DNA of 64,000 nucleotides from Bradyrhizobium elkanii USDA 76. GTDB lineage: Bacteria; Pseudomonadota; Alphaproteobacteria; Rhizobiales; Xanthobacteraceae. Below the pieces are notes generated by a model. The model had not been told where the DNA came from, made no database searches, and saw only the letters and a program-made list of their open reading frames with translations. This document shows, in pieces, positions 1 through 64,000 of this stretch; position 1 is the first letter of the stretch, and each line of letters starts with the position of its first letter. The translations under genes and the position numbers were made by a program. The stretch lies in assembly GCF_023278185.1 (NCBI RefSeq), contig NZ_CP066356.1, forward strand, positions 2,348,001-2,412,000. Reading direction: 5' to 3'.

Positions 1-243
1 CAGGATGAAGCGGTCCATCTTCTTCTGGTCCTTGCGCGGGGTCGCGGAATCCGGATCGAAGCCGCCCTCGGCATCCCCGGCCTTGTCAGGCACCATGCCG
101 GCGACGCGCCCCGGCAGCGCCGCCGCCCACTCCGGCAATGCCGTAAGCCCGGAATGCCCTGCAAGCAGCCTCGACCACACCAGTTCGGTGCCACAGCCTA
201 GCGGGGACACCGTCCCGAGGCCCGTCACAACAATTCGACGCAT
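1..243 (-). CDS. fabF: 3-oxoacyl-ACP synthase II, N-terminal part (runs off the window)
   Basis: Only the first 81 codons are inside the window. The protein begins MRRIVVTGLGTVSPLG, the hallmark N-terminus of KAS II condensing enzymes, followed by the typical W..L..G.SG segment. KAS II elongates acyl-ACP with malonyl-ACP in cytoplasmic fatty acid synthesis, or in a specialised acyl pathway if this is a paralogue. The start is the ATG at 241-243, preceded by AGGAG. The active-site Cys and two His lie outside the window, so activity cannot be judged. A small dyad upstream (319-331) may control it. Confidence 0.85.
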   Translation of the reverse strand, partial: MRRIVVTGLGTVSPLGCGTELVWSRLLAGHSGLTALPEWAAALPGRVAGMVPDKAGDAEGGFDPDSATPRKDQKKMDRFIL

Positions 244-318
244 GGTGCTCCTGTCGCGCCCCTGATGCGAACCGGCATGGCCGGGATTCGAAACCGCCCG
301 GGCGTCGGGTCGTTATAT

Positions 319-331
319 GATGATTGTCATC
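319..331. promoter_or_regulatory. Short dyad upstream of fabF, possible repressor site
   Basis: GATGA-TTG-TCATC is a perfect 5-bp inverted repeat with a 3-base spacer in an AT-rich patch about 75 bp upstream of the fabF start. Size and place suit a TetR-like operator or a promoter element. This is inference from symmetry only. Confidence 0.3.
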
Positions 332-394
332 TATTGTCTCGACCGGCCGGCCGTCAAGGGATTGACTTCGCTCTCAACGCTCCGGTCGACGGAA

Positions 395-1287
395 TCACCT
401 AAACTGATTACTATCGACAATTGGCATTTCCAGATCCGGAAGCGCCTTGCTCCAGCTATCCTCTGCAAACTGCACAAAGCGTCGAACCACATCTGAATCT
501 CGAACTACATATACATTCTCTATATTCTTGAGAAGCGCTCCGTCCTTCAGGTTGGGAGAGCCGAACAGCACAGCGTCACGTGAGCCGCCCTGGAAGATGA
601 TAAACTTGTGATGCAAGCTTGTCTGAAACTCCGCTGTGTTGTCAGTTTCCAAATATCTAACCTCGAACGTCGACGGATAACGACGCTGAGTTCGGAGTAT
701 CCATACGAGACCCTCATTAGCTTGGCATGCATTGTACTGACTAAGTTCGTGTGACATGAAGATGCAGCCTGTCGCCAATTGCATCCAAGCTCGGAAATCT
801 CAAAATTGGCTCCCATGCACTGCTCTAACGCCTCAGTTGATTTTGATCGTCCTCCTTTCTGCAGAACGAGGCGCATCTTGAACGGCTTCCTTGCGTGCGC
901 TTCGCAAATGGAGTTCGCAAACTGCATATTGTCGAATATGAAGAAAGCAGCTTGCACCTCGATGATTGCGCCTCGCTTCATAAGATCGGCGATGCGCGCA
1001 AATGCCGGGGAAGCAACTATCTGCGTTTCGGGAAAATCAGTTGGTCGACAGTAGATGTTTCGAGTTTTTTCTGTCCGTGGCGTAACGCTACCGGGCTGGA
1101 GATGCTGTGCGATAAGCTTGTAAGGATAAACCGGTGTCTGGTATTGATATGCTTTGCAGGCAGGATCATTGAAGATGACTTCAAAGATTGGCTCAGCGTT
1201 CGACTGGGTTGATGCGAAGAATAAGCTCAACAGGACCGCCCAAGCTGGCGCGCGTATAGTCGACGCACCCCACCGTGATGCTCGCAC
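395..1287 (-). pseudogene. Secreted phospholipase-D-like protein, frameshifted
   Basis: Two overlapping minus-strand frames together look like one PLD-family protein of about 295 aa. The upstream frame (from a GTG at 1287) has a hydrophobic signal-peptide-like segment (AVLLSLFFASTQSNA) and runs to an HAKLM motif near position 720, after which it becomes unrelated sequence. The downstream frame (open from 784 to 395) carries the HKD-type motif HHKFIIF followed by FGSPNLKDGALLKNIENVYVV-like residues, as in Nuc/PLD hydrolases. The switch must lie between about 784 and 700. Either a real frameshift mutation, a sequencing error, or two independent genes is possible; the first is most likely. Its 5' end overlaps the 3' end of the 384-aa gene upstream by 95 bp. 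GC is lower than in the flanks. Confidence 0.55.
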
Positions 1288-2347
1288 CAGCTTGGCCGAA
1301 TGCCTGAAAGGGCACGTCCACCACGATTCGCCCCTCAGTTGGGCTGACAGCCGTGAACGAAACCGTTACTCCCTTTAAAGCTGCAGTGAGCGCGAAGTAC
1401 CAGCTGATGCCGCAGAAGGTTCCCGAATCGCTAAAAGTAACCGACGGCTTCAATTTCCCAAAAGTGTAGTCGAACAAAACCTTCCGCGGGAAATAATAGA
1501 GGAAAGCATTCCCGTTTAGGATCTTAACGTCTTTGTTGGGTGTTTGAGACTTCAGAATATCGTCCGCAACTTTGCCTTTGGCAACATTGTCTTGGCTAAA
1601 ACTGGCCGTTCCAGTCTTGTTGTCCCTTTGTGTCCAACTGAGTTCATGAAGCGCGCTTCCGCCCTTTGGACAGAGCCCTCCAGGTAGTTCAACGTTTTCC
1701 GAATAGACTATGAAATGAGAGCTAGTTGAGCCAACGAGCAATGGTTGCAGCGGCTTGAAGCTGGCGAGACTTCCTAGCAGATCCGGGAACGGTAATGAAT
1801 TAACAAGGAAAACGAAGAAAGTTCGGAAATTAGTGTAAAGTGCGCCAGTACGCAAAAGGTTGAACTGATTGACGTCGGGATTCCCATTGCTGTCGACCAT
1901 TCCAATTTGGGTCAGCAGTGCATCGAGATTCGCCGGGTTGGGGCCAAGAGTCACGGTGAATTTGCCATGAGCCCCTGCAGAGTACTGCAGCCTTGTGCCG
2001 TTGGGGTTGGGCACAACCGTTGCTTTGCCGTTAGTATAGGTGATTACGTCCTCAGCGAGGAAGGCGTTTCGATCACCATCGATGTGAATGGCTATCCGAA
2101 TTTCTGCGTCGACGGTGAACTCGGTACTTCCACCTGCAATGCGGACCTTGATAGAACCGGAAGGAATTTCAGCGGTAACGGCAAGACCCGAATAGGGAAA
2201 CGGCATGTTTTTTAGGAAAGACCCCTGGGCAACCTTCTGGATCTCAAAGTCGACTGCGTGCTGGAGGAATTCGAAGCTAACGCCAAAGCCAAACTTCATA
2301 TCACATAGCGCTCTAGTTTCTTGGTGAATGTCCGCAAGTGTCGGCAT
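1193..2347 (-). CDS. Unrecognised 384-aa protein in low-GC patch
   Basis: I do not recognise this family. The ATG at 2345-2347 has a GGAGAG ribosome site 5 bases upstream. There is no signal peptide or membrane segment. The sequence is rich in beta-prone stretches, with a middle part of alternating hydrophobic residues and a C-terminal half containing a Cys pair region (FCGISWYFALTAAL near residue 320) and a final Cys. Composition and codon use (more A/T-ending codons than neighbours) suggest horizontal acquisition. The 3' end overlaps the start of the PLD-like gene, which suggests the two arrived together and were translationally coupled. A structural or surface beta-sandwich role would be a guess. 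Confidence 0.7.
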   Translation of the reverse strand: MPTLADIHQETRALCDMKFGFGVSFEFLQHAVDFEIQKVAQGSFLKNMPFPYSGLAVTAEIPSGSIKVRIAGGSTEFTVDAEIRIAIHIDGDRNAFLAEDVITYTNGKATVVPNPNGTRLQYSAGAHGKFTVTLGPNPANLDALLTQIGMVDSNGNPDVNQFNLLRTGALYTNFRTFFVFLVNSLPFPDLLGSLASFKPLQPLLVGSTSSHFIVYSENVELPGGLCPKGGSALHELSWTQRDNKTGTASFSQDNVAKGKVADDILKSQTPNKDVKILNGNAFLYYFPRKVLFDYTFGKLKPSVTFSDSGTFCGISWYFALTAALKGVTVSFTAVSPTEGRIVVDVPFQAFGQAGASITVGCVDYTRASLGGPVELILRINPVER

Positions 2348-2674
2348 AGATGCTCTCCATCAGCGGTTGCGCTACCCTGAGTGGAATACTCCCCTAGGTG
2401 CAGAGTCAACCCGCAGTTGTCCGGAGTGCCAAACTGCCGCATTACAACTTCCGTCGCGATTTACTGCTTAGTTTGGGGCGACTTAGACCACTGACACATT
2501 TGCTTGAGCCCTAGGCGGCGTGAAACCGCGGCTTGCGAGGCCCATAAACTTGGTCGAGCAGGAGGCTAAGTTGGTAGGATTCACAGCGCAGCGAAGCCGC
2601 TTACGGTTGTATTTGTTGGCCTCTTTCGATTGTCCGCCGCTGCGATCCATCCCAATCGCGCCTTCGGTTCAAGT
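2348..2674. other. Intergenic stretch, no gene seen
   Basis: About 330 bases upstream of the 384-aa gene. No frame with coding character. It must hold the promoter of that gene, but I see no convincing -35/-10 pair. It marks the right boundary of the lower-GC patch, with GC rising again after about 2640. Confidence 0.5.
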
Positions 2675-3114
2675 AGTCACTTTATCTCTTCCAGTAGCTC
2701 CGCACCTCCCCCAACAACGCCCGAATCTGCCGTCGCTCCTCGATCGCATCCCTGCTGAACAGGCCGTGCTTGCGCGCGTTCCGGTTTGCTCATGGCGCGC
2801 CGGATCCCCTTGCGCCGCCATGCGGCAGCGCGTCTTGCCGTGCACCGCCGGCGCGCGGCAAGATCCGCCGCAGCGGGTCCTGGCGCCACAGCGCGGGCTC
2901 GCCAGCATCGGGCCGGCTATTCTGATGTGATAGCTCGTGCCTGCGCGTCTTGCCTGGCATCGGCGGCATCACGCGCTCGCCTGACGCCCGCAGCCTTCGG
3001 CGCCGCGCCGCGGATGCCGGCTCCTGGTCCGACACGATCACGTTCGCATGCCGGATGACGTTTGCCGACGATGGCGTTGCCGCCGCCCTCCGCCTTCACG
3101 TTCTGAACGGTGAT
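2675..3114 (-). pseudogene. Decayed duplicate of the 220-aa/HGGA gene pair
   Basis: This 440-bp stretch aligns base for base over most of its length with 3723-4170. It holds the remains of the C-terminal ~60 codons of the 220-aa protein (readable as VKAEGGGNAIVG) and the HGGA-type small gene. The small gene is broken in two visible ways: its ATG, intact at 3989-3991 in the other copy, is changed to ACG here, and four bases are missing at the HGG codons so the frame is lost. The upstream two thirds of the larger gene are absent. This is the remnant of a local duplication, with the second copy under selection. Confidence 0.75.
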
Positions 3115-3319
3115 AAGTCCGACAGGCCGGCAATTGGAAAGAGAGGGTTACTTCTTCGGTCGGACGCAATGCCCTTAGGGTTGGCGTCGGCAGCTTACAG
3201 GGGCTAGCCCGGATGGACGGTCCGTAGTTCTACCATGACCCGGAATTCCAGCTGCCCGGCGCCGGAGCGGGCGCTAGGTTGATAGCGCGGGGGCGGCGCC
3301 TTGAGGTCAGGAGGCCGCA

Positions 3320-3403
3320 ATGGAGCGTCTGTACTTGGGCATCACCGTCACCAGCACTTACGCGCTGGTCACCTTTGCGCTGATGCTGGCTTTCGTGCAC
3401 TGA
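3320..3403 (+). CDS. Candidate 27-aa hydrophobic microprotein
   Basis: ATG to TGA, 28 codons, preceded by a strong AGGAGG ribosome site 5 bases upstream (3309-3314). The product, MERLYLGITVTSTYALVTFA plus LMLAFVH, is one hydrophobic helix and would be a single-pass inner-membrane peptide. It lies between the two copies of a duplication, on the opposite strand. Length is below normal gene-calling cut-offs. Support rests on the ribosome site and the composition; no homology was tested. Confidence 0.5.
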   Translation: MERLYLGITVTSTYALVTFALMLAFVH

Positions 3404-3508
3404 CCGCCGGGAATCCGGAGGGGCCGCAACGGGTGTGTTGTCGTCTTCGCGGAACGCGGCAATGTCGGCGACCGGCAACCTTTTACTGCGTCAGCGGGTT
3501 TAATATTC

Positions 3509-3598
3509 ATGCCGAGGCCTGTAGCGATAACCCTGATGAGTTTGGCCGTTGCAACGCTCACGGCGTTCGGCATCGCCGCAGCCCTCATGATCCATTAG
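3509..3598 (+). CDS. Candidate 29-aa hydrophobic microprotein
   Basis: ATG to TAG, 30 codons. The peptide starts MPRPVAITLMSLAVATLTAF and ends GIAAALMIH: two charged residues at most, then one membrane helix ending in His, like the 27-aa ORF 106 bp upstream which also ends in a hydrophobic run plus His. The ribosome site is weak. The two may be a pair of related small membrane peptides, or the similarity may be chance hydrophobicity. Confidence 0.35.
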   Translation: MPRPVAITLMSLAVATLTAFGIAAALMIH

Positions 3599-3722
3599 CA
3601 GGAATGGGCCACCGGGATTTCGCGCCGCGCGGCGGCCTGTCTCCAGATCATGCCTTTGCCCCGAAGCCGATCGCGCCTGCCTGATCCGCTCGCGCGTATG
3701 CGCGCGGCCATTTGCGAAACGC

Positions 3723-4170
3723 AGTCACTTCATCCCCTCCAGCAGCTTCCGCACCTCCCTCAATAACGCCCGGATCTGCCTTCGCTCGGCGATCGCATCG
3801 CCCGCGAACCGGCCGTGCTTGCGCGCATTCCGGTTCGCCCGTGGCGCGCCGGATCCCTTTGCGCCGCCGTGCATGCGGCAGCGCGTCTTGCCGCGCACTG
3901 CCGGCGCGCGGCAAGAACCGCCGCGGCGGGTCCTGGCGCCGCAACGTGGGCTCGCCAGCATCGGGCCGGGCGTTTGGATGTGGCCGCTCATGCCTGTGCG
4001 TCCCGCCCGGCATCGGCGGAATTCCGCCGTCGGCTCGAACCCGCAGCCTTCGGCGCAGTCCGCGCCGCGGATGCCGGGGTGTTGTCGGACACGATCACGC
4101 TCGCATGCTGCGTGACGTTGCCGACGATCGCGTTGCCGCCGTCCTCGACCTTGACGTTCTGCACGGTGAT
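3723..4170. repeat. Intact copy of a ~445-bp duplication (other copy 2675-3114)
   Basis: Direct-repeat partner of 2675-3114, about 600 bp away. Both copies run from an AGTCAC core to the sequence ACGGTGAT. Identity is high but not complete, with small indels (440 against 448 bp), so the duplication is old enough for the left copy to decay. This copy covers the whole 88-aa gene and the 3' end of the 220-aa gene. Confidence 0.8.
3725..3991 (-). CDS. 88-aa HGGA-motif protein
   Basis: Starts MSGHIQTPGPMLASPRCGAR and contains two Cys (CGAR and SC-R near residues 17-25, then CRMHGGAKGSGAP near 40) and the HGG.KGSGAP.GNRNA-like core with R.NARKHG, ending in a charged helix (RRQIRALLREVRKLLEGMK). 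Small proteins with this HGG..-GAP..N..KHG pattern are widespread in rhizobia and phage-like regions; their role is unknown, and the Cys/His set suggests metal or nucleic-acid binding. The ATG overlaps the stop of the 220-aa gene as ATGA (3988-3991), so the two are translationally coupled. A ruined second copy lies at 2675-3114. Confidence 0.7.
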   Translation of the reverse strand: MSGHIQTPGPMLASPRCGARTRRGGSCRAPAVRGKTRCRMHGGAKGSGAPRANRNARKHGRFAGDAIAERRQIRALLREVRKLLEGMK

Positions 4171-4650
4171 GGCGGGCTCGCCATGGCTGCGGTGGCGGTT
4201 CAGCGCCTCGATCTGAGCGGGAAAGGTGCGGGCGAGCCGGCCGAGCGCGCGCGCGGCGCTGTCGTGCTGGGCGAGGTCCTTGGCATGCGCGAGGTGATGG
4301 GCGCATCGCATCGCCATCACGTGAACCGACACCATCTGCGCCACCAGCATGGCCTCGACGGAATCCCGCGGCCGAAGGCTCCTCACCATCGAGATCATGA
4401 AGGCGAGGTTGACCTCGCAGGGCTTGCCGCCGCTCACGCTGGCCTTGACCAATTGCCGCAGGATGCCGTCCATCGCGGCGCGATCGGCGACCCCCAGTGC
4501 GTTCGCCATCAGCTGCGCGCCGAGCTCGGGATCAGGATGGTCGATGCAGAAGCCGTGCGGCGAGAACTTGATCCGCGGCGGTGCGGCAGCCTGGGTCGGG
4601 CCGGGTGCGGCGGCCATCGTCGGCACGGTGATGTCGGGTGCAGGTGTCAT
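3988..4650 (-). CDS. 220-aa conserved rhizobial protein of unknown function
   Basis: From the ATG at 4648-4650 (AGGAA site 8 bases upstream; an upstream in-frame start at 4722 lacks one). A Pro/Ala-rich N-terminus is followed by a helical core with A.MLVAQMVSVHVMAMRCAHHL and L.RLARTFPAQIEALNRHRS, then a small C-terminal ITVQNVKVEDGGNAIVGNV segment of beta character. From memory this resembles a family frequent in Bradyrhizobium and Rhodopseudomonas that pairs with the HGGA small protein encoded immediately downstream. Function is unknown. Its C-terminal part was duplicated in the left copy. Confidence 0.65.
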   Translation of the reverse strand: MTPAPDITVPTMAAAPGPTQAAAPPRIKFSPHGFCIDHPDPELGAQLMANALGVADRAAMDGILRQLVKASVSGGKPCEVNLAFMISMVRSLRPRDSVEAMLVAQMVSVHVMAMRCAHHLAHAKDLAQHDSAARALGRLARTFPAQIEALNRHRSHGEPAITVQNVKVEDGGNAIVGNVTQHASVIVSDNTPASAARTAPKAAGSSRRRNSADAGRDAQA

Positions 4651-5065
4651 GTCGATGGTTCCTGGAACGCGCGCGGCAAGCGCGCAGGCGATCGCTCGCT
4701 GCGCCGGCCGGGGCGATGTCAATTGTGGGGAGGGGTTTCGGTCGCACGTGCATCCGTCGCGCCCGCGGTTGCGGGCGAGGGGGGCGCTTGCACGATTTCG
4801 GAATATTGGAAATGTATCCCTGATTTGCCCGACGCGTCAAGCGGCCCTGTCGGGCGCCGGGCAGCCGCCGGCTCCTTTGCATGGGGTTGTTTTCGATATT
4901 TTGGCGAAGCGCCCGGCGGGGAGTTCCGCCGCCGTCGCCCGCAGTCATGCCGGCAAGGCACGGTGCGATCCGTGTTAGCGGGTACCGTGCGCCGATTGGA
5001 TCATTATACTGGCCGGAACGTTGCGAAGGCGTGGCGAGGCGCCGGCCTGGGATGAAGGAGCATCG
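4651..5065. other. Divergent intergenic region
   Basis: 415 bases between two divergent genes (220-aa gene leftward, molybdoenzyme rightward). No coding frame stands out. A TATACT box lies at 5005-5010, about 55 bp before the molybdoenzyme start, without a clear -35 partner. Nothing else recognised. Confidence 0.4.
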
Positions 5066-7387
5066 ATGAGCGAGACCATTGGCCACCCCGATCCCGGCCT
5101 CGATCTGTCCGACGGGTTCAAGCCGCACACCTCGCATTGGGGCGTGTTCTCGGCGCGGCTCGGCAGAGCGGGTCTCGAAGTCAGGCCCTATGCCGCTGAT
5201 CCCGATCCGAACCGCATCATCAACAATTTTCCCGGCGCGTTGCGCCACCAGGCGCGCATCGCGCAGCCTGCGATCCGCCGCGGCTGGCTCGAGCGCGGGC
5301 CCGGTCCCGATGACCGCCGCGGCCGCGACGAGTTCGTCTCGGTGAGCTGGGAGCAGGCGCTCGATCTGCTCGGCGGCGAGCTGACGCGGATCCGCGACAC
5401 GATCGGCCCCGGCGCGGTGTTCGGCGGCTCCTACGGCTGGTCGAGCGCGGGCCGCTTCCACCACGCGCAGAGCCAGGTGCATCGCTTCCTCAACATCGCC
5501 ATGGGCGGTTATGTCCGTTCGGTAAACACCTATTCCTCGGGCGCGTCCTCGGTGCTGCTGCCGCAGATCCTGACCGGCTACGAGGATATCACCAAGCGCA
5601 ACGTCACCTGGGAGCAGATCGCGGCCGAAACCGACATCGTGCTGGCGTTCGGCGGCATGGCGCTGAAGAACTCGATGGTGGCCGGCGGCTCGATCAGCAA
5701 GCATGTCGAGCGCGGCGCGATGGCAGCCGCGCGGCGGCGCGGCTGCGAATTCGTGCTGGTCAGTCCGCTGCGCGATGATCTCCCGGTCGAGGCCGGCGCC
5801 GAATGGCTGACGGCCACACCCGGCACCGACACCGCGCTGATGCTCGGCATCGTCCACACTTTGGTCAGCGAAGGCCTGCACGATCAGGCCTTCCTCGATC
5901 GCTACACCGAGGGCTGGCCGGTGTTTTTGCGCTATCTCACCGGCGAGAGCGACGGTGTGTCCAAGAACGCCGAATGGGCCGCGGCGATCTGCGGCATCGA
6001 GGCCGGCATCATCAGGGCGCTCGCGCGGCGGCTCGCCGGGCGTCGTGCGCTGATCACCGTGTCGCATTCGCTGCAGCGCGCCGAGCATGGCGAGCAGCCG
6101 GTGTGGATGGGCATGGTGCTGGCGGCGGCGCTCGGCCAGATCGGCCTGCCCGGCGGCGGCTACGCCTATTCGCTCGGCGCGATCGGCTATTACGGCCGCC
6201 GCGTCAATGCGGTGCCCGGACCGACGCTCGGGCAGGGCCGCAACGGCGTTGCCGACTTCATTCCGGTGGCGCGCATCGCCGACATGCTGCTCAATCCCGG
6301 CACCACCTATCGCTACAATGGCGAGACGCGGACCTATCCGGATATCCGCCTGGTCTATTGGGCCGGCGGCAATCCGTTCCACCATCATCAGGACCTCAAC
6401 CGCCTGCGCAAGGCGTTTGCGCGGCTCGACACGCTGGTGGTGCATGAGCTGGCCTGGACTGCCACCGCGCGCCACGCCGACATCGTGCTGCCCTCGACCA
6501 TGACGCTGGAGCGCGAGGACATCGGCTATTCCAGCAACGATCCCTTGATGGTCGCGATGCACCGGATCGCCGAGCCGTTCGGCCTCGCCCGCGACGACTA
6601 CGAGATCTTCGCCGATCTCGCCGAGCGGTTGGGGGCCCGCGAGCCGTTCACCGAGGGGCGCACGTCGCGGCAATGGCTTGAACATCTCTTCGAACCGACC
6701 CGCAAGGCGCTCGCCGCGCGCGGGCTCGAAGCGCCGAGCTTCGAGGAGTTCTGGGCGCGCGGCAGCCTGGTGGTGCCGCAGCATCTCGACGACGGCGGCT
6801 CACTGCGCCGTTTTCGCGAGGACCCCCTCGCGCGGCCGCTGCCGACGCCGAGCGGGCGCATCGAGATCTTTTCGCAGAAGATCGCTAGCCACGGCGATGC
6901 GGATTGTCCGGGCCATCCGGTCTGGCTCGAGAAGACCGACACGCCGACATCTGGCGCGCCGTGCTTCCTCGTCGCCAACCAGCCGGTGACGCGGCTGCAC
7001 AGCCAGCTCGACTTCGGCGGTCACTCGCTCGACGCCAAGCATCGCGGCCGCGAGGTCGCGCGCATGAATCCGCGCGACGCCAAGCCGCGCGGCATCGCCG
7101 ATGGCGACATCATCCGCATCTTCAACGCGCGCGGTGCCTGCCTCGCCGCGGTGCATGTCACCGACGGCATCGCGCCCGGCGTGGTCCAGCTGCCGACCGG
7201 CGCCTGGTACGACCCGATGGACCCCGAGGAGGAGGCGCCGCTCTGCGTGCACGGCAATCCGAACGTGCTGACGCGCGACATCGGCACGTCATCCTTCGCG
7301 CAGGGCTGCACCGGCCAGCTCACGAGCGTCGAGGTCGAGCGTTTCAACGGCAATCTGCCGCCGATCCGTGCGTTCGATCCGGCGTAA
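5066..7387 (+). CDS. Molybdopterin oxidoreductase, biotin/TMAO/DMSO sulfoxide reductase family (BisC-like)
   Basis: 773 aa from the ATG at 5066, chosen for GAAGGAG 7 bases upstream; the frame is open further but only in arginine-rich non-coding sequence. It reduces S- or N-oxides using a bis-MGD molybdenum cofactor. Seen: SYGWSSAGRFHHA near residue 127, the NTYSSGAS segment near 154-161 whose first Ser after Tyr (about S157) aligns with the Mo-ligating Ser of DMSO/TMAO reductases, and the C-terminal guanine-dinucleotide binding domain (NQPVTRLHSQ, DGDIIRIFNARG). There is no twin-arginine signal and no N-terminal Fe-S Cys set, which points to a cytoplasmic BisC-like rather than TorA/DmsA-like enzyme. 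No maturation chaperone gene is adjacent. Confidence 0.88.
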   Translation: MSETIGHPDPGLDLSDGFKPHTSHWGVFSARLGRAGLEVRPYAADPDPNRIINNFPGALRHQARIAQPAIRRGWLERGPGPDDRRGRDEFVSVSWEQALDLLGGELTRIRDTIGPGAVFGGSYGWSSAGRFHHAQSQVHRFLNIAMGGYVRSVNTYSSGASSVLLPQILTGYEDITKRNVTWEQIAAETDIVLAFGGMALKNSMVAGGSISKHVERGAMAAARRRGCEFVLVSPLRDDLPVEAGAEWLTATPGTDTALMLGIVHTLVSEGLHDQAFLDRYTEGWPVFLRYLTGESDGVSKNAEWAAAICGIEAGIIRALARRLAGRRALITVSHSLQRAEHGEQPVWMGMVLAAALGQIGLPGGGYAYSLGAIGYYGRRVNAVPGPTLGQGRNGVADFIPVARIADMLLNPGTTYRYNGETRTYPDIRLVYWAGGNPFHHHQDLNRLRKAFARLDTLVVHELAWTATARHADIVLPSTMTLEREDIGYSSNDPLMVAMHRIAEPFGLARDDYEIFADLAERLGAREPFTEGRTSRQWLEHLFEPTRKALAARGLEAPSFEEFWARGSLVVPQHLDDGGSLRRFREDPLARPLPTPSGRIEIFSQKIASHGDADCPGHPVWLEKTDTPTSGAPCFLVANQPVTRLHSQLDFGGHSLDAKHRGREVARMNPRDAKPRGIADGDIIRIFNARGACLAAVHVTDGIAPGVVQLPTGAWYDPMDPEEEAPLCVHGNPNVLTRDIGTSSFAQGCTGQLTSVEVERFNGNLPPIRAFDPA

Positions 7388-7491
7388 TTTCACGCGGGAG
7401 ATCACGAACAAATCATCGCTGGGCGCTGGATGGCGTTCAGCCGTTCGGCTACGGCATCACGAGATCGACCCTGATTTTCGGACCTGTCCAG

Positions 7492-8535
7492 ATGCACCTG
7501 AAAACCCTGTTTCACCTTGCCGTCGCTGCGACCGTCGCGCTCGGATCGTCCAGCGCGTTGGCGCAATCGGCCGCCGAGCCGGCCTATGGACCGGAACTGC
7601 AGGGTTTCGACTATCCCTATCCGGTCGAGCATTATCGCTTCAGCTCGCAGGGGCAGGAGCTCGACATGGCCTATCTCGACGTCAAGCCGGCGACGCCGAA
7701 CGGGCAGACCGCGGTGCTGCTGCACGGCAAGAATTTCTGTGCCGCGACCTGGGACGGCACCATCAAGGCGCTCAGCGGCGCCGGCTATCGCGTGATCGCG
7801 ATCGACCAGATCGGCTTCTGCAAGTCCAGCAAGCCCGAGCGCTATCAGTTCACCTTCCAGCAGCTCGCCGGCAACAGCCGCGCGCTGCTCGCCTCGCTCG
7901 GAATCGCGCATGCGATCATGGTCGGCCACTCGACCGGCGGCATGCTCGCGATGCGCTATGCCCTGATGTATCCGGAGGCCACCGACCAGCTGGTGCTGGT
8001 CGATCCGATCGGCCTGGAGGACTGGAAGGCCAAGGGCGTGCCGTGGCTCAGCCTCGACGGCTGGATGCAGCGCGAGACGCGCGTCACCGCGGACAGCATC
8101 CGCGCCTATGAGCGTGCCACCTATTACGCCGACACCTGGGATGCGTCCTACGAGACGTGGGTGCAGATGCTGGCCGGCATGTATCGCGGTCCGGGCCGCG
8201 CCGCCGTGGCGTCAAGCTCGGCGCGGCTCTACGACATGATCGCGACCCAGCCGGTGTTCTACGAGTTCGAGCAGATCAAGCCGCCGACGCTGCTGTTTGT
8301 CGGCGACAAGGACACCACCGCGATCGGCAAGGACACCGCGCCGCCGGAGATCCGCAAGACGCTCGGCAATTATCCGGTGCTGGGCAAGGAGGCCGCGAAG
8401 CGGATTCCGCATGCGCAGCTGATCGAATTCCCCGACCTCGGCCATTCGCCGCAGATCCAGGCGCCGGCGCGCTTCCACGAGGCGCTGCTCGGCTGGCTGC
8501 AGCATCCGGAGACCGGCGCGACGCTGGTCAAGTAG
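7492..8535 (+). CDS. Exported alpha/beta hydrolase
   Basis: 347 aa with a clear Sec signal (MHLKTLFHLAVAATVALGSS to ALAQ). The fold motifs are complete: oxyanion LLHGKNF, nucleophile elbow GHSTGG (Ser about 147), acid in VGDKDTTA and the catalytic His in LGHSPQ. It likely hydrolyses an ester, lactone or amide in the periplasm. The broad proline-iminopeptidase/epoxide-hydrolase-like group gives no substrate. It follows the sulfoxide reductase by about 100 bp and precedes the PhzF gene by 26 bp, so it may share a transcript with either. Confidence 0.85.
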   Translation: MHLKTLFHLAVAATVALGSSSALAQSAAEPAYGPELQGFDYPYPVEHYRFSSQGQELDMAYLDVKPATPNGQTAVLLHGKNFCAATWDGTIKALSGAGYRVIAIDQIGFCKSSKPERYQFTFQQLAGNSRALLASLGIAHAIMVGHSTGGMLAMRYALMYPEATDQLVLVDPIGLEDWKAKGVPWLSLDGWMQRETRVTADSIRAYERATYYADTWDASYETWVQMLAGMYRGPGRAAVASSSARLYDMIATQPVFYEFEQIKPPTLLFVGDKDTTAIGKDTAPPEIRKTLGNYPVLGKEAAKRIPHAQLIEFPDLGHSPQIQAPARFHEALLGWLQHPETGATLVK

Positions 8536-8561
8536 GGACGGCGAAACAAGCGAGCGACATC

Positions 8562-9437
8562 ATGACGACAGCCGAACTGGTCAGCGTGTTCACGGTGGAT
8601 GGGCAGGGCGGCAATCCCTGTCCGATCGTGGTGGATGCAAGCGGCATGAGCGCGTCCGAGATGCAGGACGTCGCCCGCCGCAATGGCCACGAGTCCGGCT
8701 TCGTGCTGCCGGCGCAGAGCGACGATTTCGACGCGACGTTCCGTTTCTTCGTGCCGAACCACGAAATGGAAATGTGCGGCCACGCCACCATCGGTGCGCT
8801 CTGGCTGCTTGCGCGCCAGGGAAAGTTGCCGGGCGACACCGTCCGGATCTCGACGCGCAGCGGTCCGGTCACCGGCTTCATCAGCCGTGATCGTGGTGGC
8901 GAGCCGCGTGTCGAGATCACCCAGCCGGTCGGGAAGACCGTTCCGCTCACCACGGGGCAGCGCGACGATGTCCTGCGGGCGCTCGCGGTCGGGCCGCAAG
9001 CGAACGACGCGGCAACACCGTGCAACGCCGTCACATCGCGGATCAAGACGCTCGTTCCGATGCGCTCGCCCGAAGCGCTGAATGCGCTCGATCCCGCCAT
9101 AGGGGACGTCGAGGCGGTCTGCGGCCGGATCGGATCGACCGGGCTCTATCCATTCGCCGTGATCGACCGAAAGGCTCGCCTGTTCGAGGCGCGGCAATTC
9201 CCGCGCTCCTCCGGCTATCGGGAGGATGCCGCAACCGGCATTGCGGCCGCGGCGCTGGCGTTCGGTCTGCTCGACTATGGCTTGGTCGCTCCCGATGACG
9301 ACGAGATCCGAATCCTGCAGGGCAGGGCGATGGGGCGACTGTCCGAGATTCGCGTCCGCATCGGCTTCGCCGGCGGCCGTCCCGTCGGCTGCCTGCTTGG
9401 CGGCAATGTCGCGCTGATGGCCGCGCCGTCACACTGA
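8562..9437 (+). CDS. PhzF-family isomerase/epimerase
   Basis: 291 aa. The PhzF fold signature is present: the N-terminal VSVFTVDGQGGNPCPIVV, catalytic Glu in NGHESGF (E44, equivalent to E45 of PhzF), FFVPNHEMEMCGHATIGA, and the second-half EDAATGIAAAALAFGL. PhzF relatives act on phenazine intermediates, amino-acid-like compounds or unknown metabolites; none of the other phenazine genes is present, so a phenazine role is unlikely. Start ATG at 8562; ribosome site weak. Tail-to-tail with the HxlR regulator gene, 47 bp apart. Confidence 0.82.
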   Translation: MTTAELVSVFTVDGQGGNPCPIVVDASGMSASEMQDVARRNGHESGFVLPAQSDDFDATFRFFVPNHEMEMCGHATIGALWLLARQGKLPGDTVRISTRSGPVTGFISRDRGGEPRVEITQPVGKTVPLTTGQRDDVLRALAVGPQANDAATPCNAVTSRIKTLVPMRSPEALNALDPAIGDVEAVCGRIGSTGLYPFAVIDRKARLFEARQFPRSSGYREDAATGIAAAALAFGLLDYGLVAPDDDEIRILQGRAMGRLSEIRVRIGFAGGRPVGCLLGGNVALMAAPSH

Positions 9438-9484
9438 GCAGCGGCCAGCGCAAGGCGAGCCGGCTTCGTAAACAGGATCCAGGT

Positions 9485-9991
9485 CTAATCAGCGGCGCGC
9501 CTGGCCCGCTCCTGCGCCTTGGCGTGCACCGGTGAGGATTTCCGCGCACCGGGGCCCGGATGGACGTGGACCGCCTTCGCGCTCAACGGCTCGCCGCATT
9601 CCGAACAGACCATGACGGGATCGAACATCTTCTTGCAGGTCTTGTGTTCGTGCAGCATCGGCCGGCCGCGCGAATCGACCATGTGGACGTTGCCCCAGTG
9701 CACGATCGACATGATGATCGGATAGAGGTCGAGCCCCTTCTGCGTCAGGATGTATTCGTAGCGCTTCGGCGCCTCCTGATACGGGATCTTGCGCAGCACG
9801 CCGAACCGCACCAGCTTCTTCAGCCGGTCGGCGAGCAGATGCCGGGTGATTCCGAGCGACGCCTGGAAGTCATCGAACCTGCGGATGCGCAGGAAACATT
9901 CGCGCAGGACCAGCAGGCTCCAGCGGTCGCCGATGACAGCCACCGTGCGGGCCACCGAGCACGGCTCCTCCTCGAGGGCATCCCATTTCAT
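9485..9991 (-). CDS. HxlR-family winged-helix transcriptional regulator
   Basis: 168 aa from the second of two close ATGs (9989-9991), which has AGGAG 6 bases upstream; the first ATG (9997) touches the ribosome site. The HxlR signature C-SVARTVAVIGDRWSLLVLR is followed by the wing region (FDDFQASLGITRHLLADRLKKL, Y.LT.KG..L.P). HxlR proteins are small dimeric regulators that respond to electrophiles or aromatic ligands. The C-terminal extension has a CxxC pair (CSECGEPL) plus a preceding Cys (HKTCKKMF), so a zinc knuckle or redox sensor is possible. It is divergent from the twelve-gene catabolic run and two matching dyads lie between them, so it is the obvious local regulator. Confidence 0.88.
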   Translation of the reverse strand: MKWDALEEEPCSVARTVAVIGDRWSLLVLRECFLRIRRFDDFQASLGITRHLLADRLKKLVRFGVLRKIPYQEAPKRYEYILTQKGLDLYPIIMSIVHWGNVHMVDSRGRPMLHEHKTCKKMFDPVMVCSECGEPLSAKAVHVHPGPGARKSSPVHAKAQERARRAAD

Positions 9992-10030
9992 CAGCATCTC
10001 CTGCGGTCGGCGACGACATTGCTGCTTAAA

Positions 10031-10045
10031 TTCTAAAACAGAACT
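10031..10045. promoter_or_regulatory. Proposed HxlR operator 1
   Basis: TTCTAAAACAGAACT, a near-perfect dyad about 40 bp upstream of the regulator start. It shares all but one base with the second site at 10118-10132. Repetition of a symmetric 15-mer inside one divergent intergenic region is strong evidence of a regulator site, most simply that of the adjacent HxlR protein, for autoregulation. Confidence 0.6.
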
Positions 10046-10115
10046 AATGTCATTTCAATAGGATGCCTCGATGGCAGCCGTGACATGGCGATTGGATGAC
10101 AAATATCATATTGAC

Positions 10116-10132
10116 AGTTCTAAAATAGAACT
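10116..10132. promoter_or_regulatory. Proposed HxlR operator 2 in the catabolic promoter
   Basis: AGTTCTA-AAA-TAGAACT, a perfect 7-bp inverted repeat with a 3-base spacer, 64 bp before the first gene of the operon. A TTGACA hexamer (10111-10116) abuts it, so a bound repressor would cover the promoter. The centre is about 87 bp from operator 1, roughly eight helical turns, compatible with two dimers on the same DNA face. Confidence 0.65.
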
Positions 10133-10196
10133 TAAGGTCCCGACACGATCAACGCTGCGGCTGACGGCCGCCGGCAATCGAAGGGAAGGGCGTTCC

Positions 10197-10835
10197 ATGG
10201 CTGCTCCGCTCGAGGTCGAATTCCATTTCGATTTTGGAAGTCCGAACGCCTACCTGGCGGAGCTGGCGCTGCCCGGCATCGAGAAGCGCACCGGCGTGAA
10301 ATTCGACTACATCCCGGTGCTGCTCGGCGGCGTCTACAAGGCGACCGGCAACATGTCGCCCGGCGAGTCGCTGCGCGGCATCAAGAACAAGCCCGAATAC
10401 AACGCGCTCGAGACCGAGCGCTTCCTGCGCCGCCACAACATCACGACGTTCAGGACCAACCCGTTCTTTCCGGTCAACACGCTGATGCTGATGCGCGGCG
10501 TCGTCGCTGCCGATTTCGAAGGGCTGTTCGAGCCGTACTTTCGCGCCGCCTATCACCACATGTGGTCCGAGCCCAAGAAGATGGACGATCCGCAGGTGTT
10601 CCGCGAAGCATTCCTGTCCTCGGGCCTCGATATCGACCGCATCATCGCCCGCGCCCAGCAGGACGAGGTGAAGAAGAAGCTGATCGACAACACCAGCAAC
10701 GCGGTGGCGCGCGGCTCGTTCGGCTCGCCGACCTTCTTTGTCGGCGACGAGATCTTCTTCGGCAAGGACAAGCTGCGCGAGGTCGAGGACGAGATCGTCG
10801 CGCAGCTGGCCGCGGGGCGGCGCAAGACCGCCTGA
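10197..10835 (+). CDS. 2-hydroxychromene-2-carboxylate isomerase-like protein (DsbA/GST-kappa fold)
   Basis: 212 aa from ATG 10197 (GAAGGG upstream). The frame is open further upstream but that part overlaps the operator region. Motifs: FHFDFGSPNAYLAEL at the N-terminus, with a Ser where DsbA has its active Cys, VLLGGVYKATGN, and the C-terminal ARGSFGSPTFFVGDEIFFGKD, typical of the NahD/glutathione-S-transferase kappa group. NahD isomerises 2-hydroxychromene-2-carboxylate in naphthalene breakdown with glutathione as cofactor. Here it opens a CoA-type catabolic operon, so a related glutathione-dependent isomerisation or CoA-linked step is more likely than naphthalene itself. Confidence 0.85.
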   Translation: MAAPLEVEFHFDFGSPNAYLAELALPGIEKRTGVKFDYIPVLLGGVYKATGNMSPGESLRGIKNKPEYNALETERFLRRHNITTFRTNPFFPVNTLMLMRGVVAADFEGLFEPYFRAAYHHMWSEPKKMDDPQVFREAFLSSGLDIDRIIARAQQDEVKKKLIDNTSNAVARGSFGSPTFFVGDEIFFGKDKLREVEDEIVAQLAAGRRKTA

Positions 10836-10892
10836 GCGGGAGTTCCTCAAGACGACAAATCAGGCCCAAAGGGCTGTCACAGGGAGGTTTCA

Positions 10893-12437
10893 GTGCAGGC
10901 GTCGACCCAGTTTGAAGGAAGTGTGGAAGGCTTGCCGAACCGCATCCACGAGGTGATCGATCACCACGTCGGGGCGACGCCGGATCATCCGGCGCTGATC
11001 GACGACAAGACGCGGCTGACCTACCGCGAGCTCGATCGAACGGTCGGTCGCGTCGCCGAGGCGTTGCGGGCACTCGGCATCCGCGCCGGCGACCGCATGA
11101 TGATCGTGAGCGAGAATTCGATTCCGCTGGCCTGCCTGCTGCTGGCGACGAGCCGGCTCGATGTCTGGTCCATCGTGGTCAATCCGCGGCTGTCGCCGCG
11201 TGAATTGGATCAGATCAGGGATCACAGCGGCGCCCGCCGCGTGCTGCTGACCGCCGAGGTCTCGCAGGAGGCGGCCACGCATGCCGCGCGTTACGAGGCG
11301 ACCGTGCAGGATGTCGGCCCGCTCCGCGGCATCGCCGTCACCGGCCTGAACCTGACAACCGTGGCGGAGCCGGTCGAGGCCGACGGCGCCAATCAGGTCG
11401 CGGTCCTCATCTACACCTCCGGTACCACGGGCACGCCAAAGGGCGTGATGCTGACCCATCGCAATCTGTTGTTCAGCGCCCGGGCGACGGCAAGCTTCCG
11501 CAAGATGGCGGCCGATGACGTACAGTATTGCGTGCTGCCGATCTCGCATATCGTCGGCATCTCGTTGCTGACGATGACCCTGATGATCGGCGCCACCGTG
11601 CGTCTGGTGGCGAAATACGATCCGGCCGCGCTGGTCAAGGCGATGACTGAAGAGGGCATCACGATCCTGAACGGCGTGCCCGCGACCTATCAGCGCCTGC
11701 TCGAATACCGGCGCAATGCCGGCCTGCCGAAGCTCGATCGCGGCCGGTTGCGGGTGATCTCGGTGGCCGGCGCGCCGCTCGACCTCGATCTCAAATCACG
11801 GGTCGAGCAGGAGCTCGGGCTGCCGCTGCTCAACGGCTATGGCATCACTGAATGCTCGCCGGGCATCTCCGGCGTCCGGCCCGACAATCCGCGCGCGGAT
11901 CATGCGGTCGGCACCGTCATGCCGGGCCTCGAGGCAAAACTGGTCGGCCGTGACCTCAAGCCGGTTGGGGCAGGGGAAGTCGGCGAGCTGCACGTTCGCG
12001 GTCCGAACGTGATGCGCGGCTATTACCGCGCGCCCGACCTGACCGCGAAGGCGATCGATCCCGACGGCTGGTTCAACACCGGGGATCTGGCCCGCTTCGA
12101 GAATGATGCGCTCTACATTGTCGGGCGAACCAAGGAGATGATCATCCGCTCCGGGTTCAACGTCTATCCGGCCGAGATCGAGGCGGTGCTGAGCACGCAC
12201 GACGCCGTGGTGCAGTGCGCCGTGGTCGGCCGGCCGGTCGAGGGCAATGAGGAAGTGGTCGCCTTCGTGCAGCTGATCAAGGGCTCGACCGCCACGGTAC
12301 AGGACCTGATGGCCCATATTGCCCCGCAACTCACCTCGTACAAGCGGCCGTCGGAGATTATCCTGATGGACGCGCTGCCCGCGACATCGACGGGCAAGCT
12401 GCTGAAGCACAAGCTGGCGGAATCGCTGCGCGGCTGA
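10893..12437 (+). CDS. Acyl-CoA synthetase (AMP-forming)
   Basis: 514 aa from a GTG with GGGAGG 7 bases upstream. It activates a carboxylic acid to acyl-CoA through an acyl-AMP. Seen: the P-loop-like YTSGTTGTPKGVMLTH near residues 171-186, the A5 segment NGYGITECSPG, the hinge GWFNTGD plus VGRTKEMIIRSGFNVYPAEIE, and the catalytic Lys in the C-terminal TSTGKLLKHKL. It is of the size of medium-chain or aromatic acid ligases; substrate not predictable. Likely the entry step of the pathway encoded downstream. Confidence 0.93.
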   Translation: MQASTQFEGSVEGLPNRIHEVIDHHVGATPDHPALIDDKTRLTYRELDRTVGRVAEALRALGIRAGDRMMIVSENSIPLACLLLATSRLDVWSIVVNPRLSPRELDQIRDHSGARRVLLTAEVSQEAATHAARYEATVQDVGPLRGIAVTGLNLTTVAEPVEADGANQVAVLIYTSGTTGTPKGVMLTHRNLLFSARATASFRKMAADDVQYCVLPISHIVGISLLTMTLMIGATVRLVAKYDPAALVKAMTEEGITILNGVPATYQRLLEYRRNAGLPKLDRGRLRVISVAGAPLDLDLKSRVEQELGLPLLNGYGITECSPGISGVRPDNPRADHAVGTVMPGLEAKLVGRDLKPVGAGEVGELHVRGPNVMRGYYRAPDLTAKAIDPDGWFNTGDLARFENDALYIVGRTKEMIIRSGFNVYPAEIEAVLSTHDAVVQCAVVGRPVEGNEEVVAFVQLIKGSTATVQDLMAHIAPQLTSYKRPSEIILMDALPATSTGKLLKHKLAESLRG

Positions 12438-12488
12438 GGCTGAGCCGTCGCCGCAAGCCAGTCCACTCAAACAAGACCGGAGAACACC

Positions 12489-13226
12489 ATGCAGAAGCGA
12501 AACAGGACGGTGGCCGTCATTGGTGCCGGTGATTTCATCGGCGGCGAGATCGCCAAGAAGTTCGCCTCCGAGGGATTCACGATCTTCGCCGGCCGCCGCA
12601 ACGGCGACAAGCTGGCGCCGCTGGTCAAGGAGATCGAGGCGGCAGGCGGCGAGATTCACGCGCGCTCGCTCGATGCGCGCAAGGAGGAGGAGATCACGGC
12701 CTTCCTCAACGATGCCGACAAGCATGCGCCGCTCGAGGTCTGCATCTTCAATATCGGCGCCAACGTCAATTTCCCGATCCTCGAGACCACCGAGCGCGTG
12801 TTCCGCAAGGTCTGGGAGATGGCCTGCTACTCCGGCTTCCTCGCCGGACGCGAAGCGGCGCGGCTGATGATGCCGCGCGGCGAGGGCAACATCTTCTTCA
12901 CCGGCGCCACCGCCTCGCTCCGCGGCGGCAGCGGCTATGCCGCCTTTGCCAGCGCCAAGTTCGGTTTGCGCGCCGTGGCGCAGGCGATGGCCCGCGAGCT
13001 GGGGCCGAAGAACATCCATGTCGCGCATCTGATCATCGATTCCGGCGTCGACACCGAATGGGTGCGGCAGCGCCGTATCGAGGCGCTCGGCCCGAACGCG
13101 CTCGACAATCCCGATCTCTTGATGCCGCCGGCATCGGTCGCGGGCGCCTATTGGCAGCTCTATCAGCAGCCGAAGAGCGCCTGGACCTTCGAGTTGGAAA
13201 TCCGGCCCTTCGGCGAGAAGTGGTAG
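12489..13226 (+). CDS. SDR-family protein with Phe in place of the catalytic Tyr
   Basis: 245 aa. A Rossmann start (VAVIGAGDFIGGEIAKKF) and helix region are normal for short-chain dehydrogenases, but the active-site motif reads F153-ASA-K157 instead of YxxxK, and the usual Ser 13 residues earlier is not present at that spot (TGATASLRG). The C-terminus ends FELEIRPFGEKW, nearly the same as the second SDR of this operon (20663-21364), which has the same Tyr to Phe change. The two are paralogues of one subfamily. They may reduce substrates by another mechanism or act without redox chemistry. Confidence 0.85.
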   Translation: MQKRNRTVAVIGAGDFIGGEIAKKFASEGFTIFAGRRNGDKLAPLVKEIEAAGGEIHARSLDARKEEEITAFLNDADKHAPLEVCIFNIGANVNFPILETTERVFRKVWEMACYSGFLAGREAARLMMPRGEGNIFFTGATASLRGGSGYAAFASAKFGLRAVAQAMARELGPKNIHVAHLIIDSGVDTEWVRQRRIEALGPNALDNPDLLMPPASVAGAYWQLYQQPKSAWTFELEIRPFGEKW

Positions 13227-13238
13227 GGAGCACGGCAG

Positions 13239-14420
13239 ATGGAGCTCGCGCTATCCCCTGAAGATGCGGCGTTCCGCGACGAGGTTCGTGCCTTCATCAA
13301 GGACAATTATCCGGCGGAGATGCGCGTCGCCAATCCGGAGACCGATCTCTCCAAGGAGCAGATGCTGCTGTGGCATCGCATCCTGCACGACAAGGGTTGG
13401 ATCGCGCCGCTCTGGCCAAAAGAATACGGCGGGCCCGGCTGGTCGATCACCCGCCGCTTCATCTTCGAGCAGGAAACGACGCGCGCCGGCACCATGCCGC
13501 CGCTGGCGTTCAGCGTCACCATGGTCGGCCCGGTCATCTACACCTTCGGCAACGACGCGCAGAAAAGGAAATTCCTGCCGCGCATCCTGTCCGGCGAGGA
13601 CTGGTGGTGCCAGGGCTATTCGGAGCCGGGCTCCGGCTCCGACCTCGCCACCGTGCGCACCAAGGCGGTGCGCGACGGCGACCACTATATCGTCAACGGC
13701 CACAAGACCTGGACCACGCTGGCGCAGCACGCCGACTGGATCTTCTGCCTGGTCCGCACCGATCCCACGGCCAAGCCGCAGTCCGGCATCTCGTTTCTCC
13801 TGATCGACATGAAGTCGCCGGGCGTTACGGTGCGCCCGATCATCACGATCGACGGTTCGCACGAGGTCAACGACGTGTTCCTGGAGAACGTGCGTGTCCC
13901 CGCCGAGAACCTGATCGGTGAGGAAAACAAGGGCTGGACCTACGCCAAATTCCTGCTCGGCAATGAGCGCACCAGCATGGCCGGCATCGGCCGCTCGACA
14001 CGCTATCTCGAACGGTTGAAGAGGATCGTCAAAGCGGAGATTCCGGAAGACGATCCGGCGCATCTGGAGTTCATCAGGGATATCGCCCGCGTCGAGCTCG
14101 ACGTGCTGGCGCTGGAGGCGACCGAGCTTCGTGTCGTCGCCCAGATGGCGCGCGGCATCGACCCGGGACCGGCGGCCTCGCTGTTCAAGATCCGCGGCAC
14201 CGAAATCTTCCAGGATATCACCGAGCTGACGCATCGGGCGATCGGCAATTACGGGCTTGCGATCCGCGAGCATCCGGTCAGCGCCAACCACTTCATGCCG
14301 GGCCCCGACTACGGCCACACCGCGTCTGAGAAATATCTGAACTCGCGCAAGCTCTCGATCTACGGCGGGTCGAACGAGATCCAGCGCAACATCATCGCCA
14401 AGGCAGTGCTTGGGCTCTAG
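13239..14420 (+). CDS. Acyl-CoA dehydrogenase, large subunit type (PimC-like)
   Basis: 393 aa, FAD enzyme that introduces an alpha-beta double bond into acyl-CoA. Seen: the LWPKEYGGPGWS segment, FAD-binding QGYSEPGSGSDLA, KTWTTLAQHADW, and the C-terminal SRKLSIYGGSNEIQRNII. At the C-terminal position where MCAD-type enzymes have their catalytic Glu (YEGT) this protein has Gly (YGGS). That is common in the paired subfamilies such as the pimeloyl-CoA dehydrogenase and mycobacterial steroid enzymes, where one active site is formed with or in a partner. The partner gene follows after 20 bp. Confidence 0.9.
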   Translation: MELALSPEDAAFRDEVRAFIKDNYPAEMRVANPETDLSKEQMLLWHRILHDKGWIAPLWPKEYGGPGWSITRRFIFEQETTRAGTMPPLAFSVTMVGPVIYTFGNDAQKRKFLPRILSGEDWWCQGYSEPGSGSDLATVRTKAVRDGDHYIVNGHKTWTTLAQHADWIFCLVRTDPTAKPQSGISFLLIDMKSPGVTVRPIITIDGSHEVNDVFLENVRVPAENLIGEENKGWTYAKFLLGNERTSMAGIGRSTRYLERLKRIVKAEIPEDDPAHLEFIRDIARVELDVLALEATELRVVAQMARGIDPGPAASLFKIRGTEIFQDITELTHRAIGNYGLAIREHPVSANHFMPGPDYGHTASEKYLNSRKLSIYGGSNEIQRNIIAKAVLGL

Positions 14421-14440
14421 CAACCGCGCGAGAGGATCGG

Positions 14441-15571
14441 ATGGATATCCAGTTCACGGAAGAGCAGGAATTGTTGCGGTCCAGCGTCCAGCGGCTGCTG
14501 CGCGACCAGTATGATTTCGACGCCCGCCGCAAGATCGTCGCAAGCGAGGAGGGCTTTGGCCGCAGGCAATGGGCCGAATTCGCCGAGCTCGGCCTGCTCG
14601 CCGCGCCGTTCTCGGAAGCGGTCGGCGGGCTCGGCGGCGGGCCGCTGTCGACCATGATCATCATGCAGGAGTTCGGCCGGCATCTTGTCGTGGAGCCGTT
14701 CGTCGAGACGGTCGTCGTGGCGGGTGGCTTGATCGAGCAGGCGGGCTCTGACGCGCAGAAGCAAGCCCTCATTGCCGACATCATCGCAGGCACGAAACTG
14801 TGGGCGCTGGCCTGGACCGAGAAGGGCTCGCGCTTCGATCTCGCGACCGTCACCACCACGGCGCGCCGCGACGGCAACGATTATGTGCTCACCGGCGAGA
14901 AGACGGCGGTGTTGGCCGCGCCGTGGGCGGATTATCTGATCGTCTCCGCGCGCACCTCGGGTCATCGCCATGATCGTGGCGGGGTCAGCCTGTTCGTGGT
15001 CGATCGCCACGCCGCCAATCTCGATTTACAGAGCTTCAGGACGATCGACGGCCGCCGGGCGGCCGAGATCAGCCTGCGTGGCGTACGCGGTGAGCTGCTC
15101 GGCAGGGAGGGCGAGGGCGTCGCCGCGCTGGAGGCCTGCCGCAACCGCGCCATCGGCGCGCTCTGCGCCGAGGCGGTCGGCGCGATCGGCGAACTGAACG
15201 CGGCGACCCTGGACTATTCCAAGACGCGAAAGCAGTTCGGCGTCACGATCGGCAGCTTCCAGGTGCTGCAGCATCGGATGGTCGACATGTTCATCGCGCA
15301 TCAGGAGGCGTTGTCGCTGATGCAGCACCTCAGCCTCAGTCTCAGTGACGACGAGGCCGGCGTCTCCCGGCTCGCCTCGGGCGCCAAGTCGAAGATCGGC
15401 TATGCCGGCAAGTTCGTCGCCGACCAGGCGGTGCAGCTCCATGGCGGCATGGGCATGACCGACGAGCTCAATGTCGGCCACTACTTCAAGCGGATTTCCT
15501 CCATCAACATCCAGTTCGGCGATCCCGCCTACCACGTGCTGCGCTATGCGCAGCTCGACGCGGTCGCTTAA
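14441..15571 (+). CDS. Acyl-CoA dehydrogenase, small subunit type (PimD-like)
   Basis: 376 aa. The N-terminal acyl-CoA dehydrogenase domain ([20 protein letters not shown]), middle beta domain ([16 protein letters not shown]) and C-terminal helical domain with [20 protein letters not shown] are present. It lacks several FAD-contacting residues that the large subunit keeps, as usual for the second chain of heterotetrameric dehydrogenases. With the preceding gene it should form an alpha2-beta2 enzyme acting on bulky or dicarboxylic acyl-CoAs. Inference of the pairing rests on adjacency and family memory. Confidence 0.88.
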
Positions 15572-15587
15572 AGCCAGAGAGGCAAGC

Positions 15588-16775
15588 ATGTCACAGGATG
15601 CAGTCATCGTTTCCACCGCGCGCACCGGCGTCGGCAAGGCCTATCGCGGCGCGCTCAACAACACCGACGGCCCGACTTTGGCCGGCCATGTGATGGCCGA
15701 GGCGGTGAAGCGCGCCGGCATCGCGCCCGGCGAGGTCGAGGACGTGGTGATGGGCTGCGCCATGCAGCAGGGAACCATGGTGATGAACGTCGCACGCAAG
15801 GGTGCCATCCGCGCCGGGCTGCCGGTGACGGTCGCCGGCACCACCATCGACCGGCAATGCGCCTCCGGCCTGCAGGCGATTGCGGTCGCCGCCCGCTCGG
15901 TGATGCTTGACGGCGTCGAGATCGCGATCGGCGGCGGCATCGAGTCGATCAGCCTGGTGCAGAACGAGCACATGAACAGGTTCCATGCCGTCGACGACGA
16001 GCTGATGGCGATGAAGCCCGAGATGTACATGTCGATGCTGGAGACCGCCGAGGTCGTCGCCGAGCGCTATGGGATCGGGCGCGACAAGCAGGACGAATAC
16101 AGCCTGGAGTGCCAGCGCCGCGTCGGCGCCGCGCTGCAGGGCGGGCGCTTCAACGACGAAATCGTGCCGATCACGACAAAAATGGCTGTGGTCAACAAGG
16201 ACACCAAGGAAGTCAGCTACCAGCAGGTGACGCTGGCGAAGGATGAGGGCCCGCGGCCGGATACCACGGCGGACGGGCTCGCCAAGATCAAGCCGGTGTT
16301 CGAGGGCAAGACCATCAGCGCCGGCAACGCCAGCCAGCTCTCGGATGGCGCATCGGCCTGCGTGATCATGAGCGACAAGATCGCCGCGCAGAAGGGCTTG
16401 AAGCCGCTCGGCATATTCCGCGGCTTCGTTGCCGCCGGCGTCGAGCCGGACGAGATGGGCGTCGGCCCGGTCGCCGCGATCCCGCGGCTCCTCAAGCGGC
16501 ATAACCTCAAGATCGCCGACATCGACCTCTGGGAGCTCAACGAGGCCTATGCGGTGCAGGTGATCTATTGCCGCGACAAGCTCGGCATCGATCCCGAGAA
16601 GCTGAACGTCAACGGCGGCTCGATCGCGATCGGCCATCCCTATGGCATGACCGGCGCGCGGCTCACCGGCCACCTCTTGATCGAGGGCCGGCGGCGCAAG
16701 GCGAAATACGGCGTTGTGACCATGTGCATCGGCGGCGGCATGGGCGCGGCAGGCCTGTTCGAAATCGTCCACTGA
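15588..16775 (+). CDS. Acetyl-CoA acyltransferase (thiolase)
   Basis: 395 aa from the ATG at 15588 with AGAGAGG upstream. Cleaves 3-ketoacyl-CoA with CoA. The catalytic triad motifs are complete: nucleophilic Cys in [10 protein letters not shown] (C91), His in [19 protein letters not shown] and the second Cys in [20 protein letters not shown] is also canonical. It closes the beta-oxidation-like cycle of this operon. Confidence 0.94.
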
Positions 16776-16796
16776 GCGGCAACGCGGGAGAGACTT

Positions 16797-17807
16797 GTGA
16801 AGACAGCAATCACTGAACTGTTCGGCATCCAGCATCCGATCATCCAGGGCGGCATGCACTATGTCGGCTTCGCCGAGATGGCGGCGGCGGTGTCCAATGC
16901 CGGCGGCCTTGGCATCATCACCGGCCTGACCCAGCGGACGCCGGAGCTGCTGGCCAAGGAGATCGCGCGCTGCCGCGACATGACCGACAAGCCGATCGGC
17001 GTGAATCTGACCTTCCTGCCGAGCTTCACCGCGCCGCCCTATCCGGAATATATCGCAGTTATCCGCGAGGGCGGCGTCAAGGCGGTGGAGACCGCGGGCC
17101 GCAGCCCGGAGCAGTACATGCCGGCGCTGAAGGCGGCCGGCATCAAGGTGATCCACAAATGCACCTCGGTGCGGCATTCGCTGAAGGCCGAGAAGATCGG
17201 CTGCGACGCGGTCAGCGTCGACGGCTTCGAGTGCGGCGGCCATCCCGGCGAGGACGACATTCCGAACATGATCCTGCTGCCGCGCGCGGCGGACGAATTG
17301 AAGATCCCGTTCGTCGCCTCGGGCGGCATGGCGGACGCGCGCAGCCTCGTCGCCGCGCTGTCGATGGGCGCGGCCGGCATGAACATGGGCACCCGCTTCA
17401 TCGCGACCAAGGAAGCGCCGGTTCATCCCAATGTGAAGCAGGCGCTGCTCGACGCCGACGAGCTCGATACGCGCCTCGTGATGCGCGCGCTGCGCAACAC
17501 CGAGCGGGTGCTGAAGAACAAGGGCGTCGATGAGCTGCTCGAGATCGAGCGCGAGAAGGGCGCCAGGCTGAAGATCGAGGATATCCACGAGCAGGTTGCC
17601 GGCGTCTATCCGAAGGTGATGATCGACGGCGAGATGGATGCCGGCGCCTGGAGCTGCGGCATGGTGGTTGGCCTGATCAATGACATCCCGACCGTCAAGG
17701 AGCTGATCGACCGCATCATGGCCGAGGCCGAAGCGATCATCCGGCAGCGGTTGACCGGCTTCCTCGACGGCAAGTTCGAAACCACGCCGGCCCGCGCGGT
17801 CGCCTGA
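16797..17807 (+). CDS. Nitronate monooxygenase / enoyl-reductase-like FMN protein
   Basis: 336 aa from a GTG. TIM-barrel FMN protein of the 2-nitropropane dioxygenase group: HPIIQGGMHYVG at the N-terminus, GVNLTFLPSF, DGFECGGHPGEDDI and the FMN phosphate loop VASGGMADARSL plus GAAGMNMGTRFI. True nitronate monooxygenases oxidise alkyl nitronates, but many members in catabolic operons have unknown roles and relatives reduce enoyl thioesters (FabK). In this setting between a thiolase and a crotonase an acyl-CoA reduction or desaturation role is as likely as nitronate detoxification. Confidence 0.87.
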   Translation: MKTAITELFGIQHPIIQGGMHYVGFAEMAAAVSNAGGLGIITGLTQRTPELLAKEIARCRDMTDKPIGVNLTFLPSFTAPPYPEYIAVIREGGVKAVETAGRSPEQYMPALKAAGIKVIHKCTSVRHSLKAEKIGCDAVSVDGFECGGHPGEDDIPNMILLPRAADELKIPFVASGGMADARSLVAALSMGAAGMNMGTRFIATKEAPVHPNVKQALLDADELDTRLVMRALRNTERVLKNKGVDELLEIEREKGARLKIEDIHEQVAGVYPKVMIDGEMDAGAWSCGMVVGLINDIPTVKELIDRIMAEAEAIIRQRLTGFLDGKFETTPARAVA

Positions 17808-17819
17808 CGGGAGAGTGCC

Positions 17820-18593
17820 ATGACCGAGCATGTCAAGGTTGAGATCGCCGCCGGCGTGATGACGCTGACCTTGCAGCGGCCGGAAAAGAAGAACGCGCTG
17901 ACCGGCGCGATGTACAATGTCATGTCCGCGGCGCTCAAGCAGGTGGAGGCGGATGCCTCCGTCCGGGTGATCCTGTTCCAAGGCGACGGCGACAGCTTCA
18001 CCGCGGGCAATGATCTGGCTGACTTCGCAAGCCAGGCGCGCGGTGAAAGCGCGGTCGACAGTCCGGCCCACACTTTCATCGAAACCATCAGCAAGGTTGG
18101 CAAGCCGATCGTCGCGGCCGTGCAGGGCAACGCGGTCGGCGTCGGCACCACCATGCTGCTGCATTGCGACCTGGTCTATCTCGCCGAGAACGCGCGGCTG
18201 ATCACGCCGTTCGTCAACCTCGCGCTGGTGCCAGAGGCGGCGTCGAGCTGGCTGCTGCCGCTTCGGATCGGGCACGCGCGCGCCTATGCGATGTTCGCGC
18301 TCGGCGAGCCGATGGATGCGCAAGGCGCGCTGGCATCGGGCCTCGCCAATGCCGTGGTGCCGCAGCCCGATCTGCGCAAGAGGGCGCATGACGCGGCGGT
18401 CGCGCTGACCAGGCGGCCGGCAGGGTCGCTCGGCATGACCAAGAAGCTGATGCGCGAGCAGCAGAAGATCGCGGCGCAGATCGCCGAGGAAGGCGTGCTG
18501 TTCAAGGAGCGGTTGACGACGCCGGAGGCGCGCGAGGCCTTCGCCGCCTTCGCCGAACGGCGTCAGCCCGATTTCACCAAGCTGTCGGCCTGA
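17820..18593 (+). CDS. Crotonase-family protein, enoyl-CoA isomerase-like
   Basis: 257 aa. Oxyanion-hole segments are present (FTAGNDLADF and GNAVGVGTTMLLHCD). The active-site stretch reads NLALVPEAASSWLLPLRIG: the P-E-x-x-S-S pattern and position of the single acid resemble delta3,delta2-enoyl-CoA isomerases (ECI2: PEGCSS) more than classic two-Glu hydratases. So it may move a double bond rather than, or as well as, hydrate it. That would suit substrates with misplaced unsaturation. ATG directly after the 12-bp gap from the previous gene. Confidence 0.88.
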   Translation: MTEHVKVEIAAGVMTLTLQRPEKKNALTGAMYNVMSAALKQVEADASVRVILFQGDGDSFTAGNDLADFASQARGESAVDSPAHTFIETISKVGKPIVAAVQGNAVGVGTTMLLHCDLVYLAENARLITPFVNLALVPEAASSWLLPLRIGHARAYAMFALGEPMDAQGALASGLANAVVPQPDLRKRAHDAAVALTRRPAGSLGMTKKLMREQQKIAAQIAEEGVLFKERLTTPEAREAFAAFAERRQPDFTKLSA

Positions 18594-18630
18594 CCCCGGG
18601 AATTCACGGACACATCGAGGGAGTGAAAGC

Positions 18631-19791
18631 ATGCGCGTCACCGGCAGCCATCAATACCCGACCATGGAATCCGTGATCTACGGCAAGCCGGCGGCCGAAG
18701 CGCTGCGCGAGGAGGCCGAGCGGCTGGACGCCAGGCGCGTCTATCTGATCGCCAGCCGGACGTTGAACACCACGACCGACGAGATCGAGAAAATCCGTCA
18801 AGCGCTCGGCGACCGCCATGCCGCGACCTTCGACGGTGTGCCGCAGCATACGACGCGCGACGTGGTGACGCAGATCGCGCGGCAAGCCGGCGAGGCCAGG
18901 GCGGACCTTGTCGTCGCGATCGGCGGTGGCTCGGTGGTCGATGCGGCGAAGATCGTGCTGATGTGCATGGAGCACGAGATCTTCGAGCCTGATGGCCTCG
19001 ACGGCTTCGAGACCACGCCGGACCGCCGCTTCGGGCCATTCCGCACGCCGAAGGTCCGGATGATCGCGATCCCCAGCACGCTCTCCGGCGGCGAATACAA
19101 TTCCGGCGCGCTGGTCACCGATACCAGCCGCAAGCTGAAGCAGATCTTCAACCATCCGATGATGATGCCGCGCAGCATCATCCTCGATCCCGCGATCACG
19201 AAATATACGCCCGAGAAGCTCTGGCTCGGTTCCGGCACGCGGGCGATGGATCACGGCATCGAGGCGATCTGCTCCAGCCGCCCCAATGTGCTGGTCGACG
19301 CGGTGTGCCGGCAGGGGCTGCGCTATCTGCACGACGGCCTGCTGCGCACCAAGGCCCACCCCGACGATGCGGCGGCGCGGCTGAGCTGCCAGCTCGGCTC
19401 CTGGCTGTCGGCGTTCGGATTGCAGTCACGGGTGCCGATGGGCGCCAGTCATGCCATCGGCCATGTGCTCGGCGGCACCTGCGACGTGCCGCATTATTTC
19501 TGCACGGCGGTGATGATGCCGAGCGTGCTCCGCTACAACCGCCCGGCGACGGAGGCAGCCCAGCAATCGATCGCCGCCGCGCTCGGCGCGCCGGGGCGCG
19601 ATGCCGGCGAAGCCTTCGCGGCGTTCATCGCGGAACTCGGCCTGCCGCGGCGGCTTGCCGATGTCGGCGTCGGCGAGGATCGGTTTGAGCTGATCGGCCG
19701 GAACGCCATGCTGTCGATCTTCACGCGCGCCAACCCGCAGCCGATCCGCGAACCCGGCGACGTCGTCAAGATCCTGAAGCTGGCCGCCTGA
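18631..19791 (+). CDS. Iron-containing alcohol dehydrogenase family protein
   Basis: 386 aa. Dehydroquinate-synthase-like fold with NAD-binding AIGGGSVVDAAKI and the metal ligands spread as in the family: Asp and His in MDHGIEA, His in GASHAIGHVLGG and His in VPHYFCTAVMMP. The group includes maleylacetate reductases and 1,3-propanediol or butanol dehydrogenases. IPSTLSGGEYNSGALVTD differs from the usual maleylacetate reductase loop, so I do not assign that activity. It probably oxidises or reduces a hydroxy/keto intermediate of the operon pathway. Confidence 0.86.
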   Translation: MRVTGSHQYPTMESVIYGKPAAEALREEAERLDARRVYLIASRTLNTTTDEIEKIRQALGDRHAATFDGVPQHTTRDVVTQIARQAGEARADLVVAIGGGSVVDAAKIVLMCMEHEIFEPDGLDGFETTPDRRFGPFRTPKVRMIAIPSTLSGGEYNSGALVTDTSRKLKQIFNHPMMMPRSIILDPAITKYTPEKLWLGSGTRAMDHGIEAICSSRPNVLVDAVCRQGLRYLHDGLLRTKAHPDDAAARLSCQLGSWLSAFGLQSRVPMGASHAIGHVLGGTCDVPHYFCTAVMMPSVLRYNRPATEAAQQSIAAALGAPGRDAGEAFAAFIAELGLPRRLADVGVGEDRFELIGRNAMLSIFTRANPQPIREPGDVVKILKLAA

Positions 19792-19816
19792 GGCATTAGC
19801 ACCGGAGCAGTCCACC

Positions 19817-20623
19817 ATGGCCGCCTTGCGCATCTTCTCCTATTTGCCGAACCCGCGGGTCTGGAAGGCGACCATCGCGGCGCGGTTCTGCGGTGTCGAT
19901 GTCGAGGTCAGGGGCGCCTCCGGCAAGGAGTTGCGCGACTGGCTGTGGGACTATGATGCCCGCCCGCTGGCGGAGCACGAGCGCGCCTCGCTGTCGTCGC
20001 TGGCGCGGACCGGGCGGGTCGGACTGACCGGCGCGCAGCTCTTCAAGACCGATGCGTTCATGGCGGCGCAGCCGTTCGGCAATGTGCCGGCGGCATTCGG
20101 CGCCGACGGCAAGGTCGGGATCTTCGAATCGAACAGCATCATGCGCGCGGTGGCGCGGCTCGGCGAGGCAGCGTTCCCGCTCTACGGACGCGACGCCTAC
20201 GAGGCGTCGAGGATCGACAGCTTTCTCGATGTCAGCCTGGTGTTTGCGCGGGACTCGCAAATCTATCTGCTGGCGCTGTCGGGCGGCACCGCCGATGCGG
20301 CCATCCATGCGCGGGCCAAGGATGCATTCGCGATCTACGCCTCGGGGATCGAGCAGGCGCTGTCGCCCCGGCGGGAGGCGCTGGTCGGGAACGGCATCTC
20401 GATTGCCGACATCTGCTTTGCCGCTGAACTCGCGCTGTTCATGAACGAACACGCGCGGGCCGAGCAACTGCGCAAGCAGGGATTGGCGAATATCCTGCAC
20501 CCGGGCGTGCGGGATGAGTATCCGCTGATGTTTGCCCACTTTGACCGGCTGATCGCGCACGAGCATGTCAGGCCGGACCTCAAGCCTTATGTCGAGAAGT
20601 TGCTGTCGAAGGCGGCCGCCTGA
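19817..20623 (+). CDS. Glutathione S-transferase-like protein
   Basis: 268 aa. The N-terminal thioredoxin-like domain (RIFSYLPNPRVWKATIAARF, then ESNSIMRAVARLG) carries the E-S-N glutathione-binding pair in place of the usual ES/DS-xxI motif, and the C-terminal helical domain follows (DAYEASRIDSFLDV, ISIADICFAAEL with the N-capping Asp). Resembles EF1B-gamma-like or fungal-type GSTs. With the NahD-like isomerase it gives two glutathione-type enzymes in the operon, which points to glutathione-dependent chemistry in the pathway. Confidence 0.8.
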   Translation: MAALRIFSYLPNPRVWKATIAARFCGVDVEVRGASGKELRDWLWDYDARPLAEHERASLSSLARTGRVGLTGAQLFKTDAFMAAQPFGNVPAAFGADGKVGIFESNSIMRAVARLGEAAFPLYGRDAYEASRIDSFLDVSLVFARDSQIYLLALSGGTADAAIHARAKDAFAIYASGIEQALSPRREALVGNGISIADICFAAELALFMNEHARAEQLRKQGLANILHPGVRDEYPLMFAHFDRLIAHEHVRPDLKPYVEKLLSKAAA

Positions 20624-20662
20624 CCATGAAGGCCATGGGCCGCAAAGCGGAGGGTTGATCGC

Positions 20663-21364
20663 ATGACCGCACCCGTCTGCCTGATATCCGGGGTTGGTCC
20701 CGGCACGGGCTCGGCGCTCGCCAGGAGATTCACCGAGGGCGGCTATCGCGTCGCCCTGCTCGCCAGGAACGAGGCGCGTCTTGCCGCGCTCGAGCAGCAG
20801 TTGCCGGGCGCAAAGGCCTATCGATGCGATGTGTCCGATCCCGCGCAAGTCGAGGCGGTGGCCTCCGCCGTGGAGCGCGATCTCGGCGATCCCACCGTGG
20901 TCATTCATAACGCCGTCGGCGGGGCGTTCGGCACCTTCCGCGAGATCGATCCGGAGATTCTCAATCGCAACTTCCAGGTCAACACGATGGGACTGTTGTA
21001 CCTGGCAAGGCGATTTGCCCCGGCGATGATCGGTGCGGGCAAGGGCGCCATCGTCGCGACCGGCAACACCTCGGCGTTGCGCGGCAAGGCCGGCTTCGCG
21101 GGGTTCGCGCCGACCAAGGCAGCGCAGCGGATCCTCGCCGAGGCGATGGCCCGCGATCTCGGGCCGCAAGGGGTTCATGTCGCCTACCTCGTGATCGATG
21201 CGGTGATCGATCTGGAGTGGACGCGCGAGCGCTGGCCGGATCGGCCGGACGACTTTTTCATCAAGCCGAAAGCGATCGCCGACGAGGTCTGGCACGTCGC
21301 CCATCAGGATCGCAGCGCGTGGTCGTTCAATGTCGAGATCAGGCCGTTCGGCGAAGTCTGGTAG
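20663..21364 (+). CDS. Second SDR-family protein with Phe in place of the catalytic Tyr
   Basis: 233 aa, Rossmann start CLISGVGPGTGSALARRF and NAVGG region. The active-site motif is F148-APT-K152, so the catalytic Tyr is Phe, and the upstream stretch TGNTSALRG matches TGATASLRG of the first SDR. The C-terminus SFNVEIRPFGEVW matches the first one almost residue for residue. Both lie at opposite ends of one operon, which argues for a shared fold and perhaps a heteromer or successive steps. Confidence 0.83.
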   Translation: MTAPVCLISGVGPGTGSALARRFTEGGYRVALLARNEARLAALEQQLPGAKAYRCDVSDPAQVEAVASAVERDLGDPTVVIHNAVGGAFGTFREIDPEILNRNFQVNTMGLLYLARRFAPAMIGAGKGAIVATGNTSALRGKAGFAGFAPTKAAQRILAEAMARDLGPQGVHVAYLVIDAVIDLEWTRERWPDRPDDFFIKPKAIADEVWHVAHQDRSAWSFNVEIRPFGEVW

Positions 21365-21419
21365 CGCCGCGCGCCGGTCGCGAGAGTTGGTCAATTCATA
21401 AAAGCTCAGGGGGAATTTC

Positions 21420-22622
21420 ATGCTGTTGAAGACGTTTGCCGTGTCCGTTGCGATGCTCGCGGCGCTTGCCGTGGCTCCAGTCCGCGCCGAAACGCCGGGG
21501 GTGTCGGAGTCGGAAATCAAGGTCGGGGCGACGTTCCCGTTCAGCGGCCCGGCGTCTCCGCTCAGCAACACCGGCAAGGGCCTCATCGCCTACGTCCATT
21601 CCGTCAATGACCGCGGCGGCGTCAACGGCCGCAAGATCAACCTCATCACCTATGACGATGCCTACACGCCGCCCAAGGCCGTGGAGCAGACCCGCAAGCT
21701 GATCGAGAGCGACGAGGTGGCGTTCCTGTTCAGCCCTCTCGGCACGCCCGGCATCGGCGCGACCATCAAATACGTCACCGCAAAGAAGGTGCCGCATCTG
21801 TTCGTCGTCAGCGGCGCGACCAAGTTTGCGAACTTCACCGAGTTTCCGCTGACCACCACGGGGCTGCCGAGCTACAACACCGAAGGAAAGATCTACGCAA
21901 AGTACATCACCCAGACGGCACCCGATGCGAAGATCGCGGTCCTCTACCAGAACGACGATCTCGGCCGCGATTTCGTGGCCGCGTTCAAGGAGGTGCTGAA
22001 GGCCGATTTCGACAAGAAGGTGGTGACGTCGCCCTATGAGGTCACCGAGCCGACCATCGAATCCCGCGTGGTGACGTTGAAGGCGTCGGGCGCGCAGGCG
22101 TTCCTGATCGCCGGCACGCCGAAATTCGCGGCCCAGGCGATCAAGAAAGCGAACGAGACCGGCTGGTCGCCGCTGACCATCGTCAACTACGTGTCGAGCT
22201 CGGTTTCCGCGACCATCGTGCCGGCGGGAGCCGACAAGGCGGTGGGCGTTGTCGTGGCGACCATCACCAAGGATCCGAACGACAGGAAGTGGGCCGACGA
22301 TTCCGGCATGAAATGGTATCGCGCCCATTTCGAGAAATATCTTCCCGGCGCCGACATCGGCGACAACAATTATCTGTTCGGCACCCAGCAGGGGCAGATC
22401 CTCGAACAGGTGCTGAAGCAGTGCGGCGACGATCTGTCGCGCGAGAACATCGTGAAGCAGGCGCGCAACATCAGGGGGCTCGTGCTGCCGACCCTGATGC
22501 CGGGCATCACCATCAACACAGGTCCGGACAACAGCATGGCCTATACGCAGCTGCAGCTGCAACGCTGGACCGGAAGCTCGTGGGAGCAGTTCGGCGGCGT
22601 GCTGAGTGCCGACCTGAACTGA
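21420..22622 (+). CDS. ABC transporter solute-binding protein, LivK/aromatic-acid type, without transporter genes
   Basis: 400 aa with a Sec signal (MLLKTFAVSVAMLAALAVAP to VRA) and the type I periplasmic binding fold of the branched-chain amino acid family (ESEIKVGATFPFSGPASPLS, NDRGGVNGRKINLI, YDDAYTPPKAVEQTRKLI). Members in soil bacteria often bind aromatic or cyclic acids. GGGGG-type site AAGCTCAGGGGG precedes the ATG. It is last in the operon; no permease or ATPase gene is near, so the protein must use a transporter encoded elsewhere or act as a sensor. Only 18 bp separate it from the convergent gene. Confidence 0.9.
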   Translation: MLLKTFAVSVAMLAALAVAPVRAETPGVSESEIKVGATFPFSGPASPLSNTGKGLIAYVHSVNDRGGVNGRKINLITYDDAYTPPKAVEQTRKLIESDEVAFLFSPLGTPGIGATIKYVTAKKVPHLFVVSGATKFANFTEFPLTTTGLPSYNTEGKIYAKYITQTAPDAKIAVLYQNDDLGRDFVAAFKEVLKADFDKKVVTSPYEVTEPTIESRVVTLKASGAQAFLIAGTPKFAAQAIKKANETGWSPLTIVNYVSSSVSATIVPAGADKAVGVVVATITKDPNDRKWADDSGMKWYRAHFEKYLPGADIGDNNYLFGTQQGQILEQVLKQCGDDLSRENIVKQARNIRGLVLPTLMPGITINTGPDNSMAYTQLQLQRWTGSSWEQFGGVLSADLN

Positions 22623-22640
22623 ACCGGGCCGGCCGAGGCG

Positions 22641-24197
22641 CTAGTGGAGCCGACGTGCGATCGGCTTCGCCAGCGTGCCTTGCCACTCCCGCTGCAATGA
22701 CTGGTCGCTTGACCGCAGGCTGTTCAGCAAGGCCGCGGTCTTCGGCTGGACCCGCGAGCCGTCGATCACCTCGAGCTGGCCGCAGCGGTTGAGCGTGTGC
22801 AGCTTGCGTCCGGTCCACAGCGGCCCGGGTTTGAGCAGATGGCGCACGGCCTGCTGGTAGGTCGTCGGCGACAGTTCGAGCACTTCCGCAAGTCCGAGCG
22901 CCGCGCCGTATCCGTTGGTGCAGTCCTGCACCGGCCGCCACAGCTTGCCATTGATGGTCACGAAATTGCCGGCCGGCCGCGTCGTCGCGCGATCCATCAG
23001 GATCGGATTGCTTGCATGCGGCCGCCAGGGGCCGAACAACTGCTCGGCGTAATAGATCGCCAGCGTGTCGGAATATCCGCCGGTGCCGTCGCGCCAGGCT
23101 CCGAACATGTAGTAGAGGCCGTCATGCCGCGTGATGGTCGCGTCGGCGAGTTCGAGCCCGGCCAGCAGCGTGCCTTGCCGTTCCCACTTGTCGGGAAAGC
23201 GGACGCATTTGTAGATCGGGACATCCCGATGCGCGGTGCTTTCCGGAATCATCCACAGTTCGCCGTTGTTCTCGATCAGGAACGGGTAGGACAGGTGCCA
23301 GGGTTCCTCGAGCACAGGCAGCACGGTGCCGACCGGTCCGTTGCCGTCGAATTCGATCGCGGAGATGATGCCCTTGCCGGTGCGGTGGTCGAGGTCCTCG
23401 AAGAACACGAAGGTCCTGCCCTGCCACTTCACCGGGACGGGATCGGCATAGAAGTGATTGCCGGGATCGCCGAGCACGTTCCAGGCAGGTCCCGACAGGT
23501 CGCCGGTCCGCCAGACATCCGCGTTGTCGGCGTAGCGCCAACCGACATGCCAATGCGGCGCGTAGCAGCAGAGACGGTAGATTTCCTTCGCGATCGAGGT
23601 CGCGACGCCGCGCAGGACAAAGGGCACGGGATTTCGCGGCGCGCTGCCGGCCGCCGGCACAGCCAGTTGCGGGACCAGCCGCGGAGCGCCCGACAGGATC
23701 GGCGGCAGCATGGACAGGGTGCGCGCCATCACCGTTTCGAGCCCGCCGCTCAGGCCGGCGGCGATTTCCGCTGAGGGATGGCCGCGGTCCATCACCGTGC
23801 CGTCGAGCTCGTTGACGATCTCAATCACCGGCAGGTCGCCGGCGAGAATGGCGGCCAGTGCGGCGACTTCTCCGACCTGCCCGTTGAAGCGTGGACGGAG
23901 ATAGAGCCTAGGGGAGCAGTTCGGGTCCCGCTCGGCCGTGGTGAAGTCGACCACCACGTCGGGGTTGCCCATGCGCGGCCGTTCCGCAATCGTCTTCAGC
24001 CTGTCGGCGTCGCCCGCCTTGCCCTTGCGCAGCACGATGCGTTCGAGCTCGAACAGCATGTCGAGGCCGGCGAGCCTCGGCCCCGGCGTCGTAGTCCAGG
24101 CGATTTGAACGGGAATATCCTGATCGCTGACGCGCAGCATCTCGCGACGCATCCAGAGCCGCGCCTGCGCACGATCGCAGCGAAACTCGATAATCAT
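22641..24197 (-). CDS. GINT1-like beta-propeller protein with formyltransferase-like N-terminus
   Basis: 518 aa. The C-terminal ~300 residues look like the five-bladed propeller found in plant glucosamine inositolphosphorylceramide transferase 1 and in bacterial polysaccharide clusters (HFYADPVPVKWQGRTFVFFED, ENNGELWMIPESTAHRDVPIYK, TITRHDGLYYMFGAW, RPAGNFVTINGKLWRPVQD). These propellers resemble family 43 glycosidases. The N-terminal 190 residues end in VIEIVNELDGTVMDRGHPS and may be a sugar-nucleotide or formyl/acyl-transfer module. It is in the exopolysaccharide region, 15 bp downstream of the GT4 gene on the same strand, so both probably modify the same glycan. Confidence 0.75.
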   Translation of the reverse strand: MIIEFRCDRAQARLWMRREMLRVSDQDIPVQIAWTTTPGPRLAGLDMLFELERIVLRKGKAGDADRLKTIAERPRMGNPDVVVDFTTAERDPNCSPRLYLRPRFNGQVGEVAALAAILAGDLPVIEIVNELDGTVMDRGHPSAEIAAGLSGGLETVMARTLSMLPPILSGAPRLVPQLAVPAAGSAPRNPVPFVLRGVATSIAKEIYRLCCYAPHWHVGWRYADNADVWRTGDLSGPAWNVLGDPGNHFYADPVPVKWQGRTFVFFEDLDHRTGKGIISAIEFDGNGPVGTVLPVLEEPWHLSYPFLIENNGELWMIPESTAHRDVPIYKCVRFPDKWERQGTLLAGLELADATITRHDGLYYMFGAWRDGTGGYSDTLAIYYAEQLFGPWRPHASNPILMDRATTRPAGNFVTINGKLWRPVQDCTNGYGAALGLAEVLELSPTTYQQAVRHLLKPGPLWTGRKLHTLNRCGQLEVIDGSRVQPKTAALLNSLRSSDQSLQREWQGTLAKPIARRLH

Positions 24198-24212
24198 GTC
24201 CAGCCCAATTTC

Positions 24213-25514
24213 CTAGTGCGCGTCCACTCCCACGGCATTGCCGAGAATGCGGACGTATTCCTCTATCATGGCATCCAACGAATAGCGCGACTTCAGACCC
24301 ACGGCGCTTTGCCGCAGCTGGTCGCTCAACGAACGATCGGTCAGGACTTTCGACACGGCGGCCGAAAACTCGGCCTCGTCAGAAGCGTCGACGAAAACCG
24401 CCGCCGGCTGCCCTTGGTAGGACAGTACCTCGCGCAGCACGGGAAGATCGTTGACGACGCAGGGAATGCCGGCGCTCGCGGCTTCCACCGCGGCAAGGCC
24501 GAAGGTTTCGGCCTGCGTCGGGAAGACGAAGACGTCGAGACAGGCCAGGAAATCGGCCATCTGGCGCGGCGGAATTTCGCCGATGAAGTGCAGCCGGTCC
24601 GCGACTTTCAGCTCGTTCGCCAGGGCTCGCAGCCGTTCCTCATCCGCGCCTTGTCCGGCGAGGGCAAGATGCCAGGATTGATCGGCGGCCAGCAGGCGAA
24701 TTGCCGCATCGAGCCGCTTGTGCGGATGCAGCCTTGCCGCGCAGCCGAGCAGCGTGCGATCCGGCGGCAGCTTGAGCTGCTGCCGCGCGACGTCCTTCGG
24801 CAGGCTGTGCGACTTGTCGTCGAAGCCATGCGGGACGTGCGTCATGCGCGCGCGATAGGGCGCGGGATAGCGCGCGTATTCCCGTTCCATGTCGCGCGAA
24901 TTCAGCGTGATGCACTGGAAGAAGCCGGTCGAGCCCATGATGATGTCGGCGGCGCGCACCGGCATGCTCATCGACATCGCCGAGGACACCTGATTGGCGA
25001 TCACCGGAGCGCGGCTGACGAAGCGCGACACGCCTCCGCCGATCACATTGCCGAAGTGCTGGAAGGTCAGCACGACATCGGGCCTGATGGTCCTGAGATG
25101 GCCGGCGAGCGTCCACAGCATCCGCAGCAGCGCCAGCGGATTTCCCGGGCGGCTCGGCGCGCAATAGAATGTATTGGGCGGCTCGTCGAAGGAATCCGAT
25201 TTGCGGAAGAAGAACAGGTTGGCGACGTCGTAGCCGCGCGCGGCGAGGCCCGCACCGAGCAGCCGCGATATCTCCTGCGCGCCGGCGTTCTCGGCCTGGG
25301 TCTGCACCAGGACGACACGCAGCTTTGGCTTGCTCTGGTTCGATTGATTGCGCGATGCGGTCGATGCCTCGCGCAATTCTGTGCTTGGCCTGTAATGGAG
25401 CACGGCTTCCTCACCCGTCGAAGGAATGGAGTCGTCTCCCTCGAGATTGCGCGCGTGCTTATCACGCGAAGCGTGCTCGTACACCGAGTAGCGCGTGTTG
25501 AGGTTACTGCTCAT
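24213..25514 (-). CDS. Glycosyltransferase family 4
   Basis: 433 aa. A 65-residue polar N-terminal extension precedes the GT-B fold (LRVVLVQTQAENAGAQEISRLL). The donor-binding domain has LLGCAARLHPHKRLDAAIRLL, FIGEIPPRQMADFLACLDVFVFPTQAETFGLAAVEAASAG with the E-x7-E pattern of retaining GT4 enzymes. Adds a sugar to a lipid-linked oligosaccharide on the cytoplasmic side. Divergent from the Wzz-like gene, with several GGTTA/TAACC half-sites in between. Confidence 0.9.
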   Translation of the reverse strand: MSSNLNTRYSVYEHASRDKHARNLEGDDSIPSTGEEAVLHYRPSTELREASTASRNQSNQSKPKLRVVLVQTQAENAGAQEISRLLGAGLAARGYDVANLFFFRKSDSFDEPPNTFYCAPSRPGNPLALLRMLWTLAGHLRTIRPDVVLTFQHFGNVIGGGVSRFVSRAPVIANQVSSAMSMSMPVRAADIIMGSTGFFQCITLNSRDMEREYARYPAPYRARMTHVPHGFDDKSHSLPKDVARQQLKLPPDRTLLGCAARLHPHKRLDAAIRLLAADQSWHLALAGQGADEERLRALANELKVADRLHFIGEIPPRQMADFLACLDVFVFPTQAETFGLAAVEAASAGIPCVVNDLPVLREVLSYQGQPAAVFVDASDEAEFSAAVSKVLTDRSLSDQLRQSAVGLKSRYSLDAMIEEYVRILGNAVGVDAH

Positions 25515-25579
25515 TTAGTGCGGTCAGACATCGCCAGCAATCGAGAGCCATTGTCTCACACAAAGGGTACAGCCGGCTC

Positions 25580-25630
25580 GTTAACTAATTGGTTACGCCC
25601 GCGTCGAGAGGGGGTAACCGTGGATTAACC
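25580..25630. promoter_or_regulatory. Cluster of GGTTA/TAACC half-sites between the GT4 and Wzz-like genes
   Basis: In the 168-bp divergent region: GTTAAC near 25580, GGTTAC at 25591-25596, GTAACC at 25614-25619 and GGATTAACC at 25622-25630. GGTTAC and GTAACC form an inverted repeat. Four related half-sites in 50 bp suggest a regulator binding region shared by the two exopolysaccharide transcription units. Regulator unknown. Confidence 0.35.
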
Positions 25631-25682
25631 ATAGATATTTACGTTGGAGCAGTACTGTCAGTTGAATTCGAGTCACAGCCTC

Positions 25683-27791
25683 ATGAAGTTCGGTAACCGC
25701 GTAGGCTCGAGACGTTCCGAAGCCACGGAACCCGCCGCGTCGTGGGAAACTGCCGGCGTGCCGGCCAGCCGATCCTCTGCGGAAACCACCAAGGGCGTGC
25801 TGAGCATTGCCGGCGTGGTGGCTTTTTTCCGCGAGAACGGTCAACGCATTCTGATGCTCGCCGCGGTGATCTTCGCGGTCGGCGTCATTCTGCTGATGTT
25901 GATTCCGGCGCGCTATGCCGCGACCGCGCTCGTCGTGGTCGACCCGCGCGAACAGCGCGTGACCACCGATCAGGACGTCCTGCCGGGGATCGGCCAGGAT
26001 GCCGCAGCACTGCAGAGCTATGTCGAGATCGCCAAATCCGACGGATTTCTCGGGCCGGTGATCGAGCAGCTCAAGGTCGCCGAGGACAGCGACATCTCCG
26101 GCGGCAGGACCGACCCCACGCGCCTGCTCGACCGGTTTCGCAACCGGCTCGACATCTCCCGGCGCGGATTGACCTATGTCATCGCCATCAAGTTCACGTC
26201 CAACGACCCGCGGCGCGCGGCGTATTACGCCAATGCGGTGGCTGAGGCGTTCGTCGCCAGCCAGCGCGGCACGCGCAGCGTGGCGACCGATGAAGCTGCC
26301 GACTGGCTGAAGAGCCGGCTGAAGACATTGAACGACCGCTTGCGGTCTTCGGAAGACGCCGTTGCGAAGTTCAAGCTCGAGCACCGGATCGTCAATGCCG
26401 GCAAGGAATCGACGACGCAGCAATTGCGCGTCACCGATCTGACCCAGCAGGTCGCCGCCGCGCGCGCCCGCACCGAGGAGGCCAAGGTCCGCTATGAGCA
26501 GCTGCAACGCGACCTGAAGGCCAATGTCGACGGGCCGGTCAAGCAGGACCTGCTGAGTGCGCTGCGCGCCCAGCGCTCGGCGCTCAACGACCAGATTGCA
26601 CAGAAGCGCGGGGTGCTGGGCGACCGTCATCCGGATCTCGTGATGGCTCTCAGCCAGCTCGGCGATCTCAATCGGCAGATCGAGATCGAGCGGAAGAAGA
26701 ACATCGACACCGCGAAGTCGGAATATGAGGCGCAGCGCGATCAGCAGAAGGCGCTCGAGGATCAGCAGAAGGCGGTCGAACAGCAGATCCTTGTCGACGG
26801 TCAGGCGCTCGTCAAGCTGCAGGAATTGCAGCGCGACGCCGATGCCAACAAGAATATCTACGAGCAATTCCTCTCGCGCTACAAGACCACCGACGAGCAG
26901 CGGCTGCTGCAGAGCTCGCAGACCAAGGTCGCATCGCCTGCGACGCCGCCGGTGCATTCGACGCTGCCGCCGCTTCCGCTGTTGCTGGTCGCGCTCGCGA
27001 TCGTCTCGCTGCTGACGTCGACGGCGATCGTCGCCGTTCCTGGTCTCAATCTGAAGCAGCTCCCGATCAAGGCCATTCCGCCGCTTCGTCGGGCCGAGGC
27101 GCCCGCACCACCGGCGCCTGCCGCGCCGCAACCGGCGCTGCCGCCGGGATTGCCGGTGCTGGCCCGCATTCCCAACATGGCGTCGCCGGATGCCGTCAGG
27201 AGCGTCTGGCAGACCCCGATCTCGACGACGGCCGAGCCCGATCTCGGTCCGCATCTTCGGCTGTTGATCGAGAACATCGAGCAACTTCCGGGAGACCACG
27301 GCAAGGTGGCGCTCCTGCTGTCGGTTGAGGGCGGTGCCGGCGGCAGCACCGTCGCACGGTCGCTGAACCGATCCGCCGTCAAGAACGGCATCCTCAGCGT
27401 CCTGATCGAGATGGAATCCAGACGCGCCGAGGCCGCGCCGCGGCAAGGATCGGGTATCATCAAGGCCGATCTGCCGTCCATCGTCGAGCTGCTGGGCGCC
27501 AGCAGCAAGTCGCCGCCCTATCCGCCGGACGATATTCGCGCCGATTTCGGCCTGATCATCGTCGACGCGTCGTCGCTTGCGCTGCAGCCGGCCGCGGTGG
27601 CGCTGGCTGCCCATGCCGACCTCGTGATCCTCGTGGCTGGCGAAGGGGCCGCCAACTCGGCTGCGATCGGCAAGGCGCGCGCCGATCTATCCGGGTATGG
27701 TTCGGTCCCGACCGCGCTGGTCGTCAATCGCGTAGCGGTCGATGCGACCGTTCGCGGTGCCCAGGGCGAGACGCTGGGCCTGGCGAGCTGA
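25683..27791 (+). CDS. Wzz/ExoP-type chain-length protein with degenerate kinase domain
   Basis: 702 aa from the ATG at 25683 (a TTG at 25644 is also possible). Order: polar N-terminus, membrane helix about 56-74, Wzz periplasmic domain with a long coiled coil (about 180-390, many KALEDQQKAVEQQ-like repeats), second membrane helix about 430-452, Pro/Ala linker, then a cytosolic domain resembling BY-kinases. Its nucleotide loop reads VEGGAGGSTVARS near residue 547 where an active kinase has GEGKST: the essential Lys is Gly. No Tyr-rich tail is present. So it probably sets polysaccharide length without ATP-driven autophosphorylation. Later Walker-like motif FGLIIVDASS is also altered. Confidence 0.88.
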   Translation: MKFGNRVGSRRSEATEPAASWETAGVPASRSSAETTKGVLSIAGVVAFFRENGQRILMLAAVIFAVGVILLMLIPARYAATALVVVDPREQRVTTDQDVLPGIGQDAAALQSYVEIAKSDGFLGPVIEQLKVAEDSDISGGRTDPTRLLDRFRNRLDISRRGLTYVIAIKFTSNDPRRAAYYANAVAEAFVASQRGTRSVATDEAADWLKSRLKTLNDRLRSSEDAVAKFKLEHRIVNAGKESTTQQLRVTDLTQQVAAARARTEEAKVRYEQLQRDLKANVDGPVKQDLLSALRAQRSALNDQIAQKRGVLGDRHPDLVMALSQLGDLNRQIEIERKKNIDTAKSEYEAQRDQQKALEDQQKAVEQQILVDGQALVKLQELQRDADANKNIYEQFLSRYKTTDEQRLLQSSQTKVASPATPPVHSTLPPLPLLLVALAIVSLLTSTAIVAVPGLNLKQLPIKAIPPLRRAEAPAPPAPAAPQPALPPGLPVLARIPNMASPDAVRSVWQTPISTTAEPDLGPHLRLLIENIEQLPGDHGKVALLLSVEGGAGGSTVARSLNRSAVKNGILSVLIEMESRRAEAAPRQGSGIIKADLPSIVELLGASSKSPPYPPDDIRADFGLIIVDASSLALQPAAVALAAHADLVILVAGEGAANSAAIGKARADLSGYGSVPTALVVNRVAVDATVRGAQGETLGLAS

Positions 27792-27808
27792 AGGCGGTTC
27801 GGCTGAAG

Positions 27809-27917
27809 CTAGAGCCTTCTTCGTTCCTATAGGATCGGAGCGTGGCTCCAGATTCTTGTTTTGACGCGTTTTCGTCACGCGAACCGGTAATCTTACTTCG
27901 CTCGAAAAACGCTCTAG
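27809..27917. repeat. Dispersed ~105-bp palindromic repeat, copy 1
   Basis: Bounded by CTAGAGC and GCTCTAG, it shares the core TTGTTTTGACGCGTTTTC, CACGCGAACCGGTA and CTTCGCTCGAAAA with copies at 29735-29839 and 47542-47647. This copy is the most diverged (109 bp, first hairpin damaged). It lies between convergent genes and its right end supplies the stop codon of the flippase gene (27914-27916). Confidence 0.85.
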
Positions 27918-29302
27918 TCGTTGCTGTCCGCAACGCGGACCGCGTAGGCGTCGCCTTTCGACGGCCACAGGTGCGACAGCACCAGAATGGATGGGTCGAC
28001 GCCGGTCCGCCGCCGGCACAGCACGTTGAGCGCGACGGTGGCGACGACCAGCGAACCCGTCGCAGAGATCGCGGCGCCGAGCACGCCAAGCCAGGGAATC
28101 AGCACGACAAATCCCAGCAGCCGCAGCGCCACATTGGCTGCGACAACGGGAACGTAATCGCGCTCATGGCCTGTCAGCTGCAGAACAGCAGCAGAGGGCC
28201 CGCCTGCCGCCTGGAAGGCCGTTCCGATTGCGAGCACGATCAACACCCACTGCTGCGCCGCAAAGTGCGGTCCGAACAGGCCGAGCAGATGGGGGGCGCC
28301 CACCCAGACAATGACGAGGCCGCTGAGCACGCAGAGCGCGGTCACCTCGGCCATCAGCTTCAGCGTATGTTCGAGCTCGCCATGGTTCTTGCTGAAGTAC
28401 AGCGAGGGGAGCCGGCGCGCGCCGAACGTGTACAGCGCAGCCGACAGCATGGCGAAGATGTTGGCCAGCCGCGAGGCGGCGAAATAGACGCCGGCGGTGG
28501 CCGGATCCAGCATCCAGTAGACTAGGATGACGTCGAAATACTGGTTTGCCGCTTCGAGAATGGAGGCGAGCCAGAACCGGAATGCGCTCTTGTTCCAGCG
28601 CGAGGCTTCGAAGCGCGCCGTCACCGACCGCAGGTTCGGCAGCACCCGTACGATCGATACGATCTGCACGACGAGCCCGAGGGCCATCGCGGCCGACATC
28701 GCGCTGAACAGCTCGGTGGGGGTGAGCTGCCGGTGGCCGAACAGCACCGCGATCAGGAACAGGACGACGGCGACGCGCCAGAAGAACTCCCGATTGCCTT
28801 CGCCCATCAGGATGCTGACCAGCGATCGCGCGATCTGGCTGCCGAGCATGAGCCCTGCGTTGACCGCGGTGAACGCCGAGACCGACAGGATCAACAGCCA
28901 CCACTCGCCGCGAAGGCTGGCCACCGCGGCGATCGCGGCGATCGAAATCAGCATCCCGATCGCCGAGTTCTTCAGGCTCGACAGCAGCACACCCTTGGTG
29001 AACTCGGTCTGGCCGCGCACTTCATATTCATTGAGAAACCGAACCAGGAGCAGCTCCTGGCCGACCAGGCCCACGACCGAGGCGATCTGGGCGACGGAGA
29101 GCAGGGTTGCGAAGTTTCCAAACGCGTCGGGCGTCATCGCCCGCGCGGCGAGCGAGAACAACGCGAATGCGAGCCCGCCACTACCAACCTTGAGCAGGAT
29201 GGTCCCGGCAACGCCGCGCGTGACGTCGCGCCGTAACAATTGGAGCACAGAGGCAATCACCAGAGACGTCTCAATATCCAGTCGGGCTGTCGACCGTAGC
29301 AA
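27914..29302 (-). CDS. Wzx-type polysaccharide flippase
   Basis: About 448-462 aa with twelve or more hydrophobic segments and the MATE/Wzx-like layout (GTILLKVGSGGLAFALFSLA at the start, FGNFATLLSVAQIASVVGLVG next). It would flip undecaprenyl-linked repeat units to the periplasm. The start is unsure: the open frame begins at a TTG (29302), while a GTG at 29260 lies nearer the first helix. The stop is within dispersed repeat copy 1. Convergent with the Wzz-like gene. Confidence 0.85.
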   Translation of the reverse strand: MLRSTARLDIETSLVIASVLQLLRRDVTRGVAGTILLKVGSGGLAFALFSLAARAMTPDAFGNFATLLSVAQIASVVGLVGQELLLVRFLNEYEVRGQTEFTKGVLLSSLKNSAIGMLISIAAIAAVASLRGEWWLLILSVSAFTAVNAGLMLGSQIARSLVSILMGEGNREFFWRVAVVLFLIAVLFGHRQLTPTELFSAMSAAMALGLVVQIVSIVRVLPNLRSVTARFEASRWNKSAFRFWLASILEAANQYFDVILVYWMLDPATAGVYFAASRLANIFAMLSAALYTFGARRLPSLYFSKNHGELEHTLKLMAEVTALCVLSGLVIVWVGAPHLLGLFGPHFAAQQWVLIVLAIGTAFQAAGGPSAAVLQLTGHERDYVPVVAANVALRLLGFVVLIPWLGVLGAAISATGSLVVATVALNVLCRRRTGVDPSILVLSHLWPSKGDAYAVRVADSND

Positions 29303-29734
29303 TCGGTGAAGCCTGGAGTGTTAATGTTCTCTTGCTAAGATTCCGTTCCTTTCGAATGGCTTCAGGGTCCAACGCAGTTGTGAACGGGGCCAGGTCGCGT
29401 TGCTCCATTCTGGAACGGCGCCGTCTGCCCTGTCTCCAAACGGCGCAGGTTGGATTTGCCTCCGGAGCGCGGTCCAGTGGCGCGGACCTTGCCGGATGCG
29501 ACTGGGCTTGCGCGTCAACGCCATCTGTCGCAGCTTGATGGCCTGGCAATTGCCTCGCCATCCTGCTGCGGAGCCTGCAAAGGTTCAGTTTCATGGCCGA
29601 CCGTCGTGCAAGCCGTGTGCCGAGAGACCGCTGATCGTGGTCCGGACGTTTTCATTAACCTCGATTCTCGAACTCGCCGTACTCGATCGGCAAGGCGGCA
29701 CTGCGGGCAAGGAATTTGCAGTTCTGCGGCCAAC
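29303..29734. other. Divergent intergenic region, no gene seen
   Basis: About 430 bases between the flippase and the repeat that precedes the FAD oxidoreductase. Open frames here have no codon bias or ribosome site. It should carry the flippase promoter; no clear hexamers. Confidence 0.4.
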
Positions 29735-29839
29735 TAGAGCTTTTCCCGTTCCGATGGAATCGGAACGGCGTTCTAGATTCTTGTTTTGACGCGTTTTCTT
29801 CACGCGAACCGGTATCCACTTCGCTCGAAAACGCTCTAG
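29735..29839. repeat. Dispersed ~105-bp palindromic repeat, copy 2
   Basis: Almost identical to copy 3 (47542-47647). The left half is a strong hairpin (CTAGAGC...CCCGTTCCGAT then its complement), the right half has ACGCG...CGCG and ends in GCTCTAG, the complement of the left end. It ends 18 bp before the start of the FAD oxidoreductase, so it is probably transcribed in that leader or blocks read-in. Confidence 0.9.
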
Positions 29840-29857
29840 CCGTCGGAGCGGACAAAC

Positions 29858-31078
29858 ATGATTGCCGAGAAAAGTGCGACCAAGCCGATCGTGGCCTGCG
29901 AGGCCGAAGTCATCGAAGCGGACGTCGCAATTGTCGGAGCCGGTTTGGCAGGTTCGCTGGCAAGGGCTGTGCTCGCCCGGGCCGGGTACCGGGTCATCCT
30001 GATCGACAAGCGTTCGATCCCGCCGGATGAATTCCGCGTCGAGAAGATCGCCGGACGGCAGATCGATATTCTGCGCCGCCTCGGCTTCATCGACGACGTC
30101 GAGGCCATTGCCGCGCCCTATGACCGGGTGCTCAACATCAGGAGCGGCAAGCTGGTCGATATCGGCGTCGGCCGGTCCTACGGGATTTCCTATGCCAACC
30201 TCGTCAACATGGCACGCGGCCTGACGCCCGATGCGTCGAGCTTCCTGCTCGACCAGGTGACCAATGTCAGCTGCAGCGAGCAGCGTCAGCAGTTGACGCT
30301 GGCCTCCGGAAGGCGCGTCGTCTCGCGTCTGGTCATTCTGGCGACCGGCATGACGAACGTGCTCGGCCACAGTCTCGGAATTCGTCGGCGGATGCTTGCT
30401 GCGCGCCACTCGGTCTCGTTCGGCTTCACGATCGCACGGCCGGACAATGCGCCGTTCGATTTCGATGCGCTGACCTGCTATGGCGAGGAGGCGACTGACG
30501 GTGTCGACTATCTCAGCCTGTTTCCGATGTCGGGCGGCATGCGGGCGAACCTGTTCATGTTCCGCGATCCGACCGATCCGATCATGCGCGAGCTGCGCCG
30601 CGACACCAGACGGACGCTGCTTCGCCTGATGCCGGGATTGCAGCCCTATCTCGGCGATTTCGAGGTGGTCGGCCAGGTGCAGAACTGGGTCATGGATCTG
30701 ACTGTGACCGAGGGCCATCTGCGGCCGGGCGTCGTGTTGATCGGCGATGCGTTTCAGACCAATTGTCCCGCAGCCGGAACCGGCGTCGGCCGACTGCTGG
30801 TGGACGTCGAACGTCTTTGCACGGACTATGTGCCGCGCTGGCTGGAGACCGCCGGTATGGGCGTGGACAAGATTGCGCAGTTCTATTCCGATCGGGACAA
30901 GCTCGCCGCCGATCAGCACTCGCTGCAATTGGCGAGCTTCCGCCAGGCCTTGACGTTGAACACCGATATGCGCTGGAACTTGCGGCGAAAGCTGCACTTC
31001 CTGCGCCGCATGATCACCCACCGGGTCGACCGCATTCATCCGGGATGGGTGATGCGCGTCCGCAGCGCGCTCCGCTAG
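29858..31078 (+). CDS. FAD-dependent oxidoreductase (UbiH/PHBH-like) in the exopolysaccharide region
   Basis: 406 aa, ATG with GGAGCGG 8 bases upstream. Dinucleotide fold ADVAIVGAGLAGSLARAVLA at residues 22-41, DKRSIPPDEFRVEKI, and the second FAD motif VVLIGDAFQTNCPAAGTGVGRL near 290-310, matching group A flavin monooxygenases and geranylgeranyl-reductase relatives. It could hydroxylate an aromatic or reduce a polyprenoid. Its place among polysaccharide genes hints at tailoring of a lipid carrier or glycan, but it may be an independent insertion: both sides have terminator or repeat elements. Confidence 0.82.
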   Translation: MIAEKSATKPIVACEAEVIEADVAIVGAGLAGSLARAVLARAGYRVILIDKRSIPPDEFRVEKIAGRQIDILRRLGFIDDVEAIAAPYDRVLNIRSGKLVDIGVGRSYGISYANLVNMARGLTPDASSFLLDQVTNVSCSEQRQQLTLASGRRVVSRLVILATGMTNVLGHSLGIRRRMLAARHSVSFGFTIARPDNAPFDFDALTCYGEEATDGVDYLSLFPMSGGMRANLFMFRDPTDPIMRELRRDTRRTLLRLMPGLQPYLGDFEVVGQVQNWVMDLTVTEGHLRPGVVLIGDAFQTNCPAAGTGVGRLLVDVERLCTDYVPRWLETAGMGVDKIAQFYSDRDKLAADQHSLQLASFRQALTLNTDMRWNLRRKLHFLRRMITHRVDRIHPGWVMRVRSALR

Positions 31079-31118
31079 GCGAGTGGTCGCGCCAAGATCA
31101 TGTTCACAATGAGCTGAG

Positions 31119-31154
31119 GCGCGATGATGATCCGACCCGATCTCATCGCGCTTT
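31119..31154. terminator. Hairpin terminator between convergent genes
   Basis: GCGCGATGA (31119-31127) pairs perfectly with TCATCGCGC (31143-31151), followed by TTT and the stop of the minus-strand gene. It lies between the convergent FAD oxidoreductase and CelD-like genes and can serve the plus strand. Confidence 0.55.
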
Positions 31155-32283
31155 AGCGCGTGCCGGTCGAGGTGCGGATCGGCCTGATGTCGGTCACACG
31201 CTTGGCGGCCTGCTTGATCCAGGGCGCCTGCTTCAAGGCAAACAGCGCCAGCGAGCCGGCCGCGCTGCCGGCCTGCGTCACCGCAGACATCGGCGTCGGC
31301 TGACCGCCGAACTGCATTTTGTAGGGTTCGTCACCGATGGTGAAATCGAGCACCCGGTCGCCGCGCTCGATGCAATCCCTGGCGACACCCTCGAATGTCA
31401 GCGCGCCGATCGATTGGCTCTTGTACCCGTCGACATCGAACCCCGTCATGACGACGAGGACGCTGCCACGGTGGACCAGCCCAAGCGCGGTGGCGATGAC
31501 GATGCCGTCCATCTTCATGGCGTAGAGCCGGGTAAACGAGCCCATGCCGCGAAGCGCCACGCTCGAGTAGAAATCGAAATACTCCGGTCGCTGCAACAGA
31601 TCGCCATCACCCTGTTCGTGAAACCGGGGACCCCGAAACTTTCTCATCGTCTCCATGGCTTCGCCGACGGAGGCGCTATCGTCGCAGCATGAGAAGGTGA
31701 GCGTGCCTTTCTTGTGGATCTGGCGCCATTTCTTTGCCAGCTCCTTCTGGTACGACTTTCCCATTGCATTGATCTGCCATTGCTCGAACGGCGCAACCAG
31801 GACCGTCGCGTAAGCATTGGTATCCATCAGGCTGCGATGGGGCGCTCCGAGCAGATTCTCGATCGGCATCCTCGCATCGAGCAGCTTGGGTATGCGCAGC
31901 AGGTCGAACGGCCGCAGCAGCTGTCGAAGCCTTTCGCAGGCACGCCGGTCTTGCAGCAGGTCGGCGAAGGTCGCGATGCTGCACACCGGCGACAAATAGT
32001 CGGACACGCGGAGATCGGCGAATTCGATGGTGCGCATCGGGCCGCGCCGCACGCGCAGCATCGGCAGCACGGCCGCAAGCGACTTGTTCGCACGATGGCG
32101 GATGGCGACGACCAGCGGCTTGGCCGACGCGGCGGGAGCGAGCTTGCGATAAAGGCTGTCCAGCCATATCGGATGCTGGAAGGCGGTCGCGTCCGAGCCT
32201 TCAAATAACTTCACGTACTCTTCAGACAGGAAGTCGAATGCGTCGTCGATGCTGACATCGAACGCGTCATCATTCTTATTCAT
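31153..32283 (-). CDS. CelD/BcsL-like acyltransferase (GNAT fold)
   Basis: 376 aa. The C-terminal half has the double-GNAT/FemAB-like signature (SYQKELAKKWRQIHKKGTL, FYSSVALRGMGSFTRLYAMK, ATALGLVHRGSVLVVMTGFD, then LDFTIGDEPYKMQFGG). Members of this group are encoded in cellulose and exopolysaccharide operons, where they probably acylate sugars or lipids. No membrane segment. Divergent from the GT26 gene. Confidence 0.82.
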   Translation of the reverse strand: MNKNDDAFDVSIDDAFDFLSEEYVKLFEGSDATAFQHPIWLDSLYRKLAPAASAKPLVVAIRHRANKSLAAVLPMLRVRRGPMRTIEFADLRVSDYLSPVCSIATFADLLQDRRACERLRQLLRPFDLLRIPKLLDARMPIENLLGAPHRSLMDTNAYATVLVAPFEQWQINAMGKSYQKELAKKWRQIHKKGTLTFSCCDDSASVGEAMETMRKFRGPRFHEQGDGDLLQRPEYFDFYSSVALRGMGSFTRLYAMKMDGIVIATALGLVHRGSVLVVMTGFDVDGYKSQSIGALTFEGVARDCIERGDRVLDFTIGDEPYKMQFGGQPTPMSAVTQAGSAAGSLALFALKQAPWIKQAAKRVTDIRPIRTSTGTR

Positions 32284-32608
32284 GTGAGACCAAACAAATC
32301 GACAGTTTCAAAGCGCCGATTGAATCCGGCACGCCGCCCTTATAGCAAAGGTCGATCGGCTCGGGCAGCGGCAGAATACGATTTGTATTAATGCAATGCC
32401 TCGACCTTTGCACATTGTTGCTGGGTCGAGCCATTGCCTTCATCGCATCGGCTGCGGTCGGCCGTCATCTGAACGTCGCCGCGTCCGAGGGATCTGCATC
32501 GTTAACAATCCTTTAAGGCTCAGCTCAATCGCGCCGTGGTGAGATATCGCACCCGGTCTGGACCGGATATTGCAGTTAAGGGCTCGCAAGTCCTGGAGTC
32601 CCGCCGAA
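32284..32608. other. Divergent intergenic region between CelD-like and GT26 genes
   Basis: 325 bases, with an AT-richer centre (about 32389-32420, TTGTATTAATGCAATG) and a TTAACAATCC stretch at about 32502. Likely holds two back-to-back promoters. No gene recognised. Confidence 0.4.
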
Positions 32609-33601
32609 ATGCTGAGTCACAGCCAAAAAACCCGCGCTTCCTACGCAATTTCGTTCCCGCAGGCCGACCGCAAGCCGCCTCGGCGTCCCAATTCGGACAT
32701 GGCTGCGCCGCCTGTCCGGATTTGCGACATATCGCGGGCCGAGCAGATGTCCTCGGCTCCGGCGCAAATCGGATCATTGCCACACGGCGCGCGGGAGCGG
32801 CGCATCAATCCTGTCGGCAGGGCTGCGACGGCCGGTGTTCCCCGGGCAACCGTCGGTGGGCTACGGCTCGCCGTGCTCGATCGCGAGCAGACCGCCGAGT
32901 TCATGGTCGAGGCTGTGCATCCGAACCGGCGTGCCAATCGTCCGCTGTATCTGACCTCCGCCAACGGCGAGGTGCTGTCGCGCTGCTCGACCGAGCCGAT
33001 GACGGACCGGCTGTTCCGTACCGCCGACCTGATCAACGCCGACGGGCAACCGCTGGTCATGGTGTCCAAGCTTCGGTCGCCGAATCCGCTTCCCGAGCGC
33101 GTCGCGACCACGGATCTGTTTCACGACGTCGCGCGCAAGGCGGAAGAGCTCGGGCTGACCTTCTATCTGTTCGGCGCCAACGAAGCCGAGAACAAGGCTG
33201 CCATTGCCAATGTCCGCCGGGCCTATCCGGCACTCAAGATCGTCGGCCATTCGCACGGCTATCTGCGCGGCGACGCATTGCGGGCCAAGGTCGACGAGAT
33301 CAATGCCCTGGCGCCCGATTTTCTCTGGGTCGCGCTCGGCGTGCCCTATGAGCAGGCTTTCGTCGACGAATTCATGCCTCGGCTCGGCAATGTCGGCGTC
33401 ATCAAGACCTCGGGCGGGCTGTTCAACTTCCTGTCCGGCTCGCGCCCGCGTGCGCCGAGATGGATGCAGATCGTCGGCCTCGAATGGGCCTGGCGCCTAT
33501 GGCTCGAGCCGCGGCGGCTGTTCTGGCGTTATCTGACGACCAATCCGCACGCGCTCTATCTGCTGTTCAACCGGACCCGATCCTCGTCGACGAAAGACTG
33601 A
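32609..33601 (+). CDS. WecG/TagA/CpsF-family glycosyltransferase (GT26)
   Basis: About 330 aa; the start at 32609 is the first ATG in frame, and a later ATG at 32699 would remove most of a non-conserved, charged N-terminus. The family core is clear: PLYLTSANGEVL, LINADGQPLVMVSKLR, FYLFGANEAENKAAIANVRR, DFLWVALGVPYEQAFVDEF, VIKTSGGLFNFLSGSRPRAP and GLEWAWRLWLEPRRLFWRYL. Enzymes of this group add a sugar (such as ManNAcA or glucuronic acid) to undecaprenyl-linked intermediates at the membrane. Confidence 0.9.
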   Translation: MLSHSQKTRASYAISFPQADRKPPRRPNSDMAAPPVRICDISRAEQMSSAPAQIGSLPHGARERRINPVGRAATAGVPRATVGGLRLAVLDREQTAEFMVEAVHPNRRANRPLYLTSANGEVLSRCSTEPMTDRLFRTADLINADGQPLVMVSKLRSPNPLPERVATTDLFHDVARKAEELGLTFYLFGANEAENKAAIANVRRAYPALKIVGHSHGYLRGDALRAKVDEINALAPDFLWVALGVPYEQAFVDEFMPRLGNVGVIKTSGGLFNFLSGSRPRAPRWMQIVGLEWAWRLWLEPRRLFWRYLTTNPHALYLLFNRTRSSSTKD

Positions 33602-33676
33602 CGCCTCTAACGAGTGCAATGTGCGGCTCCGATCCACCGGAGCAGCAGGCTCATTCCATGAGCGGAGTACAACCGA

Positions 33677-34966
33677 ATGGACGGACGTGCGATCGACGGT
33701 TCGATCTGGCAGGCACCCGGCGTCGGGGCGGAGAATTTCGCCAGGGCCGTCGTCGGTTGGTCGATCACCATCAATGTGATCATGTCGATGGGGACCTTCC
33801 ACGCCGCGCTGCTTCCGACCGAGTTGACCCTGGTGCAACAGGCCGTCGCCCTGCTGATGTGGGGCGTTCTGATCTACGCAAGCCTGTTCATCCGTCCCTG
33901 CCTGCGGCTGGCCCTCAATCTCGATACGCTCGTGATCGTCGCGTTCTACGCATTCGCCACGATCTCCGTGTTGTGGACCAACCTCGGCGTGGCAGCCCTG
34001 ATGAAGGCCGCGGCGCTCGTAATCACGACGCTTGGCGCGTTCTGCATGATCACCCGCGTCGATATCGATGACATCGTGACATCGGCCACCCGCGGCCTGT
34101 TCGTGCTGATCGCGGCCTCTGCGCTCTGTGCGGTGATCCTCCCGGACATCGGGATCGATCAGACCTGGATGCACAAGGGACAGTGGCAGGGCGTCTTCGA
34201 GTCGAAGCAAACCCTCGGCTTCGCCGGCGCCTATCTCATGTTCTTCGCCTGCTATCGAAAGATAACGGGACAAGGATGGCTGCCGTTCCTCGTGACGTTC
34301 GTGCTGGCCTCCACCTGCGTCATGCTCTCGGAGTCGCGCGGCGCCGGCACCCTGTCGCTGGTTGCCTGCGCGCTGCTGCTCACCTCCCTGTGGTCGGTCC
34401 GGTGCATGCAGGTCTACGCGATCCTGCCATCCGTCATGTGCGTCGCGGCAGCGCTATTGATCCTGTATTTCTACACGACCGGATACGACTCGATTCATGC
34501 CTTCGACACGACGATCGACTTCACCGAGCGGACCTTCATCTGGCAGTACGCCATCAGCCATTTCGATGACGCGCCGCTGTTCGGATTTGGCATCAACGGA
34601 TTCTGGACCAATCCGGCGATCTACGATTATTTCAACCAGAACCACGGCTGGGTGCTCGACAATTACCACAACGGCTATATCGCCATTCTCGTCGAGACCG
34701 GATTCCTGGGCTATTTCCTGTTCACGGCGAGCGTCTTCCTGTTCTCCTACAAGGTGCTCTGCCTGATCGCAGGGCGGGCGATCGACCGCCTGCACTGCGC
34801 GTTGATCATCGGGTTTGTCTTCCTCAACTGCCAGACCAATTTCACCGAGACGGTCTTCCTTCGCTCGACGATGTTCACGTCGGTGTTGCTGATCGCCTTC
34901 TTCCTCGCCATTTGCCGGCCGGTGCCGTCATCGCGCGCGCAGCCGCGCGAGCCGGAGCAGCCATGA
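33677..34966 (+). CDS. Wzy/O-antigen-ligase family membrane protein
   Basis: 429 aa with about ten to twelve membrane helices and a larger loop holding DDAPLFGFGINGFWTN and NYHNGYIAILVETGFLGYFL, the conserved Wzy_C region with its H-N-x-Y motif. It would polymerise repeat units or ligate glycan in the periplasmic membrane face. Its stop overlaps the start of the GH5 gene (ATGA), so both are made together. Confidence 0.87.
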   Translation: MDGRAIDGSIWQAPGVGAENFARAVVGWSITINVIMSMGTFHAALLPTELTLVQQAVALLMWGVLIYASLFIRPCLRLALNLDTLVIVAFYAFATISVLWTNLGVAALMKAAALVITTLGAFCMITRVDIDDIVTSATRGLFVLIAASALCAVILPDIGIDQTWMHKGQWQGVFESKQTLGFAGAYLMFFACYRKITGQGWLPFLVTFVLASTCVMLSESRGAGTLSLVACALLLTSLWSVRCMQVYAILPSVMCVAAALLILYFYTTGYDSIHAFDTTIDFTERTFIWQYAISHFDDAPLFGFGINGFWTNPAIYDYFNQNHGWVLDNYHNGYIAILVETGFLGYFLFTASVFLFSYKVLCLIAGRAIDRLHCALIIGFVFLNCQTNFTETVFLRSTMFTSVLLIAFFLAICRPVPSSRAQPREPEQP

Positions 34967-35988
34967 CCGCGTTCCGGATACTTCTGCAACGAGCCTTCGT
35001 CATGCTGGCGGCGGCAGGGCTTGCTGTCCCGCTGATCGCGCCGGCGAATGCCGCGGGGCAGGGGGCATCGCCGGACGCCGCGGCATTGGGGCGCGGCATC
35101 AATATTCTCGGCTATGACGGCATCTGGGAGGGCTACCACAACGCGCCGTTCCGCCCGGAAAACCTCGCCGCGATTCGCAGGGCCGGCTTTTCCCATGTCC
35201 GGATCAACTTCTTCGGCTTCAGGCATATGGATTCCGGCAACATCCTCGATGATGCCGTCCTGCGGCGACTCGATGCCGTGATCGAGCAGGTGCTGGCGAG
35301 CAGGCTCGTTCCGATCCTCGACGAGCACGACACCGATCTCTGCCAACGCGACGTGGCCGAATGCGGCGTGAAGCTCAAGGCATTCTGGCGCCAGATCGCA
35401 TCGCGCTACGCGGGGAAATACCCGGCGCTGGTGTTCGAGATCCTGAACGAGCCCGGCGGCAACATGACCTCGGCCGAATGGAATGAGCTGCTCGGCGATT
35501 GTCTTGCCATCATCCGGGGTACCAACCCGAAGCGCAATGTCGTGGTCGCGATCCTGAACACCGAGGAGCTGCCGATCGATCAGCTGGCGCTGCCGGCCGG
35601 CGACCGAAACCTGATCGTCACATTCCACTATTACCTGCCGCTGCAATTCACCCATCAGGGCGCGCCGTGGTCGCCGACCTTCTCGAAGATCGGTCCATTG
35701 CGCTGGGGCTCTGCGGAAGACTTGGCCAAGGCCTCGGCCGATTTCGACAAGATCCGATCCTGGTCCGAGAAAGAGAAGCGCCCGATCTATCTTGGCGAGT
35801 TCGGTGTCTATGAACGTGCTCCCGCGGAGAGCCGCGCGACGTATCTGTCGTTCATGGCGAGACGCGCGGAACGAAATGGCTGGGCGTGGGCTTACTGGCA
35901 GTTCGACCACGATTTTGCGGCATTCGACGGCGCCCGGCAACGCTGGAAGACGGACATTCTCCGCGCGATCATCCCTCCGGTCCGCTAA
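34963..35988 (+). CDS. Secreted GH5 glycanase coupled to the polymerase
   Basis: 341 aa with a Sec signal ending ANA. GH5 motifs: FSHVRINFFGF, the acid/base in EILNEPGG (E163) and nucleophile in YLGEFGVYE (E279), and W-AYWQFD near the end. Endoglucanase-like enzymes encoded in polysaccharide operons trim or release polymer, as BcsZ or ExsH-type glycanases do. The ATGA overlap with the Wzy gene supports that this enzyme cuts the polymer made by the same cluster. Confidence 0.9.
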   Translation: MTAFRILLQRAFVMLAAAGLAVPLIAPANAAGQGASPDAAALGRGINILGYDGIWEGYHNAPFRPENLAAIRRAGFSHVRINFFGFRHMDSGNILDDAVLRRLDAVIEQVLASRLVPILDEHDTDLCQRDVAECGVKLKAFWRQIASRYAGKYPALVFEILNEPGGNMTSAEWNELLGDCLAIIRGTNPKRNVVVAILNTEELPIDQLALPAGDRNLIVTFHYYLPLQFTHQGAPWSPTFSKIGPLRWGSAEDLAKASADFDKIRSWSEKEKRPIYLGEFGVYERAPAESRATYLSFMARRAERNGWAWAYWQFDHDFAAFDGARQRWKTDILRAIIPPVR

Positions 35989-36015
35989 GCCCTTCGATTG
36001 CACGCCGCGTCCGAT

Positions 36016-37227
36016 TCAGGATCGGCCGGCGGCCTTGACGACGCGATTGTCGCGCGCGGCGAGCACGCCACCCTTGTAGACGGAACGCCCGGACGGCCGT
36101 GCGACCACGGCCTCCTGGATATGCACGGCGTTCAGGGTCACGAAATCGGCCTTGGCCCCGACATGCAGGCCGTAGTGCTCGAGCCTGAGCGCCTTGGCGC
36201 CGGCCGCGGTGATCATGTCGAACGCGATCGCGAGCTCCTCGTCGGTGTAGAAACCCGAGCGGTATCCGATCATCATGGCGCGGCCCAGCATGTCGCCGTC
36301 GCCATAGGGCCACCAGGAGTCGCGGATGTTGTCGTTGCCGCTGAACACCGTGACGCCGGCTTTCTGCAACAGGGCGACGGGCGGGAACGGCCGGCTGCCC
36401 GGCGCATTCGTCATGATCGCGACGCCCGAGCGCGCCAGACTGTCGGCGGTCTTCTTCAGCGCGTCGGCGGGAATGTCGCCGAGCCCGTAAGCGTGGCTGA
36501 CGGTGACGCGGCCCGCCATGCCGAGCGCACGGGTGCGCGCCGCGATCTGCTCGACTTCGAAGGCACCGAGCATGCCGCCGTCATGAAGATGGATATCGAC
36601 ATCGACGCCGTGCTTTTGCGCGACGCCGAACACGACGTCGAGATGCCCTTCGACGTCCCGGTCGAAGCTTGCCGGATCGAGCCCGCCGACGGCGTTGGCG
36701 CCGAGCTTGATGGCCTCGTCGAGCAGCTGCGGCGTGCCGGGGCTGGTGAGGATGCCGTTCTGGGGAAACGCCACGAGCTGGATATCGATCAAATCCCTGT
36801 ATTCCTCGCGAACCCCGAGGATGGTCTCCAGCGACTTCAGCCCCACCGAACCGTCGACCATGACGTGACTGCGCATCTGCGTCGTGCCGTGCCCGATGCA
36901 GAGGTCGAGCTGGTTCCGCGCGCGCACGTCCATCGGAGCGGCGGCGGCAAGGTTCTCGGCCTGAAACGCCACCCGCTCATGGACGTCGAATCCGTTGGTG
37001 CAGGGACGGTGCGGCCGCCAGGCGTCGCCGTAAAAACTGGTGTCGAGATGGATGTGGCCTTCGACGAAGCCGGGCACGACCAGCGCATTGTCGAGATCGA
37101 CGATCTCGATCCCGCTCGGCCGTTCGCCTTTCGCCTCGATCGCAACGATGCGGCCACCACGGACCAGCAGATTGCGGCTGGTGCCGTCACCGAACCTGGC
37201 ATTGATGAAGAGTTTGTCGGCTGGCAT
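36016..37227 (-). CDS. Cytosine-deaminase-like amidohydrolase
   Basis: 403 aa metal-dependent hydrolase. Ligand motifs: GHIHLD near residue 58, DIHLHDGG (His) near 215, VSHAYGLGD (His) and FSGNDNIRD (Asp). The pattern and length match the CodA/atrazine-type deaminase branch rather than dihydroorotases. Likely substrates are cytosine, isocytosine or related cyclic ureas. Divergently placed to an MHS transporter, which could import the substrate. Confidence 0.85.
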   Translation of the reverse strand: MPADKLFINARFGDGTSRNLLVRGGRIVAIEAKGERPSGIEIVDLDNALVVPGFVEGHIHLDTSFYGDAWRPHRPCTNGFDVHERVAFQAENLAAAAPMDVRARNQLDLCIGHGTTQMRSHVMVDGSVGLKSLETILGVREEYRDLIDIQLVAFPQNGILTSPGTPQLLDEAIKLGANAVGGLDPASFDRDVEGHLDVVFGVAQKHGVDVDIHLHDGGMLGAFEVEQIAARTRALGMAGRVTVSHAYGLGDIPADALKKTADSLARSGVAIMTNAPGSRPFPPVALLQKAGVTVFSGNDNIRDSWWPYGDGDMLGRAMMIGYRSGFYTDEELAIAFDMITAAGAKALRLEHYGLHVGAKADFVTLNAVHIQEAVVARPSGRSVYKGGVLAARDNRVVKAAGRS

Positions 37228-37345
37228 CGGATCTGTTCCTCTTGTCGCTTGCGTCGCATGCAGATCGCGCGGTTCTCCATGCCTTGCCTAACATGGTCGG
37301 AGGAATAATACTCCGCTCGCACCAGCAGACAAGGAACCGAGAGCG

Positions 37346-38635
37346 TTGCCGGAGATTGCGAGCAGGGAACCGTTCGACGTCAAGCGCGCAGCCTTTGCCG
37401 CGACCATCGGCAACATGCTGGAGTTCTACGACTTCATCACCTACAGCTTCTTTGCGACCGAGATCGGACGCACCTTCTTCCCCGCGCATAGCGAATACGG
37501 CAGCCTCATGCTGTCGCTTGCGACGTTCGGCGCCGGCTTCCTGACGCGGCCGATCGGCGGCATCGTGCTTGGCATCTTCTCCGACCGGGTCGGGCGGCGG
37601 CCGGCGATGCTGCTGAGTTTCGCCCTGATGGGCGGCGCGATCCTGACCATCGCGCTGACGCCATCCTATGCCGCGATCGGCATTGTGGCGCCTGTTATCG
37701 TGATTCTGGCGCGGATGGTGCAGGGGTTTGCGCTCGGCGGCGAGGTCGGGCCGACCACGGCCTATCTGATCGAGATCGCTGCACCGAGGAACCGCGGCCT
37801 CGTGGTCGCCTCGCAGCCCGCCAGCCAGGAGATCGCGGCGACGGTCGGCGCGCTTGTCGGTGTCATCCTGAGCAGCGCGATGGCGCCCGACATGCTGCAG
37901 GCCTATGGATGGCGCATCGCGTTCCTGCTCGGGGCCGTTTGTCTGCCGTTCGGCATCTGGATGCGTCGCACGCTGCCGGAAACGGTCTCGCATGGGGAGC
38001 ACGTCGCCGGGCAGGTCGAACGCTCGAGCCATGTGGCGCTGGCGCGTCGGCATCTTCGCGTCATCGTGCTGGCGGTGATGATCCTGGCCAGCGGCACGAT
38101 CTCGACCTATGTGACACAATACATGACGACCTACGCCAAGAACACGCTGCATGTGTCGCCGTCGCTGGCGTTCACGGTATCGCTGGTCAGCAACGGACTG
38201 CAGATCATCGGCGCGGTGCTGGGCGGCTGGCTTGCCGACCGGCTCGGACGCAAGCCGATCATGATCTGGCCGCAGCTGGTCGTGCTGGTGCTGACCTATC
38301 CGGCCTTCCTGTGGATCGTCCAGGACCCCGGTGCGTGGTCGCTGTTGTTCGGCTTCGGCATCCTGTCGTTCATCGGATCGCTGCCGTTCACGGCGTTCTA
38401 TGCCGCGTTCACCGAAGCGCTGCCGCAGAGCATTCGCGGCGGCGTGTTCGCCACGATCTACGCGGTCGCCATCGCGACGTTCGGCGGCACCGCGCAACTC
38501 GTGGTCACGTGGCTGTTGCACGTGACCGGAGATCCGCGGGCGCCGTCCTGGTATCTTCTGCTCGCGGCCGCGGTCGGCATCGTGGCGATGAGCCTGATGC
38601 CCGAGACCGCCCCGGTGAAGGTCGGCGAGAAGTAA
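37346..38635 (+). CDS. MHS-family major facilitator transporter
   Basis: 429 aa, starting at a TTG with AAGGAACC upstream. Twelve membrane helices and the MHS hallmarks: GNMLEFYDFITYSFFA in helix 1, SDRVGRRPAMLLS loop, RMVQGFALGGEVGPTTAYL in helix 4, and GWLADRLGRKPIMIW in the second half. Relatives carry betaine, proline, dicarboxylates or nitrogen bases by proton symport. The link with the adjacent deaminase is inferred from divergence alone. Confidence 0.88.
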   Translation: MPEIASREPFDVKRAAFAATIGNMLEFYDFITYSFFATEIGRTFFPAHSEYGSLMLSLATFGAGFLTRPIGGIVLGIFSDRVGRRPAMLLSFALMGGAILTIALTPSYAAIGIVAPVIVILARMVQGFALGGEVGPTTAYLIEIAAPRNRGLVVASQPASQEIAATVGALVGVILSSAMAPDMLQAYGWRIAFLLGAVCLPFGIWMRRTLPETVSHGEHVAGQVERSSHVALARRHLRVIVLAVMILASGTISTYVTQYMTTYAKNTLHVSPSLAFTVSLVSNGLQIIGAVLGGWLADRLGRKPIMIWPQLVVLVLTYPAFLWIVQDPGAWSLLFGFGILSFIGSLPFTAFYAAFTEALPQSIRGGVFATIYAVAIATFGGTAQLVVTWLLHVTGDPRAPSWYLLLAAAVGIVAMSLMPETAPVKVGEK

Positions 38636-38650
38636 CGCCGGCAGACGCGC

Positions 38651-38842
38651 TTAATTCATGTCGCGAAAGGCGTGGCCGTTGGCCTCGATTTCCTTCACGA
38701 GCTGCGGCGGCAGATTGGCCTGCGCCGAGGTGCCGTCGAACACCCAGTCCTTGGCATCGGCAAGGTCGGGAAGACCCGCGCCCTTGCGGACATAAAGACC
38801 GACCGATGTCTTCTTCGGATTGATGTAGAGATCGTAGTCCAT
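38651..38842 (-). CDS. 63-aa conserved small protein downstream of encapsulin
   Basis: MDYDLYINPKKTSVGLYVRK is followed by an acidic, helical stretch ending EANGHAFRDMN. The ribosome site AGGAGG is strong. No signal, Cys or membrane helix. I do not know its function. It lies 81 bp downstream of the encapsulin gene on the same strand, beyond a hairpin, so it may be a minor cistron of the nanocompartment operon and a candidate shell partner or second cargo, though no obvious cargo peptide is seen. Confidence 0.7.
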   Translation of the reverse strand: MDYDLYINPKKTSVGLYVRKGAGLPDLADAKDWVFDGTSAQANLPPQLVKEIEANGHAFRDMN

Positions 38843-38871
38843 TGCGCGCCTCCTCTCCGTTGCAGTTCGAC

Positions 38872-38900
38872 GGAAGCTCCGGCCACGGCCGGAGACTTCC
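38872..38900 (-). terminator. Strong hairpin between encapsulin and the 63-aa gene
   Basis: GGAAG-CTCCGGC pairs with GCCGGAG-A-CTTCC around a CACG loop: 12 paired bases with one bulge. No T-run follows, so it may be an mRNA-stabilising or attenuating structure that lowers expression of the downstream small gene relative to the shell. Confidence 0.5.
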
Positions 38901-38923
38901 CGGATGAGTCAACGCCGGTAAGA

Positions 38924-39739
38924 CTAGGCGGGTTTCTTCGCCTCCGGCGCAAGCACCACCGACGCCTCGCTCGTCAGCATCAGGAAGGTGATGGTCTCCT
39001 GGAAATACAGCTGAACCGATTTCGCCGAGTGGCTGAGATAGCCGATCGAAAGGTCCTGGCCGATCGAGAGCTGGAAATCGCCGCCGCGGGTGGTGAGCAG
39101 CACGCCGCCCTCGATCGCGGGCGCCCAGATGATCTTGCCGTCGATCAGGCGCTGGATGTGCTGCAGCACCGGATAGCCGTCGTCGGTCGCCCCGCCGATC
39201 GCGGTATAGGGCTCGGTGCCGAGCAGCAGCGTATAGGGACCGTTGACGCCGGCAAGCCGCAGCTGGCTGACCGCCTGGGCGACCACGGCGGGATAGTTCT
39301 TGACGCTCGACGGCAGCGTCAGCACCGGGTTGCTGGTGCCCTGACGGATGCCCTCAATGCCGGCGGCCGCGTAGCCGTCGAATACCGCGCGATCCTCGGC
39401 GAAGGCGATCTTGCGCGCGGCCTCCTTGAGCGGATCCCAGTCGGAATCATTGGCGCCGCGCTCGACATCGTCGATCGCCTGGCGCGAGAGCTCGAACGGC
39501 ACGCGCAGCTCGACCAGCGCGCGGACGTCGCGTTGCGTCGCCTCGACCCCGTCGCCCGGCGCCGCAATCTTCTTGAGATGACCGGTGCCGACCGCGGAGA
39601 AATCCGTTCCCTTCGGACCGTCGACATCGACGACACGGCGCGCCGCCAGATGGCGCTTCAACGTGCGCGAGGCCTCCTCTTCGATCTGGGCCCATGCCGC
39701 ATCCGAGATAGGGGCGAGTCCCCGATGAAGATTATTCAT
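38924..39739 (-). CDS. Family 1 encapsulin shell protein
   Basis: 271 aa with the whole encapsulin pattern: MNNLHRGLAPISDAAWAQIE at the N-terminus (which lines the interior and binds cargo), RRVVDVDGPKGTDFSAV, the E-loop region around 60-85, and the A-domain part LLLGTEPYTAIG, GGVLLTTRGGDFQLSIGQDL, ending LTSEASVVLAPEA. These HK97-fold proteins build 60- or 180-mer protein compartments in the cytoplasm. Its ATG lies inside the 3' end of the DyP gene (8-bp overlap), which indicates a fixed coupling between cargo and shell. AAAGGAGAGG precedes the ATG. Confidence 0.95.
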   Translation of the reverse strand: MNNLHRGLAPISDAAWAQIEEEASRTLKRHLAARRVVDVDGPKGTDFSAVGTGHLKKIAAPGDGVEATQRDVRALVELRVPFELSRQAIDDVERGANDSDWDPLKEAARKIAFAEDRAVFDGYAAAGIEGIRQGTSNPVLTLPSSVKNYPAVVAQAVSQLRLAGVNGPYTLLLGTEPYTAIGGATDDGYPVLQHIQRLIDGKIIWAPAIEGGVLLTTRGGDFQLSIGQDLSIGYLSHSAKSVQLYFQETITFLMLTSEASVVLAPEAKKPA

Positions 39740-40793
39740 GTCCAGCCTCTCCTTTCAGTGAGCCGATCCCGAGCGAGCCGTCGGACGGCGGTATTCCTGG
39801 TGCAGGTGTGTCGCCCGCCCCGGCGTCATCCGGAGACGGCTCGGCGGGCGAAGCTGCCGGCGCCTCGCTCGCGACATCCTCCAGGAAGGTCGCCGACGGG
39901 ACGAAGAACAGCATGCCGGTGACGGCGCGGCTGAAGTCGAGCAAACGGTCGTAATTGCCCGGCGGCTTGCCGACGAACATGTTCTCCAGCATCTGCTCGA
40001 TCCGCTGCGGGGACTTGGCATAGCCGATGAAATAGGTCCCGAACTCGCCCTTGCTGATATTGCCGAACGGCATGTTGTCGCGGACGATATCGAGCTCCTC
40101 GCCATTCTCGACGATCGTGGTCAGCGCGTTGTGCGCGTAGCTCGGCTTCACCGCATCGTCGAGCTCGATGTCGGACAGTTTGGTTCGGCCGATGATCTTT
40201 TCCTGCATCTCGACCGGCAGCTCGTTCCACTTCTTCAGGTCGTGCAGGTATTTTTGCACGATCACATAGCTGCCGCCGACAAACGCCGCGTCCTCGTCGC
40301 CGATGATGGTGGCATCGGTGGCCGCCTGGTCTTCAGGATTCTCCGTGCCGTCGACGAAGCCGAGCAGGTCGCGTTCGTCGAAATATTTGAAGCCGTGCAC
40401 CTCGTCGGAGGTCGCAACCGCATCGCCGAGCCGCGTCATGATCTGGGTCGCGAGCTCGAAGCACAGGTCCATCGGCACGGCGCGGATGTGAAACAGCAGG
40501 TCGCCCGGCGTTGCGACGGCGTGGTGGACGCCGTTGATCTCGCGGAACGGATGCAGGCCTTTCGGCTTCGGCGCACCGAACAGCCGGTCCCATGCGTCGG
40601 AGCCGATGCCCATGACGCATGACAGCCGGCCCTCGAGGTCGCGGAAGCCCACGGCACGCAGCAGCGCGCCCAGGTCGGCGCATAGCGACCGCACCACCGC
40701 ATCATATTCCGGATTGGGCTTGAGCGTGACCGCAAGGAAGATGGCCGCGCGCGTCAGCTTCGCAGCGACCGGTTGCGGAACGGCTGAGGGCAC
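39732..40793 (-). CDS. DyP-type peroxidase with encapsulin cargo peptide
   Basis: 353 aa from a GTG (AAGGAG 7 bases before). Haem peroxidase of the P/B class: GFVDGTENPE with the catalytic Asp (D148), proximal His in PSYAHNA (H221) and distal Arg in IVRDNMPFG (R238). After the enzyme domain (about 310) comes a 28-residue Pro/Ala/Asp linker and then DGSLGIGSLKG (338-348), the classical encapsulin-targeting peptide. So the enzyme is packed inside the shell encoded next. Role: H2O2-dependent oxidation, perhaps of dyes, lignin-like phenols or iron, or oxidative stress protection. Confidence 0.95.
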   Translation of the reverse strand: MPSAVPQPVAAKLTRAAIFLAVTLKPNPEYDAVVRSLCADLGALLRAVGFRDLEGRLSCVMGIGSDAWDRLFGAPKPKGLHPFREINGVHHAVATPGDLLFHIRAVPMDLCFELATQIMTRLGDAVATSDEVHGFKYFDERDLLGFVDGTENPEDQAATDATIIGDEDAAFVGGSYVIVQKYLHDLKKWNELPVEMQEKIIGRTKLSDIELDDAVKPSYAHNALTTIVENGEELDIVRDNMPFGNISKGEFGTYFIGYAKSPQRIEQMLENMFVGKPPGNYDRLLDFSRAVTGMLFFVPSATFLEDVASEAPAASPAEPSPDDAGAGDTPAPGIPPSDGSLGIGSLKGEAGHE

Positions 40794-40944
40794 GCAGGTC
40801 TCCTTGACTAAAACGGCAATTCCACGAGGACAAAAGGCAGGCGCTGGACGCCGGATCGGCGTCCAGACGACAGAGGCAGAGGAGCATGCCGGTGGAGCCT
40901 TTACAAGGGCTCGAATGGCTCACGCGCTTGCAGAGGTGCCTGCC

Positions 40945-41199
40945 TCAATCGACGGGCTTGCCGGACTTCTCTTCCTCAAGGGTCACCGCAATCGCGGCGT
41001 TGGCCGAGAGCCGAACCTTGGAGCCTTCGACACCCGCCACGAAGCCGAGCTCGATGAAGTGGTGATGGCCCTTGTGGAAGCCGTCGCTGTCGTTTTTCTT
41101 GAGCTTGATGCGGTTGCCCTCGACGTGATCGACGGTGCCAACATGCACGCCATCGGCGCCGATGACCTCCATGTTGTCCTTGATCTCGTGCTGCGTCAT
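40945..41199 (-). CDS. DUF2171 (PRC-barrel-like) small protein
   Basis: 84 aa: EIKDNMEVIGADGVHVGTVD, then a His-rich HKGHHHFIELGFV and a beta-rich C-terminus. DUF2171 proteins are common in stress or photosynthesis-related loci of alphaproteobacteria; biochemical role unknown. It is 150 bp upstream of the DyP gene on the same strand and may be the first cistron of that operon or an independent gene. The HHH cluster could bind metal. Confidence 0.75.
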   Translation of the reverse strand: MTQHEIKDNMEVIGADGVHVGTVDHVEGNRIKLKKNDSDGFHKGHHHFIELGFVAGVEGSKVRLSANAAIAVTLEEEKSGKPVD

Positions 41200-41300
41200 G
41201 GCGCTCTCCCTGGTTGCAGGTCAGCTTGTATAGTCGGCTTGCATATGATGCCGGCGGACGACGCGGCGATGACAGCGCGTCGTGGGCGATCCGGGCTGTC

Positions 41301-43913
<2,613 letters not shown>

Positions 43914-44515
43914 CGTGGCACCTCAAGGCAACGCAGGCTCGTCGAGATCAAGTCAGCCACGCAGTCCCGCCGGCGACAGATGGCGGAACGATGACATCCA
44001 TCATGCAACGGCCCCGTGCAATTGCGCCGGCGGAAATACCGCGGGCCTGAGGCCGCCGCATCTCGCATCGTGTGGTCCTTTCAGGAGAGTGTCAATCGCG
44101 GAGCGCGCACGCTGGGCCGCTGCAGTTAAGCCGTTGCGAGGGCTGACGTTCGTCTTTGGCACTCATCCGGGGGCACTGCTACGGCCGCGCCGGCAAGCCG
44201 GATGCACGCATCGCGCTGATTGCGGTTCGATGGTTCGCTGTGCTCGCGAAGCGCGCGCTGGATAGGCACGGATCGCTGTGATCGTACAGAGGCCCAAGTC
44301 ATGATCGGGACACACTATCGGAATCGATCACGTCGCGTTTCGCGTAGCTCGCTCGATGATGCAGAGAAGCGACGCGCGATGTTCCGCTGAATCGCGCAAC
44401 GTTGCATCACGGCGCACTCTGAACCGACCATGAATGGCCGCATGAGCGCGCTTCCGTTTGCGTCGCTGCGTTTCAGGCTGGTGTAAGGTCAAGGCGCTAG
44501 CGATGCAGTGTGTCG
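43914..44515. other. Long divergent intergenic region between clpB and the YXWGXW gene
   Basis: Some 600 bases. No coding frame with good codon use. Expected to hold a heat-shock promoter for clpB on the minus strand; I see CTTGAG close to the start only, not a complete sigma-32 site. A small RNA could be here but is not recognisable by eye. Confidence 0.35.
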
Positions 44516-44563
44516 GTGCATTGCCGATGCACGGAACTTTTGTTCCGTCTCACGTTGAACGTG
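44516..44563 (+). promoter_or_regulatory. Three tandem hairpins in the leader of the YXWGXW gene
   Basis: Three separate dyads follow one another just before the gene: GTGCAT-TGCCG-ATGCAC (44516-44532), ACGGAAC-TTTT-GTTCCGT (44531-44548) and CACGTT-G-AACGTG (44551-44563). The last ends 19 bases before the ATG, close to the ribosome site. They may be operators of a repressor or a folded 5' leader controlling translation. Confidence 0.5.
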
Positions 44564-44582
44564 CTCATCGAAGAGGCTCCCA

Positions 44583-45977
44583 ATGACAACTCCTCTCCTT
44601 TCGACCGTGTCGTGCGCAGCGATTGCCACGGCGCTGTTCTATGCGACTGCGGTGCCCGCAATCGCGCAGGATGCAGCATGCGCGCCGGTCTCTGCCGTCG
44701 AGACCGCGCCGCCGCCGTTGCCGACTTACGATCAGCCGCCGGTGCCTGGTCCCGGCTATATGTGGTCGCCGGGCAATTGGTCGTGGGACGAGGAGCGCGG
44801 CGATTACTACTGGGTGCCGGGCACCTGGGTGCAGCCGCCGCGGGTGGGACTGCTGTGGACGCCAGGTTACTGGGGTGCGTTCGGCGGCGGCTTCATCTTC
44901 CATCCCGGCTATTGGGGTGATCGCGTCGGCTTCTACGGCGGCATCAATTACGGCTTCGGTTATGGCGGAGCAGGCTATGAAGGCGGCCGCTGGGATCACG
45001 GCACGTTCTTCTACAATCGCACCGTGAACAATCTGCAGGGCGCGCGGATCACCAACGTCTACGAGAAGAACGTCACGATCAATCAGACCACCGTCAACAA
45101 CGTCAGCTACAATGGCGGCCGCGGCGGCATCGAGGTGCGGCCGACGGCTGCCGAGCGCGCGGTCGCCAAGGAGCAGCACTTCGCGGCGACGCCGTTGCAA
45201 CGCAAGCAGGTCGAGACCGCAAGCCAGGATCCGAGCCTGTTCAAGCGGACCAACAATGGCGTGCCCGCTGTCGCCGCAACGGCGCGTCCCGGCGAGTTGA
45301 AGGGACCGGGCGTGGTTCGCGCGCGGCCGGCCGGCGAGGCGGTGCCTGCCAACGCCGCGCGGCCGGCGGCCGCGGAGCCGGGGCATCCGGGTGCTGCAGC
45401 CGCACCCGCAACAGCACCGGCTGCTTCCCACGCGCTGCCGGTCCCGGGAAAGGAGCTTCCGGCGGCGCATCCGCCCGCCGAGGCGAACAAGCCTGCGGCG
45501 GCCGAGGAAAAGCGCGCGGCACCTGCTCCCGAGACCAAGGCCGAGCCGCATCCTGCTACGCCGGCGCCTGCCGGATCCCACGCGCTTCCGGTTCCCGAGA
45601 AGGGCGCTGCGGCGCATCCGCCCACGCAGGAGAACAGGCCTGCGGTCGAGGAGAAGCACGCAGCGCCCGCACCGACACCCAAGGTGGAGCCGCACCCTGC
45701 ACAGGAAGCAGTGCGGCCCGCTGTGCCGGAGAAGAGGCCCGAAGAGCCGGCGGCGAAACCTGTCGCGCGGCCCGAGCAGGCAGCAAGGCCCGAAGCTCGG
45801 CCGGAGCCGGCGGCAAGGCCGCAAGCGCATCCGGAGACGATGGCGCGCCCTGAGGCGCATCCGCAGCCGGCGGCGCGGCCAGAGCCGCACGTTCAGGCCG
45901 CGCCGCATGGTCAGGCCGCGCCGCGTGGTGCGCCCGCCGGTCATCCCGCAGAGGAGAAGCGGCAGGAGCAACACTAA
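44583..45977 (+). CDS. Exported YXWGXW-repeat protein with Pro/Ala-rich tail
   Basis: 464 aa. Sec signal ending AIAQ, then four copies of the W-x-PG-x-W type repeat between about 58 and 120 (YMWSPGNWSWD, YYWVPGTWVQ, LLWTPGYWG, FIFHPGYWG), a Gly/Tyr/Asn-rich part (GINYGFGYGGAGYEGGRWDH) and an N-rich stretch (VTINQTTVNNVSYN). The second half (from ~250) is low-complexity Pro/Ala/Lys/His with repeats such as SHALPVPGKE...AAHPP occurring twice and many A-R-P-E blocks. YXWGXW proteins are surface or periplasmic proteins of unknown function; the tail could span peptidoglycan. Lies divergent from clpB. Confidence 0.85.
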   Translation: MTTPLLSTVSCAAIATALFYATAVPAIAQDAACAPVSAVETAPPPLPTYDQPPVPGPGYMWSPGNWSWDEERGDYYWVPGTWVQPPRVGLLWTPGYWGAFGGGFIFHPGYWGDRVGFYGGINYGFGYGGAGYEGGRWDHGTFFYNRTVNNLQGARITNVYEKNVTINQTTVNNVSYNGGRGGIEVRPTAAERAVAKEQHFAATPLQRKQVETASQDPSLFKRTNNGVPAVAATARPGELKGPGVVRARPAGEAVPANAARPAAAEPGHPGAAAAPATAPAASHALPVPGKELPAAHPPAEANKPAAAEEKRAAPAPETKAEPHPATPAPAGSHALPVPEKGAAAHPPTQENRPAVEEKHAAPAPTPKVEPHPAQEAVRPAVPEKRPEEPAAKPVARPEQAARPEARPEPAARPQAHPETMARPEAHPQPAARPEPHVQAAPHGQAAPRGAPAGHPAEEKRQEQH

Positions 45978-46062
45978 GGCACGTCCGCGCTCCGCTGGCT
46001 CGTTCCGGCGGAGCGCGGTATTGTGCCGCCTGTGCGCAAGCGATCATCACTGGAGGTTGGTC

Positions 46063-46245
46063 ATGGCACAGAGTCACGGTGGCGATGGACAGCTCGACGA
46101 TGGCAAGCCGCGCCTCAGCGAGGACGACATGCAGCGCGCCCTGCTCGGTCCGAGGGGCGTGCCCGGCAAGCCGGATGCTGCCAAGATGACGCCGCAGCAG
46201 CAAAAGAACATGCCGAACTATCTGGACCCCGGACATACATCCTGA
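46063..46245 (+). CDS. 60-aa hydrophilic small protein
   Basis: ATG with GGAGG 7 bases upstream. MAQSHGGDGQLDDGKPRLSE leads into DDMQRALLGPRGVPGKPDAA and ends in PNYLDPGHTS. Very polar, rich in Gly, Asp, Gln and Pro; no membrane helix. Probably an unstructured stress-related peptide by composition and neighbours. Sits between the YXWGXW and cbpA genes and is likely on the same transcript as one of them. Confidence 0.6.
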   Translation: MAQSHGGDGQLDDGKPRLSEDDMQRALLGPRGVPGKPDAAKMTPQQQKNMPNYLDPGHTS

Positions 46246-46370
46246 CTCGTCATGTGACGTGAGCGCACGCTGCGTCGGCCGTTGCCCAGCGGCGCGCCTG
46301 CGCACTTGCAAATCGCCTGCTTTTGCGCCCTGATGATTGCAGGTGCACTCACGGTGTTGCGGAGCAGGTT

Positions 46371-47273
46371 GTGAGAAATCCGTACGAGGTCCTTGGCGTT
46401 GCCCCGACGGCGTCCTCGGCCGATATCCAGAAGGCCTATCGAAAGCTGGCGAAGAAGCTGCACCCGGATCTCAATCCGGGCGACAAGGCGGCCGAAGACA
46501 AATTCAAGGAAGTCGCGGCTGCGAACGATCTGCTTTCGGATGCCGAGAAGCGCAAGCGCTTCGACGCCGGCGAGATCGATGCTGATGGCACCGAGCGGCC
46601 GCAGCACCGCTATTACCGCGACTTCGCCACCGCGGGTGAGGGGCATCCCTATGCCGATAGTTCCGGCTATGCCGACTATATGGACCAGGACGACGCGTTT
46701 GCCGAGTTGCTTCGGCGCACTGAGCAGGCGCGCGCCAACCGGCGCGGCCGCGACCTGCACTATAGCCTTGCGATCGACTTCGCGGAATCGATCGCCGGCG
46801 CGAGCAAGCGGCTGACGCTTCCCGACGGCGGCACGCTCGACGTGACGATCCCGCCCGGGCTGATCGACGGACAGGTCATTCGTCTGCGCGGCAAGGGCAT
46901 GCCCGGCAGCGGCAAGGGCGGTCCCGGCGATGCTCTGATCGAGGTGGACGTTCGCGCCGATCCGCGCTTCACCCGCGATGGCGACGACATCTCGCTGGAA
47001 TTGCCGATCTCGCTGTCGGAGGCTGTGCTCGGTGGCAAGGTCCAGGTTCCGACGCCGACCGGCGCGGTCACCATGACGGTTCCGAAGGGCTCCAACACCG
47101 GCACGACCATGCGGTTGCGCGGCAAGGGCGCGCCAAGGGTCGGCGGCGGTCATGGCGATGAGTTCGTCAAGCTCAAGGTGGTTCTGCCCAAGGGACCCGA
47201 TCCCACGCTCGAGGCGTTCGTCTCGAACTGGGATCGCAAGGGATTCAATCCACGTGAGGATGGTGCATCATGA
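46371..47273 (+). CDS. cbpA: DnaJ-type co-chaperone CbpA
   Basis: 300 aa from a GTG ([20 protein letters not shown] at the N-terminus, GGAG 8 bases before). J-domain with the HPD motif ([10 protein letters not shown]), no zinc-finger region, a linker rich in Tyr/Asp, and the two beta domains ([52 protein letters not shown]). This is the CbpA layout rather than DnaJ. It stimulates DnaK. The next gene, a CbpM-like modulator, overlaps its stop by 4 bp. Confidence 0.92.
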
Positions 47274-47545
47274 ACAAGCAGCAGTTCCTCATCGATACGG
47301 GCCTGGAGGTGCAGACCCTGGAGTTCTGGATCGAGCAGCAATGGCTCGTGCCGGAAGAGACGGCGCACGAGACCAGTTTCTCCGACACCGACGTGGCGCG
47401 TGCGCATCTGATCCGGGATCTCAAGGGCGACTTCGGCGTCAACGACGAGGGGATCGACGTCATCCTGCATCTGGTCGACCAGCTGCACGGCCTGCGCCGC
47501 GCGTTCGAGCAATTGCACAAGGATATGGCGTCACCGCCGCGCTAG
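47270..47545 (+). CDS. cbpM: CbpM-like chaperone modulator (MerR-like fold)
   Basis: 91 aa: [60 protein letters not shown]. This is the CbpM pattern: a small protein that binds the J-domain of CbpA and inhibits it. ATGA overlap with cbpA shows translational coupling. The stop codon is the first bases of dispersed repeat copy 3. Confidence 0.88.
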
Positions 47546-47647
47546 AGCTTTTCCCGTTCCGATGGAATCGGAACGGGGCTCTAGATTTTTGTTTTGACGC
47601 GTTTTCTTCACGCGAACCGGTATCCACTTCGCTCGAAAACGCTCTAG
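47542..47647. repeat. Dispersed ~105-bp palindromic repeat, copy 3
   Basis: Nearly identical to copy 2 and similar to copy 1. It begins at the stop codon of cbpM (CTAGAGC overlaps TAG at 47543-47545) and ends with GCTCTAG. Such elements at gene ends may act as terminators or RNA-processing sites, as REP/RPE-type palindromes do. Confidence 0.9.
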
Positions 47648-47698
47648 GCGCCTCACTTACGACGAACCTCAGCCTTGGGATCAGCCTGGGAGACGATC

Positions 47699-47923
47699 AT
47701 GACGGACAAGCCGACGCCGCTGGCGCATGGCGAGATCGACGTTCTTATCCTGCAGGCGCTGGTGCGCAAGCTGATCGCGAAAGGCGTGCTGACGCCGGAC
47801 GACGTCCGCTCGATGCTGTTCGAGGCTGCCAAGAATCTCGATCTGGTCGGCAGCGAGCTGACGACGGAAGCCGCCAACATCATCGTGCAGGAAGATCTGG
47901 CGCCGGCATTCCTTGGCGGCTAG
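47699..47923 (+). CDS. 74-aa conserved small protein
   Basis: MTDKPTPLAHGEIDVLILQALVRK begins a helical protein with a short loop, GVLTPDDVRSMLFEA, then AANIIVQEDLAPAFLGG. ATG at 47699 preceded by GGGAG. No transmembrane part; function unknown. It follows the CbpA-CbpM pair beyond a repeat. Its stop TAG is again the first bases of a palindromic repeat (47923-48019). Confidence 0.6.
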   Translation: MTDKPTPLAHGEIDVLILQALVRKLIAKGVLTPDDVRSMLFEAAKNLDLVGSELTTEAANIIVQEDLAPAFLGG

Positions 47924-48019
47924 AGCACGATCCGGACCCGGAGGGCCGCGTTAGCGCAAAGTGGAAGCCGGTTTTCCCTCGCGCGACAAACGCGAAGCGT
48001 GCGCGCGGAGATCATGCTC
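47923..48019. repeat. Second type of stop-codon-overlapping palindrome
   Basis: GAGCACGATC at 47923-47932 is complementary (9 of 10) to GATCATGCTC at 48010-48019, with a middle part AAGTGGAAGCCGGTTTTCC. Differs from the 105-bp repeat family. Similar elements are known to me as frequent Bradyrhizobium intergenic repeats, from memory. Lies between convergent small genes. Confidence 0.6.
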
Positions 48020-48032
48020 AAATAAGGAGGCG

Positions 48033-48266
48033 TCAGGTCTGGCCACTGCGGGTGGAGACCAGTCGGATCCGGGTGACCTGACCGGCATTGCCGGCGAGAT
48101 AGGCTTGTGCGTCGCGCACCAGCCGCTCCACGGCGGCCGCATCATAGCTCGGATGACGGGTGTTCAGATGCAGGTCGGTCTCGACCTGCATGACGTTTGT
48201 CGTGTCCGCGGCGCCGATCTCGACGGAGAACGACACCAGCGAAACATGCGGGCTCTTGAAGGCCAT
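48033..48266 (-). CDS. 77-aa conserved small protein
   Basis: From the ATG at 48266 (GGGGAG upstream; the longer frame to 48305 lacks a site). MAFKSPHVSLVSFSVEIGAA with an alternating beta pattern, then DAAAVERLVRDAQAYLAGN. No known motif; resembles hypothetical proteins found near stress genes. Convergent with the 74-aa gene. Confidence 0.6.
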   Translation of the reverse strand: MAFKSPHVSLVSFSVEIGAADTTNVMQVETDLHLNTRHPSYDAAAVERLVRDAQAYLAGNAGQVTRIRLVSTRSGQT

Positions 48267-48328
48267 GTTTTGATCTCCCCTCATCGCGTGATGCGCGGCG
48301 TGCATCGGTCTCGTGGGCGCAGCCTGTC

Positions 48329-50050
48329 TCAGGCCGCTGAATCCTGCTCGGCCGCTCGCACAGTCCCCGGACGCGCCCTGTCGAGCTCCTCGATCATGCC
48401 GCGGGCGATCTCGCGCTCGCCCATGATCACGATGTCGGCGCCAAGTGCCTTGAGATGATCGACCTCGGCGTCGGAATGCGCACGAGCGATGATCTGGATA
48501 TCGGCATTCGCGACGCGCGCCTGCTCGACGATCTGGCCGGCCTCGAAGGCTTCGGGAATCGCGATGACCAGCGATCGCGCGGCGGCCGGATTGGTCGCGC
48601 GCAGCACGCTGGCGCGCGCGGCGTTGCCCATCAGGGCTTCGATGCCGCGCTCCTTGAGCTTGGCGACCATATCGTCGGACGCCTCGACCGCGAGGAACGG
48701 CGCGCTGCGTTGATGCAGCGCATCGCCGACGATGCTGCCGACCCGGCCGTAGCCGACCAGGATGGTGTGATCCTGCAATTCGGTGACCGGGATTGGTTCA
48801 GAAGCTGCGGCGGTTGGCGAGGAAGCCTGCGGCTTCTCGAGCCGCGACGTCAGCCAGTCGAGCACCGCGAACACCAGCGGGTTGAGCATGATCGAGACGA
48901 TCGCGCCCGCCAGGATCAGGTCGCGGCCGGCCTTCGGCAGCAGATTGAGCGCAACGCCGAGTTCGGCCAGGATGAAGGAGAATTCGCCGATCTGGGCGAG
49001 GCTCGCCGAGATCATCAGGGCAGTCGCCATCGGGTGACGGAACAGCACGACGATCAGAAGGGCGGCGAGCGACTTGCCGACCACGATGACGAACAAAGTC
49101 GCTGCGAACGGCCAGGGCTCGCGTACCACGCTGAGTGGATCGAACAGCATGCCGACGGAGACGAAGAACAGCACCGCGAACGCATCGCGCAGCGGCAGGG
49201 TTTCCTGGGCCGCGCGCTGGCTGAGCGGCGATTCCCGCAGCATCATTCCGGCGAAGAAGGCGCCGAGCGCCAGCGAGACACCGAACAGCTTGGTGGCGCC
49301 GAACGCGATGCAGAGCGCGATCGCGAGCACGGTCAGCCGGAACAGCTCGCGCGAGCCGGTATGCGCGATGTAGTGCAGGACCCACGGGATCAGCCGGCGC
49401 CCGACCACCAGCATCAGCGCGATGAACACGGCGATCTTGATCAGCGTCAGCACCAGCACGCCGGTCAGCCCGAGACCGAAACGGGCGGCGAGCGGGTCGG
49501 AGGTGAGCGCTGCGCCATCGCCGCCCTGCAAGCTCGCCACCGCCGGGAACAGCACCAGCGCGAGCACCATGGCGAGGTCTTCGACGATCAGCCAGCCGAC
49601 CGCGATCTTGCCGCGTTCGGTGTCCATCAGGCGACGCTCCTGCAGCGCGCGCAACAGCACGACGGTACTTGCGACCGACAGCGCGAGGCCGAACACCAGA
49701 CCGGCGCCGACGGTCCAGCCCATCAACAGCGCGAGGCCGAGGCCCATCAATGTGGCGACCGCAATCTGCGCGATCGCGCCGGGCACCGCGATCGCGCGCA
49801 CCGACAACAGATCGTTCAGCGAGAAGTGCAGGCCGACGCCGAACATCAGGAGAATGATACCGAGCTCCGCGAGCTCGGTTGCCAGCGCCTGATCGGCGAC
49901 GAAGCCGGGCGTGAAGGGACCGACGGCCACGCCGGCGAGCAGATAACCGACCAGTGGCGGAACCCGAAAGCGCTGGGCGATGGTTCCGAACACGAAGGCC
50001 AATCCGAGACCCGCGACGACGGTCGCGATCAGAGGTGTGTCATGCGGCAT
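48329..50050 (-). CDS. KefB/YbaL-like monovalent cation:proton antiporter
   Basis: 573 aa from ATG 50048-50050 (AAGGCGA before). Twelve to thirteen membrane helices with CPA2 motifs (GYLLAGVAVGPFTPGF, ELGIILLMFGVGLHFS, ASTVVLLRALQERR, IVEDLAMVL with the acidic pair region, QIGEFSFILAELG) and a C-terminal TrkA-N NAD-binding domain (HTILVGYGRVGSIVGDAL, RATNPAAARSLVIAIPE). Exports K+ (or Na+) for protons under redox or pH stress; the RCK-type domain suggests gating by nucleotide or glutathione. No KefF-like ancillary gene nearby. Confidence 0.9.
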   Translation of the reverse strand: MPHDTPLIATVVAGLGLAFVFGTIAQRFRVPPLVGYLLAGVAVGPFTPGFVADQALATELAELGIILLMFGVGLHFSLNDLLSVRAIAVPGAIAQIAVATLMGLGLALLMGWTVGAGLVFGLALSVASTVVLLRALQERRLMDTERGKIAVGWLIVEDLAMVLALVLFPAVASLQGGDGAALTSDPLAARFGLGLTGVLVLTLIKIAVFIALMLVVGRRLIPWVLHYIAHTGSRELFRLTVLAIALCIAFGATKLFGVSLALGAFFAGMMLRESPLSQRAAQETLPLRDAFAVLFFVSVGMLFDPLSVVREPWPFAATLFVIVVGKSLAALLIVVLFRHPMATALMISASLAQIGEFSFILAELGVALNLLPKAGRDLILAGAIVSIMLNPLVFAVLDWLTSRLEKPQASSPTAAASEPIPVTELQDHTILVGYGRVGSIVGDALHQRSAPFLAVEASDDMVAKLKERGIEALMGNAARASVLRATNPAAARSLVIAIPEAFEAGQIVEQARVANADIQIIARAHSDAEVDHLKALGADIVIMGEREIARGMIEELDRARPGTVRAAEQDSAA

Positions 50051-50122
50051 TTCGCCTTGTCGCACAGCATCCCTGGCGGTGCACCGCGACCATTTGAGGC
50101 GCGGCATTCCGCGCGAAACTGT

Positions 50123-50153
50123 GATCTATTGCTCATGTCATGAGCATATGATC
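50123..50153. promoter_or_regulatory. Imperfect 31-bp palindrome before the HAD-SorC operon
   Basis: Core GCTCATG-T-CATGAGC (50131-50145) is a perfect dyad; flanks GATC...GATC extend it to 50123-50153 with 12 of 15 positions matching. It contains GAGCATATG, the complement of CATATGCTC that recurs at 52005-52013 before the ABC transporter. Lies 11 bp before the HAD gene start, the classical place for an autoregulatory operator. Confidence 0.6.
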
Positions 50154-50163
50154 TCATGTCCGG

Positions 50164-50829
50164 ATGAATCCGCGGCTTCCCGGGACCGATCTCGTCATCT
50201 TCGACTGCGACGGCGTGCTCGTCGACAGCGAGGAATTGAGCTGCCGCTGCCTTGCCGAGGCGATGGTGCAGGCCGGCATCGAGATGAGCACCGAACGGGC
50301 GCTCGAACTCTTCCTCGGCCGCAGCACCGCGGCCCTGGTCGACTACTGCCGGGGCGTCGGAAAGCCGTTGCCCGAGACGTTTCTGCCTGATCTGGCGCTG
50401 CAGGTCCGTGAGACCTTCCGCTCCCGGCTGAGGCCGATCGCCGGCATCGCGGCGGTGCTCAAGGAATTGCGGCTGCCATATTGCGTCGCCTCATCGAGCG
50501 ATCTCGAGCGGGTGAAGTTTTCGCTGGAGCTGACCGGCCTCGCCGCCAGCTTCGGACCGCGGCTCTATACCGCGCAGATGGTCAAGCACGGCAAGCCGGC
50601 GCCGGATCTGTTCTTGCATGCGGCAAGCGCGATGCGCGCCGCGCCGCGCCGCACGCTCGTGATCGAGGACAGCGTCAGCGGGGTGATGGCCGCGAAGGCG
50701 GCCGGCATGAAAGTGTGGGGATTTGTCGGCGGCGCCCACTATCGGCTGGCGGATGGCAGTGCTCTGCTGCGGCAGGCCGGGGCGGATCGAATCTTCGCCG
50801 CGATGACGGATTTCTGGATGGAAGGCTGA
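50164..50829 (+). CDS. HAD-superfamily phosphatase (beta-phosphoglucomutase-like)
   Basis: 221 aa. Motif I VIFDCDGVLVDSEE (Asp nucleophile), motif II CVASSSD (Ser), motif III Lys in HGKPAPDLF and motif IV VIEDSVSGVMAA. The cap domain places it with sugar-phosphate phosphatases such as YfbT/YniC or hexitol phosphatases. First gene of the polyol island, 9 bp before the regulator, so the substrate may be a polyol or pentulose phosphate. Confidence 0.9.
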   Translation: MNPRLPGTDLVIFDCDGVLVDSEELSCRCLAEAMVQAGIEMSTERALELFLGRSTAALVDYCRGVGKPLPETFLPDLALQVRETFRSRLRPIAGIAAVLKELRLPYCVASSSDLERVKFSLELTGLAASFGPRLYTAQMVKHGKPAPDLFLHAASAMRAAPRRTLVIEDSVSGVMAAKAAGMKVWGFVGGAHYRLADGSALLRQAGADRIFAAMTDFWMEG

Positions 50830-50838
50830 CGCAAGACG

Positions 50839-51792
50839 ATGGCTGCGCCCGACAACGAAAAGTCTCGCCTCGACGATGCGGCGCGCGCCGGCTGGCTCTA
50901 TTTCATCGCGGGCCACACCCAGGATGAGATCGCCAAAATGCTGCAGGTGTCGCGCGCCTCGGCGCAGCGCCTGGTGTCGCTGTGCCTCGCGGAGCGGCTG
51001 ATCACGTTTCGCCTCGAGCATCCCATCGCGGCCTGCATGGAGCTGGCGTCGCGGCTGAAGGCGCGGTTCGATCTGGTGCATTGCGACGTCGTGCCGACCG
51101 ATCCGGCGGCGCCGCTGTCGAATGCAGGGATCGCCGAACGCAGCGCCAATCTGCTGGAGACGACGCTGCGCTCGGAGACGCCCGTGATCGTCGCGCTCGG
51201 CACCGGCCGCGCCGTGCGCGCCGCGGTCGAGCGGGTTTCGCCGATCGAGCGGCCCGATCACCAGATCGTCTCGCTGGTCGGCAACATCTCCGCCGACGGC
51301 TCGGCGAGCTTCTACGACACGGTGGGGCGGCTCGCCGACCGCACCGGTGCGCGCCATTACCCGATGCCGCTGCCGTTCCTGATGTCGAGCGAGGACGAGC
51401 GCAACCGCATGGTGCGCATCGACCCGATCGCGCGGGTGAGGGCGGTCGCCGCCAAGGCGGATCTGCGGCTGATCGGCATCGGCCAGATGGACCAGAAGGC
51501 CCAGGTCCATGTCGACGGCTTCGTCACCCGCGAGGAGCTGCTCGAGATGATGCGGCTCGGTGCGGTCGGCGAGGTGACCGGCTGGGCCTATGACGCCAAG
51601 GGCAAGCTGATCAAGGGCGGCACCAACAAGCGGCTGACCAGCATTCCGCCGCAGATCCCCGCGGAAGCGACCACGATCGCCGCGGCCGTCGGCGCCGCCA
51701 AGGTGCCGTCGATCAAGGCCGCACTGGCGGGCCGGGTGATCAACGGCCTCATCACCGATGAGGCCACCGCGCGCGCGGTGCTGGATCGCTAG
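50839..51792 (+). CDS. SorC-family sugar-binding transcriptional regulator
   Basis: 317 aa. N-terminal helix-turn-helix (AGHTQDEIAKMLQVSRASAQRLVSLCL) and a large sugar-phosphate-isomerase-like effector domain (VIVALGTGRAVRAAV, GNISADGSASFYDTVGRLAD, GIGQMDQKAQVHVDGFVT, VGEVTGWAYDAKG). SorC/DeoR-like proteins bind a phosphorylated sugar and repress polyol operons. The adjacent operon is of that type and matching motifs lie upstream of both units. Confidence 0.9.
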   Translation: MAAPDNEKSRLDDAARAGWLYFIAGHTQDEIAKMLQVSRASAQRLVSLCLAERLITFRLEHPIAACMELASRLKARFDLVHCDVVPTDPAAPLSNAGIAERSANLLETTLRSETPVIVALGTGRAVRAAVERVSPIERPDHQIVSLVGNISADGSASFYDTVGRLADRTGARHYPMPLPFLMSSEDERNRMVRIDPIARVRAVAAKADLRLIGIGQMDQKAQVHVDGFVTREELLEMMRLGAVGEVTGWAYDAKGKLIKGGTNKRLTSIPPQIPAEATTIAAAVGAAKVPSIKAALAGRVINGLITDEATARAVLDR

Positions 51793-51814
51793 AAGCCACG
51801 AGTCGGGTGCGTTC

Positions 51815-51836
51815 CCTCCCCCGCAAGCGGGAGAGG
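51815..51836. repeat. 22-bp palindromic element, single arm
   Basis: A 22-base sequence rich in C on the left and G on the right, with CCGCAAGCGG at its core. The same 22 bases occur at 62533-62554 and, inverted, at 62434-62455. Self-complementary, so it can form a small hairpin. It follows the SorC gene and may end its transcript. Confidence 0.75.
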
Positions 51837-51985
51837 TGAACCTTTGGTGTCGCTCCAGCTCAATCCAATTCCAGTCAACCGTTGTCTTCGCCTCCGCAAA
51901 CACCTCCATTTCAGGCTGTGGTGGAACCCGCAATCGCGCGGGACGGCGTCCCGGCGCGCTTGACAAAATTTGGCGACAGAGTGAA

Positions 51986-52016
51986 CATACGCTCAACACG
52001 TGGGCATATGCTCAAC
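51986..52016 (+). promoter_or_regulatory. Two direct repeats upstream of the polyol ABC operon, proposed SorC-type operator
   Basis: CATACGCTCAAC at 51986-51997 and CATATGCTCAAC at 52005-52016 are 19 bp apart, about two helical turns. The second shares CATATGCTC with the palindrome before the regulator operon. They lie 20-50 bp before the first gene start. Likely binding sites of the SorC-like regulator. Confidence 0.6.
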
Positions 52017-52036
52017 GTGACATAAGGGAGGTCACC

Positions 52037-53350
52037 TTGAAAAACGTCCTTTGCGCCGTAGCGGGCGCGGCTGCTGTTTTGATCTCTGCCCCCTCGATCG
52101 CCCAGACCACGCTGACGGTGGCGACCGTCAACAATGGCGACATGATCCGCATGCAGGGGCTCACCAGCGAATTCACCGCGAAGAATCCCGATATCACCGT
52201 GAAATGGGTGACGCTCGAGGAGAACGTGCTGCGCCAGCGCGTGACCACCGACATCGCCACCAAGGGCGGCCAGTTCGACGTCCTCACCATCGGCACCTAT
52301 GAGGTGCCGATCTGGGCCAAGAAGAACTGGCTGGTGCCGCTCGACAAGCTCGGCGCCGATTACGACGTCGGCGACCTCTTGCCGAAGATCAAGGATGCGG
52401 TCTCGGTCGACGGCAAGCTCTATGCCGCGCCGTTCTACGGCGAGAGCTCGATGGTGATGTATCGCACCGACCTGTTCGACAAGGCCGGCCTGAAGATGCC
52501 GGAGAGCCCGACCTGGGACTTCGTGGTCGACGCCGCCAAGAAGCTGACCGACAAGTCCGCCGGCGTTTACGGCATCTGCCTGCGCGGCAAGGCCGGCTGG
52601 GGCGAGAACATGGCGTTCCTGACCGCGATGGCCAATTCCTACGGCGCGCGCTGGTTCGACGAGAAGTGGGAGCCGCAGTTCACCTCGCCGGAATGGAAGA
52701 AGACGCTCACGACCTATGTCGACCTGATGAAGCAGGCCGGCCCTCCCGGCGCCAGCTCCAACGGCTTCAACGAGAACCTCGCGCTGTTCAACGCCGGCAA
52801 ATGCGCGATGTGGATCGATGCCACGGTGGCGGCGTCGTTCGTGAGCAATCCGAAGGAATCCACGGTCGCCGACAAGGTCGGCTTCGCGCTGGCGCCGAAC
52901 ACCGGGCTCGGCAAGAACGCCAACTGGCTGTGGGCGTGGAGTCTCGCGGTTCCTGCCGGTTCGAAGAAGGTCGACGCGGCCGAGAAGTTCATCGCCTGGG
53001 CGACCGGCAAGGATTACACCAAGCTCGTCGCGTCGAAGGAAGGCTGGGCCAACGTGCCGCCGGGCACGCGCAGCTCGCTGTACAAGAACCCTGACTATCT
53101 GAAAGTCGCCCCCTTCGCCAAGCTGACGCTGGCCTCGATCGATGCCGCCGATCCGAACAAGCCGACGGTGAAGCCGGTGCCTTACGTCGGCGTGCAATAC
53201 GCGGCGATCCCTGAATTCCAGGGCATCGGCACCCAGGTGGGCCAGCAGTTCTCCGCGGCGCTGTCCGGCTCGACCTCCGTCGATGCGGCGCTCACCGCCG
53301 CGCAGTCCGCGACCGAGCGCGAAATGAAGCGCGCCGGCTACATCAAGTAG
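52037..53350 (+). CDS. Polyol (sorbitol/mannitol-type) ABC transporter solute-binding protein
   Basis: 437 aa from a TTG with AAGGGAGG 6 bases upstream. Signal peptide MKNVLCAVAGAAAVLISAPS to IAQ. The mature start TTLTVATVNNGDMIRMQGLTSEF and TLEENVLRQRVTTDIATKGG match the SmoE/MtlE-like mannitol/sorbitol-binding group of CUT1 transporters. First gene of the seven-gene polyol operon. A hairpin 18 bp behind the stop may raise its level over the permeases. Confidence 0.92.
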   Translation: MKNVLCAVAGAAAVLISAPSIAQTTLTVATVNNGDMIRMQGLTSEFTAKNPDITVKWVTLEENVLRQRVTTDIATKGGQFDVLTIGTYEVPIWAKKNWLVPLDKLGADYDVGDLLPKIKDAVSVDGKLYAAPFYGESSMVMYRTDLFDKAGLKMPESPTWDFVVDAAKKLTDKSAGVYGICLRGKAGWGENMAFLTAMANSYGARWFDEKWEPQFTSPEWKKTLTTYVDLMKQAGPPGASSNGFNENLALFNAGKCAMWIDATVAASFVSNPKESTVADKVGFALAPNTGLGKNANWLWAWSLAVPAGSKKVDAAEKFIAWATGKDYTKLVASKEGWANVPPGTRSSLYKNPDYLKVAPFAKLTLASIDAADPNKPTVKPVPYVGVQYAAIPEFQGIGTQVGQQFSAALSGSTSVDAALTAAQSATEREMKRAGYIK

Positions 53351-53368
53351 AGCGCGCCTGAACCAAAG

Positions 53369-53391
53369 CCAGGGCGCGACAGCCGCCCTGG
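53369..53391 (+). terminator. Hairpin behind the binding-protein gene
   Basis: CCAGGGCG-CGACAGC-CGCCCTGG: perfect 8-bp stem with a 7-base loop and no T-run. Typical place for an RNA-stabilising or attenuating structure that gives more binding protein than permease. Confidence 0.6.
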
Positions 53392-53485
53392 CCGCCCGAC
53401 CAGCTTAGACCTCCCGAGCTGGGTACTTGCGACCATCCTGTCCCGCAGCGGGATGGTCGCTCCTTTCCTTGAGAAGGAGGCGGGG

Positions 53486-54358
53486 ATGGCGACCCAGCAG
53501 ACCCAACTGCTCGCACGCACGCTGCTCACGCCCGCGGTGGCGCTGCTGTTCATCTGGATGATCGTGCCGCTTGCCCTCACGATCTATTTCGCGACCCTGC
53601 GCTACAATCTGCTCGATCCCGGGTCTGAATCGTTCGTCGGCCTGGAGAATTTCCGCTATTTCCTGACCGATCCCGCATTCCTCGCCTCGCTGCAGAACAC
53701 CCTGGTGCTGGTCGGCTCGGTGCTCGCGATCACGATCATCCTCGGCGTGCCGCTGGCGCTGCTGCTCGACCAGCAGGTGGTCGGGCTCTCGATCGTCCGC
53801 CTGATGGTGATCGCGCCGTTCTTCGTGATGCCGACGGTGAGCGCGCTGGTCTGGAAGAACCTGCTGATGCATCCGGTGTCGGGCCTGTTCGCCTGGATCG
53901 CGCATCTGTTCGGGCTGCCGGCGATCGACTGGTTCAACGACGCGCCGCTGTTCTCGGTGATCCTGATCATCTCCTGGCAATGGCTGCCGTTCGCGACCCT
54001 GATCCTGCTCACCGCGCTGCAATCGCTCGACGAGGAGCAGAAGGAGGCGGCCGAAATGGACGGCGCGCGCGCAATCTCGACCTTCATCTACATCACGCTG
54101 CCGCACCTGGCGCGCCCGATCACCGTGGTGATCCTGATCGAGACCATTTTCCTGCTCACGGTGTTCGCCGAGATCTTCGTCACCACCGGCGGCGGCCCCG
54201 GCCTGCAGACCACCAACATCGCCTTCCTGATCTACTCGCAGGCGCTGATCCAGTACGACGTCGGCAGCGCGTCGGCGGGCGGCCTGGTCGCGGTGGTGCT
54301 CGCCAACATCGTCGCCTTCTTCCTCGTCCGTATCGTCGGCCGGAATCTGGAGGCGTAA
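53486..54358 (+). CDS. Polyol ABC transporter permease 1 (SmoF-like)
   Basis: 290 aa from ATG 53486, AAGGAGG 5 bases upstream. Six membrane helices, the CUT1 EAA-like loop DEEQKEAAEMDGARAISTFIYITLPHL (E-A-A-x-x-D-G). Pairs with the next permease in the inner membrane. Confidence 0.93.
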   Translation: MATQQTQLLARTLLTPAVALLFIWMIVPLALTIYFATLRYNLLDPGSESFVGLENFRYFLTDPAFLASLQNTLVLVGSVLAITIILGVPLALLLDQQVVGLSIVRLMVIAPFFVMPTVSALVWKNLLMHPVSGLFAWIAHLFGLPAIDWFNDAPLFSVILIISWQWLPFATLILLTALQSLDEEQKEAAEMDGARAISTFIYITLPHLARPITVVILIETIFLLTVFAEIFVTTGGGPGLQTTNIAFLIYSQALIQYDVGSASAGGLVAVVLANIVAFFLVRIVGRNLEA

Positions 54359-54362
54359 CGTC

Positions 54363-55193
54363 ATGGCGCGGATGGTCACGACACGGCGCAAGGTGATCTC
54401 GACGGTGGCGGCCTGGCTGGTCGGCTTCCTGATCTTCTTCCCGATCCTCTGGATGGTGCTGGCGAGCTTCAAGACCGAGCTCGAGGCGTTCGCGATCCCG
54501 CCCTCGTTCCTGTTCTTCCACTGGACCACCGAGAACTACGCCACGGTGCAGGAGCGCAGCGACTATTTCCACCACGCGCTCAACTCGATCATCATCGCCG
54601 GCGGCTCGACCTTGATCGCGATGCTGATCGCGATCCCGGCGGCATGGTCGATGGCATTCTCGCCGACCAAGCGGACCAAGGACGTGCTGCTCTGGATGCT
54701 GTCCACCAAGATGATGCCGCCGGTCGGCGTGCTGGTGCCGATCTACCTGATCTACCGCACCTTCGGCCTGCTCGACACCCGCTCCGGTCTGATCTTCATC
54801 CTGTGCCTCGGCAATCTGCCGATCGTGATCTGGATGCTGTTCACCTATTTCAAGGAGATCCCGAAGGACATCCTCGAGGCGGCGCGGATGGACGGCGCCA
54901 CGATCGGGCGCGAGCTGATCTACGTGCTGACGCCGATGGCGGTGCCGGGGCTGGCCTCGACGTTGCTGCTCAATCTGATCCTGGCGTGGAACGAGGCGTT
55001 CTGGACCCTCAATCTGTCGACGCTCGAGGCCGCGCCGCTCACCGTGTTCATCGCGTCCTATTCCAGCCCGGAAGGATTGTTCTGGGCGAAATTGTCGGCG
55101 GCGTCGACGCTCGCGATCGCGCCCATTCTCGTGCTCGGCTGGTTCAGTCAGCGGCAGCTTGTCCGCGGCCTGACCTTCGGCGCGGTCAGGTAG
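54363..55193 (+). CDS. Polyol ABC transporter permease 2 (SmoG-like)
   Basis: 276 aa, four bases after permease 1. Six helices and the EAA loop [20 protein letters not shown]-terminal helices [20 protein letters not shown]. Forms the second half of the transmembrane channel. Confidence 0.93.
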
Positions 55194-55209
55194 CAGAAAG
55201 GCTTGTCCC

Positions 55210-56217
<1,008 letters not shown>

Positions 56218-56228
56218 GGAAGAAGAAA

Positions 56229-57002
56229 ATGTATCTCGAAAAATTCAGGCTCGGCGGCAAGACCGCCATCATCACCGGCGCCGGTCAGGGCATCGGGCTC
56301 GCCTGCGCCGAAGCGCTCGCCGAAGCCGGCGCCAAGGTCATCATCGGCGACCGCGACGCCAAGGTCGCCAATGACGCGTCAGCTGCGCTGAAGGCCAAGG
56401 GCTTCGACGCCGACATCGCGCTGATGGACGTGACGGATTCCGGCCGCGTCTCCGCGGTCGCCGACGAGCTGGTGCGCAAGTACGGCACGGTCGACATCCT
56501 CGTCAACAATGCCGGCATCGCGCGCAGCGAGACGCCGGCGGAAACGGTGACCGACGAGCACTGGCTCAACGTCATCGACGTCAACCTGAACGGCACCTTC
56601 TGGTGCTGCCGCGCCTTCGGCAATCACATGCTGAAGGCAAAGTCCGGTACCATCGTCAATGTCGGCTCGATGTCCGGCTTCATCGTCAACAAGCCGCAGG
56701 AACAATGCTTCTACAACGCCTCCAAGGCCGCGGTGCATCACCTGACGAAATCGCTCGCGGCCGAATGGGGCGCGCGCGGGGTTCGCGTCAACGCCGTGGC
56801 GCCGACCTATATCGAGACGCCGCTGAACGCCTTCGTGAAGAACAGCCCCAAAATGTACGACGCCTGGATCGGCGGAACCCCGATGGCGCGGATGGGGCAG
56901 GTCGACGAGATCGCCTCCGTCGTCTTGTTCCTGGCCTCCGACGCCGCGAGCCTGATGACCGGAAGCATCGTTCTGGTCGATGGCGGCTACACTTGCTGGT
57001 AG
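56229..57002 (+). CDS. SDR polyol dehydrogenase
   Basis: 257 aa classical SDR. NAD-binding TGAGQGIGLACAEALAEAGA, NNAGIARS, catalytic Ser region VNVGSMSGF and a normal YNASK motif (unlike the two SDRs of the 10-22 kb operon). C-terminal VDGGYTCW. Similar proteins oxidise ribitol, arabinitol, sorbitol or threitol to the ketose. Upstream of a ribulokinase-like gene, so ribitol or D-arabinitol to ribulose or xylulose is plausible. Confidence 0.88.
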   Translation: MYLEKFRLGGKTAIITGAGQGIGLACAEALAEAGAKVIIGDRDAKVANDASAALKAKGFDADIALMDVTDSGRVSAVADELVRKYGTVDILVNNAGIARSETPAETVTDEHWLNVIDVNLNGTFWCCRAFGNHMLKAKSGTIVNVGSMSGFIVNKPQEQCFYNASKAAVHHLTKSLAAEWGARGVRVNAVAPTYIETPLNAFVKNSPKMYDAWIGGTPMARMGQVDEIASVVLFLASDAASLMTGSIVLVDGGYTCW

Positions 57003-57044
57003 GCTTGCGCGGGGCGATCGTGCTCAACAGCAGATAGAGCGGTC

Positions 57045-58697
57045 ATGCGGCAAGCCAATATCGGGGTGGACGTCGGAAGCACCAGCGCCCGGGCGGGCGT
57101 ATTCGACGAGTCGGGGAAGCTTTTGGGTTCGGCCCGGCACCCGATCCGGGTCTGGCACGAGCCCGGCGATATCGTCGAGCACTCGTCCGACGACATCTGG
57201 GCGGCCTGCGTCGCCTCGGTGCGCCATGCGATGCGGGAGGCTGCGGTTGCCGCCGAAAGCATCAAAGGCATCGGCTTCGACGCGACCTGTTCGCTCGTCG
57301 TGCTCGACAGGGCAGGCCGGCCGCTCACCGTCAGCCCGTCCGGCGATCCCGCGCGCAATGTCGTGGTCTGGATGGATCACCGAGCCATGGACGAAACCGA
57401 ATTCGTCAACGCGACCGGCGACAAGGTGCTGCGCTATGTCGGCGGCGCCATCTCGCCGGAGATGGAGATCCCGAAGATTCTCTGGCTGAAGCGGCATCTG
57501 CCCGCGACCTACGACGCCGCCGGGCACTTCTTCGATCTTGCCGACTATCTGTCGTTCCGCGCCACCGGCTCGCTGGCGCGCTCGACCTGCACCGTCACCT
57601 GCAAATGGACCTATGTCGCCGGCGAGGGCGGCTGGAGCGATTCCTTTTTCGGGCGGGTCGGCCTCGAGGCGCTCGCGGCCGACCGCTTTGGGCGGATCGG
57701 CAGCGAGATCGTGCCGCCCGGCTCGCCGCTCGGCCGCGGGCTGTCCGAGGATGCCGCGCGCGATCTCGGCCTGCTGCCGGGAACCGCGGTCGGTGCCGCC
57801 TTGATCGATGCGCATGCCGGCGGCGTCGGCGCGATCGGCGGCCGCGATGGCTCCGGCGCCGAGGTCGAGGTCTGCCAACGGCTCGCCTACATCATGGGAA
57901 CGTCGGCGTGCATCATGGCGACGACGGTCGATCCCTGCTTCGTGCCCGGCGTCTGGGGGCCGTATTTCGAAGGCATGGTGCCGGGCTTCTGGCTGAACGA
58001 GGGCGGCCAATCGGCGGCGGGCGCTGCGATCGATCACCTGCTCAAGTCGCATCCGGCGCATGCCGAGGTTGTGCTCGCGGCGAAGCGCGAGGGCGTCGAC
58101 GTCATCGAGTACCTCGAGAGGCGGATCCTGGCGCGCAGCGGCAATGCCGGTGCCGCGGCGTTGCTTGCGCGCGACGTTCACGTCCTGCCGGAATTTCTCG
58201 GCAACCGTTCGCCCTATGCCGATCCCGGCTCGCGCGCGGCGATCGCGGGGCTCGATCTCGACACCGACGTGTCAGCGCTGGAGCGCCTGTTCATTGCCGG
58301 CCTGTGCGGGCTTGCCTATGGCCTTGCCGACGTCATCGATGCCTTGCAGGCGCATGGCGTCAACGGCAAGACCATCGTGATCGGCGGTGGCGCGAGCCGC
58401 AGCCCCCTGGTGCGCCAGATCATGGCCGACACGACCGGCTATACGGTGGCGCTGCCACAGACCCAGGAGCCGGTGCTGCTCGGTGCCGCGATGCTGGGCG
58501 CGGTCGCCAGCGGTGCGTACAACTCGATCAATGCGGCGATGGCAGGCATGTCGGCGCTCGGGCGGTTGAGCGAGCCGACCAGGCCGGAGCTCGCCGATTT
58601 CCACCGCAAGAAGCGCCGCGTGCACAAAATGCTGCGAGAGCTGGACCGCGACAGCCGCGAGGCGATGAGGCGTGCGCCCGGCGAAGCGCCGACGTAA
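57045..58697 (+). CDS. FGGY carbohydrate kinase, D-ribulokinase-like
   Basis: 550 aa. Start MRQANIGVDVGSTSARAGVF; FDATCSLVVLD, NVVVWMDHRAMDE, YVGGAISPEMEIPKILWLK, STCTVTCKWTYV and the adenosine motif VIGGGASRSPLVRQIMADTT. This combination belongs to the D-ribulose kinase branch of FGGY kinases (YDR109C/FGGY type), not to xylulokinases or glycerol kinases. It would phosphorylate the ketopentose produced by the SDR. Confidence 0.9.
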   Translation: MRQANIGVDVGSTSARAGVFDESGKLLGSARHPIRVWHEPGDIVEHSSDDIWAACVASVRHAMREAAVAAESIKGIGFDATCSLVVLDRAGRPLTVSPSGDPARNVVVWMDHRAMDETEFVNATGDKVLRYVGGAISPEMEIPKILWLKRHLPATYDAAGHFFDLADYLSFRATGSLARSTCTVTCKWTYVAGEGGWSDSFFGRVGLEALAADRFGRIGSEIVPPGSPLGRGLSEDAARDLGLLPGTAVGAALIDAHAGGVGAIGGRDGSGAEVEVCQRLAYIMGTSACIMATTVDPCFVPGVWGPYFEGMVPGFWLNEGGQSAAGAAIDHLLKSHPAHAEVVLAAKREGVDVIEYLERRILARSGNAGAAALLARDVHVLPEFLGNRSPYADPGSRAAIAGLDLDTDVSALERLFIAGLCGLAYGLADVIDALQAHGVNGKTIVIGGGASRSPLVRQIMADTTGYTVALPQTQEPVLLGAAMLGAVASGAYNSINAAMAGMSALGRLSEPTRPELADFHRKKRRVHKMLRELDRDSREAMRRAPGEAPT

Positions 58698-58707
58698 GGT
58701 TTGTCCC

Positions 58708-59646
58708 ATGCTGCTGAGTTGCGGAGATGCGCTGATCGATTTCCTGCCGTCGAAGACGGCGGATGGACGCGAGGCCCTGACGCCCGCGGTCGGCGGTTCC
58801 TGCCTCAACATCGCGATCGGCAGCGCGCGGCTCGATGTTCCGACCGGCTTTGTCGGCGGCATCTCGACCGACACCTTCGGCAGGATGATCGCCGATCATG
58901 CCGCAGAGTCCGGCGTCGATCTTAGCCGCGCCACGCGCAGCAATCGCCAGGCCACGCTGGCCTTTGCGCGCGTCACCGGCACCGAGACGCAATACGCCTT
59001 CTACGACGCCGACACCGCATCGCGGAACTGGACCTACCGACGCGATGCGGTCGCGCTTGACGGCATCACCTGCCTCCACACCGGCTCGACCACGCTAGTC
59101 CATGACAAGGGTGCGGCGGAGACGCTGGCCTTGATCGAGGATGCGCGGCCGAACGTGACGATCTCGCTCGATCCGAACTGCCGGCCGAATCTCGTCAGGG
59201 ACGAGGACGCTTATCGCGCGCGCATGCTGGCGTTCTGCGGCAAGGCCGACATCGTGAAAATGTCCGACGTCGACTTCGCTTATCTGTTCGGCGACGAGGC
59301 CTACGCTGCAAGGGCCGAGGCCCTGATGTCGGGCGGCGCATCGCTTGTCGTCATCACGCGCGGCAATGATGGCGCCTGCGCCTGGCATCGCAAGACCGGA
59401 CCGATCGCGGCCGAAGCGCCGGTGGTGAACGTCGTCGATACGATCGGCGCCGGCGACAGCTTTCAGGCCGCGCTGCTCGCCGCGTTGCATCGGTTGGGCC
59501 GGATCGCGCGACCGCGGCTGGGCGACGTCTCTGCGGCCGAGCTGACCCGTGCGCTGTCCTTTGCCTGCAAATGCGCCGCCTTCACCTGCACGCGGCCCGG
59601 CGCCGATCCGCCGCGGAGCCGGGAATTGCCGGCCGACTATTGGTAG
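58708..59646 (+). CDS. PfkB-family sugar kinase (fructokinase-like)
   Basis: 312 aa from the ATG at 58708. N-terminal LLSCGDALIDFLP, GGSCLNIAIGSARL, central SLDPNCRPNLV (Arg/Asn), and the C-terminal DTIGAGDSFQAALL with the catalytic Asp. This is the fructokinase/KDG kinase layout. A fructokinase would fit if sorbitol or mannitol is oxidised to fructose. Presence of both kinases suggests the island handles more than one polyol. Confidence 0.9.
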   Translation: MLLSCGDALIDFLPSKTADGREALTPAVGGSCLNIAIGSARLDVPTGFVGGISTDTFGRMIADHAAESGVDLSRATRSNRQATLAFARVTGTETQYAFYDADTASRNWTYRRDAVALDGITCLHTGSTTLVHDKGAAETLALIEDARPNVTISLDPNCRPNLVRDEDAYRARMLAFCGKADIVKMSDVDFAYLFGDEAYAARAEALMSGGASLVVITRGNDGACAWHRKTGPIAAEAPVVNVVDTIGAGDSFQAALLAALHRLGRIARPRLGDVSAAELTRALSFACKCAAFTCTRPGADPPRSRELPADYW

Positions 59647-60051
59647 GGCATGCACGGCCTCAGCCGGCGCGGCGTCTCGCGCGATGCCGTCGCTTGACGC
59701 TTAGTCTCATTTTGCGTGCTGCGCCTGCGAAGGCAAATCTGCCCGGCGATGCGTGAAGGCGTCCGAAGCACCCGATATCGCTCGGATTTGACGCCAACCC
59801 GCGATCCCTGCATTTCGAGCATACGAAGTCATGCTGCTTCGGCTTCGCATTGAGCGCATCGGTTGTCTTTGTGAAAGACCGCGCTAACATCGAACCCATC
59901 CATCGATACCTGTCGTCGTCTTTTTTGATCGTCTATTGCAGCGCAACCAGGCCACGCAACGGGTTGCGGGCTCGCCAGGGCGACCGGGCCTCGAAGGGAA
60001 GTAGCAGATACGCATCCCTAATATTGCAACCAAGAAATAACGGGGGAAGAC
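59647..60051. other. Intergenic region before the PQQ dehydrogenase
   Basis: 405 bases. No coding frame is convincing. An AT-rich stretch precedes the gene (60020-60045) and probably contains its promoter and ribosome site (ACGGGGGAAGAC just before ATG). No dyad that I would call an operator. Confidence 0.4.
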
Positions 60052-61761
60052 ATGTATGTGAAAGGGCTTGCGGCATTCGCCGCCGCGCTCGGCGTTGGCC
60101 TGTTGTCGGGCGCCGCCATCGCGCAGGAAGTCAAGCAGGAGAAGCAGTCGGTCCTCGGTAACGCCAATGTTTCTCCGGTGACCCAGGAGCAGCTCAACGC
60201 CGCCGACAAGAGCACCAGGGATTTCCTCCTCACCAACGGCAACTACGCCCAGACGCGATTCTATCCGGGTAAGCAGATCAGCCGGGACAATGTGAAGGAC
60301 CTGCACGTCGCATGGATCTTCCAGACCGACGTCAAGGAATCGCTTGAGACATCACCGATCGTCGTCGACGGCGTGATGTTCGTCACGACGTCGTTCAGCC
60401 ATGTCTATGCACTCGACGCCAAGACCGGTCAGCAGCTTTGGCACTATGCCCACAAGATGGGCCCGATTACGGTTTATTGCTGCGGTCCCAACAATCGCGG
60501 CGTGCAGGTGCTCGGCGACCGGGTCTATCTGGCGACGCTCGATTCCAAGCTGATGGCACTGAATGCCAAGACCGGCGAGGTGGTCTGGACCACCAACATC
60601 GCCGATCCAGAGCTCGGCTACAGCGAGACGATGGCGCCGACCGTGGTGAAGGACAAGGTCCTGATCGGAACCAATGGCGGCGAATACGGCATCCGCGGCT
60701 TCGTGCGCGCCTACGACGCCAAGACCGGCAAGCAGCTCTGGAATTTCCACACCATTCCGGAGAATTCCGTTGGTGTCTGGGCGACCAAGGATGCCACCGG
60801 CCGCGACATGCATCGCAATATCCAGGCCGAGAAGGACATGCTCGCCAAGATCGGCGATCCCTATGCCAAGCTCGGTGGCGGCGTGTGGCAGAACCCGTCG
60901 GTCGATCTCGCGACCAACCGGATCTACTTCGTCGTCGGCAACCCGTCGCCCGACCTCGACGGCTCGAACCGGCCCGGCGACAACCTCTACACCAACTCGC
61001 TGGTCTCGCTCGATCTCGACACCGGCAAGTATGTCTGTCACTTCCAGTACATCGCCCATGACGTCTGGGACCTCGACGCGGTCAGCCCGACGGTGCTGGT
61101 CAACGTCAAGGACAAGAGCGGCAAGACGATTCCCGGCGTCATTCATGCCGGCAAGACCGGGCACATCTATGTGCACGATCGCAAGGACTGCAGCCTGATC
61201 CGCTTCTCCGAGGCGATGGTGCCGCAGGAGAACATGTGGGTGCTGCCGACCAAGGAAGGTGCGCGTATGCTGCCCGGCGCCAATGGCGGCGTCGAATGGT
61301 CGCCGATCGCGACCGATCCGGGACAGGAGCTGGCCTACGCCATCAACCTGCACCAGCCGATGACCTACCACGTCGAGAGCTCGGCCTATCCGAACGGCAA
61401 GCTGTGGCTGGGCGGCGCCTTCAAGGTGATCCCGGGCGAGAAGCAGGCGGGCAACATCACCGCAGTGAACTACAACAACGGCAAGATCAAATGGCAGGTC
61501 AACACGCCCGAGCCGATGATCGGCGGCATCCTCGCCACCGCCGGCGGCCTGGTCTTCACCGGTGAAGGAAACGGCAAGTTCGCGGCCTACAATTCGTCGA
61601 ACGGCAAGGAGCTGTGGAGCTTCCGGGCCGGCGCCGGTGTCAACGCGCCGCCGTCGAGCTACATGGTCGGCGGCAAGCAATATGTCGTGGTCGGCGCGGG
61701 CGGTAACACCCAGCTCGACTACAAGCGTGGCAACAACATCATCGCCTTCACGCTCGACTGA
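60052..61761 (+). CDS. PQQ-dependent alcohol dehydrogenase with lanthanide-type DxD signature
   Basis: 569 aa with a Sec signal ([20 protein letters not shown] to AIAQ). Eight-bladed quinoprotein with several AxDxxTGxxxW docking motifs ([33 protein letters not shown]), the adjacent Cys pair in [10 protein letters not shown] (C143-C144) and the active-site stretch [11 protein letters not shown]. There the catalytic Asp (D340) is followed at +2 by another Asp (D342); in XoxF and ExaF/PedH-type enzymes this extra Asp coordinates a lanthanide, while Ca2+ enzymes have Ala, Ser or Thr. Oxidises a primary alcohol in the periplasm and passes electrons to a cytochrome c, for which the next gene is the candidate. 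Confidence 0.9.
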
Positions 61762-61806
61762 GCCCGGGCCTGATGCATCAGCACGCGTGCGAACATTGAC
61801 GGCGAG

Positions 61807-61836
61807 GCGGGACCGGTTCGGTCCCGCTTCTGTTTT
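61807..61836 (+). terminator. Rho-independent terminator
   Basis: GCGGGACCG-GTT-CGGTCCCGC (61807-61827): perfect 9-bp stem with a 3-base loop, followed by TTCTGTTTT. It lies between the dehydrogenase and cytochrome genes, so the cytochrome would be made at a lower level by read-through, or from its own promoter. Confidence 0.8.
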
Positions 61837-61850
61837 CTACGGATGAGCAG

Positions 61851-62417
61851 ATGTTCAGTAGATTGATGATTTGCGGCGTCGCGCTGCTGCTGATGGCGGT
61901 ACAGGCGCGCGCGGAGACGATTGAAGACAAGGTGCAGGTCTGCACCGCCTGCCACGGCGAGAATGGCAAGCCGGTCGACAAGACCATTCCGACGATCTGG
62001 GGCCAGCAGGCCGGCTATCTCTACATCCAGCTGCGCGATTTCAAGCGCGGCGATCGCAAGAGCGAGATCATGCAGCCGATCGCGGCGCAGTTCGAGCGCG
62101 ACGACATGCTGGCGATCGCGGAATATTTCTCGCAGAAGCCGTGGCCTGACCTCGGCCAGCCGCGCGCGCCCAAGGACGTGGCGGAGAAGGCGGTCAGTGC
62201 CAGCCGCTCGGTCGGCTGCCCGGCCTGCCATCTCGATCGCTTCCAGGGCGACGGCACGGTGCCGCGGCTGGCCGGAATGGGACGGGATTATCTCGCCAAG
62301 ACCATCGCCGATTTCCGCACCCGTGCGCGCGGCAACAATCCCGGCATGTCCGACCTGATGCTGGCAACGTCGCCCGACGATCTTGCCGCGCTGGTGGACT
62401 ATCTGGCGGGGCTGTGA
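61851..62417 (+). CDS. Di-haem cytochrome c (c4-like)
   Basis: 188 aa, signal peptide ending ARA. Two CxxCH haem sites: CTACH at residues 31-35 and CPACH at 123-127, spaced as in cytochrome c4 or two fused class I domains, with distal Met candidates in MQPIAAQ and NPGMSDLM. Periplasmic electron carrier. As the gene directly behind the PQQ dehydrogenase, it is the probable electron acceptor. Confidence 0.88.
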   Translation: MFSRLMICGVALLLMAVQARAETIEDKVQVCTACHGENGKPVDKTIPTIWGQQAGYLYIQLRDFKRGDRKSEIMQPIAAQFERDDMLAIAEYFSQKPWPDLGQPRAPKDVAEKAVSASRSVGCPACHLDRFQGDGTVPRLAGMGRDYLAKTIADFRTRARGNNPGMSDLMLATSPDDLAALVDYLAGL

Positions 62418-62433
62418 GCGGCGGGCAGGTTTA

Positions 62434-62554
62434 CCTCTCCCGCTTGCGGGGGAGGTCGCATCGCATCGAAGATGCGATGCGGGTGGGGGCTCTCTCCACC
62501 AAATGATTCGTGGAGAGAGCCCCCACCCCAACCCTCCCCCGCAAGCGGGAGAGG
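62434..62554. repeat. Nested 121-bp palindrome
   Basis: Outer arms: a 22-bp sequence at 62434-62455 and its exact inverse at 62533-62554. Inner arms: 19 bp at 62481-62499 pairs with 62510-62528 around a 10-base loop. A third dyad GCATCGCATC-GAA-GATGCGATGC lies near 62459-62481. The whole can form a large cruciform or a double-sided terminator between convergent genes. One outer arm is repeated at 51815-51836. Confidence 0.85.
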
Positions 62555-62576
62555 GGGCGCACTGCCCTCGCGTCAG

Positions 62577-63527
62577 CTAACGCGGCGTCAGCTCCTCGCG
62601 CAGCGCCGACAGGATGGTGAGATCGGCGGCGTGCTTGCCGGCCTTGTCGGCCAGCGCAGGGTCGGCGCCATGTGCCAGCAGCGTCCTGGCAATCGCCGGA
62701 TGATTGCCTTCGGCGGCGATCATCAGCGCCGTGCGGCCGCGCGCATCGCGGTCGTCGACCTTGGCGCCGCCTTCCAGCAGGTACGTCACGACCTCCAGCG
62801 CCTGCGCCTCCGGCACGGTCTCATCCGGCCCGGCCGCCCACATCAGCAGCGTCAGATCGTTGGCGTAGCGCGCATTGACGTCGATCTCGCGCGCGAGCAG
62901 TTGCTTGACGATGCCGAGCTGGCCGCCGGCCGCGGCATAGACGACCGGCGGCTTGCCGGTGTCGTCGGCCTTGCGGCCGTCGGCGCCGTGCGCCAGCAGC
63001 ATGCGTACCACCATGTCCCTGCCGGCATAGGCCGCGGCCGCGACCGGGGAGGCGCCGCTGCGTCCGGTGAGATTGACATCGGCGCCGCGGTCGAGCAGCC
63101 GCTGCACGATCGCGACATGGCCGCGCTCGGCGGCAAAATACAGCGCGGTCGATCCCGCGAGGTTGCGCGCGTCGACCGGCGCGCCGCGCGCCAGCAGCAG
63201 GTCGACCATCGCAAGATGGCCGGAGCGGGCGGCGTGGCTCAGCGGCCTTGCGCCCAGCCGGTCCCGCGCATCGACCGAGGCGCCGTGATCGAGCAGCTCG
63301 GTGACAAGGTTGATGCAATCGGCATTGGCGGCCGCAAACAGCGACAGCGAGATCTCGATCGCGCTGAGCCGGGCCTTGTCGGTTTCGTATTTGCGGATCA
63401 GCTCGCGGCACCGCGCCGGATCGGCCGCCGCGAGGCTGCCGTGCACGCTGCCGGCAACGATCAGCGCGGCGAGGGCAATGCGGCGATACAAGACATGCTC
63501 CTCCGTATGGGGAATCGAGCGTCGCAT
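62577..63527 (-). CDS. Exported ankyrin-repeat protein
   Basis: Up to 316 aa from the ATG at 63525-63527 (GGAGG 4 bases before); a TTG at 63491, also behind a GGAGGA, would give a shorter and more typical signal peptide (LYRRIALAALIVAGSVHGSL). Seven or so ankyrin repeats follow, each with the pattern G..PL..AA..GH...V..LL..GA.V (for example GSTALYFAAERGHVAIVQRL). Secreted ankyrin proteins of soil bacteria may bind other proteins in the periplasm. Divergent from the amidase. Confidence 0.85.
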   Translation of the reverse strand: MRRSIPHTEEHVLYRRIALAALIVAGSVHGSLAAADPARCRELIRKYETDKARLSAIEISLSLFAAANADCINLVTELLDHGASVDARDRLGARPLSHAARSGHLAMVDLLLARGAPVDARNLAGSTALYFAAERGHVAIVQRLLDRGADVNLTGRSGASPVAAAAYAGRDMVVRMLLAHGADGRKADDTGKPPVVYAAAGGQLGIVKQLLAREIDVNARYANDLTLLMWAAGPDETVPEAQALEVVTYLLEGGAKVDDRDARGRTALMIAAEGNHPAIARTLLAHGADPALADKAGKHAADLTILSALREELTPR

Positions 63528-63699
63528 GATCCTCCGTCGCTGCCAAGCCGCGCGGCCGGGAACTGACTGCCGGCACGCGGCAGGCCATGCGCCGTCGCGG
63601 CGCCGCGGCGTTGCGCCATGCGTCCGAGCCGATGGACTTGCCGCATGCCGCGCGGCACGATGCGGGCGTCGACCATGTCTGACGCGAGTCCTTGCCCGA

Positions 63700-64000
63700 A
63701 TGAGCGACGATCTGTGTCTGCTGTCTGCCGTTGAGCTTCGTGGGCGCATCGCCCGCAAGGAGGTTTCGCCCGTCGAGGTTACGCGCGCGGTGCTTGCCCG
63801 TGCCGAGCGGCTGCAACCCGAATTGAACTGCTTCATCACGCTGTGCGGCGATGCGGCGATGGCGCAGGCGAAAGCCGCCGAGCGGCAAATCACGGCTGGC
63901 GAGCCGCTAGGTCTGCTCCACGGCATCCCCTTCACCGTGAAGGATATCGTCAACACCAAAGACATCCGGACGACCTTCGGCGCGGTGCCGTACCGGGACA
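63700..64000 (+). CDS. Amidase-signature enzyme, N-terminal part (runs off the window)
   Basis: The first 100 residues are visible: MSDDLCLLSAVELRGRIARK, then KEVSPVEVTRAVLARAERLQ and the amidase signature HGIPFTVKDIVNTKD with its catalytic Lys. The Ser-cisSer-Lys centre beyond lies outside. Amidases of this type hydrolyse amides such as indoleacetamide or glutamyl-tRNA. The frame stays open to the window end. Confidence 0.88.
   Translation, partial: MSDDLCLLSAVELRGRIARKEVSPVEVTRAVLARAERLQPELNCFITLCGDAAMAQAKAAERQITAGEPLGLLHGIPFTVKDIVNTKDIRTTFGAVPYRD

Follow-up and report, generated by a model that had tools for sequence, protein, structure and literature searches.

A candidate HxlR-controlled catabolic operon in Bradyrhizobium elkanii that pairs glutathione-fold proteins with short-chain dehydrogenases lacking the catalytic tyrosine

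Glutathione chemistry and beta-oxidation are joined in the isoprene (isoGHIJ) and styrene (styGHIJ) routes, which combine a GST, a short-chain dehydrogenase (SDR), a CoA ester and beta-oxidation; IsoH is reported there with a GxxxGxA motif (PMC10057887; PMC9804861). A locus of Bradyrhizobium elkanii USDA 76, found in a window of 64,000 nucleotides (the whole stretch of DNA analysed; Table 1), appears to follow the same logic. It differs in that both of its SDRs are without the catalytic Tyr, and in having a kappa-type protein, an NMO-fold flavoprotein, a thiolase and two acyl-CoA dehydrogenase (ACAD) subunits within the operon.

A version of the isoprene/styrene route could be imagined for this locus, in which the GST would open an epoxide and the SDR would oxidise the alcohol of the adduct, followed by CoA ester formation, removal of glutathione and beta-oxidation. 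The kinds of parts are the same as those described in PMC10057887 and PMC9804861, a relative on plasmid p1S06B has HCCAiso, GST and SDR next to a CoA transferase, and the Reyranella-type loci L076 and L079 have a CaiB-like ORF (N-terminus only). The operon, however, is without a monooxygenase, none of the 12 proteins having a diiron monooxygenase domain, and an acyl-CoA synthetase (ACS) stands in place of the CoA transferase IsoG. A genome search for Phenol_Hydrox (PF02332) was also empty, a weak result given that the control genomes gave no match either. In SDR1 and SDR2 the third Gly is retained, unlike in IsoH as described in those papers, a comparison of motifs rather than of sequences. 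We regard this version as very unlikely.

The pim operon has an ACS, a PimC/PimD-like ACAD pair, a thiolase and a crotonase in common with the locus; to our knowledge, the pim genes are without glutathione-fold/SDR pairs. Identity with the pimelate pathway was rejected, as both ACAD subunits fall under their NCBIfam cut-offs (Table 1). A true pimC lies elsewhere in the genome (C1:733502, 875 bits), which bears out the view of the initial annotation that pimelate genes do not match the whole set. Known steroid and benzoate routes found no support, no curated model for one being above cut-off among the matches listed (best 25 for several proteins); the ACS had no NCBIfam equivalog above cut-off among its best 25 matches listed. 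The open-licence PMC papers searched yielded no description of this gene set or of SDR/glutathione-fold pairing.

Table 1. Features of the locus, with positions in the window
Feature	Position	Strand	Basis or remark
HxlR-type repressor gene, divergent from operon	9485..9997	-	Pfam HxlR 73.0 bits, cut-off 20.8
Putative operator copy 1, ATTCTAAAACAGAAC	10030..10044	.	One mismatch between arms; overlaps -10 of predicted hxlR promoter
Putative operator copy 2, GTTCTAAAATAGAAC	10117..10131	.	Perfect dyad; directly 3' of TTGACA box
HCCAiso, kappa-type GST / 2-hydroxychromene-2-carboxylate isomerase-like	10197..10835	+	Pfam DSBA 101 bits; PDB 2imd 51 bits
ACS, AMP-forming acyl-CoA synthetase	10893..12437	+	AMP-binding 301.6 bits
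SDR1, Tyr-less SDR, FASAK replacing YxxxK	12489..13226	+	PDB 3h7a 447.9 bits
ACAD1, PimC-like acyl-CoA dehydrogenase subunit	13239..14420	+	TIGR03204 487 bits, cut-off 624
ACAD2, PimD-like acyl-CoA dehydrogenase subunit	14441..15571	+	TIGR03203 373 bits, cut-off 653
THL, thiolase	15585..16775	+	PRK07108 601 bits, cut-off 615; TIGR01930 414 bits, cut-off 241
NMO-fold flavoprotein close to PA1024	16797..17807	+	Pfam NMO 206.6 bits; PDB 6e2a/2gjl 389/388 bits
ECH, crotonase-family protein	17820..18593	+	ECH_1 167.8 bits
FeADH, iron-containing alcohol dehydrogenase, apparently accessory	18631..19791	+	Profile matches; missing from some variants
GST-like protein, N-terminal part enlarged	19817..20623	+	PDB sequence matches, model, alignment
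SDR2, Tyr-less SDR (FAPTK)	20663..21364	+	Profile match, SDR2 alignment
SBP, ABC-type solute-binding protein, apparently accessory, orphan in operon	21420..22622	+	Peripla_BP_6 165.6 bits

The 12 genes lie on one strand from 10197 to 22622 and are separated by 57, 51, 12, 20, 13, 21, 12, 37, 25, 39 and 55 bp. Between them and the divergent HxlR gene upstream are two copies of one dyad. Gene count, strand, order, gaps (12-57 bp), HxlR gene and dyad pair, re-found from the coordinates, are as the initial annotation had described them. The CoA-type catabolic gene set that it had proposed agrees with the protein families assigned here (HxlR, DsbA/HCCA-isomerase-like, AMP-binding, two SDRs, PimC-like and PimD-like ACADs, thiolase, NMO, crotonase, Fe-ADH and Peripla_BP_6). 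Spacing and conserved order suggest that the 12 genes form one operon. No sigma70-like site on the + strand passed the scan for internal promoters in 10200-22900; the two sigma70-like matches there are both on the - strand (mean of 1.7 in shuffles), and terminator-like matches number 8, compared to 6.7 in shuffles. The genes upstream (Mo-oxidoreductase, alpha/beta hydrolase and PhzF-like) make a weak case as members of the system, because the Mo-oxidoreductase and hydrolase genes accompany the operon in five of the nine Bradyrhizobium loci (L124-L132) for which enough upstream sequence was read.

The 9.5-Mb genome contains exactly two copies of the dyad, RTTCTAAAAYAGAAC, which both lie between the HxlR gene and the operon, and its reversed control pattern gives 0 matches in 9.5 Mb. 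The hxlR promoter that copy 1 overlaps is predicted as TTGAAA-17-TAGAAT on the - strand (10058 to 10030). Copy 2, from its position next to the TTGACA box, would thus be located in the spacer of a putative promoter for the operon; the promoter scan's own + strand candidate is a different one (GTGACA-18-TATCAT, ending at 10109). The combination of ATTGAC and operator is conserved in 28 aligned regions, which had been selected for containing the operator. Among 55 distinct HxlR upstream regions, two sites are present in 24 and one in 8; the searched form of the site is absent from the other 23, which counts against the operator scheme. In the 24 two-site regions the sites are 75-76 bp (8 regions) or 87-88 bp (16 regions) apart, and the two spacing classes differ by about one helical turn.

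The genome-unique dyad pair and its conservation favour the single dedicated HxlR regulator with matched operators claimed in the initial annotation. HxlR may act on the dyads, with which it co-occurs, and come off them when an inducer is present. Without inducer, a dimer of HxlR would occupy operator 1 at its own promoter and operator 2 at that of the operon. The inducer would probably be the substrate or its CoA ester. As the operator pair is at a single locus, the substrate should be findable through the inducer response of the 9998-10196 region. Electrophiles and redox stress are frequent signals for HxlR-type regulators. This property, together with the quinone-reductase-like NMO, the GST and the kappa GST, would suit an operon that detoxifies plant or soil electrophiles (enones, quinones) with carbon gain as a secondary benefit, but the thiolase, the two ACAD subunits, the ACS and the binding protein suggest carbon use, and we consider primary detoxification improbable.

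The reading that we prefer, at a little short of an even chance, is a single CoA-type catabolic operon under HxlR repression, whose substrate would be an acid bearing a reactive unsaturated (enone- or quinone-like) part; glutathione enzymes and Tyr-less SDRs would handle this part. A cyclic acid, the other option named in the initial annotation, is a conjecture. The ACS would convert the organic acid to its CoA thioester, the heteromeric PimC/PimD-like ACAD would dehydrogenate the ester, ECH would hydrate or isomerise the product and the thiolase would cleave it. The reactive part would lie beyond ordinary beta-oxidation, and the PA1024-like flavoprotein and the two glutathione-fold/Tyr-less SDR pairs would deal with it. 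The pairs may catalyse glutathione addition, glutathione-assisted cis/trans isomerisation, or an NADP(H)-dependent conversion of a glutathione adduct. Since the operon is without an oxygenase, earlier steps, if any, would be encoded elsewhere. If true, this would be a second glutathione-dependent route into beta-oxidation, alongside that for isoprene/styrene. It would also name, for Bradyrhizobium, a compound used by root-associated strains, the genes for which are also present on conjugative plasmids.

Of the loci found by scanning with the GST gene, 80 were retained, and in 19 of these, each from Bradyrhizobium, the full set of 12 genes is colinear; every one of the 19 has the divergent, syntenic HxlR gene. 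Eight further Bradyrhizobium loci are without ECH, FeADH and/or SBP, or have SBP placed elsewhere. No ECH match was found in seven Bradyrhizobium loci and no FeADH match in one. Mobile versions are carried by the conjugative plasmids p186_1, where neither FeADH nor SBP is annotated or matched, and p1S06B. The initial annotation had held that clusters with only subsets of the genes would refute a twelve-gene system. The full colinear loci uphold the whole set, but the objection stands in part because variants that retain only subsets exist. Among 398 genomes sampled from the phylum, the GST was found at E<=1e-8 in its own genome only, which counts against our preferred explanation. Outside Bradyrhizobium, conservation is mainly limited to two pairs, SDR1 with the kappa-type HCCA isomerase-like protein and SDR2 with the GST. 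Together with the subset variants, this makes FeADH, ECH and SBP look accessory and the glutathione-fold/SDR pairs look like a portable core.

The two glutathione-fold proteins of the initial annotation were recovered by different means. HCCAiso belongs to the DsbA-like fold family by its DSBA match, its N-terminal SP motif aligns with 2imd and 1yzx, and its sequence identifies it as a kappa-type GST/HCCA isomerase-like protein. It has the fold family and SP motif in common with NahD and kappa GST but is distant from them (51 bits), and the operon is without naphthalene genes. The GST-like protein has no Pfam (GST_N and GST_C included) or NCBIfam match. Its relation to GSTs rests on PDB sequence matches (E=1e-6 over residues 77-200) and on the strand and helix order of its model (pLDDT 92.6, pTM 0.90), which fits a GST. 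An alignment of 41 sequences has 44 invariant columns, including ESNSI.

SDR1 and SDR2 fall into a clade that has Phe in place of the catalytic Tyr. This is a new observation, and it is the oddity left unexplained when the two SDRs were initially annotated as odd. Of 79 dereplicated sequences, 77 have Phe at this position and two have Tyr; Phe is also present in 164/164 and 166/167 rows of the SDR1 and SDR2 alignments, the rows being matches of at least 30% identity without dereplication; pairwise reading gave L or H in 9 of 56 test loci. Compared to the Ser-Tyr-Lys of classical SDRs, the clade thus fails at Tyr but retains the Lys of YxxxK in 74 of 79 sequences (Cys in five). The glycine-rich NAD(P) motif is also retained (first, third-position and last Gly 0.92-1.0 conserved), with Phe in place of the middle Gly of GxxxGxG in SDR1. 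One member has a solved structure, PDB 3h7a, from Rhodopseudomonas. It is named 'short chain dehydrogenase', has no assigned role, and has FASAK like SDR1; no paper naming it was found in the open-licence PMC papers searched.

The clade is associated with glutathione-fold genes. The test used 60 non-random loci out of about 150 places (mostly in rank order from the top minus the very best, some fetched before, and about 20 hand-picked lower in the ranking), and a glutathione-fold gene lay within 3 kb in 28 of them, as against 2/40 ordinary SDRs of the own genome and 1/40 of the same class, the first control being one genome and the second hand-picked below the strongest matches (Fisher, 4e-6 and 4e-7, respectively). 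Within 1 kb the counts were 24/60 versus 1/40 and 1/40, the count being too low at loci whose frame was displaced by a contig end. At the other 32 loci no such gene was found by the search used. The own genome has four clade members, and for two of these (L134, L135) the ORF lists read contain no such gene. The six GST queries came in part from SDR neighbourhoods and may favour the test set. A Pfam check free of this bias found DSBA in 11 and GST_N models in 5 each of 96 SDR-neighbour ORFs (110 minus 14 of at least 700 aa). In 79 control ORFs (one dropped), neither was among the best 25 of 102 families, where a single-member family could escape. Rough ORF calling missed neighbours (11 loci by ORF, 20 by tblastn). 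Of 20 loci centred on relatives of SDR1, most of them close, 16 contain HCCAiso.

The usual Tyr is also missing from 2,4-dienoyl-CoA reductase, itself an SDR. The Tyr-less SDRs could be NADPH-dependent enoyl- or dienoyl-CoA reductases with another proton donor, serving the ordinary beta-oxidation of an acid that is unsaturated or branched, with the glutathione-fold proteins as auxiliary isomerases and a main path free of glutathione adducts. An Arg after strand 2, conserved in 76 of 78 clade sequences, fits NADP(H), and the remaining gene set is plain CoA chemistry. The clade, however, adjoins several glutathione-fold families (kappa/HCCA, GST_N types and the GST type of the window), more than an isomerase alone would explain, and we hold ordinary beta-oxidation to be unlikely, if the most serious of the alternatives. 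Returning to a role for glutathione, we tentatively propose that the Tyr-less SDRs are a distinct class with conserved residues of their own (His, Asp, Gln, Trp, Arg, Glu and Trp, in the second half) rather than worn-out dehydrogenases. Their substrates may be glutathione adducts, or they may work together with a glutathione-fold partner, and they may be shuffled among catabolic operons as partner/SDR cassettes. The window would then contain two cassettes within a single pathway, which would form a branch of beta-oxidation that depends on glutathione and serves reactive acids. If true, this would offer a testable biochemical role for an SDR group that is widespread but unexplained, and the 3h7a structure is at hand.

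Enone and quinone reductases, chosen by eye without a background count, lie near some pairs: a CurA-like MDR at L088 (356 bits, cut-off 440), OYE-family and FMN-reductase proteins at L096, and an NADH:flavin oxidoreductase with a flavin reductase on p1S06B. The flavoprotein of the window itself aligns with PA1024 over residues 2-325 of 336 (388 bits) and is, by sequence, close to this type of NADH:quinone oxidoreductase along nearly its full length; its activity is a prediction. The operons differ, PA1024 presumably adjoining ACAD, ECH and SDR genes. A paralogue of the flavoprotein (58%) is located at C1:6104353.

Twelve genes run in the same direction from 10197 to 22622 of the window (C1:2348001-2412000 in a genome of 9.5 Mb and two contigs), with intergenic gaps of 12-57 bp. 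They encode, in order, an HCCA-isomerase/kappa-GST-like protein of the DsbA fold (HCCAiso), an acyl-CoA synthetase (ACS), SDR1, a PimC-like and a PimD-like ACAD, a thiolase, an NMO-fold flavoprotein whose closest PDB match is PA1024, a crotonase (ECH), an iron alcohol dehydrogenase (FeADH), a GST-like protein, SDR2 and a periplasmic binding protein (SBP). The GST-like protein has no Pfam match; its predicted fold is confident (pLDDT 92.6), and an alignment of 41 sequences has 44 invariant columns, ESNSI among them. The identity of the operon as pim, the pimelate operon, was rejected; the true pimC of this genome (G000), at C1:733502-734686 (875 bits), stands far away.

SDR1 and SDR2 belong to a clade with Phe in place of the catalytic Tyr of YxxxK (164/164 rows of the SDR1 set, 166/167 of the SDR2 set). 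In the dereplicated clade, Phe occupies this position in 77 of 79 members, and the Lys of the motif is kept in 74 and replaced by Cys in 5. At the usual catalytic Ser position, as given by the spacing rule, the alignment shows Ala for SDR1 and Asn for SDR2. The NCBI domain library contains a subgroup of classical SDRs that lack the typical active-site residues. The solved structure nearest to SDR1, 3h7a, is itself a clade member. The clade conserves residues of its own (R37, N88, F153, K157, H177, D184, Q227, W232, R239, E243, and W245 in SDR1 numbering), and thus does not look like a group of decayed enzymes.

Tyr-less SDRs are frequently found beside glutathione-fold genes (HCCA-type or GST, phmmer E<=1e-5). 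Such a gene lies within 3 kb in 28 of 60 alphaproteobacterial loci around clade members, against 2 of 40 ordinary SDRs of the genome that holds the window and 1 of 40 from genomes of the same class; by type, the respective counts are 20, 0 and 0 (HCCA-type) and 8, 2 and 1 (GST). The Fisher p-values (4e-6 for own-genome and 4e-7 for same-class controls) are to be read as indicative, because the sample is non-random and many loci share descent. Within about 1 kb the counts are 24/60, 1/40 and 1/40, and Pfam on the adjoining ORFs agrees. Pairwise reading of the Tyr position gave F in 47, L in 5 and H in 4 of 56 test loci, with four more lacking a call; of the 21 controls that could be aligned (19 could not), 15 have Y. 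This pairing is the part that may surprise specialists, and it is directly testable; the operon alone is of moderate interest. In four loci (L193, L195, L197, and L198), a large ORF of like kind, about 980-990 aa, adjoins the Tyr-less SDR.

The operon as a whole is a Bradyrhizobium trait in the 80 loci compared. A GST scan with one genome per species gave 139 relatives; among the best 80 of these, 19 loci have the full twelve-gene order with a divergent HxlR gene (in L029, L031, L039, and L044 at least one gene is only partly covered by a single match), and 8 more have 10-11 genes. Six of the 8 lack an ECH match and have SBP (58-61% identity) relocated before GST; one lacks ECH and SBP, and one FeADH. 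All 27 are from Bradyrhizobium, which contributes 31 of these best 80 loci; its other four (L055-L058) have GST in a different context. Of the 59 other Bradyrhizobium genomes in a sample of relatives, 11 have GST at >=72% identity; at 1e-8 in a phylum sample of 398 genomes it was found in its own genome only. Counterparts of the operon proteins in Bradyrhizobium pachyrhizi (L029) are mostly 94-100% identical, which suggests a source within this group of the genus. In L039 the thiolase and NMO matches are each in two pieces and two more genes are partial, possibly from frameshifts or assembly errors. The genes downstream of the operon (22641-29302), mostly on the opposite strand, recur in about 20 of the Bradyrhizobium loci, which places the operon at a conserved chromosomal site. 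Among the nine Bradyrhizobium loci that reach far enough upstream, the first two upstream genes of the table are found in L124-L127 and L129, and are missing from L128 and L130-L132.

Genes upstream of hxlR, named by sequence inspection and the annotation of relatives
Feature	Coordinates	Location	Basis
Mo-oxidoreductase-like gene	5066-7387	upstream of hxlR	sequence look and relatives' annotation
alpha/beta-hydrolase-like gene	7492-8535	upstream of hxlR	sequence look and relatives' annotation
PhzF-like gene	8562-9437	upstream of hxlR	sequence look and relatives' annotation

Outside Bradyrhizobium, the operon breaks up into pairs, which look like its portable core. Among the best 80 of 139 loci, 27/31 from Bradyrhizobium and 28/49 others have a Tyr-less SDR at most 1.5 kb from GST (8 of the 21 misses end <1 kb from a contig end); with a limit of 4 kb, the count for the latter is 36/49. 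HCCAiso is found near SDR1 relatives in 16 of 20 loci of 20 kb each, several also with HxlR and NMO. A second HCCAiso of the window's genome (65%, at C1:9062406) adjoins a PanE-like gene; since SDR1 sits between these two genes in four loci (L150, L151, L154, and L155), it appears to be missing from this copy. In L116 (9986-11614), a second HCCA-isomerase-like gene adjoins a PanE/ApbA gene, with only 111 bp left at the place where SDR1 stands in other genera. Versions of the operon also occur on conjugative plasmids: that of p186_1 is without FeADH and SBP, and that of p1S06B is interspersed with a CoA transferase, another GST and an extra SDR, and followed by an SDR2-type/Mo-oxidoreductase/crotonase/ACS set.

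The divergent hxlR ends at 9997. The pattern RTTCTAAAAYAGAAC has only two matches genome-wide, at 10030 (operator 1) and 10117 (operator 2), and its reversed control none. Upstream of HxlR genes (>=45% identity; 55 distinct regions), TTCT-N5-AGAA occurs twice in 24 regions, once in 8 and not in 23. The 24 pairs are spaced by 75-76 bp (8) or 87-88 bp (16), classes about one helical turn apart, which would fit two proteins on the same face of the DNA. The predicted -10 of hxlR shares bases with operator 1, and ATTGAC immediately before operator 2 is invariant in 28 aligned regions, all selected for containing the operator. The + strand promoter named by a scan ends at 10109, which makes it and the one at operator 2 candidates for the operon promoter. 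No + strand promoter-like site inside the operon passed the scan.

In its working, the operon most resembles the isoprene and styrene glutathione routes, where its membership is a candidate only; unlike them it has no monooxygenase, has ACS in place of a CoA transferase, and differs in SDR motif. It probably works as an HxlR-controlled CoA route with glutathione-linked removal of a reactive group. HxlR would repress in both directions until relieved by an inducer; an acid would be converted to its CoA ester, followed by dehydrogenation, hydration and thiolysis, and the flavoprotein and two glutathione-partner/SDR pairs may remove a reactive unsaturated group. An electrophile is suggested by the glutathione proteins, the relation to PA1024, and reductases near such pairs elsewhere. 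PA1024 is an NADH:quinone oxidoreductase (PMC10033279). The reductases were noticed by eye, with no background count: an OYE-family and an FMN-reductase-like protein near the pair in L096, an NADH:flavin oxidoreductase near that of p1S06B, and, in L088, a CurA-like reductase flanked by GSTs; there, one run (8126-12980) comprises a Tyr-less SDR, then two GST_N proteins, the GST type of the window and this reductase.
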